Program-made: the position numbers and the translations under genes
In this document: positions 1-64,000 of the stretch, one piece after another
Layout: the number at the start of each line of letters is the position of its first letter
Numbering within the stretch: position 1 is the first letter of the stretch
The notes under the pieces: model-generated
Seen by the model: the letters and a program-made list of their open reading frames with translations, nothing else
Told to the model about the DNA's origin: nothing
The model's database searches: none
DNA from: Rhodopseudomonas palustris
GTDB lineage: Bacteria; Pseudomonadota; Alphaproteobacteria; Rhizobiales; Xanthobacteraceae
Assembly: GCF_013415845.1 (NCBI RefSeq)
Contig: NZ_CP058907.1
Location: forward strand, 682,001 to 746,000
Reading direction: 5' to 3'
DNA: 64,000 bases

Positions 1-561
1 GAAGCAGTCATCCTCGATGATCACCGGTCCGGCCTGCAGCGGCTCGAGTACCCCGCCGATGCCGGCGCCGCCGGAAATGTGCACGCGCTTACCGATCTGG
101 GCGCAGGAGCCAACGGTCGCCCAGGTGTCGACCATGGTGCTTTCATCGACGTAAGCGCCGAGATTGACGAACGACGGCATCAGCACTGCGTTCTTGGCGA
201 TAAAGGCAGAGCGGCGCACGATCGCGCCCGGCACCGCGCGGAAGCCGGCTTCGCGGAAGCGGTTCTCACCCCAACCCTCGAACTTCGACGGCACCTTGTC
301 CCACCAGTTGGCACCGCCCGGCCCGCCGGCGATCACGCCCATGTCGTTGAGCCGGAACGACAGCAGCACCGCCTTCTTCAGCCACTGATTGACTGTCCAA
401 GCGCCGGAGGCATCACGCTGCGCGACCCGCACCTTGCCCTGGTCGAGCAGATCGAGTGAGTCCTCAACGGCCTGACGGATCTCGCCCTGCGTCGCCGCGG
501 TGACGGTGTCGCGCGCGTCGAAAGCGGCGTTGATGGTAGATTCCAGGGCGGTGAGCGGCAT
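1..561 (-). CDS. dapD: 2,3,4,5-tetrahydropyridine-2,6-dicarboxylate N-succinyltransferase (3' part outside window)
   Basis: The minus strand is open for 187 codons from an ATG at 561 and runs off the left edge without a stop. The translation starts [20 protein letters not shown] and contains [23 protein letters not shown], then a left-handed beta-helix stretch including [20 protein letters not shown] and [20 protein letters not shown]. These are hallmarks of DapD, which succinylates tetrahydrodipicolinate in the succinylase branch of lysine and diaminopimelate synthesis in the cytoplasm. About two thirds of the usual roughly 280-residue protein is present. The break is only the window edge; the reading frame shows no sign of damage. 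Confidence 0.95.
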
Positions 562-745
562 CGACGGGTCCTTGGGAAGGCTGATTTCAGGGAGAGTTTT
601 GCGGAGTGTTGTCCGGATTCGACCAGAGAGAGTCAAGGCTGGGCGAGGGGCGCTGAAGTGGGGGGCGGCAATCGCAGACGCTCTGGAATACTGGGGCGCC
701 CGTCTGCGTGCGCGATGACGTCTTTCTTTGGGGAGGCTCGCCGCC

Positions 746-1447
746 CTACTTCGCGGGGCTCAGCTTCCCCAAAAACCCCGTCAGATCGTCGGTCACGTGA
801 TCGACGTGGGCGGCGTCGCGGCCTTCGAGCTCCCAGTCTTCGCGCACCACGTCCTGGCTGTCGTCAGGCACCACCAGCACCGTGGTCATGCCGAGCTGGT
901 GCGGTACGGTGAGGTTGCGGGCGAGGTCTTCGAACATCGCGGCGCGGGCCGGGTCGACGCCGTGGCGGTCGAGAAAGCGGCGGTAGGTCTGCGGTGCCGG
1001 CTTCGGCTCGAGCTCAGCGGCGATGATGTCGAACACCGCTTCAAAATGATGACCGATGCCGAGCCGCTCCAGCACCTTGCCGGCGTGCGCGGTCGAGCCG
1101 TTGGTCAGGATCAGCTTGCGGCCTGGCAGTCGCTCGATGGCATCGCCCATCGCCGGATTCGGCAGCAGCGGCGAATGGTCGATCGCGTGGACGTAAGCTA
1201 GGTAGTCGTCGGCGTGGACGCCGTGCTCGGTCATCATCCCGCGCATCGTGGTGCCGTAGCGCTTGTAGTAGTCCTTCTGGATGCGGAAGGCTTCTTCCGG
1301 CGGCACTTTCAGCCAATCGGAGACGAAGTCGCGAATCCGCGCATCGACCTGCTGCCACAGATTGAGATGATGCGGGTACAGCGTGTTGTCGAGATCGAAC
1401 ACCCAGGTCTCAACGTGATCGAAGCCGCGCTTGCCGAGCTGCATCAT
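746..1447 (-). CDS. HAD-superfamily pyrimidine 5'-nucleotidase
   Basis: A 233-residue soluble protein. HAD motif I is [11 protein letters not shown] (nucleophile D18, acid D20), motif II is KLILTNGS, and a lysine/acid pair sits in [10 protein letters not shown] and [10 protein letters not shown]. The [15 protein letters not shown] segment and the length match the pyrimidine 5'-nucleotidase (SDT1/PynA-like) subfamily, which dephosphorylates UMP/CMP-type nucleotides. The exact substrate is inferred. Its ATG overlaps the TGA of the upstream DUF1036 gene (ATGA), so the two are probably translationally coupled. Confidence 0.8.
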
Positions 1448-2442
1448 GGTGCGGACAACCTCAATGTCTTACCGCTACTTAGATCGACGGCGGCAAAGCC
1501 GGTGGCGGCGAGGCCGCGGGCCGCGCAATCTCCCTGCTCGCCGATCTCGAACTTGCTGTCGCGCGTGCACAGCGTGGTGCCGCCGCCCCAGTTGAGCGCG
1601 CGGCCCTTGATGGTGACCGGCCGGCCGCTACTGTCGACCGCTTCGGCGAAGCTGAACACCCGCTTCGGCTGGGCGCCGAGGTCCGGGCGCAGGCACTGGC
1701 CGGGCGCGACGCCGTACCAGCCGCGGCTGGTGATGGTCTTGCCGTCGTCTTCGGCGACCGCTGCCATGATCTTGTACTTGGTGTCGTTGCACCAGGTCAG
1801 CCCGCTGCCGGACGGCTGCTGCACCGCCTTGATCATCACGTCGAAGAAATCCGGTGCATCGACGATTTCGGGCTTCAGGCCGCGGCTCTTGAGAAAGGCG
1901 GACAGCGCCGCCTGCGTCTTCGGTCCGTCGACGCCATCGATCGGTGAAGCGTCGTAGCCGGCGATCACCAACAGCCGCTGGATCGCGGCGAGCTTGGCCT
2001 GCTCGTCGTCATAGCCGGAGTCCTCGGCCAGATACGCGATCTTGTTGCCGTCCTCGGTGTCGGTCGGCTTGATCTCGGTGAAGGCGGCGAGCGTCTGGCC
2101 GCCGCGGCATTGCCGCGCGGCGGCGATGACGAAATTGTCCTCGGCGATGCACAGCCGGTCGGTGCCGTTCTGCGGCAGCGGCGAGACGCCGTACACCGGC
2201 AGCGCGCGGGCATTCAGCATGATGCGGTCAGCGTTGAGCGCGCCTTGCACCACGACCCGGCATTGCGCCGGATCGATCCGCAGCCATCCGCGCGACGCGG
2301 TGGTGCCGTTGGAATCCACCCCGATTGCCGTCTCGACCACGTAGCTCATGCGGTTGCAGAGCTTGAGGTCGGCGTGAGCCGCGGAGGTGAGGGAGAGAGT
2401 GGTGACAATGGTGGCGAGGGCGCGTGATCTCCACCCCGTCAT
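1444..2442 (-). CDS. Secreted DUF1036-domain protein with two repeats and a peptidoglycan-binding-like segment
   Basis: 332 residues when started at the ATG at 2442. The N-terminus MTGWRSRALATIVTTLSLTS followed by AAHADLK is a good Sec signal peptide with an AHA cleavage site, so the protein is probably periplasmic. Two DUF1036-type units follow, each with a conserved (L)xxCN-x(4) start (LKLCNRMSYVVETAIG and LTWCNDTKYKIMAAVAE) and a RGWxxxxPxQC core. Between them is a region like a peptidoglycan-binding domain (LLVIAGYDASPIDGVDGPKTQ). The function is unknown. The start codon lies inside a palindromic repeat element, so the true start could differ. The open frame continues upstream through the repeat into argB, but that part is argB read out of frame. 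The TGA overlaps the next ATG by 4 bp. Confidence 0.75.
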   Translation of the reverse strand: MTGWRSRALATIVTTLSLTSAAHADLKLCNRMSYVVETAIGVDSNGTTASRGWLRIDPAQCRVVVQGALNADRIMLNARALPVYGVSPLPQNGTDRLCIAEDNFVIAAARQCRGGQTLAAFTEIKPTDTEDGNKIAYLAEDSGYDDEQAKLAAIQRLLVIAGYDASPIDGVDGPKTQAALSAFLKSRGLKPEIVDAPDFFDVMIKAVQQPSGSGLTWCNDTKYKIMAAVAEDDGKTITSRGWYGVAPGQCLRPDLGAQPKRVFSFAEAVDSSGRPVTIKGRALNWGGGTTLCTRDSKFEIGEQGDCAARGLAATGFAAVDLSSGKTLRLSAP

Positions 2443-2527
2443 GCCCGGCCTTGTGCCGGGCATCCACGTCTTGCTGAGGAAACCGCCGGAAAGACGTGGA
2501 TGGCCGGGACGAGCCCGGCCATGACGG
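2436..2527. repeat. REP-like interspersed palindromic element
   Basis: The two ends are near-perfect inverted copies: CCGTCATGCCCGGC at 2436 and GCCCGGCCATGACGG ending at 2527. An inner pair also matches (ATCCACGTCTT and AAGACGTGGAT). This is the kind of short extragenic palindrome that is abundant in Bradyrhizobium and Rhodopseudomonas genomes. It lies between argB and the DUF1036 gene and supplies the putative ATG of the latter. Confidence 0.8.
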
Positions 2528-2549
2528 ATGTTATCGCCGCCGCCCCGCA

Positions 2550-3446
2550 TCACTTGTGGATCAGCGTGCCGGTGCCCTGGTTGGTGAACAGTTCGAGCAG
2601 CACTGCGTGCGGGACCTTGCCGTCGAGGATGACGACGCCTTCGACGCCCTGTTCGAGCGCGTAGATGCAGGTCTCTACCTTGGGGATCATGCCGCCCGAG
2701 ATGGTGCCGTCCGCGATCAGCTTGCGGGCATCCTTGATCGACAGTTCGGGGATCAGCTTCTTGTTCTGGTCGAGCACGCCCGGCACGTCTGTCAGCAACA
2801 GCAGACGCTTGGCCCGCAGCGCGCCGGCAACGGCGCCGGCAAAGGTGTCGGCATTGACGTTGAAGGTTTGGCCCGACGCGGAGGTCGCGAGCGGCGCCAG
2901 CACCGGGATCAGTTCGTGGCCGATCAGCTGGTTGAGCAGGGTCAGGTCGACCTTCTCCGGCTCGCCGACGAAACCGAGATCGATCACCTCTTCGATGCGC
3001 GAATCCGGATCGACCATGGTTCGCGTCGCCTTGGTGGCGGACACCATGTTGCCGTCCTTGCCGCACAGGCCGACGGCCTTGCCGCCGGCCTCGTTGATGT
3101 AGCCGACTAGTTGCTTATTGATCGAGCCGGCCAGCACCATCTCGACGATCTCGATGGTGGCGGCGTCGGTGATGCGCAGGCCTGCAGCGAATTCAGACTT
3201 GATGCCAAGTCGCTTGAGCATCTGCGCGATCTGCGGGCCGCCGCCGTGCACCACCACAGGGTTCACCGCGGTCTGCTCGAGCAGCACGATGTCGCGCGCG
3301 AACGCCTTGGCGGTGTCCTCGGCGCCCATGGCGTGACCGCCGTATTTGATGACGATGGTTTCTTCGTCGTAGCGCTGCATGTGCGGCAGCGCTTCGGACA
3401 GAATCCGGGCCTGATCGAGCGGGCTGATGACGGGCGCGTCGGTCAT
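2550..3446 (-). CDS. argB: Acetylglutamate kinase
   Basis: A 298-residue amino-acid kinase. Visible signatures are [13 protein letters not shown] (phosphate loop), [16 protein letters not shown] (glutamate site), [15 protein letters not shown] and [12 protein letters not shown], with [10 protein letters not shown] near the C-terminus. It phosphorylates N-acetyl-L-glutamate in the second step of arginine biosynthesis. Full length compared with the family. It is followed by a REP-like element before the DUF1036 gene, so readthrough into that gene is possible but unproven. Confidence 0.97.
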
Positions 3447-3570
3447 GAAGCGGTCTTTCGAGCTGAAGGGACGATCTGAACGAGCAATTCCGGGGCCGTT
3501 GCGGCGGGACAGATCGCTAGCATTTCGGCGCGGCCGATCCTAGGGGCGGAATCCGCGGCCCGGGTTATCG

Positions 3571-3939
3571 CTAGCGCCGTGGCCACAGTGCGGCGACTGC
3601 GAGCAACAGCCAGCTGCCGATCAGCAACGAGCCACCGGTCGGCGCCGCCATCGGAAACAGGCCGTGGCCTGTGAACTGCCGCAGTGTCAGCGCGCCGGCG
3701 AACAGCGCTGTGCCGAGCACGAAGCCGAACACCGCCGCCAGTCCGGCAATCCGGTGGGCGATGCCGCGCTCCACCAACAGCACTGCTGCGGAAATCGCGC
3801 AGGCGTGAAACAGCAGCATTGACGACGCCGGGCCGAGCCGGCTGGCATCCGGCAGATGCGCGCTCGCCGCCGCGAGGGCGACGCCGGCACCGCCGTACAG
3901 CCCGGCGATCACGATCGGCAGGCGGAGCAAAAAGTTCAT
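3571..3939 (-). CDS. DUF423 family small membrane protein
   Basis: 122 residues with four hydrophobic segments: residues about 5-25 (LPIVIAGLYGGAGVALAAAS), about 42-57, about 65-87 and about 102-117. Conserved features of DUF423/YgdD-like inner-membrane proteins are a central FHACAISAAV segment and LFAGALTLRQFTG followed by APTGGSLLIGSWLLL. The function is unknown. The ATG at 3939 overlaps the engB stop by one base (TGATG), so the two are co-translated. Confidence 0.85.
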   Translation of the reverse strand: MNFLLRLPIVIAGLYGGAGVALAAASAHLPDASRLGPASSMLLFHACAISAAVLLVERGIAHRIAGLAAVFGFVLGTALFAGALTLRQFTGHGLFPMAAPTGGSLLIGSWLLLAVAALWPRR

Positions 3940-4589
3940 CAGCGACGCTCGTCGAGCAGGCGGATCATCGCCGCCCGCAGCTCCGGCATCCCTGCCCCGG
4001 TGCGTGAGGAGGTGGTGAGCACTTCCGGGAATGCGGCAGGGTGCTTCGCCAGTGCCGCGACGGTCGCGGTCACCCGCTCGGCGAGCTCGGCGGCTTTGAC
4101 CTGATCGGCCTTGGTCAGCACGATCTGGTAGCTGACGGCGGCCTTGTCGAGCGTCTTCAGGATGTCGAGGTCGACGTCCTTCAGCCCGTGGCGGCCGTCG
4201 ATCAGCACATAGACGCGGGCCAGTGTGGCGCGGCCCTGCAGGAAGTGGTGGATCAGCGAGGTCCAGGACGCGACCTTGGCCTTGGAGGCGGCGGCGTAGC
4301 CGTAGCCGGGCATGTCGACCAGCCGCAGCCCGGCATTCGGCGGGCCTTCGAAGAAGATCAATTCCTGAGTCCGGCCCGGGGTGTGCGAGGTCCGGGCCAG
4401 CGCGTTGCGGCCGGTGAGCGCATTGATCAGGCTGGACTTGCCGACATTGGAGCGGCCCGCGAAGGCAATCTCGACGCTGCCCATCGGCGGCAGAGTCTCG
4501 ATCGACGGCGACGCCCAGATGAAATGCCAGTCGCCGGCAAACATCTTGCGGCCGCGTTCGATCAGGTCGGGATCGATGGCGTCGGTCAT
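3939..4589 (-). CDS. engB: Ribosome-biogenesis GTP-binding protein EngB/YihA/YsxC
   Basis: 216 residues. TRAFAC-class GTPase motifs are present: G1 GRSNVGKSSLINALTG, G2 region TSHTPGRTQ, G3 LVDMPGYGYA, G4 VLTKADQVK. The family is essential for large ribosomal subunit assembly in the cytoplasm. It sits downstream of yidC on the same strand, as in many alphaproteobacteria (rpmH-rnpA-yidC-engB-argB order). Confidence 0.97.
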   Translation of the reverse strand: MTDAIDPDLIERGRKMFAGDWHFIWASPSIETLPPMGSVEIAFAGRSNVGKSSLINALTGRNALARTSHTPGRTQELIFFEGPPNAGLRLVDMPGYGYAAASKAKVASWTSLIHHFLQGRATLARVYVLIDGRHGLKDVDLDILKTLDKAAVSYQIVLTKADQVKAAELAERVTATVAALAKHPAAFPEVLTTSSRTGAGMPELRAAMIRLLDERR

Positions 4590-4689
4590 GCGGCGAGGCT
4601 CCGAAACTGATGCGGGCCTTGGCCCGGTGCTGGCGTCGTTCCCGCGCCCTCGTGAAACCAGCGAAACCGGAATCGCCGTGCAGCTCGAA

Positions 4690-4728
4690 ATTCCAGGGCT
4701 GCGCGCCTCACGGCACGCAGCCCGGAAT
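4690..4728. repeat. REP-like palindrome between yidC and engB
   Basis: ATTCCAGGGCTGCGCGC and GCACGCAGCCCGGAAT form a long inverted repeat around a short loop in the yidC-engB gap. The flanking CGTCATTCCGG-type end (complement strand) is typical of Rhizobiales REP elements. In the RNA it could also act as a stem-loop attenuating yidC-engB readthrough, but no U-tract follows. Confidence 0.65.
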
Positions 4729-4740
4729 GACGAGGTCGTC

Positions 4741-6609
4741 TCAGGTCGGCTTTTTCTTCTTGGCGAAGCTGGTTCTCAGATTGTCCCAGAGCTCCACCTT
4801 CACGCCGTTGCGCTGCATGATGAAGGCCTGCTGCGCCACCGACAGAGTGTTGTTCCAGGCCCAGTAGATCACCAGACCGGCCGGGAAGTGCGCCAGCATG
4901 AAGGTGAAGATCACCGGCATCCAGGCGAAGATCATCTGCTGGGTCGGATCCGGCGGCTGCGGGTTCAGCTTCATCTGGAACCACATCGTGAAGCCCATCA
5001 CCAGCGGCCAGGCACCGAGCACCAGATAGTGGCCGAGCACCGGGATCGCGGTCGGATCGTAGGGGATCAGGCCGAACAGGTTGAAGATGTTGGTCGGATC
5101 CGGTGCCGAGAGGTCGTGAATCCAGCCGAAGAACGGCGCGTGCCGCATTTCGATGGTAACGAACAGCACCTTGTACAGCGAGAAGAACACCGGGATCTGC
5201 AGCAGGATCGGAAGACATCCGGCGACCGGATTGATCTTCTCCTTGCGGTAGATCTCCATCATTTCCTGCTGCTGCTTTACCTTGTCGTCGGGGTGGCGCT
5301 CCTTGAGCGCGGCAAGCTGCGGCTGGATCGCCTTCATCTTCGCCATCGAGGCGTAAGACTTGTTGGCGAGCGGCAGGAACAAGAGCTTGACCAGCACCGT
5401 CACCAGCAGAATGGCGACGCCGAAATTCCCGACCAGATGGAAGAAGAAGTCCAGCGCCAGGAACATCGGCTTGGTGATGAAGTAGAACCAGCCCCAGTCG
5501 ATCAACAGGTCGAAATGGTTCAGGCCGAGCTGGCGGTCGTAACCGCCGAGGCCGGCGAACGGGAAGTTGATGCCGACCACCCGCGCTTCCTTGGCGCCGG
5601 CGAACAGCCGTGCGTTCGCGGTAACGGTGCCGCCGATCGGAACGGTGCGGGCGTCTTCGAGATAATCGGTCTGATAGGTGGTGACGTTGCCGACCTTGTT
5701 GGCCGAGAACCGCGCCTGGAGCTGGGCGCTGGTGTCGGGCAGCAGCGCCGAGGCCCAGTACTTGTCGGTGATGCCGAGCCAGCCGTTGGTCGCCTTGAAG
5801 CCGACCGACTTGGCCTCGTCGATCTTGCTGTAGCTGTATTCCTGCAGGCCCTGGTCGCCGAGATAACCGATCAGGCCTTCGTGCAGGATGTAGTAGCCTT
5901 CGACGTGCGGGGTGCCGTGGCGCGAGATCAGCGCGAACGGATACAGCGTTACCGGGGCGCCGCCGGTGTTGGTGACGTCGTCCTTGACGGTGAACAGATA
6001 GCGGTCGTCGACGGTGATCTGGCGGCGGAAGGTGAGACCTTCGCCGTTATCCCATTTCAGCGTGACCGGATTGGCCGGTGTCAGGGCGCCGGTGCCTTCC
6101 TGCTCCCACAGCGTGTTTTGGTCCGGCAGCTTGACGCTGGCGCCGGCGGCACCGACCCAACCGAATTCGGCGTAATACGGCCGGGCGCTGCCCGACGGCG
6201 AGAACAGCTCGATCGGTGGCGACTTCGGATCGACCGTTTCGCGATATTGCATCAGCGCCAGATCGTCGATCCGGGCGCCCTTCAGCGCGATCGAGCCGGA
6301 CAGGCGCGGAGTTTCGACCTTGATGCGCGGCCCGGCAGCAAGCGCGGCTTCGCGGCTGACGGTCGGAGCCGCGGCCGGCTGCTGCGGGCTTGCGGGAGCC
6401 GAACCCGGGGCGCCAGGCGCGGCCGGTGCGGCGGCGGGTGAAGCTGCGCCCGGCGTTTGGGTTTCAGCCTGCTGCTTGGCGGCCTGCTGCTGCGCCTGCT
6501 GGGCGGCGCGCTGCTTTTCCATCTGCGGGATGTTGAAGAAGTACTGCCAGCCGAGCAGCACGAGGCCCGACAGAACGACGGCGAGGATGGTGTTGCGATT
6601 GTCGGACAT
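4741..6609 (-). CDS. yidC: Membrane protein insertase YidC
   Basis: 622 residues. The N-terminal MSDNRNTILAVVLSGLVLLG is the anchor helix. A low-complexity Q/A/P linker (about residues 32-85) leads into a periplasmic beta domain. The C-terminal insertase core carries GVAILLVTVLVKLLFLPLAN, MKAIQPQLAALKERHPDDK, INPVAGCLPILLQIPVFFSL and a closing membrane segment. It ends in a basic KKKKPT tail as usual for Oxa1/YidC proteins. It inserts inner-membrane proteins alone or with SecYEG. It lies 16 bp downstream of rnpA in the conserved rpmH-rnpA-yidC order. Confidence 0.98.
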   Translation of the reverse strand: MSDNRNTILAVVLSGLVLLGWQYFFNIPQMEKQRAAQQAQQQAAKQQAETQTPGAASPAAAPAAPGAPGSAPASPQQPAAAPTVSREAALAAGPRIKVETPRLSGSIALKGARIDDLALMQYRETVDPKSPPIELFSPSGSARPYYAEFGWVGAAGASVKLPDQNTLWEQEGTGALTPANPVTLKWDNGEGLTFRRQITVDDRYLFTVKDDVTNTGGAPVTLYPFALISRHGTPHVEGYYILHEGLIGYLGDQGLQEYSYSKIDEAKSVGFKATNGWLGITDKYWASALLPDTSAQLQARFSANKVGNVTTYQTDYLEDARTVPIGGTVTANARLFAGAKEARVVGINFPFAGLGGYDRQLGLNHFDLLIDWGWFYFITKPMFLALDFFFHLVGNFGVAILLVTVLVKLLFLPLANKSYASMAKMKAIQPQLAALKERHPDDKVKQQQEMMEIYRKEKINPVAGCLPILLQIPVFFSLYKVLFVTIEMRHAPFFGWIHDLSAPDPTNIFNLFGLIPYDPTAIPVLGHYLVLGAWPLVMGFTMWFQMKLNPQPPDPTQQMIFAWMPVIFTFMLAHFPAGLVIYWAWNNTLSVAQQAFIMQRNGVKVELWDNLRTSFAKKKKPT

Positions 6610-6625
6610 CGTCGGGTCTCGTCAC

Positions 6626-6967
6626 TCACGCGGGTTTGGGAGAGCGCCGCGCCACCCGCTCGAGTGCGGTGCGCAGATCGCCGAGCATGACGGCAAAGTC
6701 GCGGCTCAGCGCCGCACGGCGTCCGACCAGCACATAGTCGCTGTGCGGCAGCAGAAAACCGCGATCCGTCCGCTTCACCAATTCGCGCAGTCTGCGGCGA
6801 ATTCGATTGCGTTCGGTCGCGGTGCCGATTTTCTTGGTCACGGTGAAGCCGACCCGGATCGGGCCCTGGTCTTCGCGGCGCAGGCTCTGCAGCACGAAGG
6901 CAGGCCCATTGATCCGCAGCCCGCCGGCAACGGCGATGAAATCCGCCCGCTGCCGTAACCGCTCCAT
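6626..6967 (-). CDS. rnpA: Ribonuclease P protein component
   Basis: 113 residues from the ATG at 6967; a TTG one codon upstream is possible but less likely. It is small and basic, with the RNase P protein signature KIGTATERNRIRRRLREL and PIRVGFTVTKK. It binds the RNase P RNA and assists tRNA 5' maturation. It lies 23 bp downstream of rpmH. YidD, often found between rnpA and yidC, is absent here. Confidence 0.95.
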   Translation of the reverse strand: MERLRQRADFIAVAGGLRINGPAFVLQSLRREDQGPIRVGFTVTKKIGTATERNRIRRRLRELVKRTDRGFLLPHSDYVLVGRRAALSRDFAVMLGDLRTALERVARRSPKPA

Positions 6968-6990
6968 CAACAGGTCCCGGGCAAGCCCGA

Positions 6991-7125
6991 TCAGGCGCTC
7001 AGACGCTTGCGTCCGCGGGCGCGGCGCGCCGCAAGCACCTTGCGGCCACCGGTCGTGGCGAGACGGGCACGAAAGCCGTGACGGCGCTTGCGCACCAATT
7101 TGCTGGGTTGATAAGTCCGCTTCAC
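6991..7125 (-). CDS. rpmH: 50S ribosomal protein L34
   Basis: 44 codons plus stop. The translation begins with a GTG at 7125: [20 protein letters not shown], then [24 protein letters not shown]. This is the canonical L34 sequence. A GGAGA ribosome binding site sits about 7 bases before the GTG. The gene heads the rpmH-rnpA-yidC block. Confidence 0.97.
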
Positions 7126-7455
7126 GGGTCGTTCTCCGTTGCCGGGTCAGTTATTCATAAGTGGTGGGTAAGCCCGGAGATGTCGGCTCACGAATGAGCC
7201 GGATGCAGCCCAAAAATGAACCGCCCCGGGCAGAGCCGGGCCATCGCGGACAGTTGGCGCGGCTTATACGGGAGCGCCCTGGTCTCGTCAATTGCGCCCG
7301 ACGCGGCTTTGGACGTGTCGAAACCGCGCGCGCGTCTTCACGAATGAGGAAACGGTAATTTGACCTGCTTCTGGCAAAGGAGCATCTTGACATTAGATAT
7401 TGTCGCGATTCCGGCCGAGTTCGGGCGGTGAGGAGCGGGCCGAGGGCAAGACGCG
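7126..7455. other. Divergent intergenic region between rpmH and a histidine kinase gene
   Basis: 330 bases between the GTG starts of two divergent genes. It should hold the rpmH promoter (minus strand) and the kinase promoter (plus strand). I see no long dyad or RNA-like structure. An 80-codon minus-strand frame (7151-7393) is arginine-rich and shows no family resemblance, so I did not call it. Confidence 0.6.
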
Positions 7456-8934
7456 GTGCAGGCAGCGGACAAACAGCCGGAGACGCACGCTTGGCGGCGC
7501 GGCCTGGAGCCCAAAATCGGGCTGTCCGGCAAGCTGCTGCTGCTGACGATTCCGCTGATCCTGATTGCCGAAATCCTGATCTATGTGCCGTCGATCGCCA
7601 ACTATCGACTGAACCGGCTCAATGACCGCTTGGCTGCTGCCAACACCGCGGCGCTGGTTCTGGATGCATCGCCATCGGGGCGAGTGCCCGACTCGCTGGC
7701 GCAGCAGATTCTCGATTCGATCGAAGCGCGTGCGGTGGCGATCAAGATGGGCCAGCAGCGCCGGCTGCTCGCCAGCTCGAATCTGCCGACCAAGATCGAC
7801 CACGTCGTCGACATGCGCAACGTCACGCCGTGGGGCGCGATCCTGGACTCCTTCGTGGTGATGCTGGAAAGCGGCAACCCGGCGATTCGCGTGGTCGGGC
7901 CGGCCGAAGGCAACGCCGAATTCATCGAGGTGGTGATCGACGCCGCGCCGCTGCGCAACGCGATGTATCGCTTCTCCAGCAATCTTTTGCTGGTGTCGCT
8001 GACCATCACCAGTCTGACGACGGGGCTGATCTATCTGGCGCTGCACTTCCTGTTCGTGCGGCCGATGCGGCGGCTGACCGCCAACATGGTCAATTTCCGC
8101 CGCGATCCGGAAAGCCCGGCCTCGATCGTGGTGCCCGGCCCACGCGGCGACGAAATCGGTCTCGCCGAGCGCGAATTGTCGGATATGCAGCGCGATCTGG
8201 TGTCGATGCTGCATCAGAAGAGTCGTCTTGCCGCGCTCGGGCTCGCAGTTTCGAAGATCAATCACGACCTGCGCAACCTGCTGGCGTCGTCACAGCTGTT
8301 GTCCGATCAGCTCTCCAGCGTGCCGGATCCGCGGGTGCAGCGGTTCGCCCCGAAGCTGGTGCGCTCGTTGGAGCGCGCAATCGCGTTCTGCCAGTCGACG
8401 CTGTCCTACGGCCGCGCCCAGGAAGCGGCGCCGGACCGCCGCAGCATCCTGATCGAGCCTTTGGTCAACGATGTTCGCGAAACCGCAGGGCTCGCAGATG
8501 AAGCGTCGATCACCTGGGTCAGTGCGATCGAGCGCGGCCTGACCATCGATGCCGACCCGGACCAACTGTTCCGTGTGCTGCTCAACTTGGTGCGCAACGC
8601 CGCCCAGGCGCTGGAAGGCCAGCCGCGCAACGACGCCAACCTGCAGCAGATCCGCATCACTGGCCGCCGTGAAGGTTCGGTCACGGTGCTCGAGGTGTCG
8701 GACACCGGCCCCGGCGTGCCGCAAAAGGCGCGCGATCACCTGTTCGAGGCGTTCCACGGCTCGGTCCGCGCTGGCGGTTCGGGCCTCGGCCTCGCCATCG
8801 CGGCGGAGCTGGTCCGGGCCCATGGCGGCGAGATCAAGCTGGTGGAAGGCACGATCGGCGCCACCTTCCGGATCTCGATCCCCGACCGCCCGGTCGATCT
8901 GCACAGCCTGCGCAGCGAACGGGCTCGCGCCTAA
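7456..8934 (+). CDS. Membrane-bound sensor histidine kinase
   Basis: 492 residues from a GTG start. Transmembrane helices at about 23-45 and 175-200 flank a periplasmic sensor domain of about 130 residues. A HAMP-like linker (VRPMRRLTANMVNFR) follows, then an H-box INHDLRNLLASSQLL (phospho-acceptor H270), an N-box LLNLVRNAAQAL, a G1 box DTGPGV and a G2 box GSGLGLAIA. It therefore autophosphorylates on histidine and should signal to a response regulator. None is adjacent, so the partner is elsewhere and the signal is unknown. The downstream neighbour is a tRNA gene. Confidence 0.9.
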   Translation: MQAADKQPETHAWRRGLEPKIGLSGKLLLLTIPLILIAEILIYVPSIANYRLNRLNDRLAAANTAALVLDASPSGRVPDSLAQQILDSIEARAVAIKMGQQRRLLASSNLPTKIDHVVDMRNVTPWGAILDSFVVMLESGNPAIRVVGPAEGNAEFIEVVIDAAPLRNAMYRFSSNLLLVSLTITSLTTGLIYLALHFLFVRPMRRLTANMVNFRRDPESPASIVVPGPRGDEIGLAERELSDMQRDLVSMLHQKSRLAALGLAVSKINHDLRNLLASSQLLSDQLSSVPDPRVQRFAPKLVRSLERAIAFCQSTLSYGRAQEAAPDRRSILIEPLVNDVRETAGLADEASITWVSAIERGLTIDADPDQLFRVLLNLVRNAAQALEGQPRNDANLQQIRITGRREGSVTVLEVSDTGPGVPQKARDHLFEAFHGSVRAGGSGLGLAIAAELVRAHGGEIKLVEGTIGATFRISIPDRPVDLHSLRSERARA

Positions 8935-9183
8935 CTCCCTGCAGCTCAAGATTTTTCGAAGCCGACGGCCGTCCGCGCGGGCATGCGTTGGCGTGGTTGC
9001 GGACTGGCTTTGCCACTGACAATCCCCAGGACGGCCGCAGCGTCGTCAATCCGTAAGAAAAGAGCAGCCGGGGCGCTTGCCAATCCGAACCGGAGCCGCT
9101 AGCTATGGCGGCCTTCGCAGCGCTTCGCCGTTGCGGAACGCCGGCGGCTCCAGGCTCTAACGCCCAGCGAGTTCGCGGCAGAC

Positions 9184-9260
9184 GCGCCCGTAGCTCAGCT
9201 GGATAGAGCACCAGACTACGAATCTGGGGGTCAGAGGTTCGAATCCTTTCGGGCGCGCCA
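9184..9260 (+). tRNA. tRNA-Arg (anticodon ACG)
   Basis: 77 nt with CCA encoded. The acceptor stem GCGCCCG pairs with CGGGCGC, the D arm is AGCTCAGCTGGATAGAGC, the anticodon stem CCAGA/TCTGG encloses the loop CTACGAA with anticodon ACG, and the T arm is AGAGG-TTCGAAT-CCTTT. The A34 should be edited to inosine by TadA. No integrase or attachment-site duplication is seen downstream. Confidence 0.97.
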
Positions 9261-9379
9261 TTTCGAATTTTCCCGAACTCGATATCTGTTCAGGCGGCGG
9301 CAAAGAGATGTGATCGCCTCGCGCTGTCCAGGCAGCGCAGGTCGTGCCGGCCCAGCGCAGAAGCTTTGCGATCAGTCCA

Positions 9380-9889
9380 TCAGTTCAAACGGGTGCTGCG
9401 CGGTTCGGCGGGCATGCTTTCGCAAGCGATGGCGTGCGATAGGCGCCAGAACATCCGGGCGAGGCGGGTGAAGGCGATCAGGTCGCGCTGTGGGGCCTCG
9501 ATGTTCGCCGGCAGCGTGACGGTCTCGATGTCGATGATCTGATCGAACGGTGCGGCGTCGCCGATCGATTGCGCGATCACCGAAACGCACGGGCCGTCAT
9601 CTTCGGTCTCCTGGGCGGTGCTCGGTGCCAGCCCCGGGTACTGCAGCGGCGCGTAGTAGAACTGATAGGCGCCGTGGCCGATCTGCTTCACCACATCGCT
9701 CTGCAGCGTCAGCGGGCCGCCGAAACACACCAGGCGCGACTCCTGCAGTTCCTCGGGCTCGAGCTGCTCCAGATCGCAGAGTTCGAGATCGTCACTGACG
9801 GTCAGTCCGGGATTGTGCTCGCGCAGCAGCGCGGCGAGCGCGGGCCGGTGTTCGTCGTTGGCGGCGAACAGGATCAGGTTTTTCAGCAT
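9380..9889 (-). CDS. Formyltransferase-like protein with altered catalytic motif
   Basis: 169 residues, start MLKNLILFAANDEHRPALAA. The segment GHGAYQFYYAPLQYPGLAPS resembles the formyltransferase N-domain loop (usually AYNFHPGPPxYPG). The catalytic Asn and His of that N-x-H pattern are replaced by Gln and Tyr. The protein is shorter than typical formyltransferases. It is the last of three co-directional genes with a glycosyltransferase-like and a HAD protein, 26 bp after the former, so a role in sugar modification is plausible. An alternative is an unrelated small regulatory protein. The family assignment rests on one motif. Confidence 0.45.
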   Translation of the reverse strand: MLKNLILFAANDEHRPALAALLREHNPGLTVSDDLELCDLEQLEPEELQESRLVCFGGPLTLQSDVVKQIGHGAYQFYYAPLQYPGLAPSTAQETEDDGPCVSVIAQSIGDAAPFDQIIDIETVTLPANIEAPQRDLIAFTRLARMFWRLSHAIACESMPAEPRSTRLN

Positions 9890-9915
9890 GACGATCTCCT
9901 GGTGGTGATGGCGAG

Positions 9916-11244
9916 TTAGCGACCGTGGGCAATCAGGGAAGGGGCTCCGGCGTCCTGCCGATCGAGCCTGGCGAAGAAGTCGTGAGGGATCGGCTGGCCG
10001 GGCACGATCTCCGCGACGCGCAGCCGCGCCGATGCCGCCGCTTCGCGCGCGAAGTCGACTTCATCCCGCCATGCGCACAGCATCAGTTCGAGCCGGCCGA
10101 ACCCGCCATTGTCGGCTGCGAAGGCGCTCGTCGTGGTCTCGACCGTTGTGGCGACGAGCCGGCTGTCCGCGGCCGCGATGTCCCGCAGGATGACCGCAAC
10201 GCCGTCGCCGGAGGCTTGATGTGACGTCATCACCACCAGCGCGTCACGTCCGCCAGTGCGGCCGGCGCGGCGCGCGGTACGCACCAGCGATGCGAAGCCG
10301 GGGTCCGGGCCGAGGTCGGCCGAGGTGCCGGGCAGATCGTGAACGATCACCGCCGAGGGCTGCGCCGGATCGCCATGCAGCGTGTGATAGCTGCGCGGCA
10401 GCCAGACCGTGTCGAGCGCGCTGCGCGATAGCGCCAGACTCCAGGCCTGGTCGAGCAGATAGCCGTCCCAGACGGCGGGGTGGGCTTTGGCCAACCGCAG
10501 CCAGCCGAGCAGCAGCGCCTTCGCTGCGTCCGAACGGCCGAAATACAAGGTTCGCGCCGACAGCTCCCAGCGATTCCATCGGTGCAGGGCGACGTCGCAA
10601 TCGAGCTGTGCCGGCAGAAGCGGCTGTGCCTGCAACAACGCGCCGGCTTCGATATAGAGCAGCGGTTCGGGAAACAGCTCCCAGGCCTGCAGGATGAACT
10701 CGGCCTTCTCATAAGCGAGCAGACGGTCGTCGCATTCGCTCATCAGTGGGCCGATGTGCGCGGCGAGACCGAACGACTCGGCGGCTTGCTGCAGCGGCCA
10801 GACCAGATCGTCGCAGCCGTGCTGATAGCAGGACACGATCCGAGGTCGGGCTGTCTCGCCAGAATCGGCTACCAGCGTCTCGGCGTCGCCGACTCCGCCC
10901 CACCACATTTCATGCGGGCCCTCGGCTCCGCATGGTCCGACGGTGCCGAACTCGGTGAGTTTGGATTTGAGGAAATCGAAGTCGGGATTTTCCCCGAAAG
11001 GCAGCACCACCATGCAATCCCGCGGCAGCGCGTTGCAGAACAGCTCGGCGCCGGCCCCGCTCATCGGCTCTGTGACGATCACCAGCCCGGCGTCACGGTC
11101 CGGCGCTTCGCCGGGACGCTGCAGCCGTGCGGGACCCACGCGATCCGCCAGCCAGTCCAGTCGTCGCCGCTGCGACGTCCCGAGCCGCAGCCCGCTTGCT
11201 TGCAGCAGTTCGGTGAGCTTGGCGGAGGGGGAGGTCGGCATCAT
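9916..11244 (-). CDS. Putative nucleotide-sugar glycosyltransferase-like protein
   Basis: 442 residues, soluble. The middle has the layout of a GT-A nucleotide-diphospho-sugar transferase: WELFPEPLLYIEAGALLQA where a DxD strand is expected, then ALHRWNRWELSARTLYFGRS, AAKALLLGWLRLA, WDGYLLDQAWSLAL and VWLPRSYHTLHGD. The usual metal-binding DxD appears as IEAGA, so metal dependence or activity is uncertain. The N-terminal 50 residues and the C-terminal 120 are not recognised. It lies between the HAD gene upstream and the formyltransferase-like gene downstream, and could glycosylate flagellin or a surface polysaccharide. The function is inferred from pattern and context only. Confidence 0.45.
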   Translation of the reverse strand: MMPTSPSAKLTELLQASGLRLGTSQRRRLDWLADRVGPARLQRPGEAPDRDAGLVIVTEPMSGAGAELFCNALPRDCMVVLPFGENPDFDFLKSKLTEFGTVGPCGAEGPHEMWWGGVGDAETLVADSGETARPRIVSCYQHGCDDLVWPLQQAAESFGLAAHIGPLMSECDDRLLAYEKAEFILQAWELFPEPLLYIEAGALLQAQPLLPAQLDCDVALHRWNRWELSARTLYFGRSDAAKALLLGWLRLAKAHPAVWDGYLLDQAWSLALSRSALDTVWLPRSYHTLHGDPAQPSAVIVHDLPGTSADLGPDPGFASLVRTARRAGRTGGRDALVVMTSHQASGDGVAVILRDIAAADSRLVATTVETTTSAFAADNGGFGRLELMLCAWRDEVDFAREAAASARLRVAEIVPGQPIPHDFFARLDRQDAGAPSLIAHGR

Positions 11245-11320
11245 GGCGCGCTCGTTGAAGGCATGGTTATGACTTCAACGCAGCAGGCCGTCGGATCAGG
11301 CGCGGCCGGCGCCTGGTCCG

Positions 11321-13723
11321 CTAACAGCCGAGCGGGGTCACTGCGACGGTGTAAATGGTGATGCCGTCCGCCGGCTCGACCGGAATCAGCAGGCAGCCCT
11401 CGTCGTCTGCAGCGAGGTAGTGCCGTCCGCTGCGGGTCAGCCCGGCCGCGCTGAGGCGGTCGGCGGCGACCGGCATGAACGCTTCGGTGCGCATCGTCTC
11501 GGCGGCCGTGCTTCCGCGCTGGATCATCACCCCGTCGATCAGGCCCTCGCGCGCGAGCCGGCCCAGCGGCACCGCGATCATGGCGATCTGCATCGCGCCA
11601 GACAGTGGAATGCGCAGGCGCAAGCCGCCGAAACCAGTACGCAGCACCGACACCTCCTGAAGCGATCCCGCGCCATCCGCACCGAACAGACCGATTCGGA
11701 GCGAGCCGTGAGGCCGGTCGCCGACCATCTCGCCGGGAAGTTGGCCTGCGCCGAACAACGCATAGAGATAGGCATGCGACGGCGAGACCGCAGCGAAGCT
11801 ACCCGCCATCCACATCGGCGGCGGCGACAGCGCACAGGTCACCGGCAGCCCCCGCAGCGCGATCTGGTTGCTGATCGCGTTGCTGTGAATCATGGGCGCG
11901 AGCGTATCGGTGCCGAGATTGACGTCGTGCTGAAATGAGCCGAACAGCGCCAGTTCTTCGTCGTCCGGCAGCAGCAACAGGCGGCCGAGCGTCGTGGCGG
12001 TCGCGCGCGCGGCGACGCCGAGGTCCCGATAGGGATCGAGCCCGAATTCGTGGGCGACGCCGCGTGCCGCCGACGCGTAGTTCAACACTCCCGCCTGAAT
12101 CTCGGATGTCACCTCGATCTGCGTGGCCGGTCGCGGATCGGGCTCGCGGAGCACATGACCGTCCTCATAGTCGCGTACCGAGCCGTCTGCCGAGCAGCAG
12201 ATCTGCTCGAGGATCGGCGCGTTACGGATCAGCATTCGATTGAGATGCGGCGCCAGCACCAGATCGTCGATCAGCCCGGAAACGGAGTCCTCCTCGGCGA
12301 GCTCGTCCCACGCGTCGCCGAGGGCGAGCAAATAGCAGCCGTGGACGCGCAGCTCGAGACCGGCGAGTTTGAACACGCGGCTCAGCGCCTTCTGCACGCT
12401 GGCCGAATAGCCGAGATCGACCAGCAGCAGGTCGGTGCAGTCGTCGAGGTCGGGAATCTGCTGCCTGATGTAATCGAGCAGGCGTTCGCGCAGACCGGCC
12501 GCCAGCATTGCGATCTCGTGCGGCTCGATCAGGTTTGGAAGGGCATCAGCCAGTTCGGCGCCGGTGGCGATTCCACCGTCGCAGTGCGCAAAAAAATCCG
12601 CCAGGGCCGGCGGCAAGATTTTGAGCATGTCCTGCAGTTTCGCCGCGTCGATCCTTGGGATCTTGCGGATCAATTCGCAGATCGGCCCGATCGTATCGGC
12701 CGAGGCAATCAGGCTGACCCGGCGATTGACCTCCAGATAAGCGGCGGGCTCGCCGCGGGTCTGATGCCACAGGCGGTGCGACAGGAAGCCGTCGCGGCCC
12801 AAAAACCCGATCGCGATACGGCGGCCATCACCTGCAAGGTCGGCCCTGCGCGTCGCCACGAATTCGTCGAATGCTGCCAACACCGGTCCGACCACCGTGC
12901 TGCCGAGATGATGCGCCGCAGATTTTTCGGCACTACGCGCCGCCACCATCCGCCGTAGCGTGCGCGCGCCGTGGTCGAGCCTCGTCGGCTGTCCTTTGAA
13001 CATCAGTTGCTGCAGCGAATCTTCGCGCAGCAGCCGCGTTGTGAGCCGCGGTCCGGCTTGCGGAATGTGCTGTGGCCGGATGCCATGGCGCTTCGCGCCG
13101 CGAATGTCGGCATGCTCATTGTCGCCGACATGGTATGCCGAGCTCGCGTCGATACCTTGTTGGCGCAGATAGGTCGCGAACAGATCCTCTGCCTTGCCGG
13201 TGCCGTGATCGCACGATGCGTAGAGGAAATCCCACGTCAGCCCCGGACTGCAGGCGCGCAGCAGCCGGCCCAGCCGCTCGGTATTCCAATAGGTGTCGGA
13301 GATGAAGCCGACGCGATTTCCGGCGCGGCGCCGCGCGCGATATTGCTCGAGCATGTCCGGATTGATTCGGCATAGTTCGAGTTCGGCGTTGAACTCGGCC
13401 TCGATCAGGTGGTTGAGATCCTCGCGCTCCAATCCGAACAGCCGGAAGGGGAAGCGCGCGTAGATCTGGTCGATGTTGATCTCTGTCGCCTCTCCGCGCG
13501 AACGCGCCGCCTCGCGCACACGCGACTCAGCCAGGATACGATGCTGGACGAAATGGTCAGACACATTCGGACACAGATTCGAAACACGCGACAGCTGATA
13601 AGTCCGCTCGAATACGCCGGTCGGCGTGGTGCAGGCGCGGATCAGAAATGTATCGAAAACATCGAACGACCAGGCGAAACGATTTTGAGCGCGCGGTGTG
13701 TGATCGATAGAAACAAAAGACAT
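11321..13723 (-). CDS. Large HAD-superfamily protein of the glycosylation-cluster type
   Basis: 800 residues from the ATG at 13723; an in-frame TTG lies 16 codons upstream. The N-terminal ~230 residues form a HAD domain: motif I WSFDVFDTFLIR (D21, D24), motif II GFISDTYWN, a lysine in GTGKAEDLF, motif IV YHVGDNEHADIRGAK. The rest (~560 residues) is not recognised. It carries IAIGFLGRDGFLSHRLW and a DLLLVDLGYSASVQKAL segment. This architecture resembles predicted hydrolases (COG5610-like) found in polysaccharide and flagellin-glycan loci. It is the first gene of a three-gene minus-strand set that diverges from the flagellar sigma gene. Confidence 0.6.
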   Translation of the reverse strand: MSFVSIDHTPRAQNRFAWSFDVFDTFLIRACTTPTGVFERTYQLSRVSNLCPNVSDHFVQHRILAESRVREAARSRGEATEINIDQIYARFPFRLFGLEREDLNHLIEAEFNAELELCRINPDMLEQYRARRRAGNRVGFISDTYWNTERLGRLLRACSPGLTWDFLYASCDHGTGKAEDLFATYLRQQGIDASSAYHVGDNEHADIRGAKRHGIRPQHIPQAGPRLTTRLLREDSLQQLMFKGQPTRLDHGARTLRRMVAARSAEKSAAHHLGSTVVGPVLAAFDEFVATRRADLAGDGRRIAIGFLGRDGFLSHRLWHQTRGEPAAYLEVNRRVSLIASADTIGPICELIRKIPRIDAAKLQDMLKILPPALADFFAHCDGGIATGAELADALPNLIEPHEIAMLAAGLRERLLDYIRQQIPDLDDCTDLLLVDLGYSASVQKALSRVFKLAGLELRVHGCYLLALGDAWDELAEEDSVSGLIDDLVLAPHLNRMLIRNAPILEQICCSADGSVRDYEDGHVLREPDPRPATQIEVTSEIQAGVLNYASAARGVAHEFGLDPYRDLGVAARATATTLGRLLLLPDDEELALFGSFQHDVNLGTDTLAPMIHSNAISNQIALRGLPVTCALSPPPMWMAGSFAAVSPSHAYLYALFGAGQLPGEMVGDRPHGSLRIGLFGADGAGSLQEVSVLRTGFGGLRLRIPLSGAMQIAMIAVPLGRLAREGLIDGVMIQRGSTAAETMRTEAFMPVAADRLSAAGLTRSGRHYLAADDEGCLLIPVEPADGITIYTVAVTPLGC

Positions 13724-14225
13724 AAGGCGAAACTCAATTGTTTGCCTTTGTTCAACGGACGCATGGTACAAATCAGGCGCGTCGATACAGAAAGTCGTCG
13801 TGCGATCAGTTGATTGCTTTCACCGAGAACTGACAGATTCGAACATGTGTGATCGTCGGATCGATGAGTTGGAAATTTCCGCGGGCGGAGATGCCGCCTT
13901 CGCTGACAGTTCTTCGGCGAATTGATCGCCCCAAGGTCGCTCAGCGCCGGCTTCGACTTTCTGCGCTTCGTTCTTCTACCACCAGCACTGCTGTCCCGAT
14001 GACGTCGTGGTCGCGCGCGGCCGGTTTCGCGTTGCGCGGAGCGGCTGTTTGCGTTTCGTCGCCGCGCTCAAGGCGGCAAAATTTGCCCGCCGGTGGGCAA
14101 ATTATTCCTCCTAAGTGTCTGAAAAAATTGCAAAATCCAGCGCCTGATCGAGGGCGGTGGCGCGTTCAACTCGATGAGCCCGCGTTGGCGGAGTTTTGCC
14201 GGGGCTGCGAGTTGGAGGATGCGAG
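13724..14225. promoter_or_regulatory. Divergent regulatory region of glycosylation and flagellar filament genes, with tandem GGCAAATT-type dyads
   Basis: 502 bases with no convincing gene; a 126-codon plus-strand frame inside it has no family resemblance. At 14075-14087 is a perfect 13-bp palindrome GGCAAAATTTGCC, and at 14096-14108 a related GGCAAATTATTCC. They are offset by 21 bp, two helical turns. This looks like a tandem operator upstream of the sigma gene. A similar motif occurs before flgD. A clear GGAGG precedes the sigma ATG at 14226. Confidence 0.5.
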
Positions 14226-14924
14226 ATGAATGGCGCGCTCGATGTTTTGGCTCCCGCCGAAGTCATAGTCGCCGCGACTGCCCCGGCCGATAACGAAGCG
14301 TCGGACATGCCGCCGGTCGAGATCGTGCTCGATAGTCCGCCGGTGAGTGCCGAGATGGTGTTCGACGAGGACGCCGATCTGCTCGACCGGCTCGCGACCG
14401 ACGACGAAGCGGCCTTCAGGATGCTGGTCGAGCGGCACATCGACCGGGCCTATTCGATCGCGCTCCGTATCCTCAGCAATGCGGCCGATGCCGAAGACGT
14501 GGTGCAGGACACCATGCTGAAGGTGTGGACGCATCGCGGGCGCTGGCAGCACGGCCGTGCCAAGTTCTCGACCTGGCTGTATCGCGTCGTCAGCAATCGC
14601 TGCATCGACCTGCGCCGTAAGCCGCGTACCGAGAACGTTGAAGCCGTTCCCGAGGTGGCTGATACTCAGCCGGATGCTGTCCGCGTGATCGAGCGCAACG
14701 AGCTTAGCAATCTGCTCGAAGCGGCGATGCAGCGGCTGCCCGAGCAGCAGCGGATCGCCGTGATTCTGTCGTACCACGAGAACATGAGCAACGCCGAGAT
14801 CGCCGAGGTAATGGACACCACCATCGCCGCGGTGGAGTCGCTGCTCAAACGCGGGCGTCAGCAGCTTCGCGCAAGGCTCAGCGGCGATGAGTCCGAGCTG
14901 CGGGCGGCGTTTACCGATTTTTGA
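14226..14924 (+). CDS. ECF-type RNA polymerase sigma factor
   Basis: 232 residues; the ATG at 14226 is preceded by GGAGG. After an acidic N-terminal extension of ~45 residues comes sigma region 2 (LVERHIDRAYSIALRIL, DAEDVVQDTMLKVWTH, FSTWLYRVVSNRCIDLRRK) and region 4 (LPEQQRIAVILSYHENMSN, AEIAEVMDTTIAAVESLLKR). Regions 1 and 3 are missing, as in ECF sigmas. It is the first gene before flagellin, fliD and fliS, so it may drive the filament genes in place of FliA; that is inference. A candidate partner protein lies at 18157. Confidence 0.85.
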   Translation: MNGALDVLAPAEVIVAATAPADNEASDMPPVEIVLDSPPVSAEMVFDEDADLLDRLATDDEAAFRMLVERHIDRAYSIALRILSNAADAEDVVQDTMLKVWTHRGRWQHGRAKFSTWLYRVVSNRCIDLRRKPRTENVEAVPEVADTQPDAVRVIERNELSNLLEAAMQRLPEQQRIAVILSYHENMSNAEIAEVMDTTIAAVESLLKRGRQQLRARLSGDESELRAAFTDF

Positions 14925-15066
14925 CCATAACTTTCGCTGCGTCCGCGCCGGTCGCCTGATCGCGGCGGGTCCCTCCGTTTGAGCAATCAGACGGGGACGA
15001 TCCCGCGTCGTCAGGTGTCATCGCCGCGATGCGGCGGGTTATGCCGTTCAGCACAGGAGCCTTGAT

Positions 15067-15891
15067 ATGCCCGCGATCTCGACAAACACGGCGGCCAACT
15101 CCGCGGTCCGCTACCTCAACATCAACTCCGCCCAGGAGACCAGCTCGCTGTCGAAACTGGCGAGCGGCTCGCGCATCACCTCGGCGTCCGACGACGCCGC
15201 CGGCCTTGCGATCTCGACGCGGATCTCGTCCGACGTCACCACGCTGCAGCAGGCCGCCACCAACGCGTCCCAAGCCGTGGCGATCCTGCAGACTGCCGAC
15301 GGTGGTGCGTCGAACATCAGCGACATCCTGGCCCGGATGAAGTCGCTGGCCTCGGAATCGGCCTCCGGCACCACCACCGACTCCAGCCGCGCTTACATCA
15401 ATTCGGAATTCTCGCAACTTTCCAGTCAGATCGATTCGATCGCGAGCGGCACCCGCTATTCGAGCCAGAGCCTGCTCGACGGCACCAGCGTGTTCGCCTC
15501 CGGCGTCGCCGTGCTGGTCGGCACGCAGAGCAGCGACTCGATCACCATTACGCTGTCGAACCTGAAGGCTTCGACGCTGGGCGTGTCGACGCTGGACGTC
15601 AGCAGCCTGTCCGGCGCTACCACGGCGCTGAGCGCACTCGACACCGCGATCAACACCGTATCGTCGGCCCGCGCCAGCATCGGCGCGCAGGAGTCGCGGT
15701 TCAATTTCAGCGCCGACTCGATCTCGACCCAGACGCAGAATTTGCAGTCGGCGAATTCCGCCATCAAGGACGTCGATATCGCGGCCGAACAGGCGAAGCT
15801 GTCGTCCGCCGAGGTGAAGACCCAGGCAGCGGTGTCGGCCGAAGCCGCAGCGAACCAGATGCCGCAATACCTGCTCAAGCTGCTCGGCTGA
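15067..15891 (+). CDS. fliC: Flagellin
   Basis: 274 residues. The N-terminal D0/D1 helices are typical (SSLSKLASGSRITSASDDAA and GLAISTRISSDVTTLQQA), as is the C-terminal SANSAIKDVDIAAEQAKLSS, ending QMPQYLLKLLG. The variable centre is short, so this is a small D0/D1-type flagellin. It polymerises into the filament and is exported by the flagellar type III system. AGGAG precedes the ATG. The protein is rich in Ser/Thr, so O-glycosylation is possible; a glycosylation-like gene set sits just upstream and divergent. Confidence 0.95.
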   Translation: MPAISTNTAANSAVRYLNINSAQETSSLSKLASGSRITSASDDAAGLAISTRISSDVTTLQQAATNASQAVAILQTADGGASNISDILARMKSLASESASGTTTDSSRAYINSEFSQLSSQIDSIASGTRYSSQSLLDGTSVFASGVAVLVGTQSSDSITITLSNLKASTLGVSTLDVSSLSGATTALSALDTAINTVSSARASIGAQESRFNFSADSISTQTQNLQSANSAIKDVDIAAEQAKLSSAEVKTQAAVSAEAAANQMPQYLLKLLG

Positions 15892-15953
15892 TGACATCTG
15901 ATCCGGGCCGGCACCGGCCGTGCCCGGCCTCCTCCTGTGATCGGACTTTGGTC

Positions 15954-17669
15954 ATGACCTCGGTCAGCAGCACGACGTCGAGCACTGCCACGACCAGCAG
16001 CACGAGTTCGTTGACGTCGTCATCGGGCGCCTCGGTGACGACTTCGGGCAGCTCGACAACCACCAGCGTTGACTGGGATTCGCTGATCGCCTCGGCGGTG
16101 AACGCCAAGCTTGCCGCGGCCACTTCGATCTCGACCAAGATCACCGCCAACGAGGCGAAGATCTCGGCTTATCAGACGTTGCAGACCGATCTCAGCAAGC
16201 TGTCGTCCGGATTGTCCTCGCTGGCGACTGCGGTGGTCAATTCGCTGGCCACCAACGTGTTCGCCACGCGGGCCGCAACGCTGTCGTCGACCGGTGACGT
16301 CAGCGCCTCCTCGGCGCTGTCGATGAGCGTCAGCAACGGTGCCGCGACCGGCGACCATGCGCTGACGATCAGCCAGATCGCCACCGCCCACAAGGTGATG
16401 GGCACGACGCAGTCCAGTCAAACCGACGATCTCGGCTATTCGGGCGTGTTTTCGCTCGGGCTCGCGGGTGGATCCAGCGCAAACATCACCGTCACCAGCG
16501 CGATGTCGCTGCAGGATATCGTCGATGCGGTCAATGCGCAGACCTCGACCACGAATGTCGAGGCCTCGATCGTCCAGGTCTCCTCCGGCGCCTACGAAAT
16601 GGTGCTGACCGGTACCAAGGATGCGGCCGATATCACCTATTCCAGCAGTTCTGGAACCGACATTCTGAATTCGCTCGGGTTCACCGGCAGCTCCGGAGCT
16701 CTTGCCAACGTGCTGCAAACCGCTCAAGCGGCGAAGTTCTCGCTCGACGGCATCTCGATGACGCGAGATACCAACGACATTACCGACGTGCTCGCAGGCG
16801 TCACCTTCAACCTGCTGCAGGCAACACCGACCGGCTCGGCCATCAACATCAGCATCGGAACCGACACCAGCCAGATCCAATCGGCGCTGACCACCTTCGT
16901 CACCAATTACAATACGTATCGGGACGAGGTGATCGCGCAGCAGGCGACTAACTCCGACGGCACGGCATCGGACAGCGCCGTGCTGTTCGGCGACGGGACC
17001 ATGCGCGACATCACGACCCGGCTGGAAGCGGCGCTGAACACGACGGTGGGTGGACTGTCGATGAGCGACCTCGGCCTGTCGTTCAACGATCAGAACGAAC
17101 TCGAACTCGATACAAGCACGCTGTCGACGATCCTCTCCACCAATCTCAGCGGCGTCACCAAGCTGCTGTCGGCGCAGACCACCACGTCGTCCAGCCAGCT
17201 CAGCGTCGTCAACACCGGAACGTCCCCCCAGTCGTTCACGCTGGATCTGACCGTTGATTCCAGCGGAACGCTGAGCAGCGCTTCGGTCGGTGGCGACAGT
17301 TCGCTGTTCACGATCAGCGGCAACACGATCATCGGCGCGTCCGGCAGCATCTACGCCGGTATGGCATTCACCTATACCGGCACCACCTCGCAGTCGATCA
17401 CCGTCACGTCGACATCGGGCATTGCCACGCAAATGTACCAGATCGCCAAGACGGCCTCGGCCAGCACCGGCTCGCTGCAGACACTGATCACCAATCTTCA
17501 GAGCCGCGACAGCGAGCTGCAGCAGCGGGTAGACGACATCACGGCCGCGGCGGCCACGTTCAAGGCGCAGCTGCAGACGCAGTATGCCAAATACCAGGCG
17601 GCGATCGCGAGCGCCGACAACACGATGACCTATCTGAAGGCCCTGCTCAACGCCAGTTCGAGTAATTGA
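15954..17669 (+). CDS. fliD: Flagellar filament capping protein FliD
   Basis: 571 residues from the ATG at 15954. A Ser/Thr-rich N-terminus precedes the hook-associated protein 2 N-domain (VDWDSLIASAVNAKLAAATS, KISAYQTLQTDLSKLSSGLS). The C-domain contains TTFVTNYNTYRDEV, MRDITTRLEAALNT, MSDLGLSFNDQNELELD and a closing coiled coil (LQSRDSELQQRVDDITAAAA). It caps the filament tip and folds exported flagellin. The stop overlaps the fliS start (TGATG). Confidence 0.93.
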   Translation: MTSVSSTTSSTATTSSTSSLTSSSGASVTTSGSSTTTSVDWDSLIASAVNAKLAAATSISTKITANEAKISAYQTLQTDLSKLSSGLSSLATAVVNSLATNVFATRAATLSSTGDVSASSALSMSVSNGAATGDHALTISQIATAHKVMGTTQSSQTDDLGYSGVFSLGLAGGSSANITVTSAMSLQDIVDAVNAQTSTTNVEASIVQVSSGAYEMVLTGTKDAADITYSSSSGTDILNSLGFTGSSGALANVLQTAQAAKFSLDGISMTRDTNDITDVLAGVTFNLLQATPTGSAINISIGTDTSQIQSALTTFVTNYNTYRDEVIAQQATNSDGTASDSAVLFGDGTMRDITTRLEAALNTTVGGLSMSDLGLSFNDQNELELDTSTLSTILSTNLSGVTKLLSAQTTTSSSQLSVVNTGTSPQSFTLDLTVDSSGTLSSASVGGDSSLFTISGNTIIGASGSIYAGMAFTYTGTTSQSITVTSTSGIATQMYQIAKTASASTGSLQTLITNLQSRDSELQQRVDDITAAAATFKAQLQTQYAKYQAAIASADNTMTYLKALLNASSSN

Positions 17670-18061
17670 TGACCCAGCATGCAATGGCGCACCGCGCCAA
17701 TCAGGCTTATCGCGGCACTGCCGTGACCGTTCCCCCGCTGAAGGCCGTGGTGATGTTGCATGGCGGCGCCATGACGCTGCTGCATCAGGCGATCGAGGCG
17801 CAGGAAGCGCGACGATTCGAGCATGGCCACGATTGCCTGGTGCGGGCGACCGCCATTCTCCGCGGCCTGAGCCATCATCTCGATTGCAGCCGCGGTGGCG
17901 CCGTCGCCGAGCGGCTGTACGAGACGTACAATGCGCTGGTGCTGGCGGCGCTGCGGTCCTATGGCAGGCCGCATGCGGAGGCCAACCTGCGGCGGATCAT
18001 CGCGAGCATCGCCGAGTTGCGCGAGGCCTGGGAGTACGTCGCGGTGACGACGCGACGTTGA
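17669..18061 (+). CDS. fliS: Flagellin export chaperone FliS
   Basis: 130 residues, mostly helical. Conserved FliS features are the N-terminal AHRANQAYRG segment, VVMLHGGAMTLLHQAIEAQE, and the downstream LYETYNALVLAALRS. FliS binds the flagellin C-terminus before export. The overlap with the fliD stop and the position after flagellin and fliD agree. Confidence 0.88.
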   Translation: MTQHAMAHRANQAYRGTAVTVPPLKAVVMLHGGAMTLLHQAIEAQEARRFEHGHDCLVRATAILRGLSHHLDCSRGGAVAERLYETYNALVLAALRSYGRPHAEANLRRIIASIAELREAWEYVAVTTRR

Positions 18062-18156
18062 TAACGATGATCCCCGTAATCGTCTCCACCGAAAACGGAT
18101 TTCCGCCGGCGCGCAATTGCTTTATGAGGGAGGTGGCAGCCCTCGGCGAGCACAGC

Positions 18157-18456
18157 ATGGACGTTGCGGAACTTGAAGACCTGATCGATCGGCTGGGGGA
18201 AGATCCGTCCCGCTGGCCGGATGATCGACGTCTCGCCGCGGAGAGATTGCTGCAGGAGTCCGCCGCTGCGCGTGCGCTGTTGGCTCAGGTGCGTGCCGTC
18301 CGTGAGGCGCTGTCCGCTCCACCGGTCCGGGCCCCGGCAGGACTCGCTGACCGGATCGTTGCGGCTGCCGTGCGCGCCGAAACGGCCAAGACAACTGCCA
18401 AGACCGAACCCGCCGACGATCGCGCTTCCTCCGAGCCCGCGACTCCCCACGGCTAG
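18157..18456 (+). CDS. Small conserved protein of the type found beside alphaproteobacterial ECF sigma genes
   Basis: 99 residues from the ATG at 18157; an in-frame ATG at 18124 would add 11. The core reads LEDLIDRLGEDPSRWPDDRR, then AAERLLQESAAARALLAQVR. This WP-containing helical pattern occurs in short proteins often encoded next to ECF sigma factors, but the function is not established. There is no transmembrane segment and the C-terminus is charged. It could be a partner of the sigma factor at 14226, with flagellin, fliD and fliS lying between them. Confidence 0.6.
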   Translation: MDVAELEDLIDRLGEDPSRWPDDRRLAAERLLQESAAARALLAQVRAVREALSAPPVRAPAGLADRIVAAAVRAETAKTTAKTEPADDRASSEPATPHG

Positions 18457-18833
18457 CGAGACTCTGCTGACGCGCCAGCGATTCTGGAGCGACGCGTTCC
18501 AGCGCGTTGCTTTCCGGATCAGCCGGCTAGGCGATGATGCCGGGGCCCAATTCATCCAACGTTTTTGAATCGATCTCGATATCGCGCTGACGCGTCTGCG
18601 GCGCGTATCGCCATTGGCTGGGTGGTACGCATTCTGATCGTGCCGGCGCCGTTCCGTCTCGTCCTCAACAGGCAAATTCTGCCGAGCAATCAAATTGTTC
18701 TGCCGTGGCGAACGCGCGCCTGATTTGGCCGCCTCGCCCGTTTGATCAGCAGACCACCTTGCGATCACCGCCACGACGATCACCACACGACCGAGTCCTC
18801 CGCCGCATCCGGCGAAGACAGGATGGCTGCGCC
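18457..18833 (+). promoter_or_regulatory. Region upstream of flgD with a second GGCAAATT-type motif
   Basis: 377 bases without a supported gene. GGCAAATTCTGCC at 18671-18683 and ATCAAATTGTTCTGCC at 18689-18704 resemble the dyads before the sigma gene and lie about 130 bp before the flgD ATG. They may be operators for the hook gene set. No sigma-54 type GG-N10-GC element was recognised. Confidence 0.4.
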
Positions 18834-19502
18834 ATGACCACGATTTCCAGCGCCGTATCGACGGCCGCCACCACGACCAGCACAGCGAGTTCGACCAGTT
18901 CGGCGTCTTCGTCGCTGAGCTCGAGCGATTTTCTCAGCCTGCTGATCAGCGAATTGCAAAACCAGGACCCGCTGAACGCGACCAGCACGACCGACTTCAT
19001 CAATCAGCTGACATCCTATGCGAATTTCAGCCAGCAGCAGGAGATCAACTCCAGCATGACTTCGCTGGCGAATTCGTTCTCCAGCCTGGTGACGCTGAAC
19101 TCCGTCAACTACATCGGTCACACCGTCGAAGCGAAGACCGACACGGCGACACTGACGGGCGGCTCGGCGACCTTCGGCTACACGCTGTCCTCGGCGGCCT
19201 CCGATGTGTCGATCAGCATCAAGGATTCCTCCGGCAACACCGTGTGGAGCGGCACGGGCTCGGGCAACGCGGGCTCCAACAGCTTCACCTGGGACGGCAA
19301 GAATTCGAGCGGCACCCAGCTCGCGGACGGCGGCCAGTACACCATCTCGGTGAGCGCGACCGATTCCGCCGGTAACTCCGTCTACAAATATTCGACCGTC
19401 AGCGGCACCGTGACCGGAATCGACACCTCGTCGAGCACGCCGGCCCTGCTCGTCAACGGCGTGTCGGTCAGCGCCAGCAACATCATCGGCGTTTCGTCCT
19501 GA
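18834..19502 (+). CDS. flgD: Flagellar hook assembly scaffold FlgD
   Basis: 222 residues from the ATG at 18834. The signature FLSLLISELQNQDPLNATST plus DFINQLTSYANFSQQQEIN is diagnostic of the FlgD N-domain. The C-terminal half has the FlgD Ig-like/tudor region (VSISIKDSSGNTVWSGTGSG, FTWDGKNSSGTQLADG). It caps the growing hook and is later replaced. It precedes flgE by 19 bp. Confidence 0.95.
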   Translation: MTTISSAVSTAATTTSTASSTSSASSSLSSSDFLSLLISELQNQDPLNATSTTDFINQLTSYANFSQQQEINSSMTSLANSFSSLVTLNSVNYIGHTVEAKTDTATLTGGSATFGYTLSSAASDVSISIKDSSGNTVWSGTGSGNAGSNSFTWDGKNSSGTQLADGGQYTISVSATDSAGNSVYKYSTVSGTVTGIDTSSSTPALLVNGVSVSASNIIGVSS

Positions 19503-19521
19503 GTGCGGCCGGAGTAGTATC

Positions 19522-20787
19522 ATGAGTCTCACTGGCGCGCTTTCCTCAGCGATTTCTGCGCTCAACGCGCAGAGCCAATCCCTGTCGATGATCTCCGACA
19601 ATATCGCCAACTCCGACACCACCGGCTACAAGACTACCTCGGCGATGTTCAGCCAGCTGGTGACGGCGTCGAGCAGCGCGACGTCCTACGCATCCGGCGG
19701 CGTCACCGTGGCGGGACGCGCCAACATCAGCCAGCAGGGACTTCTGGCCGCGACCAGCAACGCGACCGACGTTGCCATCCAGGGTTCCGGCTTTTTCGTC
19801 GTGTCCGACCAGACCTCCGGCGGCACAACGTCCTATACCCGAAATGGCGCGTTCTCGATCGACAACGCCGGCTACCTGGTCAACAGCGGCTATTACCTCG
19901 AAGGCTGGCGCACCGATGCCGACGGCAAGATCGTCGGCGACGCATCGTCGGCGACACTGTCGCCGATCAACACCAACGTGGCCGCGACCAGCGGCAGCGC
20001 GACCACCAAGACCACCTTCGCGGCCAATCTGCCGGCGGATGCCGCAACGGGCGCGACTTATTCGAGCTCGATGACGGTGTACGATTCGCTCGGCACCGCC
20101 AACTCGATCCAAGTGACTTGGACCAAGACCGCGTCGAATGCCTGGACGGCGAGCTTCGCCAATCCGACGCTGTCGTCGAGCACCAGCACCACCACCGGTA
20201 CCACCTCCGGCTCGGTGTCGCTGACGTTCAACAGTGATGGCTCACTCGCATCCACCAATCCCAGTCCGCCGACGATCTCGGTGTCCGGCTGGACCAACGG
20301 CGCTGCGAACAGCACGATCTCGCTCGATTTGGGAACGGTCGGTAAGACCAATGGCCTTACCCAATATGCATCGGGTGAAGCGACGCCGACCATCAATGTC
20401 ACCAGTATTTCGTCGGATGGCCTGCCTTACGGCAAACTGAGCAGCATCGCGGTCGGCGACGACGGCACGGTCAATGCCACCTATTCTAACGGACAGACCA
20501 TCGCGATCTACAAGATCGCGGTCGCGACCTTCAAGGATCCCGACGGCCTGTCGGTGAACAGCTACGGCATCTATTCGGTGACCGCGGCATCCGGTGATGC
20601 GTCGGTGCAGACGTCCGGCAGCAACGGTGCCGGCAAGATCTACGGCAGCGAGCTGGAATCCAGCACCACCGACACGTCGAGCCAATTCGCCAGCATGATC
20701 TCGGCGCAGCAAGCTTATTCGGCAGCCTCGCAGGTGATCACGACGGTGAACAAGATGTTCGACACCCTGATCTCGGCAATGAGGTAG
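19522..20787 (+). CDS. flgE: Flagellar hook protein FlgE
   Basis: 421 residues. The N-terminal rod/hook motif is ALSSAISALNAQSQSLSMIS, then DNIANSDTTGYKTTSAMF. The body is Ser/Thr-rich (FlgE D1/D2), with the common FlgE segment SSMTVYDSLGTANSIQVTWT. The C-terminal helix is QAYSAASQVITTVNKMFDTL. It forms the universal-joint hook between basal body and filament. Confidence 0.95.
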   Translation: MSLTGALSSAISALNAQSQSLSMISDNIANSDTTGYKTTSAMFSQLVTASSSATSYASGGVTVAGRANISQQGLLAATSNATDVAIQGSGFFVVSDQTSGGTTSYTRNGAFSIDNAGYLVNSGYYLEGWRTDADGKIVGDASSATLSPINTNVAATSGSATTKTTFAANLPADAATGATYSSSMTVYDSLGTANSIQVTWTKTASNAWTASFANPTLSSSTSTTTGTTSGSVSLTFNSDGSLASTNPSPPTISVSGWTNGAANSTISLDLGTVGKTNGLTQYASGEATPTINVTSISSDGLPYGKLSSIAVGDDGTVNATYSNGQTIAIYKIAVATFKDPDGLSVNSYGIYSVTAASGDASVQTSGSNGAGKIYGSELESSTTDTSSQFASMISAQQAYSAASQVITTVNKMFDTLISAMR

Positions 20788-20792
20788 CCGCC

Positions 20793-21050
20793 ATGGTCAC
20801 TGCCGTCAGCGATGAGACGCATCTCGAATTGCTGCTCAGCCGGCTAGCACGGCTCAAGCTGCTGTCGCAGGCAGTGGACGGCGGCGATCGCGGCCAACTG
20901 GTCGCGCTGCTGGACGAGATCGAGAAGATCAAGCGTGAGCTCGTCCGAGGCCGGGAGCGGGTCGGCAGCGAGATGGCCCGCGCGACGACGCGGACCACGG
21001 CGATCAAGGCCTACGCGCGCGGGGCAGGCGTACCCGTGCGGCGTCACTGA
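20793..21050 (+). CDS. Small helical protein between flgE and flgN-like gene
   Basis: 85 residues, starting 5 bp after the flgE stop. It reads as two amphipathic helices (HLELLLSRLARLKLLSQAVD and LVALLDEIEKIKRELVRG) followed by a basic tail. Its size and helical character suit a flagellar export chaperone (FliT/FlgN type), but I recognise no family motif. The tight spacing in the operon supports it being a real gene. Confidence 0.6.
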   Translation: MVTAVSDETHLELLLSRLARLKLLSQAVDGGDRGQLVALLDEIEKIKRELVRGRERVGSEMARATTRTTAIKAYARGAGVPVRRH

Positions 21051-21065
21051 ATTCGAACAACGGGA

Positions 21066-21527
21066 ATGATGAAGATGGCACAGATTGGCACCCCCACGGT
21101 TTCCCCGGTGAGCGACGAGCGCGCGCTGGCGATGATCGCGCTGATCGATGACCTGATCCTGGTGATCGACGACGAGAATGTCGAACTCGCCAAGGGATTG
21201 CCCGCGTCGCGGCTGAAGCAGGTCGACGAGAAGGCGCGGCTCGCCGAGCTGTTTGAGCGCTGGGTGGCTGAATGCACTGGCGGCAATGGGGCGATCCAGG
21301 TGCAGAACCGCCAGCTGCGCGACAGACTGCTCGACCGGATTCTTCAGCTCCGTGGCGCGATGGATGAAAACCTGATGCGTCTGCGCGCTGCGATCGAAGC
21401 CAGCAATCGTCGGATCGAGGCGGTGATGCAGGCGATCCGCGAGCAACTGGCCGGCAATGCGCCGTATGGCGCCGCCGGGACGCGCACCGCCCGCGCGGTG
21501 TCGTGCGGGACCAGCCTTCGCGCCTGA
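21066..21527 (+). CDS. FlgN-like flagellar export chaperone
   Basis: 153 residues, almost entirely helical. It contains MIALIDDLILVIDDENVELA, LARLFER-like helices, and QVQNRQLRDRLLDRILQLRG. Size, helix pattern and position immediately before flgK match FlgN, the chaperone for the hook-filament junction proteins FlgK and FlgL. Sequence identity to FlgN is low by nature, so the call leans on context. Confidence 0.6.
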   Translation: MMKMAQIGTPTVSPVSDERALAMIALIDDLILVIDDENVELAKGLPASRLKQVDEKARLAELFERWVAECTGGNGAIQVQNRQLRDRLLDRILQLRGAMDENLMRLRAAIEASNRRIEAVMQAIREQLAGNAPYGAAGTRTARAVSCGTSLRA

Positions 21528-21548
21528 TCCAAGCCCAGGGAGGTTCGC

Positions 21549-23312
21549 GTGTCGCTCAACATCGCCCGCAGCATCGCGTTCAGCGGCCTCGCGGCGACGC
21601 AGGTCCAGATCTCAGTGACCTCGGCGAACATCTCGAATGCCGACACGACGGGCTACACCAAGAAGACGGCCGGTCAGGCCAGCAGCGTCACCGGCGGGGT
21701 CGGCACCGGCGTCACCGTCACCGGCATCACCAGCTCGGTCGACAAGCTGCTGTTGAAATCGCTGATCGCGGCGAATTCGGACCTGGGCGCGGCCGACACC
21801 ACCAACAGCTACCTGACCTCGCTGCAGCAGCTCTACGGCTCCTCGACCAGCGCCACCAGTACCTCGACCGGAACCTCGCTCGCCAATACGCTGGCATCGC
21901 TGGAGTCGGCGTTGTCGTCGCTTGCGAGCACGCCGACCAGTTCGGCGCTGCAGTCCAATGTGGTCGATGCGCTCGACAGCGTGACGTCGCAATTGCGCGA
22001 GACCTCCAGCGGCATCCAGAAACTGCGGTCCAATGCCGATCAGGACATCGCTTCGGCGGTCGGCTCGGTGAACGACGATGTGCAGAAGATCGCCGATCTG
22101 AATGCGGCGATCAAACAGGCGGCGGCCGCGGGCCAGTCGACGGCGGATCTCGAAGACAAGCGCAACACCGCGCTGCAGGATCTGTCGTCTCAGATGAACA
22201 TCAGCTACTACACCGCGTCGAACGGCGATCTGCAGGTCTATACCGCAACCGGTCAGGCGCTGGTCGACAGCACGGCGCATCCTTTGAGCTACACTACGAC
22301 GGCGAGCGTCAGCGCCGCGACCAGCTACAGCAGCAGCGGCTTCAGCGGCATCATGCTCAATGGCGTCAATGTCACGTCGCAGATCACGTCGGGCAAAATC
22401 GGTGCACTGGTGACGCTGCGCGACCAGACGCTACCGGCCGCCCAATCGCAACTCGACGAACTGGCACAGCAGCTTGCGACCAGGCTCAATGCTGTGTCCA
22501 ACAGCCAGACCACGCTGCCGCCGCCAGCGAGCCTGACTGGTACCGCCACGGTCGGCAGTTCGGACGCGTTGTCCGCGACGGGCTCGATGCGTCTCGCGGT
22601 CACCGATTCAAGCGGCAAGCTGATCTCCTATAGCGATCTCGATTTGTCGTCCTATTCGAATGTGGGTGATCTGGTGAACGCCATTAACGGCGTGTCCGGG
22701 CTGTCGGCCACGATCGATTCCAGCGGGCACCTGAAGATCGCCACGACCGCGTCCAACACAGGCGTTTCGATTGCGGGGCTCACCAGTTCGGTCGGCAGCG
22801 CCGGTGAAAGCTTCTCCGACTATTTCGGCCTCAACGATCTCGTAACCGCCACCGGGGCGTCGGACATCGCGGTCCGTAGCGATATCCTGTCCGGCAAAAC
22901 GTCGCTGTCGCTGGCGACACTGTCGTCGTCGGCACTGCTCACCATCGGTAGCTCGGTGCTGTCGTCCGATGGCGCCAGCGCTGCCAGTGCGCTGTACGAT
23001 GTGCTGACCGGATCGACCAGCTTCAAAGCGGTGGGGGGGCTGGCGGCCGTCACCGGCTCGTTCGCCGGCTTCGCCTCGACCATCGTTTCCAGCGTCGCGG
23101 GGAAAGCGTCGCAGGCGTCCTCGACCTACAGCGCCAAGGAGGCTGCGCAATCGACCTACGCCAATTCGCTGTCGTCGCAGTCCGGCGTCAATCTCGATGA
23201 AGAGTCGGCGCGGCTCAGCGAATTGCAGAATAAATACACTGCCGCTTCACAACTGATCCAGGCGATCAATGCGATGTTCACCGCGCTGGTCAGCGCCGTG
23301 AGCTCGACCTGA
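21549..23312 (+). CDS. flgK: Flagellar hook-associated protein 1 FlgK
   Basis: 587 residues from a GTG. The N-terminus ARSIAFSGLAATQVQISVTS plus ANISNADTTGYTKKTA is the rod/hook/HAP motif. Further FlgK features are LNAAIKQAAAAGQSTADLED followed by KRNTALQDLSSQM, and the C-terminal SGVNLDEESARLSELQNKYT, then AASQLIQAINAMFTALVSAV. It forms the hook-filament junction with FlgL. Confidence 0.95.
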   Translation: MSLNIARSIAFSGLAATQVQISVTSANISNADTTGYTKKTAGQASSVTGGVGTGVTVTGITSSVDKLLLKSLIAANSDLGAADTTNSYLTSLQQLYGSSTSATSTSTGTSLANTLASLESALSSLASTPTSSALQSNVVDALDSVTSQLRETSSGIQKLRSNADQDIASAVGSVNDDVQKIADLNAAIKQAAAAGQSTADLEDKRNTALQDLSSQMNISYYTASNGDLQVYTATGQALVDSTAHPLSYTTTASVSAATSYSSSGFSGIMLNGVNVTSQITSGKIGALVTLRDQTLPAAQSQLDELAQQLATRLNAVSNSQTTLPPPASLTGTATVGSSDALSATGSMRLAVTDSSGKLISYSDLDLSSYSNVGDLVNAINGVSGLSATIDSSGHLKIATTASNTGVSIAGLTSSVGSAGESFSDYFGLNDLVTATGASDIAVRSDILSGKTSLSLATLSSSALLTIGSSVLSSDGASAASALYDVLTGSTSFKAVGGLAAVTGSFAGFASTIVSSVAGKASQASSTYSAKEAAQSTYANSLSSQSGVNLDEESARLSELQNKYTAASQLIQAINAMFTALVSAVSST

Positions 23313-23327
23313 CGCTGGAGCCAGCGC

Positions 23328-24239
23328 ATGACGGTGATGCGGGTCGCGACCTTCGCGCAGTCCGGACAGATGATCGCAGACGCGCTGCGGGTGCAGTCGC
23401 GGATGGCGGAGCTGCAGATCCAGGAAGCCTCGGGCGTGAAGTCCGAGAGCTTCGCCGGCTACGGCGCCGACGCCCAGCACGTCGTCAATCTGCAGGTCGG
23501 GGTCACCCGCGCGCAGTCTTACATCGATGCGGCGACGCTGGCCGGCGGCAAAGTCCAGGTGATGTATTCGGCGGCCGGCTCGATCGCCGACATCGTAACG
23601 CAGCTCCGCTCGCAGCTCAGTGCGGCGTCGACTGGAAGCACCACCGAAGCGACCTCGGCGATCAGCTCGGCGCAGCAGATGCTGCAGCAGGTGGGGTCGC
23701 TGCTGAATACGCAATACGACGGCCAATACGTATTTGCCGGCAGTAAGACATCGACGCCGCCGGTCGATCTCAGCAGCTTTGCCTCGAGCGCCGGCAGCAC
23801 CACTACCGCCGACACCAGCTATTACGTCGGCGACGATGCGACCACGTCCGTCCGCGTCAGCGCCGACCAGTCGGTGGCCTACGGCGTCAATGCCGACAAC
23901 TCCGCGTTCGAGCAGGTGATGCGCGTGCTGCGCTATGTGGCCAACAGTTCGTCGCTGTCCTCTGGCCAGATCGCGACGGCGCTCGATCTGGCGAGTTCCG
24001 CGCTTGATGCGACTGCCTCGGTGCAGGAAAGACTCGGAAACGCGGCGTCCGCGATCGAGAACGCCAGTGCGCGGCAGAGCGACTACAAGAGCTTCGCCTC
24101 GACGCTGGCGAGTGACCTGACCAGCGTTGACGTCGCTGCGGTCACCGCCGAACTGTCGACCTACCAGTCGCAATTGACCGCGTCGTATTCGGCGATCGGC
24201 AAGATCTTCAGTCTCAATCTTGCCAGCTATCTGAAATGA
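23328..24239 (+). CDS. flgL: Flagellar hook-associated protein 3 FlgL
   Basis: 303 residues. The N-domain is flagellin-like with ALRVQSRMAELQIQEASGVK, while QVMYSAAGSIADIVTQLRSQ and LLNTQYDGQYVFAGSKT (a strong FlgL motif) follow. The C-terminal helix is ASTLASDLTSVDVAAVTAEL. It follows flgK by 15 bp and is the last gene of the flagellar block. It converges on badK with only 19 bp between stops. Confidence 0.93.
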   Translation: MTVMRVATFAQSGQMIADALRVQSRMAELQIQEASGVKSESFAGYGADAQHVVNLQVGVTRAQSYIDAATLAGGKVQVMYSAAGSIADIVTQLRSQLSAASTGSTTEATSAISSAQQMLQQVGSLLNTQYDGQYVFAGSKTSTPPVDLSSFASSAGSTTTADTSYYVGDDATTSVRVSADQSVAYGVNADNSAFEQVMRVLRYVANSSSLSSGQIATALDLASSALDATASVQERLGNAASAIENASARQSDYKSFASTLASDLTSVDVAAVTAELSTYQSQLTASYSAIGKIFSLNLASYLK

Positions 24240-24258
24240 CGAGGCGGCGCCGCACCGC

Positions 24259-25035
24259 CTAGCGGTGGGTGAACTGCGGTGCGCGTTTTTCGAGGAAGGC
24301 TTGAATGCCCTCGCGGGCGTCGGCGCTGGCGAAGCGGGCATGCAACTCGCGGCGTTCGAACAGGATGCCTTCGGCGAGCGTGCTTTCGAATGCGCGGTTG
24401 AGGCTTTCCTTCAGCGCCATCAGGGCGGGGGCGGAGAACGCCGCGATCGTGGTGGCCAGCGCCACGGTCTCGTCGCGCAGTCTGTCGTCATCGACCACGC
24501 GCGACACCAGGCCGTAGCGATCGGCCTCTTCGGCGTTGAGCGGCCGCGCCGACAGGCACATGTCCATCGCCTTCGCCTTGCCGATCGCGCGCGGCAAGCG
24601 TTGCGTGCCGCCGGCGCCGGGCAACAGGCCGAGCTTGATTTCCGGCAGCGCGAATTTGGCACTGCGGCCGGCGATCACGATGTCGCAGGCGAGCGCCAAT
24701 TCGCAGCCGCCGCCATAAGCGAGGCCGCCCACCGCGGCCAGCACCGGCTTTCGCACCTGACGGATCGTCTCCCAATTGCGGGTGATGAAGTTCGAGCCGT
24801 AGACGTCACTATAGCTCCACGCCGCCATCGAGGCGATGTCGGCGCCTGCCGCGAACGCGCGGGCATTGCCGGCGATCACGATCGCGCCGATGCCGTCGTC
24901 GGCATCGAACGCCAGCAGCGCGGCGCCGAGCGCATCCATCAGCGCATCGTTCAGGGCGTTGAGGACTTCAGGGCGGTTCAGCGTGATGATGCCGACCCGG
25001 CCCTGGGTTTCGGTGATAATGGGATTGGACGACAA
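24259..25035 (-). CDS. badK: Cyclohex-1-ene-1-carboxyl-CoA hydratase
   Basis: 258 residues, crotonase family. The oxyanion-hole region AFAAGADIASM and both hydratase glutamates are present: E112 in YGGGCELALACDIV and E132 in LPEIKLGLLPGAGGTQRL. BadK adds water to cyclohex-1-ene-1-carboxyl-CoA, giving 2-hydroxycyclohexane-1-carboxyl-CoA, where the benzoate and cyclohexanecarboxylate routes merge. It is the last gene of the badH-badI-aliB-aliA-badK operon, which published work in R. palustris shows to be repressed by BadR. Confidence 0.93.
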   Translation of the reverse strand: MSSNPIITETQGRVGIITLNRPEVLNALNDALMDALGAALLAFDADDGIGAIVIAGNARAFAAGADIASMAAWSYSDVYGSNFITRNWETIRQVRKPVLAAVGGLAYGGGCELALACDIVIAGRSAKFALPEIKLGLLPGAGGTQRLPRAIGKAKAMDMCLSARPLNAEEADRYGLVSRVVDDDRLRDETVALATTIAAFSAPALMALKESLNRAFESTLAEGILFERRELHARFASADAREGIQAFLEKRAPQFTHR

Positions 25036-25062
25036 GGTCGTGCTCCGTGATCGGTGTGCACT

Positions 25063-26706
25063 TTACAGATCGTTGTGCTGCAGCATCTCGCGCAGCCGGA
25101 ATTTCTGGATCTTGCCGGACGGCGTCGCCGGCATCGCATCGCGGACGACTAGCCGCTCGGGGATGTATTGCAGCGCCAGCTTCTGCGCCTTCAGGAACTC
25201 GACCATTGCGGCGAAGTCGATGCTTGCGCCGGTCTTCGGCACCACCACGGCGCAGGCGCGCTCGCCAAGCCGTTCGTCCGGATAGGCGACGATCGCGACC
25301 TGGGCGACGGCGGGGTGCTTGTAGAGCAGCGCCTCGACCTCGACGACCGGGATGTTTTCGCCGCCGCGGATGATCACGTCCTTGCTGCGGCCGCTGATCC
25401 GGATGTAGCCATCGGCCGTCATGTAGGCGAGGTCGCCGGTGTCGAACCAGCCGTCGGCGTCGGTGCCGTTCCAATGCGGCCGCTTCAGATAGCCACCGAA
25501 GTTCGAACACGACCGTACCACCAGCCGGCCGATCTGGTTCGGCGGCAGCGCTTTGCCGTCGCCATCGATTACTTTCACCTCGACGCCGGGCAGCGGGCAG
25601 CCGTCGGTGGTCGAGGCGAGCTTGTCGTCGTCGTCGAGCTTGATCAGCGTCACCGCGCCGTTCTCGGTCATGCCCCAGGCCGACACGATCTTGGCGCCGA
25701 GACCGGCCTGAGCCTGTTCGACCAGCGGCCCGGGAATCGGCGCGCCGGCGCACAGGAAGGTCTTCAGGCTGGGTACCGGCTCGTCGCTCTCCTTCACCAC
25801 GCGGGTCAGGTCGGTGAGGAACGGCGTCGACGCCATGGTGAAGGTGACGCGCTCGGTGCGAATCAGTTCGGCCGCTTTCGTCGGCTCCCAGATGTCCTGC
25901 AGCACCGCGCTGGCGCGCAGCATGATCGGCATCATCAGCCCGTACATGAAGCCGGTCTGATGTGCCATCGGCGACGCCATCAGGATCACGTCGGACTCGC
26001 GAAGCGCGAGCCGCTGCGCGTAGGGCACGATATTGGCCATCAGCGTGTTGGCGCTGTGCATCACGCCTTTCGGCTCGCCGGTGGTGCCGGAGGTGTAGAT
26101 CAGTTGTGTGATGTCGTCAGGAGAAGGACGGCTGCCTTGAAGGATCGTCGCGGCGTCCGGCTGCTTTTCCCATTCGGGCGTTGTCAGCAGCGTGTCGAAA
26201 TCGTCTGCACCGCCGCCATCGACCACGACGATCGTACGCAGAGCCGGCAGATCGGGCTGCAGGCTACGCGCCATCGCTTCATGGTCGAAGCCGCGGAAGC
26301 TCTTCGGCACCACCAGTACCTTGGCGTCGCCGTGCTTCAGCATGAACGACAGCTCGCGCTCACGGAAGATCGGCATTAGCGGGTTGAGCACCGCGCCGAT
26401 CCGCGAGCAGGCGAGATACAGCACGGTGAACTGCCACCAGTTCGGCAGCTGCATCGCGACGACATCGCCGTGGCCGACGCCGAGCCGGCTGAGGCCAACC
26501 GCGACGCGATCGGCCAGCGTCGGGAGCTCGCGGTAGCTGAAGCGGCGCACCGCGCCGCCGTCGAGCCGAACCGCGGTCAGTGCGACTTTGTCGGGGCAAT
26601 ACGCCGCGCAGGCATCGAGATCGTCGTTGATGGTTCGGTCGTGCCACAGGCCGGCGGCGATGCTCGCGGCGCGGCGTGGCGGCAGCAGAACGGCGTCGAA
26701 CTCCAT
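25063..26706 (-). CDS. aliA: Cyclohexanecarboxylate-CoA ligase
   Basis: 547 residues from the ATG at 26706, preceded by GGGGGAAAC. ANL-superfamily adenylate-forming enzyme: P-loop-like QLIYTSGTTGEPKGVMHSAN, A5 WGMTENG, A7/A8 WFDTGDLAYM and YIRISGRSKDVIIRGGENI, and A10 PATPSGKIQKFRLRE. The A10 lysine is K532, the residue reported to be acetylated by the R. palustris Pat-type acetyltransferases, which also supports this start. It activates cyclohexanecarboxylate at the cost of ATP. The open frame extends upstream but overlaps aliB. Confidence 0.93.
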   Translation of the reverse strand: MEFDAVLLPPRRAASIAAGLWHDRTINDDLDACAAYCPDKVALTAVRLDGGAVRRFSYRELPTLADRVAVGLSRLGVGHGDVVAMQLPNWWQFTVLYLACSRIGAVLNPLMPIFRERELSFMLKHGDAKVLVVPKSFRGFDHEAMARSLQPDLPALRTIVVVDGGGADDFDTLLTTPEWEKQPDAATILQGSRPSPDDITQLIYTSGTTGEPKGVMHSANTLMANIVPYAQRLALRESDVILMASPMAHQTGFMYGLMMPIMLRASAVLQDIWEPTKAAELIRTERVTFTMASTPFLTDLTRVVKESDEPVPSLKTFLCAGAPIPGPLVEQAQAGLGAKIVSAWGMTENGAVTLIKLDDDDKLASTTDGCPLPGVEVKVIDGDGKALPPNQIGRLVVRSCSNFGGYLKRPHWNGTDADGWFDTGDLAYMTADGYIRISGRSKDVIIRGGENIPVVEVEALLYKHPAVAQVAIVAYPDERLGERACAVVVPKTGASIDFAAMVEFLKAQKLALQYIPERLVVRDAMPATPSGKIQKFRLREMLQHNDL

Positions 26707-26762
26707 GTTTCCCCCGGAATAGTTGTTCGTTATGGACGCGAAATGTCGGGCGGCGCCTCCGT

Positions 26763-27914
26763 TCAGGCCGGCACTGCGGCGCGGCCGGCCCGGTGGCGCG
26801 CGATGATCGTCTTCATGATCTGCGCGGTGCCGTCGCCGATCTGGAAGCCGAGCACGTCGCGCAGCCGCTGCTCCATCGGGCCGCGGTCGTAGCCACCGTG
26901 GCCGTGCATCAGCAGGCATTGATGGATCACGTCGTAAGCGAGCTTCGGCGCCCACCATTTGCACATCGCGGCCTCGGCGCTGTGCGGGGCGCCGTGGTCC
27001 TTTAGCCAAAGCGCCTGCAGGCACAACAGACGCGCGGCCTCGACCTGGGTGTCGAGGTCAGCGAGCGGATGCGACACGCCCTGAAACGCCGACAGCGGTT
27101 TGCCGAACGCCTGCCGCTCCGCGACATGCGCCCAGGTCTCCTCGAGTGCGACGCGCGCGACGGCGAGCACTTGCAGGCCGATCAGCGCGCGGGAGAAGTC
27201 AAAGCCCTGCATCACCTGGACGAAGCCCTTGTTCTCGTCGCCGAGCCGATGCGCGGTCGGGACGCGAACGTTCTCGAAAAACAGCGAGCCGCGGCCGATC
27301 GCACGCTGGCCGTGGCAGTCGAACCTGTTGCGGGTGATGCCGGGCAGGTCCATCGGAATCAGCAGCGCGGTGACGCCATGTGCGCCGGCGTCGATCGAGC
27401 CGGTGCGGCCGAACACTACCGCCGCATCCGCCTGATCGGCTGCGGAGATCGAAGTCTTCTCGCCATTGACGATGTAGTCGTCGCCGTCGCGCTCGATCCG
27501 CAGCCGCAGGTTCGCCGCATCCGAGCCGCCGCGCGGTTCGGTCAGCGCGATCGCGAACAGCGCGTCGCCGGCGATCAGCTTCGTCAGCCACGGCTGCACG
27601 ATCTCGCGCTGGCCGTGCTGCGACAGGATCTGACCGTTCAGCGAGGCCAGCAGATTGACGTAGGACATGCTGAGGTCGGCGCGCGCGATCTCCTCGTGGA
27701 TCACGCCGGCCGCGAGGCTGCCCATGCCGAGCCCGCCGCAGGCTTCCGGCAGTTCGGGCGCGATGAAGCCCATCTCGCCCATCGCCTTCATCAAGCCGCG
27801 GTCGAGCACCCGCGTCCGGTCGCGTTCCTGAAATCCCGGCGCGATCCGGTCGGCGGCGAACCGCCGGGCCTGCGTGGCCAGCGCCACGAGGTCTTCATTC
27901 AAATATGGATTCAT
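26763..27914 (-). CDS. aliB: Cyclohexanecarboxyl-CoA dehydrogenase (acyl-CoA dehydrogenase family)
   Basis: 383 residues. Family signatures are IALTEPRGGSDAANLRLRIE (FAD/substrate loop), YIVNGEKTSIS, and the C-terminal helix GPMEQRLRDVLGFQIGDGTA. It oxidises cyclohexanecarboxyl-CoA to cyclohex-1-ene-1-carboxyl-CoA, using FAD and presumably electron-transfer flavoprotein. It sits between badI and aliA in the BadR-controlled operon, 64 bp after badI. Confidence 0.93.
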   Translation of the reverse strand: MNPYLNEDLVALATQARRFAADRIAPGFQERDRTRVLDRGLMKAMGEMGFIAPELPEACGGLGMGSLAAGVIHEEIARADLSMSYVNLLASLNGQILSQHGQREIVQPWLTKLIAGDALFAIALTEPRGGSDAANLRLRIERDGDDYIVNGEKTSISAADQADAAVVFGRTGSIDAGAHGVTALLIPMDLPGITRNRFDCHGQRAIGRGSLFFENVRVPTAHRLGDENKGFVQVMQGFDFSRALIGLQVLAVARVALEETWAHVAERQAFGKPLSAFQGVSHPLADLDTQVEAARLLCLQALWLKDHGAPHSAEAAMCKWWAPKLAYDVIHQCLLMHGHGGYDRGPMEQRLRDVLGFQIGDGTAQIMKTIIARHRAGRAAVPA

Positions 27915-27978
27915 GCCTCGCCCTCCTTGAGAATTCGAGCGCCGGCGTTGCCGGCGCCGTTCGTCGGCGGGAGAGCGG

Positions 27979-28761
27979 TTATTTGATGTACTTGCGGAAT
28001 TCGGGCTTACGTTTCTCCTGCAGCGCCTTGACGCCTTCGCGCGATTCCTCTGTGTCGTAATAGAGTTTCAGCGCGTACATCCCCATGCCGGCGATGCCGG
28101 CTTGATGCGCTGTGTCCATGTTGAAGCTGCGCTTGGCGATCGCGAGCGCGGTCGGTGACCGTTCGCACAGCTCTTCGCCCCACTTCTGCACTTCGGCATC
28201 GAGCTCCTCGTGCGGCACGCAGAGATTGGCGAGGCCCATCGCCTCGGCTTCCTTGCCCGAGTAACGCCGGCACATGTACCAGATCTCGCGGGCCTTCTTT
28301 TCTCCGACGACGCGGGCCAGGAACGCGGTGCCGTAGCCGGGATCGACCGAGCCCATCTTCGGGCCGACCTGGCCGAAGATCGCCTTCTCCGAGCAGATCG
28401 TCAGGTCGCAGATCGTCGCCAGCACATTGCCGCCGCCGATCGCATAGCCCTGGACGCGGGCGATCACCGGCTTGGGCACGTCGCGGATCGCAGTGTGCAG
28501 TTCCTCCATCGGCAGCCCGACGGTGCCGCGACCGTCGTAATTGCCGTCGTGGGTGGACTGATCGCCGCCGGTGCAGAAGGCGCGGTCGCCGGCGCCGGCC
28601 AGTACGATCGCCCCGACGTCCTTGTCGTAGCCCGCCTTGTACAGGGCCTTGATCAACTCGTCGCAGGTGGTGCCGCGGAACGCATTCATCTTGTCCGGAC
28701 GGTTGATGATGATCCACGCCACGCCGTTGCGGATTTCATAGATCAGGTCTTCGAACTGCAT
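27979..28761 (-). CDS. badI: 2-Ketocyclohexanecarboxyl-CoA hydrolase (ring-opening)
   Basis: 260 residues, crotonase fold. Unlike BadK it carries the MenB-type region PKMGSVDPGYGTAFLARVVG, plus RAFCTGGDQSTHDG and GYAIGGGNVLATICDLTICS. BadI cleaves the ring of 2-ketocyclohexane-1-carboxyl-CoA by adding water, giving pimelyl-CoA, the end of the alicyclic stage. Resemblance to MenB (reverse Dieckmann-like chemistry) fits this reaction. It is 29 bp after badH. Confidence 0.94.
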   Translation of the reverse strand: MQFEDLIYEIRNGVAWIIINRPDKMNAFRGTTCDELIKALYKAGYDKDVGAIVLAGAGDRAFCTGGDQSTHDGNYDGRGTVGLPMEELHTAIRDVPKPVIARVQGYAIGGGNVLATICDLTICSEKAIFGQVGPKMGSVDPGYGTAFLARVVGEKKAREIWYMCRRYSGKEAEAMGLANLCVPHEELDAEVQKWGEELCERSPTALAIAKRSFNMDTAHQAGIAGMGMYALKLYYDTEESREGVKALQEKRKPEFRKYIK

Positions 28762-28790
28762 CGGAATCCTCCCGTTATTGTTGATTGGGC

Positions 28791-29558
28791 TCAGCCGTTC
28801 ATCGTCAGGCCGCCGGAGACGCTCAGCACCTGGCCGGTGATGAAGCCGGCGTCGTCGCTGCCGAAGAACGCGATCGCGCCGGCGAGATCGTCCGGCTTGC
28901 CGAGCCGGCCGATCGGAATCGCCTTGGTGAAGGCTTCGATCAGTTTTTCCGGATTGGCGGCGCCGGAGGTCACGCCGGCGAGCAGCGCGGTGTCGGTCGG
29001 CCCCGGGCAGACGACGTTGACGGTGATGCCGTGGCGGGCGTGTTCGCGTGCCAGGGTCTTGGAGAATGCGACGAGGCCGCCTTTGCAGGCGGCGTACACC
29101 GCTTCGCCCGACGAGCCGACGCGCGCTGCGTCAGAGGCGATGTTGACGATGCGGCCGTAGCGCCGCTCGACCATGCCGGGCAGCACCGCGTGATGCATGT
29201 GCAGCGCGCCGGTGAGGTTGATGGCGATCAGTCGCTCCCATTCGCCCGGCTCGCTCTTGGTGAACGGCTTGAAGATGTCCCAGCCGGCGTTGTTGACCAG
29301 AATGTCCACCGGCCCGAGTTTGTCCGTCGTCGTCGCGATCGCGGCGTCGACGCTTTTGCGGTCGGCGATGTCGCAGCGGATCGCTTCGGCCGCGCCACCC
29401 GCGGCGCGGATCTCGCCGGCGATCTTCTCGGCGGCGTCGAGATTGAGGTCGAGCACTGCGACCTTGGCCCCGTCCTGCGCAAACCGGCGACACGTCGCCC
29501 CGCCGATGCCGCCGCCACCACCCGTGATCACCGCCGTTTTGTTCTGCAGCCGCGCCAT
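28791..29558 (-). CDS. badH: 2-Hydroxycyclohexanecarboxyl-CoA dehydrogenase (SDR family)
   Basis: 255 residues, classical short-chain dehydrogenase. The NAD-binding motif is TGGGGGIGGATCRRF, then DILVNNAGWD, a catalytic serine in VNIASDAARVG and the YAACK (Y-x3-K) motif. It oxidises 2-hydroxycyclohexane-1-carboxyl-CoA to the 2-keto compound with NAD+. It is the first gene of the minus-strand operon, so its promoter lies in the 122-bp gap shared with badR. Confidence 0.94.
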   Translation of the reverse strand: MARLQNKTAVITGGGGGIGGATCRRFAQDGAKVAVLDLNLDAAEKIAGEIRAAGGAAEAIRCDIADRKSVDAAIATTTDKLGPVDILVNNAGWDIFKPFTKSEPGEWERLIAINLTGALHMHHAVLPGMVERRYGRIVNIASDAARVGSSGEAVYAACKGGLVAFSKTLAREHARHGITVNVVCPGPTDTALLAGVTSGAANPEKLIEAFTKAIPIGRLGKPDDLAGAIAFFGSDDAGFITGQVLSVSGGLTMNG

Positions 29559-29627
29559 CCTCGCTCGCTCCTCTTTGATTCTGATCTGTTTTTCCCCAGG
29601 AAGCCCGCGGTCGAAGCTGGCAACTAG

Positions 29628-29652
29628 GACAATATATTGCTATATTTAGTCA
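29628..29652. promoter_or_regulatory. Candidate BadR operator in the badH-badR gap
   Basis: An AT-rich island in otherwise GC-rich DNA: AATATA-TTGC-TATATT (29631-29646) is a perfect 6+6 dyad, overlapping the palindrome CAATATATTG (29630-29639). Flanking GAC and GTC extend the symmetry imperfectly. MarR-family proteins bind such 16-20 bp dyads. Published work places BadR binding near the badH transcription start; the exact site here is my inference. Confidence 0.55.
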
Positions 29653-29680
29653 GCGTTGCGAAGATGCGTCAAGATGGTCA

Positions 29681-30208
29681 ATGATGGCAAATAAGCGCAC
29701 GAGTGCCGATAATGTTGCAGATGCGAAGATGGAATTGGCCAACCGGCTGTTCTTTCGTCTCTATCAATGCGCCAATATGTTGCATAAAACCGGCACGCGG
29801 GCGGTCGAAGCCGAGGGGCTGACGACGCAGCAATGGGCGGTGCTCGGAGCGCTGTCGCGACCCGCTGTGGCGAACGGCATGAGCATCGGCGATCTGGCGC
29901 GCTATCTGATGGTGAGCCGGCAGAACCTCACTGGTCTGATCGGTCGGATGGAGCGCGACGGTCATGTCGCGGTCGTTCCGGATGAGCGCGATCGCCGCTC
30001 ACGGCTGGTGACGATGACCAAGTCCGGGCGTCACGTCTGGGAGGTGCTCGCGCAGCCGAAGATCCGGGCGTATTACGGCGAAGTGCTCGGCGATTTTTCG
30101 ATCAATGATGTCACCCACGCGCTGCACTACCTGCTCAAGATCCTCGACAACATGAAGCGTCTCGACGATGGCGCTGCGGGCGAAGCTGTGGCGACGGAAC
30201 TGGAATGA
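29681..30208 (+). CDS. badR: MarR-family repressor of the cyclohexanecarboxylate operon
   Basis: 175 residues with a winged helix: LTTQQWAVLGALSRP, DLARYLMVSRQNLTGLIGRM (recognition helix) and a wing DGHVAVVPDERDRRSRLVTM. In R. palustris BadR represses badHI-aliBA-badK, and 2-ketocyclohexane-1-carboxyl-CoA relieves repression. An in-frame second ATG follows the first directly, so the start is uncertain by a single codon. It is divergent from badH and is followed by badC on the same strand. Confidence 0.92.
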   Translation: MMANKRTSADNVADAKMELANRLFFRLYQCANMLHKTGTRAVEAEGLTTQQWAVLGALSRPAVANGMSIGDLARYLMVSRQNLTGLIGRMERDGHVAVVPDERDRRSRLVTMTKSGRHVWEVLAQPKIRAYYGEVLGDFSINDVTHALHYLLKILDNMKRLDDGAAGEAVATELE

Positions 30209-30218
30209 CTTTGGTCAA
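30205..30218. promoter_or_regulatory. Dyad ATGAC-TTTG-GTCAA upstream of badC
   Basis: A 14-bp FNR/CRP-like dyad that overlaps the badR stop and sits 65 bp before the badC ATG. Its 12-bp core TGACTTTGGTCA is identical to that of a site between hbaA and hbaB. It could bind AadR or HbaR; the binding protein is not known from the sequence. Confidence 0.4.
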
Positions 30219-30283
30219 GGCGCGCGGGCGTCATCCAACGTCTATCGGGTGGAAGCGATAACAAGACGAGGGGGGCGGAGGCG

Positions 30284-31303
30284 ATGAGAGCGGTATTCAT
30301 GACCGGTCACGGCGGCAACGAGGTGATCGAGGTCGGCGATCGCCCGACGCCGCAGCGCCGCCCGGGTGAAGTGCTGGTGCGGATGCGCGCCGCGACCGTC
30401 AACCGCGTCGACCTCTACATGCGCGACAGCGGCGCCGGCATCACCCACAGCCTGCCGCAGATCATGGGGGTGGACGGGGCCGGCGTGATCGAGGAGGCGG
30501 ACACGCCGGAGCTGATCGGGCGGCGGGTGACGCTGTATCCGGGCATTGTCTGCGGTTCTTGCGAATTCTGCCGCCGCGGCGAGCCGGTGCTGTGCGCCAA
30601 GATGAGCCTGCTCGGCGAGCATCGCGACGGCACCATGGCTGAGTATGTCTGCGTGCCGGCCGGAAATGCACTGCCGATCCCTGACCGGCTCGATTTCGCC
30701 CAGGCCGCTGCGCTCGGCGTGAACTATCTCACGGCGTGGCGGATGCTGTTAACCAAGGCGAAGCTGCAACCGGGCGAAACCGTGCTGGTGTTCGGGGTTG
30801 GTGGCGGCGTGTCGCTCGCGGCGATGCAGATTGCTGCGGCCGCCGGCGCCCGTGTGCTGGCGACCTCACGCAGCGCCGACAAGCTGGCGCGGGCCCGGGC
30901 GCTCGGCGCCGATGCGGTGATCGATGCGCCGGCCGACAAGATCCCCGCCGCGGTGATGGAGTTGACCGGCGGCCGCGGCGCCGACGTGGTGATCGAGAAT
31001 ATCGGCGGGGCGATGTGGAGCGCGGCGCTGAAATCGCTGGTGCGCGGCGGGCGGGTCGCGACCTGCGGTGCCACGATCGGCGATCAGCCTCCGGCCGATT
31101 TGCGCCGGGTATTCATCCGCCAGCTTCAGATCTTCGGCTCGACCCTCGGCAACCCGAGTGAGCTTTCCGAGCTGATCGCCTGGTGCGATGCCGGAAAGCT
31201 GACACCGCCGATCGATCTGCACTATCCGCTCGGCGATATCCGCGCCGCATTCGATCATCTCGAATCCGGTAGCCAGTTCGGCAAGATCGCGATCGACATC
31301 TGA
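30284..31303 (+). CDS. badC: Zinc-type alcohol dehydrogenase-like protein
   Basis: 339 residues of the medium-chain dehydrogenase family. The structural zinc loop CGSCEFCRRGEPVLC is intact, and the Rossmann fold is VLVFGVGGGVSLAAMQIA. The usual catalytic-site Cys is replaced in MRAATVNRVDLYMRD, as in quinone-reductase-like members, so an alcohol substrate is not certain. It was named badC from its place in the bad cluster, but its role in benzoate degradation is not established. It is followed by a 171-bp gap holding the badD promoter, so it is probably not in the badDEFGAB transcript. Confidence 0.85.
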   Translation: MRAVFMTGHGGNEVIEVGDRPTPQRRPGEVLVRMRAATVNRVDLYMRDSGAGITHSLPQIMGVDGAGVIEEADTPELIGRRVTLYPGIVCGSCEFCRRGEPVLCAKMSLLGEHRDGTMAEYVCVPAGNALPIPDRLDFAQAAALGVNYLTAWRMLLTKAKLQPGETVLVFGVGGGVSLAAMQIAAAAGARVLATSRSADKLARARALGADAVIDAPADKIPAAVMELTGGRGADVVIENIGGAMWSAALKSLVRGGRVATCGATIGDQPPADLRRVFIRQLQIFGSTLGNPSELSELIAWCDAGKLTPPIDLHYPLGDIRAAFDHLESGSQFGKIAIDI

Positions 31304-31353
31304 GTCTCGCGGCGGCGGAGCGCCGTCCGTCGCGTGTCGGCTCTCCATCGCCA

Positions 31354-31373
31354 AATTTGATCCGCATCAAATT
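31354..31373 (+). promoter_or_regulatory. FNR-type box of the badD promoter (AadR site)
   Basis: AATTTGATCCGCATCAAATT is a perfect 20-bp dyad containing TTGAT-N4-ATCAA (31357-31370), the FNR consensus. It is centred about 111 bp before the badD ATG. A -10-like TAGATT at 31393-31398 would place transcription start near 31403-31405, with the box around -40, the class II activator position. AadR, an FNR homologue, is the published anaerobic activator of badD. Confidence 0.85.
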
Positions 31374-31387
31374 AATTCCCGCATTTC

Positions 31388-31398
31388 AATACTAGATT
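31388..31398 (+). promoter_or_regulatory. badD -10 region and possible BadM operator
   Basis: AATACTAGATT is a near-palindrome (AAT, CTAG, ATT with one extra base) and includes the -10-like TAGATT. BadM is known to repress badD, and a site here would block RNA polymerase. The assignment of the exact sequence is a guess from geometry. Confidence 0.35.
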
Positions 31399-31474
31399 AC
31401 ATTTAAATCGCCGGACCGAAAAATGGCCGGCAGCGCGACCCCGGCAGAGCCGCCGGGCAGGGAGGACGACCGGC

Positions 31475-32659
31475 ATGCTCGACAGGCCGCATCACACCAC
31501 GGCGGACATCATCGCCCGTTGCGAGGCGCTGTTCTCCGACCTCAGCTTCACCGCCGCCCGCGAATGGAAGGCCGCAGAGCCCGGCCGCATCGTGGTCGGC
31601 TTTCTGCCCTACTACGCTCCCCGCGAACTGGTCCACGCCGCCGGCGGATTGCCGCTCGGGATCTTCGGTGGCGGCGACCAGCTCGAAGTCATCCACGGCG
31701 ACGCCTACTATCAGAGCTACATCTGCCGAATTCCGCGTTCGACCATCGAGCTCGGCGTCTCCGGCCGGCTCGATTTCGTCGACGGCATGATGTTCCCATC
31801 GATCTGCGACGTGATCCGCAATCTGTCGGGGATGTGGAAGCTGATGTTCCCGTCCAAGGGCGCGCGCTACATCGACCTGCCGCACAATTTCGACGACGAT
31901 CTCGGCGGCGAGTTCTATGTCAGCGAGCTGCGCGAAACCTGCGAATGGTTGTCGAGCCTTACCGGCAAGCCGATCACCTCCGATGCGATCCGCGCCTCGA
32001 TCGCGGTGTTCAACGACAATCGCCGGCTGGTCCGTGCACTGTATCAGCTGCGCGCCGACGAGCCCTGGAACGTGCCGTCCGCGGAACTTTATCTGCTGCT
32101 CCGCGCCGGCATGGTGATCCCGGTCGAGGAGCACAACCAGATGCTCGCGGACTATCTGGCGGCGGTTCGCCTGCAGCAGCGGCCGATCAAGGACAATTCG
32201 CGCGTGGTGATCTGCGGCATGTTCTGTGAGCAGCCACCGCTGAACCTGATCAAGTCGATCGAGCTGTCCGGTTGCTACATCGTCGACGACGACTTCATTC
32301 TGGTGACGCGCTGGGAGAATTCCGACGTCGCGCTCGACGGCGATCCGCTGCAGAGCCTCGCCCGCGCCTATCTGCACGATTCCAAATCGACGCCGCCGAA
32401 ATACGAGCCGGACGAGGCCAAGAAGGGGCTGTATCTCGTCGACAGCGTGCGGAAGAACCGGGCCGAAGGCGTGATCTTCGCCATGACGTCGTTCTGCGAT
32501 CCCGGCCTGCTCGAGCGGCCGATGCTGCAGGCGGTGCTGAAGAGCCATGGCATTCCGCAGATCGCATTCAAATACGCCGAGAACTCCGGCCAGATGCAGC
32601 CGATCCGCGAGCAGGCCGGCACCTTCGCCGATTCGATCAAATTGTGGAGCGGAGCATGA
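31475..32659 (+). CDS. badD: Benzoyl-CoA reductase, gamma-type subunit
   Basis: 394 residues of the 2-hydroxyacyl-CoA dehydratase D-component/BcrC family. Conserved cysteines appear in SYICRIPRST, MFPSICDVIRN and MTSFCDPGLLERPM, where family members bind a [4Fe-4S] cluster. With BadE it forms the ring-reducing half of the ATP-dependent benzoyl-CoA reductase, which converts benzoyl-CoA to a dienoyl-CoA under anoxia and is oxygen-labile. First gene of badDEFGAB. The stop overlaps the badE ATG by 4 bp. Confidence 0.95.
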   Translation: MLDRPHHTTADIIARCEALFSDLSFTAAREWKAAEPGRIVVGFLPYYAPRELVHAAGGLPLGIFGGGDQLEVIHGDAYYQSYICRIPRSTIELGVSGRLDFVDGMMFPSICDVIRNLSGMWKLMFPSKGARYIDLPHNFDDDLGGEFYVSELRETCEWLSSLTGKPITSDAIRASIAVFNDNRRLVRALYQLRADEPWNVPSAELYLLLRAGMVIPVEEHNQMLADYLAAVRLQQRPIKDNSRVVICGMFCEQPPLNLIKSIELSGCYIVDDDFILVTRWENSDVALDGDPLQSLARAYLHDSKSTPPKYEPDEAKKGLYLVDSVRKNRAEGVIFAMTSFCDPGLLERPMLQAVLKSHGIPQIAFKYAENSGQMQPIREQAGTFADSIKLWSGA

Positions 32660-33966
32660 CCGTCATCGTCGGACCGAAGACCAAGCCGCCGGAAGCCATC
32701 AAGGATGCGTCGATGGCGCGGCAGAAGCAGATGGTCAACGCCCACTACGATCGCCTCGCGAGCGCCAAGGAGCGCGGCGAGAAGGTCGCCGCGACCTTCG
32801 TGCCGGGCAATCTCAACGAGCTGCTGATGTGCTTCGACATGGTCAACAACCTGCCGGAGGTCAACGCGATCCAGAACGGGCTGAGGCGGCAAAGCGGCGG
32901 CTACGTGATGGAGGCGGAAAAGCTCGGCCATTCCGAGGACGTCTGCACCTATGTCAAATCCGATATCGGCATGATGGCCAAGGGCAATATCGGTCCGAAC
33001 GGCAAGCCGTTGCCCGACCCGGACGTGCTGCTGTTGTCCTACACCGGCTGCTTCACCTTCATGAAATGGTTCGAGCTGCTGCGCCGGCAGTACAAATGCG
33101 AGACCATCATGTTCCAGACGCCGTATCTGGCCGATGGCCGGATCACCAAGGACATGATCAGCTACATGGTCAAGCAGCTCCGGCAGGACGTCATCCCGAA
33201 GCTGGAGCGGATCTCGGGCGTCAAGTTCGACATCGATCGGCTGCGTGAATACTTACGCAAATCCGCCAAGGCCGAGGACGATCACGTCTGGGTGCTGCAA
33301 TCGGCCAAGCACAAACCGTCGCCGATCGATGCCTATTTCGGCGGGATCTATTACATCGGGCCGATTTTCGGCGCCTTCCGCGGCACCGACGATGCGATCG
33401 AGTATTACAAATTCCTGCGCTCCGAGGTCGAACAGAGGATCGCGCAAGGCAAGGGGCCGGTGACGCCCGACGGCGACATGGGGCAGGAGCGCTACCGGCT
33501 GGTGGTCGAAGGGCCGCCGAACTACACCAATTTCCGCCAGTTCTGGAAGATGTTCTACGACGAAGGCGCCGTCGTGGTCGCCTCGAGCTACACCAAGGTC
33601 GGCGGCACCTACGATTACGGCTTCCGCCACGACCCCGACAGGCCGCTAGAGTCGCTCGCCGAATACTGCCTCAACGTCTACACCAACCGCAATCTGCCGA
33701 TGCGGGTGGACATGCTGGAGAACTACATCAACGAATACGAGGCGGACGGACTCCTGATCAACTCGATCAAGAGCTGCAATTCGTTTTCCGCCGGCCAGCT
33801 CCTGATGATGCGCGAGGTCGAGAAACGCACCGGCAAGCCGGCGGCGTTCATCGAAACAGACCTTGTCGACCCGCGCTATTTCTCCGCCGCCAACGTCAAG
33901 AACCGGCTGGAGAGCTATTTCCAGATGATCGAACAAAAGCGCGCGGGCTTCCGCGGCGCCGCCTGA
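32656..33966 (+). CDS. badE: Benzoyl-CoA reductase, beta-type subunit
   Basis: 436 residues from the ATG at 32656 (ATGA overlap with badD). BcrB/HgdA-like: [58 protein letters not shown] and [20 protein letters not shown]. Its cysteines should ligate the second [4Fe-4S] cluster of the BadDE module, which receives electrons from BadFG. A longer open frame begins at 32272, but it overlaps badD and is not used. Confidence 0.95.
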
Positions 33967-33977
33967 GGAGCGGAACG

Positions 33978-35291
33978 ATGCGCACATTCGTCGGCATAGA
34001 TCTCGGCTCCACCACCACCAAGGCGGTGCTGATGGACGAGAACAAGGAGGTGATCGGGCGCGGCATTACCAATTCGCGCTCGAACTACGCTACCGCGGCC
34101 CGCGTCGCCTCCGAAGAGGCGCGAATCGACGCCCGCTTCACGCTGTTCCGCCGGGCCTTGCATGTCGGCGAAGCCGGCCACGAGCACAGCGCCGAGTTTC
34201 TGGCGGCGCTGGAGCGCAACTTCCGACTGATCCAGTTTCTCGAGCAACTCGACGATCTGGAGGAGACCTGTCACCGCCAGCTCGAGGCGGAGCGGTTCAA
34301 GGCCGTCGCCGGACCGCTGCAGGAGGCGTTGCACGTCATCTTCGCCCGGCTACGGGAGGAGGCAGCTTCGCTCTATGCCCCCGGTGCGAAGCGCAAGTCC
34401 GACTTCTTTCGCGACATCGCCGGCTCGCGGTTTCACGTCCACGCTGAAGCGGTCGCCCGCGAGATGGGCATTGCGCTCGAGATGGTGCTGAACGCCTACG
34501 ACAAATCGATCATCGAGGTCGAGAACCGGCCGCCGGGCGGTGAGCTCAGCGAGAAGTTCCGCCGCGCCGTCGCGCGGATGCTGGCTGTGGATTCGCACGC
34601 GGCCGACGGCGAAGGCGATTTCGCCGCGATGATCGAATCGGCGCTCGGGATCGAGCTGGAGGAAACCTATCTGGTCGGCACCGGCTACGGCCGGGTGACG
34701 CTGCCGTTCTCCAAGGAGCACATTCGCTCCGAGATTCTCTGCCACGGTCTCGGCGCCCACATGATGTATCCCGGCACGCGCACCGTGCTCGACATCGGCG
34801 GACAGGACACCAAGGGCATTCAGATCGACGGCCACGGGATCGTCGAGAATTTCCAGATGAACGACCGCTGCGCCGCCGGCTGCGGCCGCTATCTCGGCTA
34901 CATCGCCGACGAAATGAACATGGGGCTGCACGAACTCGGCCCGCTGGCGATGCAGTCCAATCGCCCGGCGCGGATTAATTCGACCTGCACGGTGTTCGCC
35001 GGCGCCGAACTGCGCGACCGGCTGTCGCTCGGTGAGAAGCGCGAGGACATTCTGGCCGGCTTGCACCGCGCCATCATTCTGCGGGCGATCTCGATCATCT
35101 CGCGCTCCGGCGGCGTCACCGATCAGTTCACCTTCACCGGCGGCGTCGCCAAGAACGAGGCGGCGGTGCGCGAGCTGCGCAAGCTGATCCAGGAGAACTA
35201 CGGCGAGGTGACGATCAACATCAATCCGGACTCGATCTACACCGGCGCCCTCGGCGCCTCCGAATTCGCCCGCCGCGCCGTCGCGGCGTGA
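33978..35291 (+). CDS. badF: Benzoyl-CoA reductase, alpha-type ATPase/activator subunit
   Basis: 437 residues, ASKHA-fold ATPase. Phosphate-1 motif is [20 protein letters not shown]; phosphate-2 region is [16 protein letters not shown]. Cluster cysteines C298 ([15 protein letters not shown]) and C337 ([10 protein letters not shown]) are 39 residues apart, the same spacing as in BadG and in HgdC-type activators. An insertion of ~140 residues after the first motif accounts for the greater length relative to BadG. With BadG it hydrolyses ATP to push electrons from ferredoxin to BadDE. Confidence 0.95.
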
Positions 35292-35384
35292 CGACGGGGT
35301 TGGATAGTGCCGCTTCGTCCGCAAGGGCGAATGGGCAACGGCTTGGTTGATCGAACATACGGCCGGACTTTTGAGGAGGAAACG

Positions 35385-36218
35385 ATGACCATTACGTCGG
35401 GGATCGATGTCGGGACCGGGGCCATCAAGGTGGTGGCGTTCGAGGTCGATGGCGACCAGGAACGTTGCCTCGGCAAGCGGGTCGAGCGGGTGCGGCAGCG
35501 AGATCCGTTGAAGCTCGCCGGCGACATCTATGACGATTTGCTGAAAGAGACGGGCGTGGTGCGCGCCGACGTCGCCTATTGCGCCACGACGGGAGAAGGC
35601 GAGGCGCTCACCTTCCACACCGGGCACTTCTACTCGATGACCACGCATGCCCGCGGCGCGATCTATCTCAATCCGGCCAGCCGCGCGGTGCTGGACACCG
35701 GCGCGCTGCATGGCCGGGCGATCCGCATGGACGAGCGCGGCAAGGTGCTGGCCTACAAGATGACCAGCCAATGTGCGTCGGGCTCCGGGCAATTCCTGGA
35801 GAACATTGCCCGCTATCTCGGTATCGCGCAGGACGAGATCGGTTCGCTGTCGCAGCGTGCCGACAACCCGGAGAAAGTCTCCGGCATCTGCGCCGTGTTG
35901 GCCGAGACCGACGTCATCAACATGGTGTCGCGCGGCATCTCGTCGCCGAATATCTTGCGCGGCATCCATGAATCGATGGCCGACCGGCTTGCCAAGCTGC
36001 TCAAAACTCTCGGCAGCCTCGACGGCACGGTGCAGATGACCGGCGGTCTGGCGCTCGACGCCGGGCTGGTCGAGGCGATGAAGGACGCCGTGGTCAAGGC
36101 CAAGGTCGACGTAGCGATCGAGAGCCACCCGGATTCGATCTATGCCGGCGCGATCGGCGCAGCACTGTGGGGAGCCTTCCGTCACAAGAGGCTTGCCGAC
36201 ATGGCCCGCGCCGCCTGA
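35385..36218 (+). CDS. badG: Benzoyl-CoA reductase, delta-type ATPase/activator subunit
   Basis: 277 residues from the ATG at 35385, which follows GAGGAGGAAACG. ASKHA motifs SGIDVGTGAIKVVAFEVDG and VQMTGGLALDAGLVEAMKD. Cysteines C130 (MTSQCASGSGQFLENI) and C169 (SGICAVLAETDVIN) are spaced by 39, matching BadF, and the four residues of the heterodimer should bridge one [4Fe-4S] cluster. There is a 93-bp gap after badF. Confidence 0.95.
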   Translation: MTITSGIDVGTGAIKVVAFEVDGDQERCLGKRVERVRQRDPLKLAGDIYDDLLKETGVVRADVAYCATTGEGEALTFHTGHFYSMTTHARGAIYLNPASRAVLDTGALHGRAIRMDERGKVLAYKMTSQCASGSGQFLENIARYLGIAQDEIGSLSQRADNPEKVSGICAVLAETDVINMVSRGISSPNILRGIHESMADRLAKLLKTLGSLDGTVQMTGGLALDAGLVEAMKDAVVKAKVDVAIESHPDSIYAGAIGAALWGAFRHKRLADMARAA

Positions 36219-36333
36219 TAATTGCGATCAGCCTGAAGCCGGGCGGGTGCCTCAATCGACATCCGCAACCGGCGAGCGGAAAGCGACGCCAAGATCGCTT
36301 CCGGACAACGATAAAGGCGATCAGGAGGAAACC

Positions 36334-37908
36334 ATGAATGCAGTCGCGGTCACGCCGCCATCCGAGAAATTCAATTTCGCCGAGCACCTGCTGCAGATCA
36401 ATCGCGTGCGGCCGGACAAGACGGCCTTCGTCGACGACATCTCGTCGCTGAGCTTCGCGCAACTCGAAGCTCAGACGCGGCAGCTCGCCGCCGCCTTACG
36501 CGCGATCGGGGTGAAACGCGAAGAGCGCGTGCTGCTGCTGATGCTCGACGGCACGGATTGGCCGGTGGCATTTCTCGGCGCAATCTACGCCGGCATCGTG
36601 CCAGTCGCGGTCAATACGCTGCTGACGGCGGACGACTACGCCTACATGCTCGAGCATTCGCGGGCTCAGGCCGTGCTGGTCAGCGGGGCGCTGCACCCGG
36701 TGCTCAAGGCAGCGCTGACCAAGAGCGATCACGAGGTGCAGCGAGTGATCGTTTCGCGCCCAGCGGCTCCGCTGGAGCCGGGCGAGGTCGACTTCGCTGA
36801 GTTCGTCGGCGCACATGCGCCGCTTGACAAGCCTGCCGCTACGCAAGCGGACGATCCGGCGTTCTGGCTGTATTCGTCGGGTTCGACCGGGCGGCCGAAG
36901 GGCGTGGTGCACACTCACGCCAATCCGTACTGGACCTCGGAGCTGTACGGCCGCAACACGCTGCATCTGCGCGAAGACGACGTCTGCTTTTCGGCGGCCA
37001 AACTGTTTTTCGCTTACGGCCTCGGCAACGCGCTGACGTTTCCGATGTCGGTCGGCGCCACCACGCTGCTGATGGGCGAGCGACCGACGCCGGACGCGGT
37101 GTTCAAGCGCTGGCTCGGCGGCGTCGGCGGGGTGAAGCCGACCGTGTTCTATGGCGCGCCCACCGGTTACGCCGGCATGCTGGCCGCACCGAACCTGCCG
37201 CCGCGCGACCAGGTGGCGTTGCGGCTTGCCTCGTCGGCGGGCGAAGCGTTGCCGGCGGAGATCGGGCAGCGGTTCCTGCGTCATTTCGGTATCGATATCG
37301 TCGACGGCATCGGCTCGACCGAGATGTTGCACATCTTTCTGTCGAATTTGCCGGGCCGGGTGCGCTACGGCACCACCGGATGGCCGGTGCCGGGCTATCA
37401 GATCGAGCTGCGCGGCGATGGCGGCGGACCGGTCGCCGACGGTGAGCCGGGCGATCTCTACATTCACGGCCCGTCGTCGGCGACAATGTACTGGGGCAAC
37501 CGGGCCAAGAGCCGCGACACCTTTCAGGGCGGCTGGACCAAGAGCGGTGACAAATACGTCCGCAACGACGACGGCTCCTACACCTATGCGGGCCGCACCG
37601 ACGACATGCTGAAGGTCAGCGGCATCTATGTGAGCCCGTTCGAGATCGAAGCGACGCTGGTGCAGCATCCCGGCGTGCTCGAAGCCGCCGTGGTCGGCGT
37701 CGCCGACGAGCACGGCCTGACCAAGCCGAAGGCCTATGTGGTGGCCCGGCCAGGTCAGACTCTGTCGGAGACCGAACTGAAGACTTTCATTAAGGATCGA
37801 TTGGCGCCGTACAAATATCCGCGCAGCACGGTGTTCGTCGCCGAATTGCCGAAGACCGCGACCGGCAAGATCCAGCGCTTCAAGCTGCGCGAGGGTGTGT
37901 TGGGCTGA
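36334..37908 (+). CDS. badA: Benzoate-CoA ligase
   Basis: 524 residues from the ATG at 36334 with AGGAGGAAACC upstream. ANL-superfamily motifs: WLYSSGSTGRPKGVVHTHAN, GIGSTEMLHIFLSNLPG (aryl-CoA ligase type), RNDDGSYTYAGRTDDMLKVS, PKTATGKIQRFKLRE. The A10 lysine is K512, the published acetylation target. It makes benzoyl-CoA from benzoate, ATP and CoA, feeding BadDEFG anaerobically and possibly BoxB aerobically, since box genes lie 15 kb away. Confidence 0.96.
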   Translation: MNAVAVTPPSEKFNFAEHLLQINRVRPDKTAFVDDISSLSFAQLEAQTRQLAAALRAIGVKREERVLLLMLDGTDWPVAFLGAIYAGIVPVAVNTLLTADDYAYMLEHSRAQAVLVSGALHPVLKAALTKSDHEVQRVIVSRPAAPLEPGEVDFAEFVGAHAPLDKPAATQADDPAFWLYSSGSTGRPKGVVHTHANPYWTSELYGRNTLHLREDDVCFSAAKLFFAYGLGNALTFPMSVGATTLLMGERPTPDAVFKRWLGGVGGVKPTVFYGAPTGYAGMLAAPNLPPRDQVALRLASSAGEALPAEIGQRFLRHFGIDIVDGIGSTEMLHIFLSNLPGRVRYGTTGWPVPGYQIELRGDGGGPVADGEPGDLYIHGPSSATMYWGNRAKSRDTFQGGWTKSGDKYVRNDDGSYTYAGRTDDMLKVSGIYVSPFEIEATLVQHPGVLEAAVVGVADEHGLTKPKAYVVARPGQTLSETELKTFIKDRLAPYKYPRSTVFVAELPKTATGKIQRFKLREGVLG

Positions 37909-37926
37909 ACCCGGGAGGAGGGCGAC

Positions 37927-38172
37927 ATGGCGCTGATGATCAACGAGGACTGCACGGCCTGCGACGCATGTCGGCCGGTGTGTCCGAACCAGGCGATCTC
38001 GGCCAGCGACACGATCTACGCGGTCGATGCGCTCCGCTGCACCGAGTGCGTCGGCGCCGAGGACGAGCCGCAGTGCCAGCTCGTCTGTCCGGCCGACTGC
38101 ATCGTGCCCAATCCGGATTGGCGCGAGACGCCCGAGCAGTTGCAGGACAAGTACCAGCAACTGCATTCCTGA
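37927..38172 (+). CDS. badB: Two-[4Fe-4S] ferredoxin, electron donor to benzoyl-CoA reductase
   Basis: 81 residues. The first cluster is C9, C12, C15 in ..CTACDAC, with C19 serving the second; the second set is C38, C41, C50, C54 with an 8-residue loop between C41 and C50 and an extra C58. This CX2C-X8-CX3C spacing is the Allochromatium-type ferredoxin, known for very low potentials. It starts 18 bp after badA and ends the badDEFGAB operon. Confidence 0.95.
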   Translation: MALMINEDCTACDACRPVCPNQAISASDTIYAVDALRCTECVGAEDEPQCQLVCPADCIVPNPDWRETPEQLQDKYQQLHS

Positions 38173-38220
38173 GAGCGGCAGCACCGCAGCTGCGTTGCCG
38201 ACTGAAAGTTCGGTTGAGGG

Positions 38221-38691
38221 CTACGCTCGTCCGGCGGAGGAATGCCGCGCCGAGGCGCCGTTCGGACCGCGTTCGGCCTTGCGGCGTTCGGTATCCATTA
38301 CCTTGAGCAGCGAGGTGATTGATACCGACCGCAGCGTCGTCATCGCGATCTCGTCGATGTCGCGCAGAACCTTATGCAGCGCCCGGCTCTCTTCATGATC
38401 GTCGGAAGCGGCCTCCTGCAGGTCGAGGCCGGTGTCTTCGAACAGCGCGATGATGTCGAGCAGGGCGACGCGCTTCGGATTGCCAGCGAAGCGGTAGCCG
38501 CCGCCGGGGCCGCGTACCGACTCGATCAGCCGCGCGCGCACCAGGGCGCGCAGCACCTTCGCCAGATGATTGAGCGAGATATCGTATTTGTCGGCGATGT
38601 CACCGGCCGAGACCTGACGATCCGGGTTCGCCGCGAGTTCGAGTACGGCGTACAATCCACACATCGTTGATTTCTGCAGCCGCATCGGCAT
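38221..38691 (-). CDS. badM: Rrf2-family repressor of badDEFGAB
   Basis: 156 residues from the ATG at 38691. The winged helix fits Rrf2: KSTMCGLYAVLELAAN, AGDIADKYDISLNHLAKVLR (helix-turn-helix) and SVRGPGGGYRFAGNP (wing). The three conserved cluster cysteines of IscR/NsrR-type Rrf2 proteins are missing, so it probably senses a ligand and not oxygen or iron-sulfur status. Published work: BadM represses badD, and acetamidobenzoates made by BadL relieve it. It converges with badB. Confidence 0.93.
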   Translation of the reverse strand: MPMRLQKSTMCGLYAVLELAANPDRQVSAGDIADKYDISLNHLAKVLRALVRARLIESVRGPGGGYRFAGNPKRVALLDIIALFEDTGLDLQEAASDDHEESRALHKVLRDIDEIAMTTLRSVSITSLLKVMDTERRKAERGPNGASARHSSAGRA

Positions 38692-38745
38692 CAATCTTCA
38701 TGTTGGTCTCGACCACAAACTGCACGAGCTTGTCGGGCGCTTCGA

Positions 38746-39225
38746 TCAGTCGAGATTCTTTTCCATTCCGATGAACCGGCCGACCATCAGGCCCTGACTG
38801 CGGAAGAACGCCATGACGAGCTGATTGTCGTGCTCGATCATCGTGCGAACCTTCCTCACCCCCGCCTGAGTGAAAATTTGGCAAATCTCTTCAAAGAGTT
38901 GGGTGCCGATACTGTTCACCCTTATCGCAGGATCGACGGTCAACGCAAACACCCAGCCGCAGCTTTCCGCACCGAACTCGAAATCCCGCACTTCGCCGCA
39001 GATGAAACCGACAACCTCGCCCTTCAGCTCGGCGATCAGGAAGGCGCGGCAGCCAGTGCGGGCCTGCGAAAAATTCTCAAACAGGCTTTGCCAATACCGC
39101 GGCTTGGCTTCGCCGGTCGCCGCCTCGTCGATCGCCGCCACGCGCGCCACATCCGGCGCGACAGCGGGCCGGATCTGCACGTCGCGGTACGGCTCGGTCG
39201 CGGTGATGCTGCTTGCGCCACTCAT
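38746..39225 (-). CDS. badL: GNAT acetyltransferase acting on aminobenzoates
   Basis: 159 residues, GNAT fold: RPAVAPDVARVAAIDEAATG, CRAFLIAELKGEVVGFICGE and the acetyl-CoA loop FALTVDPAIRVNSIGTQLFE. In R. palustris BadL acetylates aminobenzoates; the products act as effectors that release BadM from the badD promoter. It is 54 bp upstream of badM on the same strand, so regulator and effector synthase are likely co-transcribed. Confidence 0.92.
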   Translation of the reverse strand: MSGASSITATEPYRDVQIRPAVAPDVARVAAIDEAATGEAKPRYWQSLFENFSQARTGCRAFLIAELKGEVVGFICGEVRDFEFGAESCGWVFALTVDPAIRVNSIGTQLFEEICQIFTQAGVRKVRTMIEHDNQLVMAFFRSQGLMVGRFIGMEKNLD

Positions 39226-39323
39226 CGCGTTGTCCTCCCTCGTGGTGCCGCGTGATCCCGGCTCCTGATGCGGATTATGCAGGCGCGGCGCCGGGCGTCG
39301 ATTGATCTTTGAGACGAGCCGGC

Positions 39324-40046
39324 TCAGACGCCCAGCATGGTTCTCACCATCTCCTGGTCGGCGAGCAGCTGTGCGGAGGTGCCTTCGAACACCACCTGTC
39401 CCTTGGTCAGGACGACGTGGCGGTCGACCAGTTCGACCAGGTCGTCGAGGTTCTTGTCGACGATCACGATCGAGATCCCCTTGCGCGCAATAATGCCGAG
39501 CGTTTCCCAGATCGCGTCGCGCATCTTGGGCGCAAGACCTTCGGTCGCTTCGTCGATCAGTAGGATACTGGGATTGCTGAGCAGCACCCGGCCGATCGTC
39601 AGCATCTGCTGCTCGCCCCCGGACAGCTGATTGCCCCAGATCCGCCGCCGCTCGAACAGCCGCGGAAACATCTGGTAGATCGCCTCCTGGGTCCAGTCGA
39701 CCCGGCCATCGGGGCCCGGGCGCGCTGCAAACAGCAGGTTCTCTTCGACCGACAGGTTCGGGAAGATGCCACGGCCCTCCGGCACAAAACCCATGCCGGC
39801 GCGCGCCTTGATGTTGGCTCTCGCTTCGGTAACGTCGCGGCCGTCGAGCAGGATTGCGCCGCGTTTCGGTTTCAGCAGTCCCATCAGCGTCCGCAGCAGC
39901 GTCGTCTTGCCCATACCGTTGCGGCCGAGCAGACTGACGGTCTCGCCGCGGCCGACGTGGAAGTTCACGCCGCGCAGGATGTGGCTGGGTCCGTAGAAGG
40001 TGTCGATGCCGCGCGCGTCGAGCATCGCCTGCGTCGGGGCGGTCAT
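39324..40046 (-). CDS. hbaH: Branched-chain-type ABC transporter ATPase (LivF-like)
   Basis: 240 residues from the ATG at 40046, which overlaps the preceding stop (ATGA). Walker A LLGRNGMGKTTLLRTLMG, signature LSGGEQQMLTIGRVLL, Walker B SILLIDEATEGLAP. It is paired with the ATPase domain of the upstream fusion gene. Its position beside hba and bad genes suggests import of aromatic acids; hba naming follows the R. palustris cluster and I am not fully certain of the letter assignment. The upstream extension of the open frame overlaps the fusion gene and is not used. Confidence 0.85.
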   Translation of the reverse strand: MTAPTQAMLDARGIDTFYGPSHILRGVNFHVGRGETVSLLGRNGMGKTTLLRTLMGLLKPKRGAILLDGRDVTEARANIKARAGMGFVPEGRGIFPNLSVEENLLFAARPGPDGRVDWTQEAIYQMFPRLFERRRIWGNQLSGGEQQMLTIGRVLLSNPSILLIDEATEGLAPKMRDAIWETLGIIARKGISIVIVDKNLDDLVELVDRHVVLTKGQVVFEGTSAQLLADQEMVRTMLGV

Positions 40047-41836
40047 GCCGACTCCTTCATCTTGGCGTGATGGCCGAGATAGGCTTCGAGCACGGCTTCG
40101 TTGCGCCGAATCTCGTCGGGCCGGCCGCGGGCGAACAGCTTGCCCTGCACCAGCACCGTGAGCGTATCGGCAGCAGCGAACACCGCATCCATGTCGTGCT
40201 CGATCACGATGACGGTGTGGTCGCGCACCAGGTCGCGAAGCAGCGCCACCACCCGCTGGGTTTCCTCCGGCCCCATGCCGGCCAGCGGCTCGTCGAGGAT
40301 CAAGAGATCGGCGCCCGAGGCGATCAGCATCGCGATTTCGAGCTGCCGCTGCTCGCCGTTCGACATCCGCCCGGCGATGGTGTCGCCGCGATCGGCGAGC
40401 CCGGCGACCCGCAGGGCGCGGTCGACCGCGGCTTGTTCGCGCGTTCGATACGGCGCATCGCGCAGCCGCCACAGCGCGCCCTTGTCGAGTTGCGCCGCGA
40501 GCGCGCAGTTCTCGCGCACCGTGAAGCGCGGGAAGATGTTGGTCCGCTGATAGGAGCGGCCGAGGCCGGCGCGGGCGATCCGGTAGGCTGGCCAGCCGGT
40601 GACGTCGAGCTCGTCGATCTGCACGCTGCCGGCGCTGGCCGGCAGTGCGCCCGACAATAGATTGGTGAAGGTGGTCTTGCCGGCGCCGTTCGGGCCGATG
40701 ATGGCGTGAACCTTGTTGGGCTCGAACGTCACGGAGACGTCGCTGACCGCGGCGATGCCGTTGAAGTTCTTGCTGAGATGGTTGGTCGCGAGTGCCTTCG
40801 CGGTTTTCGCCGGGCGCTGCGGCTCGTCCGCCGGCGGCCGCGCTGGCGTAGCCTGCGGCTGTTTGCGCCGCCAGTTCAGCAATCCAGCCAGCCCGTCGGG
40901 GGACATCAGCACGGCCGCGATCAGCGTCGCGCCGGTGCCGAGCCGCCAATGGTCGGCGACAAAAGAGCCGACCATGCTGGCGGTCTTCAATAGTTCTTCC
41001 AGCGACGAATAGGCGAGCGCGCCGAGGATCGGGCCGAACAGCGTGCCGGCGCCGCCCAGCACCACCATCATGATTGCGAGGCCGGATTGATGCCAGTTGA
41101 GCAGGTCGGGGGTGACGAAGCCGTCGATCGATGCGAACAGCGCACCGGCGAGCCCTGCCACCATCCCGGCAATCGTGAAGGCGGCGAGCTTGTAGCGATA
41201 GGTGTCGTAGCCGAGCGAGCTCATCCGCACCTCGTTGGCGCGGATGCCCTGCAGCACCCGGCCGAACGGCGACCGAACCAGCGCCAGCAGCAGGCCATAG
41301 GCGGCAATCAGCATGACGACACAGACGTAATAGAACTGCCGGCGGTCGGAGAAATCGAGCAGCGTCAGGCCGGCCAGCGTCAGCTCGGGCTTGACGTTGA
41401 TGTAGGCGCCGTCCGAGCCTTTGGCGATGTCGGTGTCGTGGAACAGCGCGAACAACATCTGGCCGGCCGCCAGCGTCACCATGATGAAATAGAAGCCGCG
41501 CGTCAGTGTCGCGAACGCGCCTACCACCAGCGCGGCAAGCCCCCCGGCCAGTAGCCCGGCGCCGAGTGCGACGATGACGTTGGCGGCTTCCGCTTCCGGC
41601 GAGACGAAATACATCGCATAGGCGCCGCAGCCGAAGAAGGCGGCGTGACCGAAGCTGACGAGGCCGGTGACGCCGATCAAGAGGTCGAGGCTGAGGACGA
41701 AGGTCGCGATGATCACGATCCGGGTCATCAGCTTGACCGGATACGGCCCGGCGACGAACGGCAGCGCCAGCAGGCAGCCGAGCAGCAGCGTGAAGAACAG
41801 GACGACGACGAGGTTGGGGCGGGTCAGCATCGTCAT
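40043..41836 (-). CDS. hbaG: ABC transporter permease-ATPase fusion (LivM-LivG)
   Basis: 597 residues from the ATG at 41836. Residues 1 to about 320 are a LivM-type permease: many membrane helices, with the family motif GVTGLVSFGHAAFFGCGAYA and SPFGRVLQGIRANEVRMSSL. A proline-rich linker follows, then a LivG-type ATPase with Walker A IGPNGAGKTTFTNLLSG, signature RMSNGEQRQLEIAMLI and Walker B LLILDEPLAGMGP. Fusion of these two subunits recurs in alphaproteobacterial aromatic-acid and amino-acid importers. Both ends overlap neighbours by 4 bp. Confidence 0.88.
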   Translation of the reverse strand: MTMLTRPNLVVVLFFTLLLGCLLALPFVAGPYPVKLMTRIVIIATFVLSLDLLIGVTGLVSFGHAAFFGCGAYAMYFVSPEAEAANVIVALGAGLLAGGLAALVVGAFATLTRGFYFIMVTLAAGQMLFALFHDTDIAKGSDGAYINVKPELTLAGLTLLDFSDRRQFYYVCVVMLIAAYGLLLALVRSPFGRVLQGIRANEVRMSSLGYDTYRYKLAAFTIAGMVAGLAGALFASIDGFVTPDLLNWHQSGLAIMMVVLGGAGTLFGPILGALAYSSLEELLKTASMVGSFVADHWRLGTGATLIAAVLMSPDGLAGLLNWRRKQPQATPARPPADEPQRPAKTAKALATNHLSKNFNGIAAVSDVSVTFEPNKVHAIIGPNGAGKTTFTNLLSGALPASAGSVQIDELDVTGWPAYRIARAGLGRSYQRTNIFPRFTVRENCALAAQLDKGALWRLRDAPYRTREQAAVDRALRVAGLADRGDTIAGRMSNGEQRQLEIAMLIASGADLLILDEPLAGMGPEETQRVVALLRDLVRDHTVIVIEHDMDAVFAAADTLTVLVQGKLFARGRPDEIRRNEAVLEAYLGHHAKMKESA

Positions 41837-42693
41837 GCCCGCCCGAACAGCCCGGCCGGGCGTATCACCAGCACCAGCGCCATCAACGCGTAGATGATGA
41901 TGCTGGAGAACTGCGGCAGGAACACCTTGCCAAAGGCGTCGGCCATGCCGATCAGCAGCGATCCAATGAAAGCGCCGCGCACCGAACCGATGCCGCCGAT
42001 CACCACAACCACGAACGAGACGATCAGCACGCGATCGCCGATGCCTGGATAGGCGCTCTCGATTGGGGCTGCGAGCATGCCGGCGGTGGCGGCGAGTGCG
42101 ACACCGGTGGCGAACACCATCCGGAAGATCAGCCGCGAGTCGAAGCCGAGCGCTTCGACCATCTCGCGATTGGACTCGGCGGCACGGATCAGGCGGCCGA
42201 TCCGGGTCTTCTGGATCACCAGCGCCATCGCAATCGCCAGCGCGACGCAGATCGCCATCAGCGCCAATCGATAGACCGGGTAACTCAGACCTTCGGTGAG
42301 CCGGACGCTGTTGGCCAGATAGCTCGGCGCCGGGATCGAGTGCGGATACGACCCCCACACCACTTGCTGGAATTCATTGAAGATCAGGATCAGCGCGAAG
42401 GTCAGCAGCACCTGCTGCAGGTGGTCGCGGTCGTAGAGATGGCGGATGAACAGCCACTCGATCGCCAGACCAAGCAGGAAGGCGAGCGGGATGCCGGCGA
42501 TCAGCGCCAGAAAGACGTCGCCGAACATGCCGGTCAGCGAGAGCGCCAAATAGGCGCCGAGCATGTAGAACGAGCCGTGCGAGAGATTGATGACGCCGAG
42601 AATGCCGAACACCAGGGTCAGGCCGCTGGCGGCCAGGAAGATCACCAGCCCGGTCTGTAGGCCGTTCAGCGCCTGGATCAGAATAAGACTCAT
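41833..42693 (-). CDS. hbaF: Branched-chain-type ABC transporter permease (LivH-like)
   Basis: 286 residues from the ATG at 42693; an in-frame GTG at 42705 would add 4. At least seven membrane helices. Family motifs are SLILIQALNGLQTGLVIFLA, LGVINLSHGSFYMLGAYLAL and IESAYPGIGDRVLIVSFVVV. No strong ribosome binding site separates the two starts. With HbaG it forms the membrane channel of the importer. Confidence 0.87.
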   Translation of the reverse strand: MSLILIQALNGLQTGLVIFLAASGLTLVFGILGVINLSHGSFYMLGAYLALSLTGMFGDVFLALIAGIPLAFLLGLAIEWLFIRHLYDRDHLQQVLLTFALILIFNEFQQVVWGSYPHSIPAPSYLANSVRLTEGLSYPVYRLALMAICVALAIAMALVIQKTRIGRLIRAAESNREMVEALGFDSRLIFRMVFATGVALAATAGMLAAPIESAYPGIGDRVLIVSFVVVVIGGIGSVRGAFIGSLLIGMADAFGKVFLPQFSSIIIYALMALVLVIRPAGLFGRA

Positions 42694-42778
42694 GGGACTG
42701 GTCACCGATGTCGTTCGGGCAGGGCAGCGGGCGGCGACGATGCGCCGGCCGCTGTCGCACCCCTCCGTCGGGCAATTG

Positions 42779-43957
42779 TCAGCTCAGCTTGCAGCCGATC
42801 GCTTCGTCGGCGACTGCCGGTGAAGCGAGGCCGAGATTGACGCTCTTGCCGCCCTTCAGCTCGCGCAAATAGAAATTCTGCACCGGGTTGTGCGCGGCCG
42901 ACAGCCTGAACGGTCCGCGCGGGCTGGCGAAGCTCGCCGCTGCCATCGCAGCATTGAGCTCCTTGCGCTTAGCGACATCGCCGCCGACCGCCTTGAGGCC
43001 GGCGTCGAGCAGTTGCCCGGCATCCCAGCCCTGCACCGCGAACACGTCCGGCGGGATCTTGTAGGCAGCCTCGAACGATTTGACGAAGGCCTGGTTCTCG
43101 GCGTTGTCGAGGTCGCTCACGTAGTGCAGCACGGTCTTGATGCCGTCACCGGCCGGACCGGCCGCGGCTTCGACGCCGTCGGTGAGGAAGCCCGGTCCCC
43201 ACAGCGGAATGCCGAGATTGGCCGCCGCGTAATCCTTGATGAATTTCAGCGCGCCGCCGCCGGAGAAGAACGCATAGACGCAGTCCGGCTTTAGCGACGC
43301 GATCTCGGCCAGCGCCGACTGGAATTCGACGTCCGGGAACGCGATGGTGATGTCCTTGACCACCTCGCCCTTGCCGGCGGTGAATGACTTCTTGAAGCCG
43401 GACACCATCTCTTCGCCCGCGGCGTATTTCCAGGTCACCGTGACGGCCTTCTTCAGACCGGCCTTGATCATGGCATCGCCGGTGGCTCGGCCGATCTGGC
43501 CGTTGGCGAACGAGGTGCGGAACACGTTAGGCGCACACATCGCGCGGGTGATGATGTCGGCGCCGGCATTCGGAACGATGGTCGGGATGCCGTCCTCACG
43601 AGCAATCTTCACCATCGCCATTGCGACGCCGGAATGCACCGTGCCGATCAGCACGTCCGCTTTCTCGCTCTGGATCAGCTTGGTGGTGAGCTCGGTGGCC
43701 TTGGGCGGCGCGGATTCGTCATCGACTTTGACGAAGCTGATGCTACGACCGCCGAGCTTGCCGCCCTGCGATTGCACATACAGCTCGAGCCCGCGGGTGA
43801 TGGCTTCGCCGAGGGGCGCATAGGTGCCGCTGTAGGGCAGCAGCAGCCCGACTTTCAAGGCGCCGGCTTGCGCATAAGACGGGCGAATGAACGGGCCGCA
43901 GGCCAGCGCGGCACCGGCCGACGCTCCGAGCGACAACAGACGACGTCGATCGATCAT
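42779..43957 (-). CDS. hbaE: Periplasmic substrate-binding protein of the branched-chain type (LivK-like)
   Basis: 392 residues. The N-terminus MIDRRRLLSLGASAGAALAC is a twin-arginine-like signal. The mature protein has the type I periplasmic-binding fold: KVGLLLPYSGTYAPLGEAIT, GTVHSGVAMAMVKIAREDGI, TVTWKYAAGEEMVSGFKKSF. GGGGAGGA-like Shine-Dalgarno (GGGGAGGAC) precedes the ATG. First gene of the four-gene importer. Probable ligand: an aromatic acid such as 4-hydroxybenzoate or benzoate, by context only. Confidence 0.85.
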   Translation of the reverse strand: MIDRRRLLSLGASAGAALACGPFIRPSYAQAGALKVGLLLPYSGTYAPLGEAITRGLELYVQSQGGKLGGRSISFVKVDDESAPPKATELTTKLIQSEKADVLIGTVHSGVAMAMVKIAREDGIPTIVPNAGADIITRAMCAPNVFRTSFANGQIGRATGDAMIKAGLKKAVTVTWKYAAGEEMVSGFKKSFTAGKGEVVKDITIAFPDVEFQSALAEIASLKPDCVYAFFSGGGALKFIKDYAAANLGIPLWGPGFLTDGVEAAAGPAGDGIKTVLHYVSDLDNAENQAFVKSFEAAYKIPPDVFAVQGWDAGQLLDAGLKAVGGDVAKRKELNAAMAAASFASPRGPFRLSAAHNPVQNFYLRELKGGKSVNLGLASPAVADEAIGCKLS

Positions 43958-44037
43958 GGTAGTCCTCCCCTCGATCTTCCCTTCGCGAGCGATCAGCTCG
44001 TCATTTTGTTTTTCGGTACGTTATTGCGACTATTACA

Positions 44038-44051
44038 TCGAGCCAGATCAA
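44038..44051 (-). promoter_or_regulatory. FNR-like half-perfect dyad upstream of hbaE
   Basis: TCGAG-CCAG-ATCAA: one arm is a perfect FNR half-site, the other matches 3 of 5. It is centred about 87 bp before the hbaE ATG on the minus strand, a distance compatible with class II activation and a leader of some 45 nt. Weaker than the badD and hbaR boxes. Confidence 0.3.
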
Positions 44052-44133
44052 TTTGCGAGACGCCAATGAGGCCGATGGTCGCATCGTCAGTCTCGCTGAT
44101 ATTGCGCTGCACCCGCAAGCGCCGACTTTGTTG

Positions 44134-45753
44134 TCATCGTCCGTTGCCGGCGACGACGCGTCCGTAGAGTGCGGGCTCAGAGGGCGCGCGTTCCGTAGCT
44201 TCAATCCCGCCGAGCGTCATCTCGCGCAGAAGATAGCGCTGCAGTTTGCCGCTCGATGTCTTCGGCAGGTCGTCCATGATCTGAATCCAGCGCGGATATT
44301 TCCATGGCCCGATCGCGGACTTGACGTGCTCCTTCAGTTCGTCGAACAGAGCGCCGGGATCGATATCGCCGCGCGACGCCAGTACGATGAACGCCTTCGG
44401 CTTGACCAGCCCATCGGTGTCCTCGGCCGGGATCACCGCAGCCTCCAGCACCTTGGCGTGACTCATCAGCGCCTGTTCGATCTCGAATGGTGACACCCAG
44501 ATGCCGCTGACCTTGAAGATGTCGTCGGTCCGCCCGCAATAGGTGTAAACGCCGTCGGCGCGCCGGTGATATTTGTCGCCGGTCCGGGTCCATTCGCCGA
44601 CGAAGGTCGTTCGTGTCTTGTCGCGCTGATTCCAATAGCCCGCGGCCGACGAGCCGCCGCTCACCAGCAATTCGCCGATCTCGTCGTCGGTGACGTCCTG
44701 GCCGCGGTCGTCGACCAGCCGCAGCCGATAGCCGTCGACCGGCACGCCAGACGTGCCGTATTCGACCGCGTGCGGCAGATTGGTCAGGAACAAATGACCC
44801 ATCTCGGTCGAGCCGACGCCGTTGACGATGTCGTGCCCGAAACGATTGCGCCAGTTGAGGCCGACCTGCGCCGGCAGGGGTTCGCCAGCGGATATGCACA
44901 GCCGGAGCCGGTCTGGAAGTGTCTCGGTTCGAGAGCGCGGATCGGCGAGCATCGCGGCATACAGCGTCGGCACTGCGAACAGCAGCGTCGGTTGGTGGAA
45001 CCGTAACGTATCGAATACCGAGTCGGCGGTCGGTCGCTCAGGATAAAGCACCGAGGTGGCGCCGATCCCCATGGTGCAGAACATCGCGTTGCCAAGCCCG
45101 TAAGCGAAAAACAGCTTGGCCGCCGAGAACACCACGTCATCTTCGCGGTAGCCGATCCGGCGTCCGGCGTTCTCCGCCATCACCCGCGGGCTCGAATGCA
45201 CGTGCATCACACCCTTCGGCATCCCCGTGGTGCCGGAGGAATACTGCCAATAGGCGATGTCGTCGGAGCAGGTCGCTGCCGGCGCGCCGCCCTCCTGCTC
45301 GGCAGCGAGCAGATCGGCCAGTTGCAATGTCGGTGGCGGAGCGTCGCCGACAGCGATCATCGTACGCAGATGCGGCAGGTCGGCCGCCGCCTCTTCGATC
45401 ACCGGCAGGAATTCCGATGAGGCGAAAACCACCTTGGATCGTGAATCCTCGAGCAGATAGCGATACTGATCGGCGGTCAGCCGGGTGTTGAGAAGCACCG
45501 GAACGATGCCGGCCCGGATGGCACCCCAGAACAGGATCGGGAAGTCGACGGTGTCCTTCAGGACCAGCGCGATGCGGTTTTCCTGCTCGATGCCGAGCCG
45601 TGCCAGCATCGGCCCAACGCGCGCGATGGCGTCGCGCAGCTCGCCATAACTCAAACTGCGCTGCGGGTCGATGAAGGCGATTTTGCCGCCCCGGCCTTCC
45701 GCCACGTTGCGGTCGACGAAATCGACCGCCGCGTTGTAGTCGCGTAGCGGCAT
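44134..45753 (-). CDS. hbaA: 4-Hydroxybenzoate-CoA ligase
   Basis: 539 residues. ANL-superfamily motifs WQYSSGTTGMPKGVMHVHSS, GVGSTEMGHLFLTNLPHAVE, TYCGRTDDIFKVSGIWVSPF and PKTSSGKLQRYLLRE. The A10 lysine is K503, the published acetylation site of HbaA. It makes 4-hydroxybenzoyl-CoA, the substrate of HbaBCD, and is close in sequence pattern to BadA. It is divergent from hbaB across a 166-bp gap with an FNR-like dyad. Confidence 0.95.
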   Translation of the reverse strand: MPLRDYNAAVDFVDRNVAEGRGGKIAFIDPQRSLSYGELRDAIARVGPMLARLGIEQENRIALVLKDTVDFPILFWGAIRAGIVPVLLNTRLTADQYRYLLEDSRSKVVFASSEFLPVIEEAAADLPHLRTMIAVGDAPPPTLQLADLLAAEQEGGAPAATCSDDIAYWQYSSGTTGMPKGVMHVHSSPRVMAENAGRRIGYREDDVVFSAAKLFFAYGLGNAMFCTMGIGATSVLYPERPTADSVFDTLRFHQPTLLFAVPTLYAAMLADPRSRTETLPDRLRLCISAGEPLPAQVGLNWRNRFGHDIVNGVGSTEMGHLFLTNLPHAVEYGTSGVPVDGYRLRLVDDRGQDVTDDEIGELLVSGGSSAAGYWNQRDKTRTTFVGEWTRTGDKYHRRADGVYTYCGRTDDIFKVSGIWVSPFEIEQALMSHAKVLEAAVIPAEDTDGLVKPKAFIVLASRGDIDPGALFDELKEHVKSAIGPWKYPRWIQIMDDLPKTSSGKLQRYLLREMTLGGIEATERAPSEPALYGRVVAGNGR

Positions 45754-45857
45754 TGTCCCCTCCGCCGTCGTTGAGTTGGGGTGATCTAAGCGTCCGCCCG
45801 GAGTGATCTCCTTGATTTTTGCTAAGCGCTCCGTCGGTTGTGCGGCGTGACGATTGC

Positions 45858-45871
45858 TTGACTTTGGTCAT
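45858..45871. promoter_or_regulatory. Dyad TTGAC-TTTG-GTCAT between hbaA and hbaB
   Basis: A 14-bp FNR/CRP-like dyad in the divergent promoter region. The core TGACTTTGGTCA is the same 12-mer found upstream of badC. HbaR, an FNR/CRP-family 4-hydroxybenzoate sensor encoded at the end of this cluster, is the natural candidate ligand; AadR is an alternative. Confidence 0.5.
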
Positions 45872-45919
45872 GGATGAGGTCCTCCCGCGCCGACAGTCTG
45901 GCGGGCGAGGGAGCGATCC

Positions 45920-46411
45920 ATGGATGAAACGATGCTGCGACGCCGCAAGCGTTTGCTCGGCCTGAACGTCAACGGTCGATGGCGCGAGGACGCGGTTACT
46001 GACGACATGTTGCTGGTCGATTACTTGCGCGATATCGCGGGCCTCACCGGCGTCAAGACCGGCTGCGACGGCGGCGAGTGCGGTGCTTGCACCGTGCTGA
46101 TCGACGGCGAAGCAGCGCCATCCTGCCTGGTGCTCGCGGTGCGCTGCGAGGGACGCCACGTCGAGACAATCGAGGGCCTGGCGGCGAATGGGCGGCTGCA
46201 TCGTCTGCAGCAGACTTTTCACGAGCGGCTCGGTGCCCAATGCGGCTTCTGCACCCCCGGCATGATCATGGCGGCGGAAGGCCTGTTGCGCCGCAATCCC
46301 ACGCCGACCGACGAAGAGATCAGGACCGCGCTATCCGGTAATCTCTGCCGATGCACCGGTTACGCTAAGATCGTGGAATCGGTGCAGGCCGCCGCGGAGA
46401 TCGCGCCATGA
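45920..46411 (+). CDS. hbaB: 4-Hydroxybenzoyl-CoA reductase, gamma subunit (two [2Fe-2S])
   Basis: 163 residues of the xanthine oxidase small-subunit family. First cluster C49, C54, C57, C69 (TGCDGGECGACTVLIDG); second C108, C111, C143, C145 (QCGFCTPG and LCRCTGYAK). It carries electrons between the FAD/[4Fe-4S] subunit and the molybdenum site. GAGGGAG precedes the ATG. The stop overlaps hbaC (ATGA). Confidence 0.95.
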   Translation: MDETMLRRRKRLLGLNVNGRWREDAVTDDMLLVDYLRDIAGLTGVKTGCDGGECGACTVLIDGEAAPSCLVLAVRCEGRHVETIEGLAANGRLHRLQQTFHERLGAQCGFCTPGMIMAAEGLLRRNPTPTDEEIRTALSGNLCRCTGYAKIVESVQAAAEIAP

Positions 46412-48741
46412 GCGGTCCCGCATTCCAAGGCGGTCTCGACCGCGCCGGCGTGCCGCTGGTCGACGGTATTGATAAGGTCACGGGGCGGGCGCGGTACACC
46501 GCCGATCTCGATCATACCGGAGCATTAGTTGCTCGCATCCTACGTAGCCCGATCAGTCATGGCGATATCGTCCGGCTCGATGTCAGCAAGGCGTTGGCAC
46601 TCGACGGTGTCGCGGCGATCGTCACCGGCCAGGACTGCGCAATCACGTATGGCGTGTTGCCGATCGCGATGAACGAGTATCCGATGGCGCGTGATCGCGT
46701 CCGGTATCGCGGTGAACCGGTTGCGGCAGTGGCCGCGGTCGATGCCGAGACGGCGCGGCAGGCGCTCGACCTGATCGAACTCGAGCTGCGTGAACTGCCG
46801 GCTTACTACGAGTCGGAGGCCGCCCGTGCCCCGGATGTCTGGCTACTGCACGACAACAAGCCAGGCAATATCGAGCGCGAGGTTCACAACGAGTTCGGCG
46901 ATCTCGCCGCAGGCTTCGAAGCCGCCGATCTGATCCGCATCCACACGCATCATTGTGCCGAGGTCAATCACGCGCAGATCGAGCCGCACGCCTGCTTGAT
47001 GGATTACGATCCAGTCACCGGGAGGCTGACCGCCCAGAGCGTATCGCAGGTCGGCTATTATCTGCACCTGATGCTGGCCCGGTGTCTTGAGATCGATCCG
47101 TCGCGGGTGCGGGTGATCAAGCCGTTCGTCGGCGGTGGCTTCGGCGCCCGCGTGGAAGTGTTGAATTTCGAGGTGATTGCCGCACTGCTCGCCCGTAAGG
47201 CCGGTGGCAGAGTGTCGATGCGGCTGAGCCGTGAAGAGACCTTCATCACCCACCGCGCCCGGCCGCAGACCGACATCACCTTGACGATCGGGATGCGGCG
47301 CGACGGCCGGCTCACCGCCTGCTCGTGCGAAGTGGTGCAGCGCGGCGGCGCCTATGCGGGTTACGGCATCGTTACCATCCTGTATGCTGGCGCGCTGCTG
47401 CAGGGGCTGTACGACATCCCCGCCGTCAAATACGACGGCTACCGCGTCTACACCAACCTGCCACCCTGCGGCGCGATGCGCGGGCACGGCTCGGTCGACG
47501 TTCGTCACGCCTTCGAGAATCTGGTCGATCGGATGGCGCGCGAACTCGGTCTCGATCCTTTTGCGGTGCGCCGCGCCAATCTGCTGGCCGCGCCGACGCG
47601 CACCCTCAACGATCTGATGGTCAACAGCTATGGTCTCGCCGAATGCCTCGACAAGGTCGAGCGCGCCAGCGGTTGGCATGAGCGAATTGGCCGGCTGCCG
47701 CCGGGCAAGGGTCTCGGCATGGCGTGTTCGCACTATGTCAGCGGTTCGGCCAAGCCGATCCATTTCACCGGCGAGCCCCATGCAGTGGTGGCGCTGCGGC
47801 TCGATTTCGATGGCGGCATCACCGCGCTCACCGGCGCCGCCGACATCGGCCAGGGCTCGTCGACGGTCGTGGCGATCACTGTTGCTGAAACCCTGGGCGT
47901 CGCACTGAACCGGGTCCGGGTAATTTCCGGCGACTCTGCAGTTACCCCGAAGGACAATGGCGCGTATTCGTCGCGCATCACCTTCATGGTCGGCAACGCC
48001 GCAATCGATGCGGCGACCAAGTTGAAACAGATCCTGATCGCGGCGGCAGCGCGGAAACTCGAAGCCGCGCCGGAGCAGATCGAGTGTGCCGGCGAGAGCT
48101 TCTTCATCGGCAGCGGTGCCCAGGCCGCGCTCGGCTTCGCCGAGGTGGTGAAAGCCGCGCTGGTCGACGAGGGCGCCATCACCGTCAAGGGCACCTTCAC
48201 CTGCCCGCCGGAATCGCAGGGCGGCAAACATCGCGGCGGTGCGGTCGGCTCGACGATGGGCTTCAGCTATGCGGCCCAGGTGGTCGAGGTCAGCGTCGAC
48301 GACGCGACTGGCCTGATCACCGTCGACAAGGTCTGGGCCGCGCTCGATTGCGGCCGTGCCATCAATCCGCTCGCCGTGGTCGGGCAGGTGCAGGGCGCCG
48401 TGTGGATGGGGATGGGGCAGGCGATGTGCGAGGAGACGCGCTATCTCGACGGGCTGCCCGCGCATGCCAGCTTCCTCGAATATCGGATGCCGACGATGAT
48501 CGAATCGCCGCCGATCGAGGTCGCGATCGTCGAGAGCGTCGATCCGTTCGGGCCGTTCGGCGCCAAGGAGGCCAGCGAAGCCGCTCTCGCCGGTTTCCCG
48601 CCGGCGATGGTGAATGCCGTCGCCAATGCGATCGGTATCGATCTCGATGATTTGCCGGCAACGCCCGATCGGGTCGTCGAGGCGCTGGCACGGCGGCGGC
48701 GCGAGGCAAAGCGGGCGGTGGCGGCGAGGGCAGTCTCATGA
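46408..48741 (+). CDS. hbaC: 4-Hydroxybenzoyl-CoA reductase, alpha (molybdopterin) subunit
   Basis: 777 residues of the xanthine oxidase large-subunit family. Visible pieces: KVTGRARYTADLDHTGALVA, YRGEPVAAVAAVDAETARQA, KPFVGGGFGARVEVLNFEVI (Mo cofactor loop), GAMRGHGSVDVRHAFE, GAADIGQGSSTVVAITVAET and a C-terminal GPFGAKEASEAALAGFPPA, containing the glutamate expected at the molybdenum site. It removes the phenolic hydroxyl of 4-hydroxybenzoyl-CoA to give benzoyl-CoA. It overlaps both neighbours by 4 bp. Confidence 0.95.
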   Translation: MSGPAFQGGLDRAGVPLVDGIDKVTGRARYTADLDHTGALVARILRSPISHGDIVRLDVSKALALDGVAAIVTGQDCAITYGVLPIAMNEYPMARDRVRYRGEPVAAVAAVDAETARQALDLIELELRELPAYYESEAARAPDVWLLHDNKPGNIEREVHNEFGDLAAGFEAADLIRIHTHHCAEVNHAQIEPHACLMDYDPVTGRLTAQSVSQVGYYLHLMLARCLEIDPSRVRVIKPFVGGGFGARVEVLNFEVIAALLARKAGGRVSMRLSREETFITHRARPQTDITLTIGMRRDGRLTACSCEVVQRGGAYAGYGIVTILYAGALLQGLYDIPAVKYDGYRVYTNLPPCGAMRGHGSVDVRHAFENLVDRMARELGLDPFAVRRANLLAAPTRTLNDLMVNSYGLAECLDKVERASGWHERIGRLPPGKGLGMACSHYVSGSAKPIHFTGEPHAVVALRLDFDGGITALTGAADIGQGSSTVVAITVAETLGVALNRVRVISGDSAVTPKDNGAYSSRITFMVGNAAIDAATKLKQILIAAAARKLEAAPEQIECAGESFFIGSGAQAALGFAEVVKAALVDEGAITVKGTFTCPPESQGGKHRGGAVGSTMGFSYAAQVVEVSVDDATGLITVDKVWAALDCGRAINPLAVVGQVQGAVWMGMGQAMCEETRYLDGLPAHASFLEYRMPTMIESPPIEVAIVESVDPFGPFGAKEASEAALAGFPPAMVNAVANAIGIDLDDLPATPDRVVEALARRRREAKRAVAARAVS

Positions 48742-49721
48742 CCGCCTTGAATGCGTTGAATTTGCTTCGGCCGGGCTCGGTGGACGAAGCGATCGCCGCA
48801 CTGCTGGCGCATCCGGGCGGACGGCTGCTCGGTGGTGGAACGGATCTTCTAGTCAACATGCGGCGCGGTGTGACGCAGCCGGAGACACTGATCGACACTA
48901 CCGGCATTGCCGAGATCAAGCAGCTCGTCGCCGATGGCAGCGGTCTGACCATCGGCGCGGGTGTCACCCTGGCGAGTCTCGCCGCCGATGGCCGGGTCGC
49001 CGCGCGCTATCCGGCGCTGAGCGAGGCTGCGCGTGCCGTAGCGGGGCCCGGTCACCGCAAACTGGGCACCGTCGGCGGCAATCTCTGCCTCGACACCCGC
49101 TGCATCTACTACAATCAAAGCGAATGGTGGCGGCGCGCGAATTCGTACTGCTTGAAGAACCGCGGCGAGACCTGTCATGTCGCGCCGAAGGGCAATCGAT
49201 GCCACGCTGCCTTCAGCGGTGATCTGGCACCTGCGCTGCTGGTCCTCGGTGCCGAGGTGGAGATCGCCGGGCTGGCCGGCCGGCGCCGCATCCCACTCGG
49301 CGAGCTGTATGTCGAAGACGGCCGGGCGCATCTTGCGCTGCGGCCGGGCGAGGTCGTGGTCACGGTGCGGCTGCCAGCCGACCCGCTCGCGTCGCGCTAC
49401 GTCAAGGTGCGGCAGCGCGGCGCGATCGACTATCCGCTCGCCGGAGTCGCTGTGGCGCTGGCGCGGTCGGGCTCCAGACTCGCGCAGCTTCGCATTGCAC
49501 TGACCGGGACCAATTCGCGGCCGTTTCTGCTCGCAGAAACGGCAGCCTTCGCGCAACGGTCGCTCGATGACGCGCTGCTGCGCGAGATCGATCGGCTGGT
49601 GCAGAAGCAGGTGCAGCCGATGCGGACGACGCTGATGCCGGCCAACTACCGGCGCGTCGTTGCAGCGGCTCTGGCCAGCCGCATCACGGCCGAGCTGTTC
49701 GCCTCGCTGGCGCCCGCGTAG
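48738..49721 (+). CDS. hbaD: 4-Hydroxybenzoyl-CoA reductase, beta subunit (FAD and extra [4Fe-4S])
   Basis: 327 residues. FAD motifs are LLGGGTDLLVNMRRGV and LGTVGGNLCLDTRC. The loop unique to 4-hydroxybenzoyl-CoA reductases is present, with cysteines C122, C138, C146 and C155, the same numbers reported for the additional [4Fe-4S] cluster of the Thauera enzyme. This separates it from ordinary xanthine-oxidase FAD subunits and supports operation as a reductase fed by low-potential ferredoxin. It converges on hbaR. Confidence 0.96.
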   Translation: MTALNALNLLRPGSVDEAIAALLAHPGGRLLGGGTDLLVNMRRGVTQPETLIDTTGIAEIKQLVADGSGLTIGAGVTLASLAADGRVAARYPALSEAARAVAGPGHRKLGTVGGNLCLDTRCIYYNQSEWWRRANSYCLKNRGETCHVAPKGNRCHAAFSGDLAPALLVLGAEVEIAGLAGRRRIPLGELYVEDGRAHLALRPGEVVVTVRLPADPLASRYVKVRQRGAIDYPLAGVAVALARSGSRLAQLRIALTGTNSRPFLLAETAAFAQRSLDDALLREIDRLVQKQVQPMRTTLMPANYRRVVAAALASRITAELFASLAPA

Positions 49722-49745
49722 TACGGATCGATCCGCAATCACGCT

Positions 49746-50471
49746 TCAACGCACGGCCTGCAGTTTGCCACGCACTGCGCTGCGGCCATCGGTGGCCAGC
49801 TTGCGCAACCTTGCGACATCGCGCACCGCGACTTGCGAGGCATCGACGGTGACGCCGATGCTGCGCAGCTTGGCGAAGGCCCGCGACAGCGATTCCGGCG
49901 TCAGCCCCAATTCGCCGGCGATTAGCGCCTTATCGTAGGGCAGCACCAGCGCGCAGGAGCCTTGCTCGGTGATCGCAAGCGAGGCGAGGAATTCGGCGAG
50001 CCGCTGCACGCCGCTCTGTGCCTTGAGCTGCTCGACCCGCTGAACCAAATGATGCATGTGCTGGCAGATCGAGGCGATCATCGGCACCGAGATGTCTGGA
50101 TTGGCGCGGATACAGCGGACCAAATGATCGGCGGGAATCCGCGCGACACGGGCGTCCGTGACAGCCTCGGCGTTTGCCAAATAACGGTGGCCGGTCAGCG
50201 CCGCGGCTTCGGCAAAACTGCCGCCGCGGCTCATGATCTCGATCACCGCCTCATCGCCCGCCAGATTACTGCGAAACAGCTTCACCCAGCCGCCGACGAC
50301 GATGAAGAACGCGGTCGCCGGCTCGTCTTGACGGGCGATCGACTCGCGCGCCCGCACGCTGATCGCGGTGGCCGGCGCGATCATGTGCGCGACGGTCTCC
50401 GCCTTCAATCCGCGAAACACGGCAATCCGGGTGATGATCTGCAGATCACCACCGGTGAGCTTCGAAGCCAT
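49746..50471 (-). CDS. hbaR: FNR/CRP-family activator responding to 4-hydroxybenzoate
   Basis: 241 residues from the ATG at 50471, preceded by GGAAA; a TTG at 50486 is less likely. The cyclic-nucleotide-binding-type beta roll (RQDEPATAFFIVVGGWVKLF) is followed by a dimer helix and a helix-turn-helix LIAGELGLTPESLSRAFAKL. The N-terminal cysteine cluster of FNR is missing, so it does not sense oxygen. Published work: HbaR activates hba genes in response to 4-hydroxybenzoate, and its own gene needs AadR, consistent with the perfect FNR box upstream. Confidence 0.93.
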   Translation of the reverse strand: MASKLTGGDLQIITRIAVFRGLKAETVAHMIAPATAISVRARESIARQDEPATAFFIVVGGWVKLFRSNLAGDEAVIEIMSRGGSFAEAAALTGHRYLANAEAVTDARVARIPADHLVRCIRANPDISVPMIASICQHMHHLVQRVEQLKAQSGVQRLAEFLASLAITEQGSCALVLPYDKALIAGELGLTPESLSRAFAKLRSIGVTVDASQVAVRDVARLRKLATDGRSAVRGKLQAVR

Positions 50472-50529
50472 CGAGAGCGTTTCCAATCTTGGTTACGCCA
50501 ACTACACTCCAGGCGTGTTTCGTGCTTCC

Positions 50530-50543
50530 TTGATCGCCATCAA
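50530..50543. promoter_or_regulatory. FNR-type box between hbaR and an alcohol dehydrogenase gene
   Basis: TTGAT-CGCC-ATCAA, a perfect FNR consensus. For hbaR (minus strand) a -10-like TGTAGT lies at 50501-50506, which puts the box near -41. It is the second perfect FNR box in the window and supports AadR control of hbaR. It could also act on the divergent gene at 50663. Confidence 0.8.
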
Positions 50544-50662
50544 CTATTTTGTGCATTCCGGTACGAAATTGTGCTGCATTGCAGCGCGATGTTGCGCAGC
50601 AATGACCACGCAGCCCCTTCGAGGTGCGTTGAAAACTTGCGAACCGCTGCTAACCTGCGGGC

Positions 50663-51775
50663 ATGGACATTCGGGCGGCCGTGTTTCGGGAAGTCGGGGC
50701 TGCGCTACGCGTCGAGCGGATCGTGCTGGATCCGCCGCGGCCGACCGAAGTGCTGGTGCGGCTCGCCGCAATTGGTCTGTGCCGCACCGACTATCACGTG
50801 ATGCGCGGCGAGCGCCGGGTCGCGATGCAGCCGATGGTGCTGGGCCATGAAGCCGCGGGTATCGTCGAGGCGATCGGCGACCGAGTGCGAGGCGTCGCGC
50901 CGGGCGATCACGTGGTGCTCACCTTCATTCCCGGCTGCGGCCGCTGTCGTTGGTGCCAGCGCGGATTGCATCATCTATGCGCCGAGGGGCCGCGCATCAC
51001 GCATGGCCCACAGCTCGATGGGAGCTTCCGCCGGCGCGATGCCGGTGGCCGCGACGTCGGTGCGTTCTGCATGATCGGAGCGTTTGCGGAGGCCACGGTG
51101 GTCGATCAGGCTTCGGTGCTGGTGATCGATAAGGACGTTCCGCTCGATCATGCCAGCCTGATCGCGTGCGGCGTGCCGGCCGGCGTCGGCGCCGCGCGGT
51201 ATCGGGCGCGCGTCAAGCCGGGCGATACGGTTCTGGTGGTCGGTTGCGGCGGCGACGGCATGAACGTGGTGCAGGGCGCAAAACTCTGCGGCGCGTCGAT
51301 GATCATCGCCGCCGACATCGTCGCGCAGAAACTTGAATGGGCGCGGGATTTCGGCGCCACGCATGGCACCACGGCGCAAGGCGATGAGCTGATCAGCACG
51401 GTGCTGGCGCTGACCGAAGGAATCGGCGTCGATCACGCTTTCGTCTGCATCAATCCCGCCGAGACGCTGCTGCCGGCGTTTCGTGCCACCACCAAGGCTG
51501 GCAACGTGGTGGTCACCGCGATTACGCCCGACACCGTCAAGCAGATCGACGTGCCGCCGCTGGAGCTGTTCGCCACCCAGAAGGCAGTCATGGGTGCTGT
51601 ATACGGCTTCGCCAGCCCGCGGCTGCAGATCCCCGAACTGCTGGGTCTCTATCGCCGCGGCGACCTCAAGCTCGGTGAGCTGATCAGCCGGACCTATCGG
51701 CTCGACGAGATCAACCAAGGCTATGCTGACCTCGATGCCGGGCGGAACCTGCGCGGCGTGGTGTTGATCGACTGA
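50663..51775 (+). CDS. Zinc-dependent alcohol dehydrogenase, class III-like
   Basis: 370 residues. The catalytic zinc site GLCRTDYHVMRGE and GHEAAGIVEAIGD is intact. The structural zinc loop is PGCGRCRWCQRGLHHLC (four Cys). The Rossmann motif is VLVVGCGGDGMNVVQGAKLC. It resembles the NDMA/mycothiol-dependent and other class III dehydrogenases. The substrate is unknown. It lies between the hba and box genes and could act on an alcohol or aldehyde intermediate of either pathway; no boxD-type aldehyde dehydrogenase is nearby. Confidence 0.8.
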   Translation: MDIRAAVFREVGAALRVERIVLDPPRPTEVLVRLAAIGLCRTDYHVMRGERRVAMQPMVLGHEAAGIVEAIGDRVRGVAPGDHVVLTFIPGCGRCRWCQRGLHHLCAEGPRITHGPQLDGSFRRRDAGGRDVGAFCMIGAFAEATVVDQASVLVIDKDVPLDHASLIACGVPAGVGAARYRARVKPGDTVLVVGCGGDGMNVVQGAKLCGASMIIAADIVAQKLEWARDFGATHGTTAQGDELISTVLALTEGIGVDHAFVCINPAETLLPAFRATTKAGNVVVTAITPDTVKQIDVPPLELFATQKAVMGAVYGFASPRLQIPELLGLYRRGDLKLGELISRTYRLDEINQGYADLDAGRNLRGVVLID

Positions 51776-51810
51776 ATTCAGTGCGCAAGCTGATGACAAA
51801 AGGAAGAACA

Positions 51811-52632
51811 ATGGCAGGCTTGTCCCCGACCGGCACACTCGCGATCGAAGCTGCCCAGCTGGAGTATCGCTTTATCGGCCCGCAGCCGGACGTCGCGCCG
51901 ACTCTCGTGCTGCTGCACGAAGGTTTGGGCTCCGCGGCGCTGTGGGGCGAGTTTCCGGACAGACTCGCGGCCATGACCGGCGCCGGTGTGTTCGTGTATT
52001 CCCGCGCCGGTTATGGCCGCTCGACGCCGGCCTCGTTGCCACGCCTGCCCGATTACATGCATCGCGAGGCCCTGCAGGTGCTGCCGCAGGTGCTCGATCG
52101 AATCGGTTTTCGCCGCGGACTGCTGGTCGGGCACTCCGATGGGGCCTCGATTGCGGCGCTGTATGCGGGCGGTGTCGCAGATCACCGCATCCGCGGCGTC
52201 TCGCTGATCGCGCCCCACTTCGTCGTCGAAGACATTTCGGTTGCGTCGATCGCGGCGATCCGGACCACCTACGAGACGACAGAGCTGCGAGCCAAGCTGG
52301 CGCGCTGGCACGACGACGTCGACAATGCCTTTTATGGCTGGAACGACGCCTGGCTCAATCCGGCGTTCCGCGCCTGGGACATCGCCGACTCGCTCGCTTA
52401 CATCCGGGTGCCGCTGCAGATCGTGCAGGGCGAGACCGATCAATATGGAACGATGCGGCAAATCGAGATCGCACGTTCGGAATGCTACTGCCCGCTCGAA
52501 GTCGAACTCCTCGCGGGAGCGGGGCATTCGCCGCATCGCGAAGCCGCCGACGCAACGCTGCGGCTGGTCGCCGGCTTCGCGGACCGCATTCTGAACGGCC
52601 ATGCCGAAGCGAGTGACGGCCGCGCGGCCTAA
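51811..52632 (+). CDS. Alpha/beta hydrolase
   Basis: 273 residues from the ATG at 51811, which has AAAGGAAG 5 bases upstream; the open frame begins 10 codons earlier. Oxyanion region VLLHEGLGSAALWG, nucleophile elbow VGHSDGASIAALYA (Ser), and a late His in AGAGHSPHREAAD. Such hydrolases often accompany box genes, where roles in releasing dead-end CoA esters or opening lactones have been proposed, but its substrate cannot be read from the sequence. It lies 35 bp after the dehydrogenase and 128 bp before boxC. Confidence 0.8.
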   Translation: MAGLSPTGTLAIEAAQLEYRFIGPQPDVAPTLVLLHEGLGSAALWGEFPDRLAAMTGAGVFVYSRAGYGRSTPASLPRLPDYMHREALQVLPQVLDRIGFRRGLLVGHSDGASIAALYAGGVADHRIRGVSLIAPHFVVEDISVASIAAIRTTYETTELRAKLARWHDDVDNAFYGWNDAWLNPAFRAWDIADSLAYIRVPLQIVQGETDQYGTMRQIEIARSECYCPLEVELLAGAGHSPHREAADATLRLVAGFADRILNGHAEASDGRAA

Positions 52633-52665
52633 TCAGCCATCGATCGCGGACTAAGCTCAATCGCA

Positions 52666-52728
52666 TTAAAATGCATCAAAGTCGCATTTGCGGCTGGACT
52701 TCACGGTAAAACATGAATTATAATGCAT
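52666..52728 (+). promoter_or_regulatory. Putative boxC promoter with two ATGCAT hexamers
   Basis: A perfect -10 TATAAT (52719-52724) lies 18 bp after TGGACT (52695-52700). One ATGCAT (52723-52728) overlaps the -10 and another (52671-52676) lies 52 bp upstream. The upstream copy also overlaps an FNR-like TTAAA-N4-ATCAA (52666-52679). BoxR-type repressors in betaproteobacteria use TGCA-containing operators, so these may be the equivalent here. No boxR gene is in the window. Confidence 0.45.
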
Positions 52729-52760
52729 ATTAGAAGCAAGAGGAAACGCAGGGAGCCGCC

Positions 52761-54455
52761 ATGGCCGAGGCCGCAGACACGCGTCCGCTCGCGAACGGAG
52801 CTGTGCGGGTCGATTTTCAGACCGAGCCGTCCCGCTACCGGCATTGGAAGCTGACGGTCGATGGCGAGATCGCGACGCTCACCCTCGATGTCGACGAGAA
52901 CGGCGGCCTGTTCGAGGGCTACCAGCTCAAGCTGAATTCCTACGATCTCGGAGTCGACATCGAGCTTGCCGACGCGATGCAGCGGCTTCGGTTTGAGCAT
53001 CCGGCCGTGAAAGTCATCCTACTTCGCTCCGGCAAGAACCGGGTGTTCTGCGCCGGCGCCAACATCCGGATGCTCGCCGGCGCCAGCCATGTCCACAAAG
53101 TCAACTTCTGCAAGTTCACCAACGAAACCCGCAATGGCATCGAGGATTCCTCGCAGCATTCCGGCCAGCGCAGCATCGCGGTGATCAACGGCACCGCGGC
53201 CGGCGGCGGCTACGAACTCGCGCTCGCCGCCGATCACATCATTATGGCTGACGACGGTTCGGCTGCAGTGGCGTTGCCGGAAGTGCCTCTACTTGCGGTG
53301 CTGCCGGGCACCGGCGGCCTGACCCGCGTCATCGATAAGCGCAAGGTGCGCCGCGACCACGCCGACGTGTTCTGCACCATCGAAGAAGGCATCAAGGGCA
53401 AGCGCGCGGTGCAGTGGCGGCTGGTCGACGATATCGTCGCCACTACCAAGCTTGACGCGAAGGTGACTGAGCGCGCCAGTGAGCTTGCTGCGGCTTCCCC
53501 GCGCAACGGAAGCGGCGCGGGTGTCCCGTTGACGCCGCTGCAGCGCCAATTCGACGACACCAGCGTGCGCTATGGATTGGTCGGCGTCGAGATCGATCGT
53601 ACCGCCCGGATCGCGACCATCACGCTGACGGGCCCGGACGCGGCTCCGCCGACTTCGATCGATGCATTGCAAGCGCAGGGCGCTGCGTTCTGGCCGTTGC
53701 AGCTCGCTCGCGAACTCGACGACGCCATCCTGCATCTGCGGCTGAACGAACCGGAATTGGGACTCTGGGTGTTCAAGTCCCACGGTGATGCCGAGCAAGT
53801 CCTGGCCTATGACGCGCTGCTCGAAGCGCACAAAGGCCACTGGCTGGTCAACGAAATCCGTCACTTCTGGAAGCGCGTACTGAAGCGCGTCGACGTCACG
53901 TCGCGTTCTCTGGTCACGCTAGTCGAGCCAGGCTCGTGCTTCGCCGGCACGCTGGCGGAGCTCGTGTTCGCCGCCGACCGCAGCTACATGCTGATTGGCT
54001 CTCGCGACGGCGACAACCGTCCGCCGCCGATGCTGACGCTGTCGGCGCTGAACTTCGGCGCCTATCCGATGAGCCACGGTCTCACCCGGCTGCAGTCGCG
54101 CTTCCAAGCTGATCCGGCCGACCACGCGGCGGTGCAGAGCAAAACTGGCGAAGCGCTCGACGCCGAGGCGGCTGAGACGCTCGGTCTGGTCACATTTGCG
54201 CTCGACGATATCGATTGGGACGACGAGGTCCGCGTCTTCCTGGAAGAGCGCGCGTCGTTTTCGCCCGACAGCCTCTCCGGCATGGAAGCCAACCTGCGCT
54301 TCGTCGGTCCCGAGACGATGGAATCGAAAATCTTCGCCCGGCTCACCGCCTGGCAGAACTGGATCTTCCAGCGTCCTAATGCGGTCGGCGAAGTCGGCGC
54401 GCTGCGCCGCTACGGCAGCGGCCAGAAGCCACAATTCGATATGACGAGAGTCTGA
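52761..54455 (+). CDS. boxC: Benzoyl-CoA-dihydrodiol lyase (aerobic ring-cleaving crotonase)
   Basis: 564 residues, the double-length crotonase typical of BoxC. The first unit has SGKNRVFCAGANIRMLAGAS and GTAAGGGYELALAADHIIMA followed by LPEVPLLAVLPGTGGLTRVI. The second has WVFKSHGDAEQVLAYDALLE, RSLVTLVEPGSCFAGTLAEL and NFGAYPMSHGLTRLQSRF. BoxC opens the ring of the epoxide/dihydrodiol of benzoyl-CoA hydrolytically, giving 3,4-dehydroadipyl-CoA semialdehyde and formate. It is separated from boxB by a 169-bp gap with a REP-like element. Confidence 0.95.
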   Translation: MAEAADTRPLANGAVRVDFQTEPSRYRHWKLTVDGEIATLTLDVDENGGLFEGYQLKLNSYDLGVDIELADAMQRLRFEHPAVKVILLRSGKNRVFCAGANIRMLAGASHVHKVNFCKFTNETRNGIEDSSQHSGQRSIAVINGTAAGGGYELALAADHIIMADDGSAAVALPEVPLLAVLPGTGGLTRVIDKRKVRRDHADVFCTIEEGIKGKRAVQWRLVDDIVATTKLDAKVTERASELAAASPRNGSGAGVPLTPLQRQFDDTSVRYGLVGVEIDRTARIATITLTGPDAAPPTSIDALQAQGAAFWPLQLARELDDAILHLRLNEPELGLWVFKSHGDAEQVLAYDALLEAHKGHWLVNEIRHFWKRVLKRVDVTSRSLVTLVEPGSCFAGTLAELVFAADRSYMLIGSRDGDNRPPPMLTLSALNFGAYPMSHGLTRLQSRFQADPADHAAVQSKTGEALDAEAAETLGLVTFALDDIDWDDEVRVFLEERASFSPDSLSGMEANLRFVGPETMESKIFARLTAWQNWIFQRPNAVGEVGALRRYGSGQKPQFDMTRV

Positions 54456-54508
54456 CACGCGCGATCAGCTTGATGTGGCGCGCTCTCGCTGAAACGAGAC
54501 ATCTGCTT

Positions 54509-54590
54509 CGTCATTGCGAGCGTAGCGAAGCAATCCAGGACCGCGCGCGAGGCCCTGGATTGCTTCGTCGCTTCGCCCCTCGCAATGACG
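54509..54590. repeat. REP-like interspersed palindrome between boxC and boxB
   Basis: The ends are inverted copies, CGTCATTGCGAG at 54509 and CTCGCAATGACG ending at 54590. Inner arms GCGAAGCAATCCAGG and CCTGGATTGCTTCG also pair. This repeat type is common in Bradyrhizobiaceae. In the boxCB transcript it would form a strong stem-loop. Confidence 0.85.
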
Positions 54591-54624
54591 GTGATTGATA
54601 CCGCGATCAACCCGGGAGCCGCCG

Positions 54625-56076
54625 ATGAATATGAACATCATGCACGTCGACTACTCGACCAAGATTCCCAACAACGTCGATCTCGGTTCCGATCGCCAGG
54701 TGCTGAAGGCGCTCGAGGGATGGCATCCTGGCTATATCGACTGGTGGAACGACATGGGGCCGGAGGGTTTCCAGGAGTCGCTGGTGTATTTGCGCACGGC
54801 GTATTCGGTCGACCCGCGCGGTTGGGCAAAGTTCGACTACGTCAAGATGCCAGACTATCGCTGGGGTATTCTGCTGGCTCCGAAGGAGGAGGGCCGCGTC
54901 GTGCCGTTCGGCCAGCATTATGGCGAGCCGGCCTGGCAGGAGGTGCCGGGCGAGCACCGTGCGATGCTGCGCCGGCTGATCGTGATCCAGGGCGACACCG
55001 AGCCGGCCTCGGTGGAGCAGCAGCGCCATCTCGGCAAGACCGCGCCGTCGCTCTACGACATGCGCAACCTGTTCCAGGTCAACGTCGAAGAAGGCCGCCA
55101 TCTGTGGGCGATGGTTTATCTGCTGCAGAAATATTTCGGCCGCGACGGCCGTGAGGAGGCCGATGGTCTGCTCCGCCGCCGTTCCGGCTCGGACGACGCA
55201 CCGCGGATGCTGGGCGCGTTCAACGAGGCCACGCCGGACTGGCTGTCGTTCTTCATGTTCACCTACTTCACCGACCGCGACGGCAAGATGCAGCTGCATA
55301 GCCTGGCGCAGTCGGGCTTCGATCCTCTGTCGCGCACCTGCCGGTTCATGCTGACCGAAGAAGCGCACCATATGTTCGTCGGCGAGACCGGCATCAGCCG
55401 GGTGGTGCAGCGGACCTGCGACGCGATGCGTGTCGCCGGGATCACCGATCCGACCGATGTCGACAAGGTGCGCGCGCTCGGCGTCATCGACCTGCCGACT
55501 GTGCAGAAGAAGCTCAATCTGCACTACTCGCTGTCACTCGATCTGTTCGGTTCGGAAGTTTCGACCAACGCCGCCAACGCCTTCAATGCCGGCATCAAGG
55601 GGCGCTTCCACGAGACCCAGATCCAGGACGACCACAAGCTTGAGCGCGACACCTATCCGGTGCTGAAGCTGGTCGACGGCGAGATCAAGCGGGTCGACGA
55701 ACCGGCGCTCACCGCGCTCAACATGCGGCTGCGCGACGATTACTCGCAGGACTGCGTCAAGGGCCTGTTGCGCTGGAACAAGGTGATCACCACCGCCGGC
55801 TACGATTTCCAGCTCAAGCTGCCGCATGTCGCATTCCATCGCCAGATCGGCGAGTTCAAGGACGTCGAAGCGACACCGGACGGCGTGCTGATCGATCCGG
55901 CGACCTGGGCCAAGCGGCGCCACGAATGGCTGCCGTCGGCCGACGACGGAGAGTTCATCGCCTCGCTGATGGTGCCGGTGTCCGAGCCCGGGCAGTACGC
56001 GCCGTGGATCTCGCCGCCGAAGGTTGGCATCGACAATCGTCCCGGCGATTTCGAGTACGTCAAGATCGAGACCTGA
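54625..56076 (+). CDS. boxB: Benzoyl-CoA 2,3-epoxidase, oxygenase component
   Basis: 483 residues from the ATG at 54625. It is a ferritin-like diiron protein with N-terminal MNMNIMHVDYSTKIPNNVDL. Likely iron ligands are E125, E156 and H159 (VEEGRHLWAM), D205, and E246 and H249 (LTEEAHHMFVGE); the two ExxH pairs have the BoxB spacing. It uses O2 to make 2,3-epoxybenzoyl-CoA and normally takes electrons from BoxA, which is not encoded here. A terminator follows. Confidence 0.95.
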   Translation: MNMNIMHVDYSTKIPNNVDLGSDRQVLKALEGWHPGYIDWWNDMGPEGFQESLVYLRTAYSVDPRGWAKFDYVKMPDYRWGILLAPKEEGRVVPFGQHYGEPAWQEVPGEHRAMLRRLIVIQGDTEPASVEQQRHLGKTAPSLYDMRNLFQVNVEEGRHLWAMVYLLQKYFGRDGREEADGLLRRRSGSDDAPRMLGAFNEATPDWLSFFMFTYFTDRDGKMQLHSLAQSGFDPLSRTCRFMLTEEAHHMFVGETGISRVVQRTCDAMRVAGITDPTDVDKVRALGVIDLPTVQKKLNLHYSLSLDLFGSEVSTNAANAFNAGIKGRFHETQIQDDHKLERDTYPVLKLVDGEIKRVDEPALTALNMRLRDDYSQDCVKGLLRWNKVITTAGYDFQLKLPHVAFHRQIGEFKDVEATPDGVLIDPATWAKRRHEWLPSADDGEFIASLMVPVSEPGQYAPWISPPKVGIDNRPGDFEYVKIET

Positions 56077-56402
56077 GGCGCGCCGCGCTGTCGCGGCGCT
56101 CTCGTTATTAGACCTATGTCTAAGGCCGCCCCGCCGAAAGCGGGGCGGCCTTTGCAGGCCGGTCATGCGGTCGGAACGCCGAGCGGAGTCTCGTGTGTTG
56201 CCCGTCAGCGCCGGTGAATGGCGCACAAATCAGCCCAATCCGTTGATGGTGACCACGAAGATGGGGCCCGCCGGCAAGCGTGCGGCACCGGACCGGACAT
56301 GACCGAAGTCAAATCAATTTGGCGCTCGTTGGCTATTTTGGGCCGCTTTCCCTTCACCTTTCGACGCCGTTCGCCGGCCTCGGACCAATCTGTGCTGTCA
56401 CC
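56077..56402. other. Gap between boxB and the Nfn-rubrerythrin fusion gene
   Basis: 326 bases. It holds a strong hairpin terminator (56124-56153) and then about 250 bases before the ATG at 56403, which should contain the next gene's promoter. No open frame here is convincing and no clear operator or sigma-70 promoter was recognised. Confidence 0.6.
56124..56153 (+). terminator. Intrinsic terminator after boxB
   Basis: Perfect 11-bp stem GGCCGCCCCGC / GCGGGGCGGCC around the loop CGAAA, followed by TTT. The U-tract is short but the stem is very stable. It separates boxCB from the next gene. Confidence 0.75.
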
Positions 56403-59387
56403 ATGTATCGTATTGTGCGACGCGAGCAGTTCTCGGACGCGACCTTTCTGTGGGACGTCGAGGCGCCGGATATCGCGGCTTCGGCCGAGCCCGGCCATTT
56501 CGTGATGCTGCGTCTCTACGACGGTGCCGAGCGCATTCCGCTCACCGTTGCCGATTTCGATCGCGACAAGGGACTGGTGACCGTCGTCGTCCAGGCGCTC
56601 GGCAAGACCACGCGAGAGATGCGCGACAAGTTCAAGGAAGGTGAGGCGTTCGAGGATTTCGTCGGGCCGCTCGGCCTGCCGCAACACATCGATAAGGTCG
56701 ATCACGTGGTGTTCGTCGGCGGCGGCCTCGGCGTCGCGCCGATCTTCCCGCAGCTTCGCGCCTTCAAGCAATCCGGCGCGCGCACCACCGCGATCATGGG
56801 CTTCCGCACCAAGGATCTGGTGTTTTGGGAAGACAAGTTCCGCGAGTTCGCCGACGAACTGATCATCTGCACCGATGACGGCAGCTACGGCGAGCCCGGC
56901 CTCGTCACCGCAGCGCTGGAGCGGGTGATCACCCAGCAGAAGCCCGACAAGGTGGTGGCGATCGGCCCGATGCCGATGATGCACGCTTGCGTCGAGACGA
57001 CCCGTCCGCACGGCGTCAAGACCATGGTGTCGCTCAACACCATCATGGTCGATGGCACCGGCATGTGCGGTTCGTGCCGCGTCACGGTCGGTGGCGAAGT
57101 GAAGTTCGCCTGTGTCGACGGCCCGGATTTCGACGGCCACAAGGTCGACTTCCACGAGTTGCATGCGCGCCAGAAGCGGTTCAAGACCGAGGAAGACAAG
57201 GCGAATGAACACTTCGCCCATGTCTGCAATCTGGAAAAGCAGCTGATCGTCGAGGGCAAGCGCAACTACAAGAAGCTGGCGACGCTGCCGCCGCATCAGA
57301 CGCCGATGCCGGAGCGCGATGCCCACGAGCGCGCCACCAACTTCAAGGAAGTCAATCTCGGCTATTCGGTCGAGGAAGCCCTGCAGGAAGCCGAGCGCTG
57401 CATCCAGTGCATCACACCGACCTGCGTCGCCGGCTGCCCGGTCGGGATCGACATTCCGGTTTTCATCCGCAACATCCTGTTCCGCGATTTCGACGCCGCG
57501 CTGGAGACGATCTATCAGTCGAGCATCTTCCCATCGATCTGCGGCCGCGTCTGTCCGCAGGAGACCCAGTGCGAAGCGCAGTGCATCATCCGCAAATACA
57601 AGAAGCATGAGCCGGTCGCGATCGGCCGGCTTGAGCGCTTCATCGGCGACAATGCGCGGGCGCCGAAGAGCAAGCCGATCGATCTCAGCAAAGCCATCGG
57701 CAAGGTCGCGATCGTCGGCTCCGGTCCGGCTGGCCTCGCCGCCGCCGCTGATCTCACCCGCTACAATGTCGAGACCACGGTGTACGAGGCGCTGCACGTG
57801 CTCGGCGGCGTGCTGCAATACGGCATTCCGTCGTTCCGGCTGCCGCGCGACATCATCGATCGCGAAATCCAGCGGCTGAAGGACATCGGCGTCAAGTTCG
57901 AGACCAACAAGGTCGTCGGCAAGACCTTCACCATCGAACAGTTGATGAATGGACGCGGCTTCGACGCGGTGTTCGTGGCGGCGGGCGCCGGTGCGCCGAC
58001 CTTCCTGGGTATTCCCGGTGAGTTCGCCGGCCGGGTCTATTCGGCCAACGAGTTCCTCACTCGTATCAACCTCATGGGCGGCGACCGCTTCCCGTATCTC
58101 GACACGCCGGTCAGCGTCGGCAACAGCGTTATCGTGATCGGTGCCGGCAACACCGCGATGGACTGCCTGCGCGTCGCCCGCCGCGTCGGCGCCGCGACGG
58201 TGCGCTGCGTGTATCGCCGCTCCGAGGCTGAAGCGCCGGCCCGCATCGAGGAAATCCGCCACGCCAAGGAGGAGGGAGTCGATTTCTTCTTCCTGCACTC
58301 GCCGGTGGAGATTCTTGTCACCGAAAGCGGCGACGTTCGTGCGGTGCGGCTGCAGAAAATGGAGCTCGGCGAGGCCGACGAGCGCGGCCGCCGCAAGCCG
58401 GTGCCGCTCGACGAGTTTATCGAGCTCGAATGCGACACCGTGATCTACGCGCTCGGCACCAAGCCCAATCCGATCATCGGCCAGGCGACGCCCGGCCTCG
58501 CGCTCAACAAGTGGGGCAACATCGCAGCCGATGACGACACCCAGTCGACCAACATGCCGGGCGTGTTCGCCGGCGGCGATATCGTCACCGGTGGCGCGAC
58601 TGTGATCTTGGCGATGAGCGCGGGTCGCCGCGCCGCCAAGTCGATCGCGGCCTGGCTGCGGCTGAACAAGACCAAGTGGCCCATCACGGTGCAGGATGCC
58701 GACGACTTCGTCGCCGGCAAGCTGGCGCCTGCGATCGAGGAGGATGGCGTGGCGCATTGCCCGAAGTGTCACCAGCCACTGGAAGGCTCCGAAGAGTACA
58801 TCTGCTGCGCTGGTTCGGAGCTGCAGTGGCGCTGCGACAACTGTGCCAAGGTCAGCGAAGGCTTCGCGTTCCCCTATGGCATGTGCCCGCACTGCGGCGG
58901 CAAGCTGCAGCCGCTCGATCGCGCCGGCGTTAGCGATGAGGCGGGACTTGGGGCGATCCGCACCGCTTTCGAGATCGAGCTTGGTGGCCGCGCGTTCTAT
59001 GCCCGCGCCGCAAAGGAGACCTCCGATCCGACATTGCAGGAGCTGTTCCTCAGCTTCGCCGCGATGGAAGAGGAGCACATGACCACGCTGGCCAATCGCT
59101 ACCATGTGGCGATTCCGCAGGCGACCGAGGGTTTCCATCTCAGCACCGCGGCGATCATGGCCGGCGTCAAAGGCCGGATCGGCGATCCGACCACGCTGTT
59201 CGAAGCCGCGATCGAGTTTGAACGGCGCGCCGCCTCGTTCTTCAAGACCCGGGTCGGCGAGACGCCGGACGGTTCGGTCGAGCGCCAGCTCTATCGCGAG
59301 CTCGCCGCCGAAGAGGACGAGCACGTCTCGGTGCTGCAGACCGAATTCGCGCGCTGGAAGGAAGGCAAGCGCGGGCTGCTGACGTAA
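56403..59387 (+). CDS. NfnA-NfnB-like oxidoreductase fused to a zinc-ribbon and rubrerythrin-like domain
   Basis: 994 residues from the ATG at 56403; the open frame starts 41 codons earlier. Residues ~1-280: ferredoxin-NADP reductase/NfnA part with FAD site RIPLTVADF and a [2Fe-2S] site of D217, C222, C225, C237. Residues ~300-760: NfnB/GltD-like part with [4Fe-4S] sites C333, C336, C341, C345 and C380, C384, C390, C394, an FAD motif VGSGPAG (~438) and an NADPH motif IGAGNTA (~579). Residues ~785-832: four CxxC-like pairs (CPKC, CC, CDNC, CPHC). Residues ~850-980: ferritin-like helices with MEEEH (~889) and EEDEH (~970). Nfn enzymes couple NADH, NADPH and ferredoxin. Possible roles: electron supply to BoxB, ferredoxin re-reduction, or peroxide removal. 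All three are inference. Confidence 0.85.
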   Translation: MYRIVRREQFSDATFLWDVEAPDIAASAEPGHFVMLRLYDGAERIPLTVADFDRDKGLVTVVVQALGKTTREMRDKFKEGEAFEDFVGPLGLPQHIDKVDHVVFVGGGLGVAPIFPQLRAFKQSGARTTAIMGFRTKDLVFWEDKFREFADELIICTDDGSYGEPGLVTAALERVITQQKPDKVVAIGPMPMMHACVETTRPHGVKTMVSLNTIMVDGTGMCGSCRVTVGGEVKFACVDGPDFDGHKVDFHELHARQKRFKTEEDKANEHFAHVCNLEKQLIVEGKRNYKKLATLPPHQTPMPERDAHERATNFKEVNLGYSVEEALQEAERCIQCITPTCVAGCPVGIDIPVFIRNILFRDFDAALETIYQSSIFPSICGRVCPQETQCEAQCIIRKYKKHEPVAIGRLERFIGDNARAPKSKPIDLSKAIGKVAIVGSGPAGLAAAADLTRYNVETTVYEALHVLGGVLQYGIPSFRLPRDIIDREIQRLKDIGVKFETNKVVGKTFTIEQLMNGRGFDAVFVAAGAGAPTFLGIPGEFAGRVYSANEFLTRINLMGGDRFPYLDTPVSVGNSVIVIGAGNTAMDCLRVARRVGAATVRCVYRRSEAEAPARIEEIRHAKEEGVDFFFLHSPVEILVTESGDVRAVRLQKMELGEADERGRRKPVPLDEFIELECDTVIYALGTKPNPIIGQATPGLALNKWGNIAADDDTQSTNMPGVFAGGDIVTGGATVILAMSAGRRAAKSIAAWLRLNKTKWPITVQDADDFVAGKLAPAIEEDGVAHCPKCHQPLEGSEEYICCAGSELQWRCDNCAKVSEGFAFPYGMCPHCGGKLQPLDRAGVSDEAGLGAIRTAFEIELGGRAFYARAAKETSDPTLQELFLSFAAMEEEHMTTLANRYHVAIPQATEGFHLSTAAIMAGVKGRIGDPTTLFEAAIEFERRAASFFKTRVGETPDGSVERQLYRELAAEEDEHVSVLQTEFARWKEGKRGLLT

Positions 59388-59401
59388 GCCCGCGGGCGCG
59401 G

Positions 59402-61435
59402 TTACTTGACCAACCGCACGCCCTTAGTGGTGAAACGCTGCGGCTTCGGTCCGTCGCCGCGCACCGGGCGGCGGGTGCCGGCGGCTTTGCCGGTGCCAGG
59501 CGGCTGATGCGCCGGGACCAGCTGGTCAGGCCGCGAGCCGATCAGGTCGGCACGGCCCATTGCCTTCAACGCCTCGCGCAGCACCGGCCAGTTGTCCGGA
59601 TCGTGATAGCGCAGGAACGCCTTGTGTAGCCGGCGCTGCCGCAGTCCCTTGATTGCCTCGACCGGTTCACTGGCGCCGTGGCGCACCCCGCGCAGCGGGT
59701 TGACGCCGGTGTGATACATCGCAGTCGCGGTCGCCATCGGCGAGGGCAGGAAGGTCTGCACCTGGTCGGCACGGTAGCGATTGCGCTTCAGCCACAGCGC
59801 GAGGTTCATCATATCCTCGTCCGTGGTTCCCGGATGAGCCGCGATGAAATACGGGATCAGATAGTACTGTTTGCCGGCCTGTTTGGCGGCGGCCTCGAAC
59901 ATTTGCTTGAAGCGATGATAGGTGCCGATGCCCGGCTTCATCATCTTGTCGAGCGGGCCGCGCTCGGTGTGCTCCGGCGCGATCTTCAAGTAGCCGCCGA
60001 CGTGATGGCTCACCAGCTCCTTGATGTAGGCCGGGCTTTTGACGGCGAGATCGTAGCGCACGCCCGACGCCACCATCACCCTCTTGATGCCCTTCACCTC
60101 GCGCACTTTGCGATACAGCCGGATCAGGTCATCGTGCGAGGTGTTGAGGTTCGGGCAAATGTCCGGAAACACGCAGGACGGCTTGCGGCAGGACGACTCG
60201 ATATTCGGGTCCTTGCAGGCCATCCGGTACATATTCGCGGTAGGCCCGCCGATATCCGAGATCACGCCGGTGAAGCCTGGCGTCTTGTCGCGAATCTTCT
60301 CGATCTCTTGCAGGATCGAGGCTTCCGACCGGCTCTGGATGATGCGGCCTTCGTGTTCGGTGATCGAGCAGAAGGTACAGCCGCCGAAGCAGCCGCGCAT
60401 GATCGTCACCGAGGTCTTGATCATGTCCCACGCCGGGATCTTGGCATTGCCGTAGGACGGATGCGGGGCGCGGGCGTAGGGCAGATCGTAGACCGAGTCC
60501 ATTTCTTCAGTCGTCAGCGGAATCGGCGGCGGATTGAGCCACAGGTCGCGATCGCCGTGACGCTGCACCAAGGGCCGCGCGTTACCGGGGTTGCTTTCCC
60601 GGTGCAGCACGCGCGAGGCGCGGGCATAGGCTTCCTTGTCCTGCTCGACCTGCTCACAGCTCGGCAGCCGGATGACGACGTCGCCACGCACCTGGCGCGC
60701 GCCTTCGTCGGCTGCGTCGAGATCGTCGGCGTGCAGCTCGATGGTGTTCTCAGGCACGCGACGGAACAGCGCGACACCGCGGATATCCTCGAGTTCGCGT
60801 GGCGCCTCACCCGCAGCCAAACGATGTGCGACTTCGATAACCGCGCGCTCGGCATTGCCGTACAGCAACAGATCGGCCTTGGCGTCAGCCAGCACCGAGC
60901 GACGAACTTTGTCGGACCAGTAATCGTAATGCGCGATCCGGCGCAGTGAGGCTTCGATGCCGCCGAGAATGATCGGCACGTCTTTGAACGCTTCGCGGCA
61001 ACGCTGCGCATAGACCAGCGTGCAGCGGTCCGGCCGTTTGCCGCCTTCGCCGTTCGGCGTGTAGGCGTCGTCATGGCGCAGCCTGCGGTCCGCCGTGTAG
61101 CGGTTGACCATCGAGTCCATGTTGCCGCCGGTGACGCCGAAGAACACCCGCGGCTTGCCAAGCGCCTTGAACGGTTCGGCGGACTGCCAATCTGGCTGCG
61201 AGATGATGCCGACGCGGAAACCCTGGGATTCAAGGAGGCGGCCGATGATCGCCATGCCGAAGCTCGGATGGTCGACGTAAGCGTCGCCGGTCACCAAGAC
61301 GATGTCGCACGCATCCCAGCCGAGCTTATCCATCTCGGCCCGGCTCATCGGCAGGAACGGCGCGGGCTTGCGCGGGGCCGCACTGGGGCGGAACCGGGAC
61401 ATCAGCGGCGGCACAACTTCGGTGGAGGTCTGCAT
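59402..61435 (-). CDS. YgiQ family (UPF0313) radical SAM protein
   Basis: 677 residues. The radical SAM cluster motif is [18 protein letters not shown] (CxxxCxxC). Family markers are the N-terminal [66 protein letters not shown] and a C-terminal basic region. The biochemical function of this widespread family is unknown. It converges on the Nfn-fusion gene with 14 bp between stops. Confidence 0.92.
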
Positions 61436-61501
61436 CGCCCAGGCATAAGACCGGGGGGCGGTAAGTTCAACGGCGAGGTCCCTGCCGTCTCGCCGCTGTG
61501 A

Positions 61502-62104
61502 TCACTCCGGCAGCGGCGGCAGATCGCCGGCCGCCAGGTTCCGTGCTTCCTCGCGCGACACCCCGAGGCCGACCAGCACCCATTCCACGGTCTCGGTGGC
61601 CGCGTCCGCCCACGTGCGGTGGCCGTCGAGACCCGTAAAGATGGCACCCAGGACTGCGCCGGAGATGAAATTAGCAGCCGAGGCAATTTGCTCAGGACTG
61701 AGGCTGTGGCCGCGCTCCGCCAGCCCGGTGGCGAGGTCGTCGAGCGGTCGTCCGTCCCAGACCACCCGTAGTGTCGTCGAGCTCATGCCGAACCGGCAGA
61801 CGAACCTGCCGAGCCGCGGCTCTTCGTGCGCCTGACGGATCAATAGCCGCATCCAGGTGGCGAGCCGCTGCACCGGCTCGTGGCAATCCGCCAGCGCCAC
61901 GGTCAGCCGCGGATTCAATTCGGTGGCCAAATTGGTAACCACCAGGTCGAACAGGCCAGTGAGGTCGCCGAGGTTATTGTAAACTGTGCCCCGCGCGACA
62001 CCGGCCGCCTGGGCCAAATCGGTTACGCTGATCTGCGTCAGGCCGCGCTCGGCGAATAATTGCATCGCCGCCAGATAGATCTGTCGCTGCGCCGGGCTGG
62101 ACAC
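61502..62104 (-). CDS. TetR/AcrR-family transcriptional regulator
   Basis: 200 residues from a GTG at 62104; a TTG at 62137 would add 11 residues but lies inside the operator-like dyad. The N-terminal helix-turn-helix is typical: RQIYLAAMQLFAERGLTQIS followed by VTDLAQAAGVARGTVYNNLG. The C-terminal ligand domain is not recognised. It is divergent from the HlyD/ABC exporter genes and probably represses them. Confidence 0.85.
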   Translation of the reverse strand: MSSPAQRQIYLAAMQLFAERGLTQISVTDLAQAAGVARGTVYNNLGDLTGLFDLVVTNLATELNPRLTVALADCHEPVQRLATWMRLLIRQAHEEPRLGRFVCRFGMSSTTLRVVWDGRPLDDLATGLAERGHSLSPEQIASAANFISGAVLGAIFTGLDGHRTWADAATETVEWVLVGLGVSREEARNLAAGDLPPLPE

Positions 62105-62129
62105 AATCCTTGAACACACTTGATCTGAT

Positions 62130-62147
62130 TTGAACAATTGTGTTCAA
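62130..62147. promoter_or_regulatory. Candidate TetR operator
   Basis: TTGAACA-ATTG-TGTTCAA is a perfect 7+7 dyad with a 4-bp spacer, in the gap between the regulator and the exporter genes. A second partial copy, TTGAACACACTTGA, lies ~20 bp closer to the regulator. The position suits autorepression and control of the divergent genes. Confidence 0.7.
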
Positions 62148-62260
62148 TACCGCGAACGAGCTTCGCAGACAATCCGTTTCAACGCGGAATTGGCCTTTAA
62201 CAAGCGGAGGGATAGCTGAGGCGGGGGCGCTCACTGTTCAGTCCGTGATTCCGGAGCCGT

Positions 62261-63295
62261 ATGATGACGATCTTCCACCCGACCCGCCGTGGTGTCCGGC
62301 TGTTCAGCGCCCTGTGTCTCGGAGCCGGCATTTTGGCCGGTCCGCTTCCGGCTCACGCCGACGACAAATTCGACAAGCTGATCCAGAAGCTGATGCCGAA
62401 GCGGTTGCCCGAGGGCTTCGCCTCGGCCAACGGCCGGCTTGAATCCGAACAGGTCGAGATCGCCACCAAGCTGGCGGGCCGGATCGCCGAAGTTCTGGTG
62501 AAGGAGGGCGACGAAGTCGAGAAGGGCCAGCTTCTGGTGAAGATGGACGTCTCCGACATTCAGGCTCAGCTCCTTGCCGCCGAAGCGCAGGAGCGCCGCG
62601 CCGTGCAGAGCAAGGCGGTGGCTGAAGCGATGGTGCTGCAGCGGGAGAGTGAGCAGAAGCTCGCCGCTCAACAGCTCGGCCGCGCCGAAGCACTGTTCGA
62701 AAAAGGCTTCTCCACCGCGGAAATCCGTGACCAGCGTCAGGCTGCGCAGAACGTCGCCGACGCGTCGCTGATTGCCGCGAAGGCGAGCCTCAGTGACGCC
62801 ACCGCTGCGATCGATGCCGCCCGCGCCGAAGTCGCGCGGATCAAGACCGTGCTGGACGACATGCAGCTGAAGGCGCCGCGCCGCGGCCGCATTCAGTACA
62901 AGTTGGCGCAGGCCGGCGAAGTGCTCGGTGCCGGCTCCCGCGTGTTGACGCTGGTTGATCTCACCGATGTCTACATGACGGTATTTGTGCCGGCGAGCGT
63001 CGCCGCCGCATTGGCTTACGGCTCGGACGCCCGGCTGATTCTCGATGCGATCCCGCAATATGTCGTGCCGGCGAAAGTCACCTTCGTGGCCAGCGAGGCG
63101 CAGTTCACGCCCAAGGCGGTCGAAACCAAGGACGAGCGCGAGAAGCTGATGTTCCGCGTCAAGCTGACGCTGCCGCCGGACCTGCTACGCAAATACGAGC
63201 GTGAGGTGAAGACCGGCGTGCGCGGGATGGCGTATTTGCGCACGGACAGCGACAAGCAATGGCCGGATAATCTCAAGGTCAAGCTGCCGCAATGA
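62261..63295 (+). CDS. HlyD-family periplasmic adaptor (YhiI-like)
   Basis: 344 residues. A signal peptide ([19 protein letters not shown]) precedes the lipoyl/barrel half-domain [40 protein letters not shown], then a ~100-residue coiled coil and a closing [20 protein letters not shown]. This is the membrane-fusion protein of a tripartite or ABC exporter. The stop overlaps the ATPase gene start (ATGA). Regulated in all likelihood by the divergent TetR protein. Confidence 0.9.
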
Positions 63296-64000
63296 CCGGC
63301 TTCGCCGCGCGTCTCACGCATGTCACTCACACCTATGGTGCGACACATGCGCTGGACGACGTCACGCTGGAATTGCCTGCCGGCAAGATGGTCGGTCTGA
63401 TCGGGCCCGACGGGGTCGGCAAATCGACTCTGCTGGCCTTGATCGCCGGCGTGCGCCGGATCCAGAGCGGCGAGGTGCTGGCGCTGGACGGCGATATGCG
63501 TGACGCCCGCCATCGAGCCCAGAGTGCGGCGCGGATCGCCTATATGCCGCAGGGCCTCGGACGTAATCTGTATCCGACACTGTCGGTGTTCGAGAATCTG
63601 GATTTCTTCGGCCGGCTGTTCGGCCAGGGCGCTGCCGAGCGCAACGCGCGCATTGCCGACCTGCTCCGCGCCACCGGGCTGTCGCCATTCGGCGATCGGC
63701 CGGCGGGCAAATTGTCCGGCGGCATGAAGCAGAAGTTGTCGCTGTGCTGCGCGCTGATCCACGATCCGGATCTGCTCATCCTCGATGAGCCGACGACCGG
63801 CGTCGACCCGCTGTCGCGACGGCAGTTCTGGGAGCTGATCGATCGCATCCGCAAACGGCGGCCGCAGATGAGCGTCCTGGTCGCCACCGCCTATATGGAA
63901 GAGGCCGAGCGGTTCGATTGGCTCGCTGCTCTCAACGACGGCAAGGTCATCGGCGCCGGTACGCCCGCCGAGCTGCGGGCGCAGACCAAGCAACCGACAC
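63292..64000 (+). CDS. ABC exporter ATPase (YhiH/RbbA-like), C-terminal part outside window
   Basis: 236 codons are visible. Walker A is [19 protein letters not shown], signature [17 protein letters not shown], Walker [21 protein letters not shown], and the H-loop position is [20 protein letters not shown], where the histidine is replaced by tyrosine, as in RbbA-type proteins. These proteins usually carry a second ATPase domain and a membrane domain, which would lie beyond 64000. Probably exports a compound sensed by the TetR protein. Confidence 0.88.

Follow-up and report, generated by a model that had tools for sequence, protein, structure and literature searches.

AadN of Rhodopseudomonas palustris, a single-chain Nfn protein, ends in a conserved cysteine ribbon and a predicted diiron module

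What does a diiron domain do at the end of an Nfn-type bifurcating protein, and which pathway does such a protein serve? Both questions are raised by a gene of Rhodopseudomonas palustris that lies in the 64,000-nucleotide stretch analysed here, hereafter the window (Table 1). The gene sits directly downstream of boxC and boxB, with hba and bad genes further upstream, and the window also contains upstream two genes of the benzoate-CoA ligase family, interpreted as badA and hbaA. A preliminary description of the locus had proposed electron supply or oxygen protection for aromatic metabolism. Its account of the protein stands: the 994-codon frame from ATG 56403 to the stop ending at 59387 has no internal stop, and the order NfnA-like part, NfnB-like part, ribbon and ferritin-like domain is borne out by profiles, structure-sequence matches and motifs. 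In a profile search NCBIfam NF009413 matches residues 1-993 (2135.6 bits, cut-off 1895); this full-length match is to a family named as a putative trifunctional protein with a ferritin domain (NF009413/PRK12775), and the name carries no tested function.

Table 1. Features of the window that bear on the AadN gene (positions count from the first nucleotide of the window).
Feature	Position	Strand	Evidence
badDEFG region, class I benzoyl-CoA reductase	31475..36218	+	TIGR02263, TIGR02259 and TIGR02261 over cut-off; second subunit (about 32656-33966) outside the family scan
hbaBCD, 4-hydroxybenzoyl-CoA reductase	45920..49721	+	TIGR03193, TIGR03194 and TIGR03195 over cut-off
boxC, neighbour	52761..54455	+	TIGR03222, 1020.8 bits
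boxB, neighbour, judged outside the system	54628..56076	+	TIGR03225, 911.6 bits
Terminator-like hairpin directly after the boxB stop	56080..56099	+	8 G-C pairs, loop of 4
Inverted repeat TTAGAC-N4-GTCTAA at the start of the shared leader region	56108..56123		region common to 6/6 genus carriers
In-frame GTG extension, 41 codons, judged a non-coding leader	56280..56402	+	codon-position counts; 2-nt indel in one species
AadN ortholog, single-chain Nfn with C-terminal ribbon and predicted diiron module	56403..59387	+	994 aa plus stop
NfnA-like part: FAD, [2Fe-2S], NAD(H)	56403..57233 (residues 1-277)	+	NF004862 1-277, 387 bits; 5jca_S 1-261, E 7.7e-91; motifs at 43 and 217
NfnB-like part: two [4Fe-4S], FAD, NADPH	57294..58664 (residues 298-754)	+	4ylf_B 298-754, E 1.2e-146; Fer4_20; motifs at 332, 381, 439 and 580
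Eight-Cys ribbon; second half resembles the rubredoxin part of rubrerythrin	58758..58895 (residues 786-831)	+	eight Cys invariant in 32/32 module sequences; 1b71 150-178, E 0.035
Ferritin-like four-helix domain; expected diiron ligands E859, E889, H892, E940, E971, H974	58938..59360 (residues 846-986)	+	ligands invariant 36/36; 2fzf E 3.1e-9; 2oh3 E 1e-6; module model pLDDT 78.4

Judged from its sequence and surroundings, the gene is the Rhodopseudomonas copy of AadN (Rpa0678), which is already published and not new. The identification is based on architecture, genomic place and a coincidence at Cys-38. The main text of Lewis, Sarne and Fixen (2023, PMC9973337) describes Rpa0678 of R. palustris CGA009, renamed AadN there, as a fused Nfn near the hba genes; our protein shares the fused NfnA-NfnB arrangement and the proximity to hba, and has a Cys at residue 38 when its frame is counted from GTG 56280. 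The same text reports that anaerobic growth on either benzoate or 4-hydroxybenzoate needs AadN, and proposes that the protein feeds benzoyl-CoA reductase: deletion of aadN causes a growth defect on both compounds while growth on cyclohexane carboxylate is retained, a phenotype published there for strain CGA753 and its deletion mutant only (PMC9973337). The electron-supply guess of the preliminary description agrees with this phenotype. The mutant can grow on benzoate when cultured under nitrogen-fixing conditions, and the authors suggest that FixABCX then replaces AadN (PMC9973337); AadN is therefore not the sole possible donor. In a table of that paper the aromatic-degrading strains carry either aadN or korAB, with >90% identity to WP_011156245 as the criterion for AadN. 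Its main text has no match for rubrerythrin, ferritin, diiron or C-terminal, and the C-terminal diiron module of AadN seems not to have been studied so far. We found no AadN enzyme assay in the open-access papers searched.

Carriers of the fusion make up 6 of 16 genomes of the genus, the five others encoding proteins 98.0-98.9% identical to that of the window. The window genome is one contig of 5.32 Mb and holds one further Nfn of pattern C (NF009415, 944 aa); its remaining Nfn relatives score at most 233 bits in the profile search. Five plasmid records match at E<=1e-100 with Nfn cores of <60% identity, and none of the five spans 80% of the query.

The Nfn cofactor motifs are conserved. Using motif definitions taken from parts of PMC6405883, we located ERxPxT at residue 43 and DGTGMCGxCRx10CV at 217 in the NfnA-like part, and RCx2Cx4Cx3CPV at 332, GRVCPQExQCx3Cx13Gx2ER at 381, GSGPAG at 439 and GAGNTA at 580 in the NfnB-like part, the first two of these four being the [4Fe-4S] motifs and the last two the nucleotide motifs. 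Four Nfn motifs, two of them sought with relaxed spacing, are found in all 36 aligned single chains (the window plus 35 of 37 single-chain loci, L030 and L062 left out). The [2Fe-2S] motif with its Asp, both [4Fe-4S] motifs and the FAD motifs are present in 36/36. Cofactor motifs and A-B order are shared with Nfn patterns A and B as PMC6405883 presents them; unlike those patterns, the window protein has the extra C-terminal ribbon and diiron module, and the main text of that review contains no match for rubrerythrin.

The ribbon cysteines are residues 786, 789, 801, 802, 811, 814, 828 and 831. The last four do not vary across the 36 single chains, the first four are conserved in at least 90%, and the whole-ribbon pattern fits 34; the alignment to the rubredoxin part of Desulfovibrio vulgaris rubrerythrin is weak, and the cysteines may instead form a zinc ribbon. 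The preliminary description's cysteine-rich ribbon and ferritin-like domain with two EExH-type motifs hold up well, as E857, E859, E889xxH892, E940 and E971xxH974 are each invariant in the single chains (36/36) and the six expected diiron ligands are also invariant in 32/32 module sequences. The four-helix domain thus presents the E, ExxH, E, ExxH ligand pattern of rubrerythrins. Because the ligand set is complete, a predicted role of the module in handling O2 or peroxide is plausible.

The resemblance to rubrerythrin has limits. The Pfam Rubrerythrin profile is borderline (20.0 bits for the whole protein, 24.9 for the module alone, cut-off 22.8), the module matches best to uncharacterised COG1633 proteins and, in the fold comparison, to ferritins, and no rubrerythrin stands among the 50 fold matches listed, which excludes nothing. 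In rubrerythrin, helix C carries an extra Glu three positions beyond the bridging one. Ala179 of the module, three residues after the helix-C Glu, is invariant in 32/32 module sequences; this Ala may occupy the place of the extra Glu, in which case the reactivity of the diiron site may differ. The full-length structure model (pLDDT 73.0, pTM 0.49) is too uncertain to place the domains. A further reading gives the module a structural, iron-storing or regulatory role, such as that of a lid sensing metal or oxygen, and no reduction of O2 or peroxide. The COG1633 and ferritin matches and the Ala apparently in place of the extra Glu speak for it; both ExxH pairs are nevertheless invariant, the Cys pairs are invariant or nearly so, and the module stays with an oxidoreductase across relatives (see below), so we regard this reading as rather unlikely.

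The gene follows boxB directly, a position taken by boxA in other genomes, and this suggests a second function, in which the fusion stands in for BoxA as the reductase of BoxB in aerobic benzoyl-CoA epoxidation. BoxA over cut-off is absent from the single-contig window genome, as it is from 15 others of the genus; the BoxA profile TIGR03224 has no match at the fusion, and its best matches, of 69.4 bits against a cut-off of 459.2, fall at other places in the genome. Several observations oppose a BoxA substitute. A terminator-like hairpin separates boxB from the gene (the 501 scanned bases contain 2 such sites, where shuffled sequences average 0.5). Bad, hba and box genes accompany the fusion in only two of the six genus carriers, the window genome and G798; in the other four (G797, G799, G804 and G808) the downstream YgiQ gene is retained, and no bad, hba or box genes occur within 34-55 kb upstream, where the G808 stretch stops at a contig end, or downstream as far as the analysed stretches reach. 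Five genomes of the same family encode a BoxB of 87-89% identity; in each, boxA is missing from the roughly 6 kb around boxB, and none has a fusion match at E<=1e-200, so boxA is not commonly replaced by the fusion. Lastly, boxA is over cut-off in 8 of 21 boxB-positive carrier genomes (defined below); 13 of the 21 have no boxA at E<=1e-30, with boxB at a contig edge in at least two (G753 and G784). On the synteny, the same-family genomes with boxB and neither other gene, and the hairpin, we ruled the BoxA-substitute idea out as a working explanation and consider it highly improbable.

The sequence common to all six genus carriers starts just past the boxB hairpin. On this evidence, with the hairpin and the synteny within the genus, the fusion gene is probably transcribed separately, and its box neighbours are a local feature. 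The box link of the preliminary description is not supported, on three counts: four of six genus carriers without boxCB upstream, the hairpin between, and BoxB or BoxC at 0 of the best 80 of 162 related loci described next, some of whose stretches are short. Placement with anaerobic aromatic genes (hba/bad), as published for AadN, is present in the window and absent from the 34-55 kb upstream in the same four carriers. Within the window the badDEFG benzoyl-CoA reductase is the likely electron sink of AadN.

A scan of a collection of 84,980 species revealed 162 related stretches, of which we analysed the best 80. The module is present in 73 of these 80 and is always contiguous with the Nfn part: 37 loci encode single chains, 30 have the module as a separate gene directly 3' of the Nfn gene, and in five it makes up the N-terminal part of a CoA-ligase-like protein (identified as AMP-binding in L065, the others assigned by cluster); in L047 it was detected by tblastn only. 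The module stays beside Nfn even as a separate gene or joined to another enzyme, and it therefore probably works together with Nfn, most likely in reducing O2 or peroxide. It is absent from the examined stretch in the remaining 7 of the best 80 loci, two of them in nif clusters, and ferredoxin reduction would accordingly not need the module.

The neighbours of the best 80 of 162 loci extend beyond aromatic metabolism. A nifV-like gene (by eye) and nifW lie immediately upstream in six, five of these with nifK (HMM typing of nifD, nifK, nifE and NifW in L068 only, others by cluster). Pyruvate:ferredoxin oxidoreductase (PFOR) is a neighbour in 18 by cluster, typed in L072, and 4-hydroxybenzoyl-CoA reductase in six; many single-chain loci among those listed have no telling neighbour. 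A further partial PFOR was read by eye in L108.

We compared gene content in 50 carrier genomes of the best 80 loci (37 single-chain and 13 others) with 247 controls from the phylum. Profile matches over cut-off for nifH occur in 19/50 carriers vs 34/247 controls, BcrA in 16/50 vs 1/247, and boxB in 21/50 vs 17/247, in a comparison that is not taxon-matched, includes many metagenome bins among the carriers and covers only the BcrA-type benzoyl-CoA reductase. The controls come from a sample of 249 genomes (nifH 35, BcrA 3, boxB 19) from which the carriers G000 and G551 were left out; G000 contributes to all three counts of that sample and G551 to those of BcrA and boxB. At E<=1e-130, BcrA is found in 21/50 carriers, and 38 of the 50 have at least one of nifH and BcrA, with neither in 12. 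The enrichment of boxB does not indicate box specificity: BcrA (E<=1e-130) is present in 18 of the 21 boxB-positive carriers, so boxB gives no clear separate signal. In 26 of the 50 carriers, many of them metagenome bins, BcrA at that threshold and boxB are both missing. The fusion family is not aromatic-specific, and a pathway-exclusive role, against which the preliminary description let a wide occurrence in genomes lacking aromatic-acid genes count, is largely contradicted. The common thread of the carriers is an enzyme needing ferredoxin of very low potential, which fits an Nfn run towards ferredoxin reduction.

Our best explanation, and one we hold to be reasonably probable, is a ferredoxin reductase driven by NAD(P)H that serves low-potential enzymes and carries a module handling O2 or peroxide. 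The Nfn core would accept electrons from NAD(P)H, the presumed donor, and bifurcate them at the FAD of the large half; the low-potential electrons would pass the two [4Fe-4S] clusters to an acceptor, presumably ferredoxin, and on to benzoyl-CoA reductase, and relatives elsewhere would serve nitrogenase or a ferredoxin pool shared with PFOR. Ribbon and diiron module would together act as a rubrerythrin-like O2 or peroxide reductase fed by the same flavin chain, in which the Cys ribbon could relay electrons to the diiron site, and would guard oxygen-sensitive partners when oxygen leaks in. This explanation draws on the orthology with AadN, the Nfn motifs (36/36), the deletion phenotype, the BcrA and nifH enrichment, the nif, PFOR and hba neighbours, the invariant diiron ligands and the contiguous module. 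Counting against it are the ability of the aadN mutant to use benzoate in nitrogen-fixing cultures, the 7 of the best 80 of 162 loci without the module, the invariant Ala, the 12 carriers with neither nifH nor BcrA, and the genus carriers JA575 and BR0M22, which have no BcrA match anywhere in the genome (E<=1e-20).

The same architecture could instead serve oxygen defence alone, as an NAD(P)H peroxidase or oxidase whose Nfn core only feeds the module. Such an enzyme would agree with the complete diiron ligands and the many listed single-chain loci without a telling neighbour; we find it improbable given the [4Fe-4S] motifs kept in 36/36, the nif and PFOR neighbourhoods, and a deletion defect on benzoate and 4-hydroxybenzoate with none on cyclohexane carboxylate, as the main text of PMC9973337 gives it.

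Alternatively, O2 or H2O2 at the diiron site could be the high-potential acceptor, with NAD(P)H oxidation there pulling ferredoxin reduction uphill. This oxidant-driven bifurcation is a doubtful reading. The module does share a chain with Nfn in 37 of the best 80 of 162 loci and is contiguous in 73, and a comparable arrangement, Rub-Bfu, is predicted in PMC9304861, with a rubrerythrin gene beside another bifurcating core and NADH and ferredoxin as joint donors. The 7 loci without module, the anaerobic setting of the published phenotype (PMC9973337, main text) and a full-length model too uncertain for module placement weigh against it. Were AadN-type enzymes oxidant-gated bifurcators of this kind, which we think a long shot, trace O2 or peroxide would drive ferredoxin reduction for nitrogenase or benzoyl-CoA reductase, and a destructive oxidant would be removed while ferredoxin is reduced.

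Against this background the ferredoxin reductase with an attached module can be set beside known systems. Clostridial reverse rubrerythrins and multidomain flavodiiron proteins have a Cys4 part before the diiron domain or form a self-sufficient chain from NADH to O2. To our knowledge none of them has an Nfn core or low-potential clusters. Rub-Bfu, as predicted in PMC9304861, resembles the present case in having a bifurcating core beside rubrerythrin and differs in that the core is BfuBC, not Nfn, and the rubrerythrin a separate gene. In the main texts of the open-access papers searched we found no Nfn fused to or adjoining a diiron module, no Nfn-module pair at nif operon ends, and no leader reading of the C38W substitution treated below. 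Apparently new here are the association of a diiron module with Nfn (73 of the best 80 of 162 loci), its occurrence at nif operon ends and that leader reading, while the gene itself is known as aadN. Low-potential electron supply to nitrogenase or benzoyl-CoA reductase in aerotolerant bacteria is a practical question, for example for nitrogen fixation in new hosts; the evidence favours the proposed electron role and not the box role, and it is the diiron module that merits further work.

The start of the gene bears on published genetics. The frame can be extended upstream to GTG 56280, giving 1035 aa, and a GTG is kept at this place in four of six genus carriers. Among the four frame-keeping species, substitutions relative to the window at codon positions 1/2/3 number 11/23/8 in the extension and 51/33/700 within the gene, and G799 has a 2-base deletion in the extension. 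As the extension evolves unlike coding DNA, ATG 56403, the start given in the preliminary description, is by this comparison the better choice. A suppressor substitution in AadN is given as C38W in the main text of PMC9973337. Residue 38 counted from ATG 56403 is Leu, invariant in 36/36; counted from GTG 56280 it is the Cys of a TGT codon (56391-56393) lying four codons ahead of the ATG, and 6/6 genus carriers have the same codon at this place. C38W thus appears to lie in an untranslated leader, if CGA009 matches the window here. As a leader mutation it may change the level of AadN, and the published C38W may act on translation, not on the protein.

Several candidates in the upstream sequence were set aside. 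Substitutions fall mostly at the would-be first codon position of an upstream ORF from ATG 56299, which was rejected. Upstream NifA sites (3/83 regions; shuffles 55/1660) and sigma-54 sites (4/83; 85/1660) occur at about shuffle level, the 83 regions being those of 77 of the best 80 loci plus six from the genus, of which two duplicate L029 and L030. Altered anti-Shine-Dalgarno pairing was rejected as the cause of a leader effect, with a best duplex energy of -3.2 both with and without the C38W change. By one estimate, that change shifts the folding energy around the start from -18.7 to -22.8 kcal/mol.

Upstream of the Nfn gene of the window, the aadN ortholog, lies a perfect inverted repeat (Table) that is identical or carries changes in the other Rhodopseudomonas genomes with an aadN-type gene. 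The point at which genomes with boxCB upstream and those without it diverge directly precedes this repeat, a possible operator. Four codons 5′ of the conserved ATG, a Cys codon (56391-56393) corresponding to C38 of published AadN (PMC9973337) is found within a stretch whose evolution is not coding-like; the C38W change described there may affect translation.

A search of 83 regions upstream of Nfn genes revealed FNR-type sites with two or fewer mismatches in 24, compared with 61 of 1660 shuffles; the loci with such sites are mostly related to each other. Exact sites occur in three regions (L074, L078 and L092). These sites possibly belong to a divergent neighbour gene instead of the Nfn gene. 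In the boxB regions of five same-family genomes (L137-L141), boxA was not found within about 6 kb of boxCB.

The ribbon and diiron module also occurs in other arrangements. At five loci (L046, L049, L063, L065 and L069) it forms the N-terminal part of a fusion with a CoA-ligase-like protein, encoded immediately 3′ of the Nfn gene. Where a nif operon ends (L012 and L068, one and the same locus), just a stop and a short gap separate the Nfn gene from the module gene, possibly an intermediate stage in gene fusion or fission. The genome that contains the window (G000) encodes a second fusion, of pattern C, followed by the DNA polymerase I gene.

Table. Coordinates of features in the window and in related loci
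Feature	Location	Locus
Perfect inverted repeat TTAGACCTATGTCTAA	56108-56123	window
FNR-type sites	~100-290 bases 5′ of Nfn gene	L072, L074, L078, L092 and relatives
Module-CoA-ligase-like fusion, example	12350-14518	L065
Pattern C fusion (reversed order, NfnB-NfnA), NF009415	G000:C1:5188934-5191768 = L147 4935-7769	G000 (L147)
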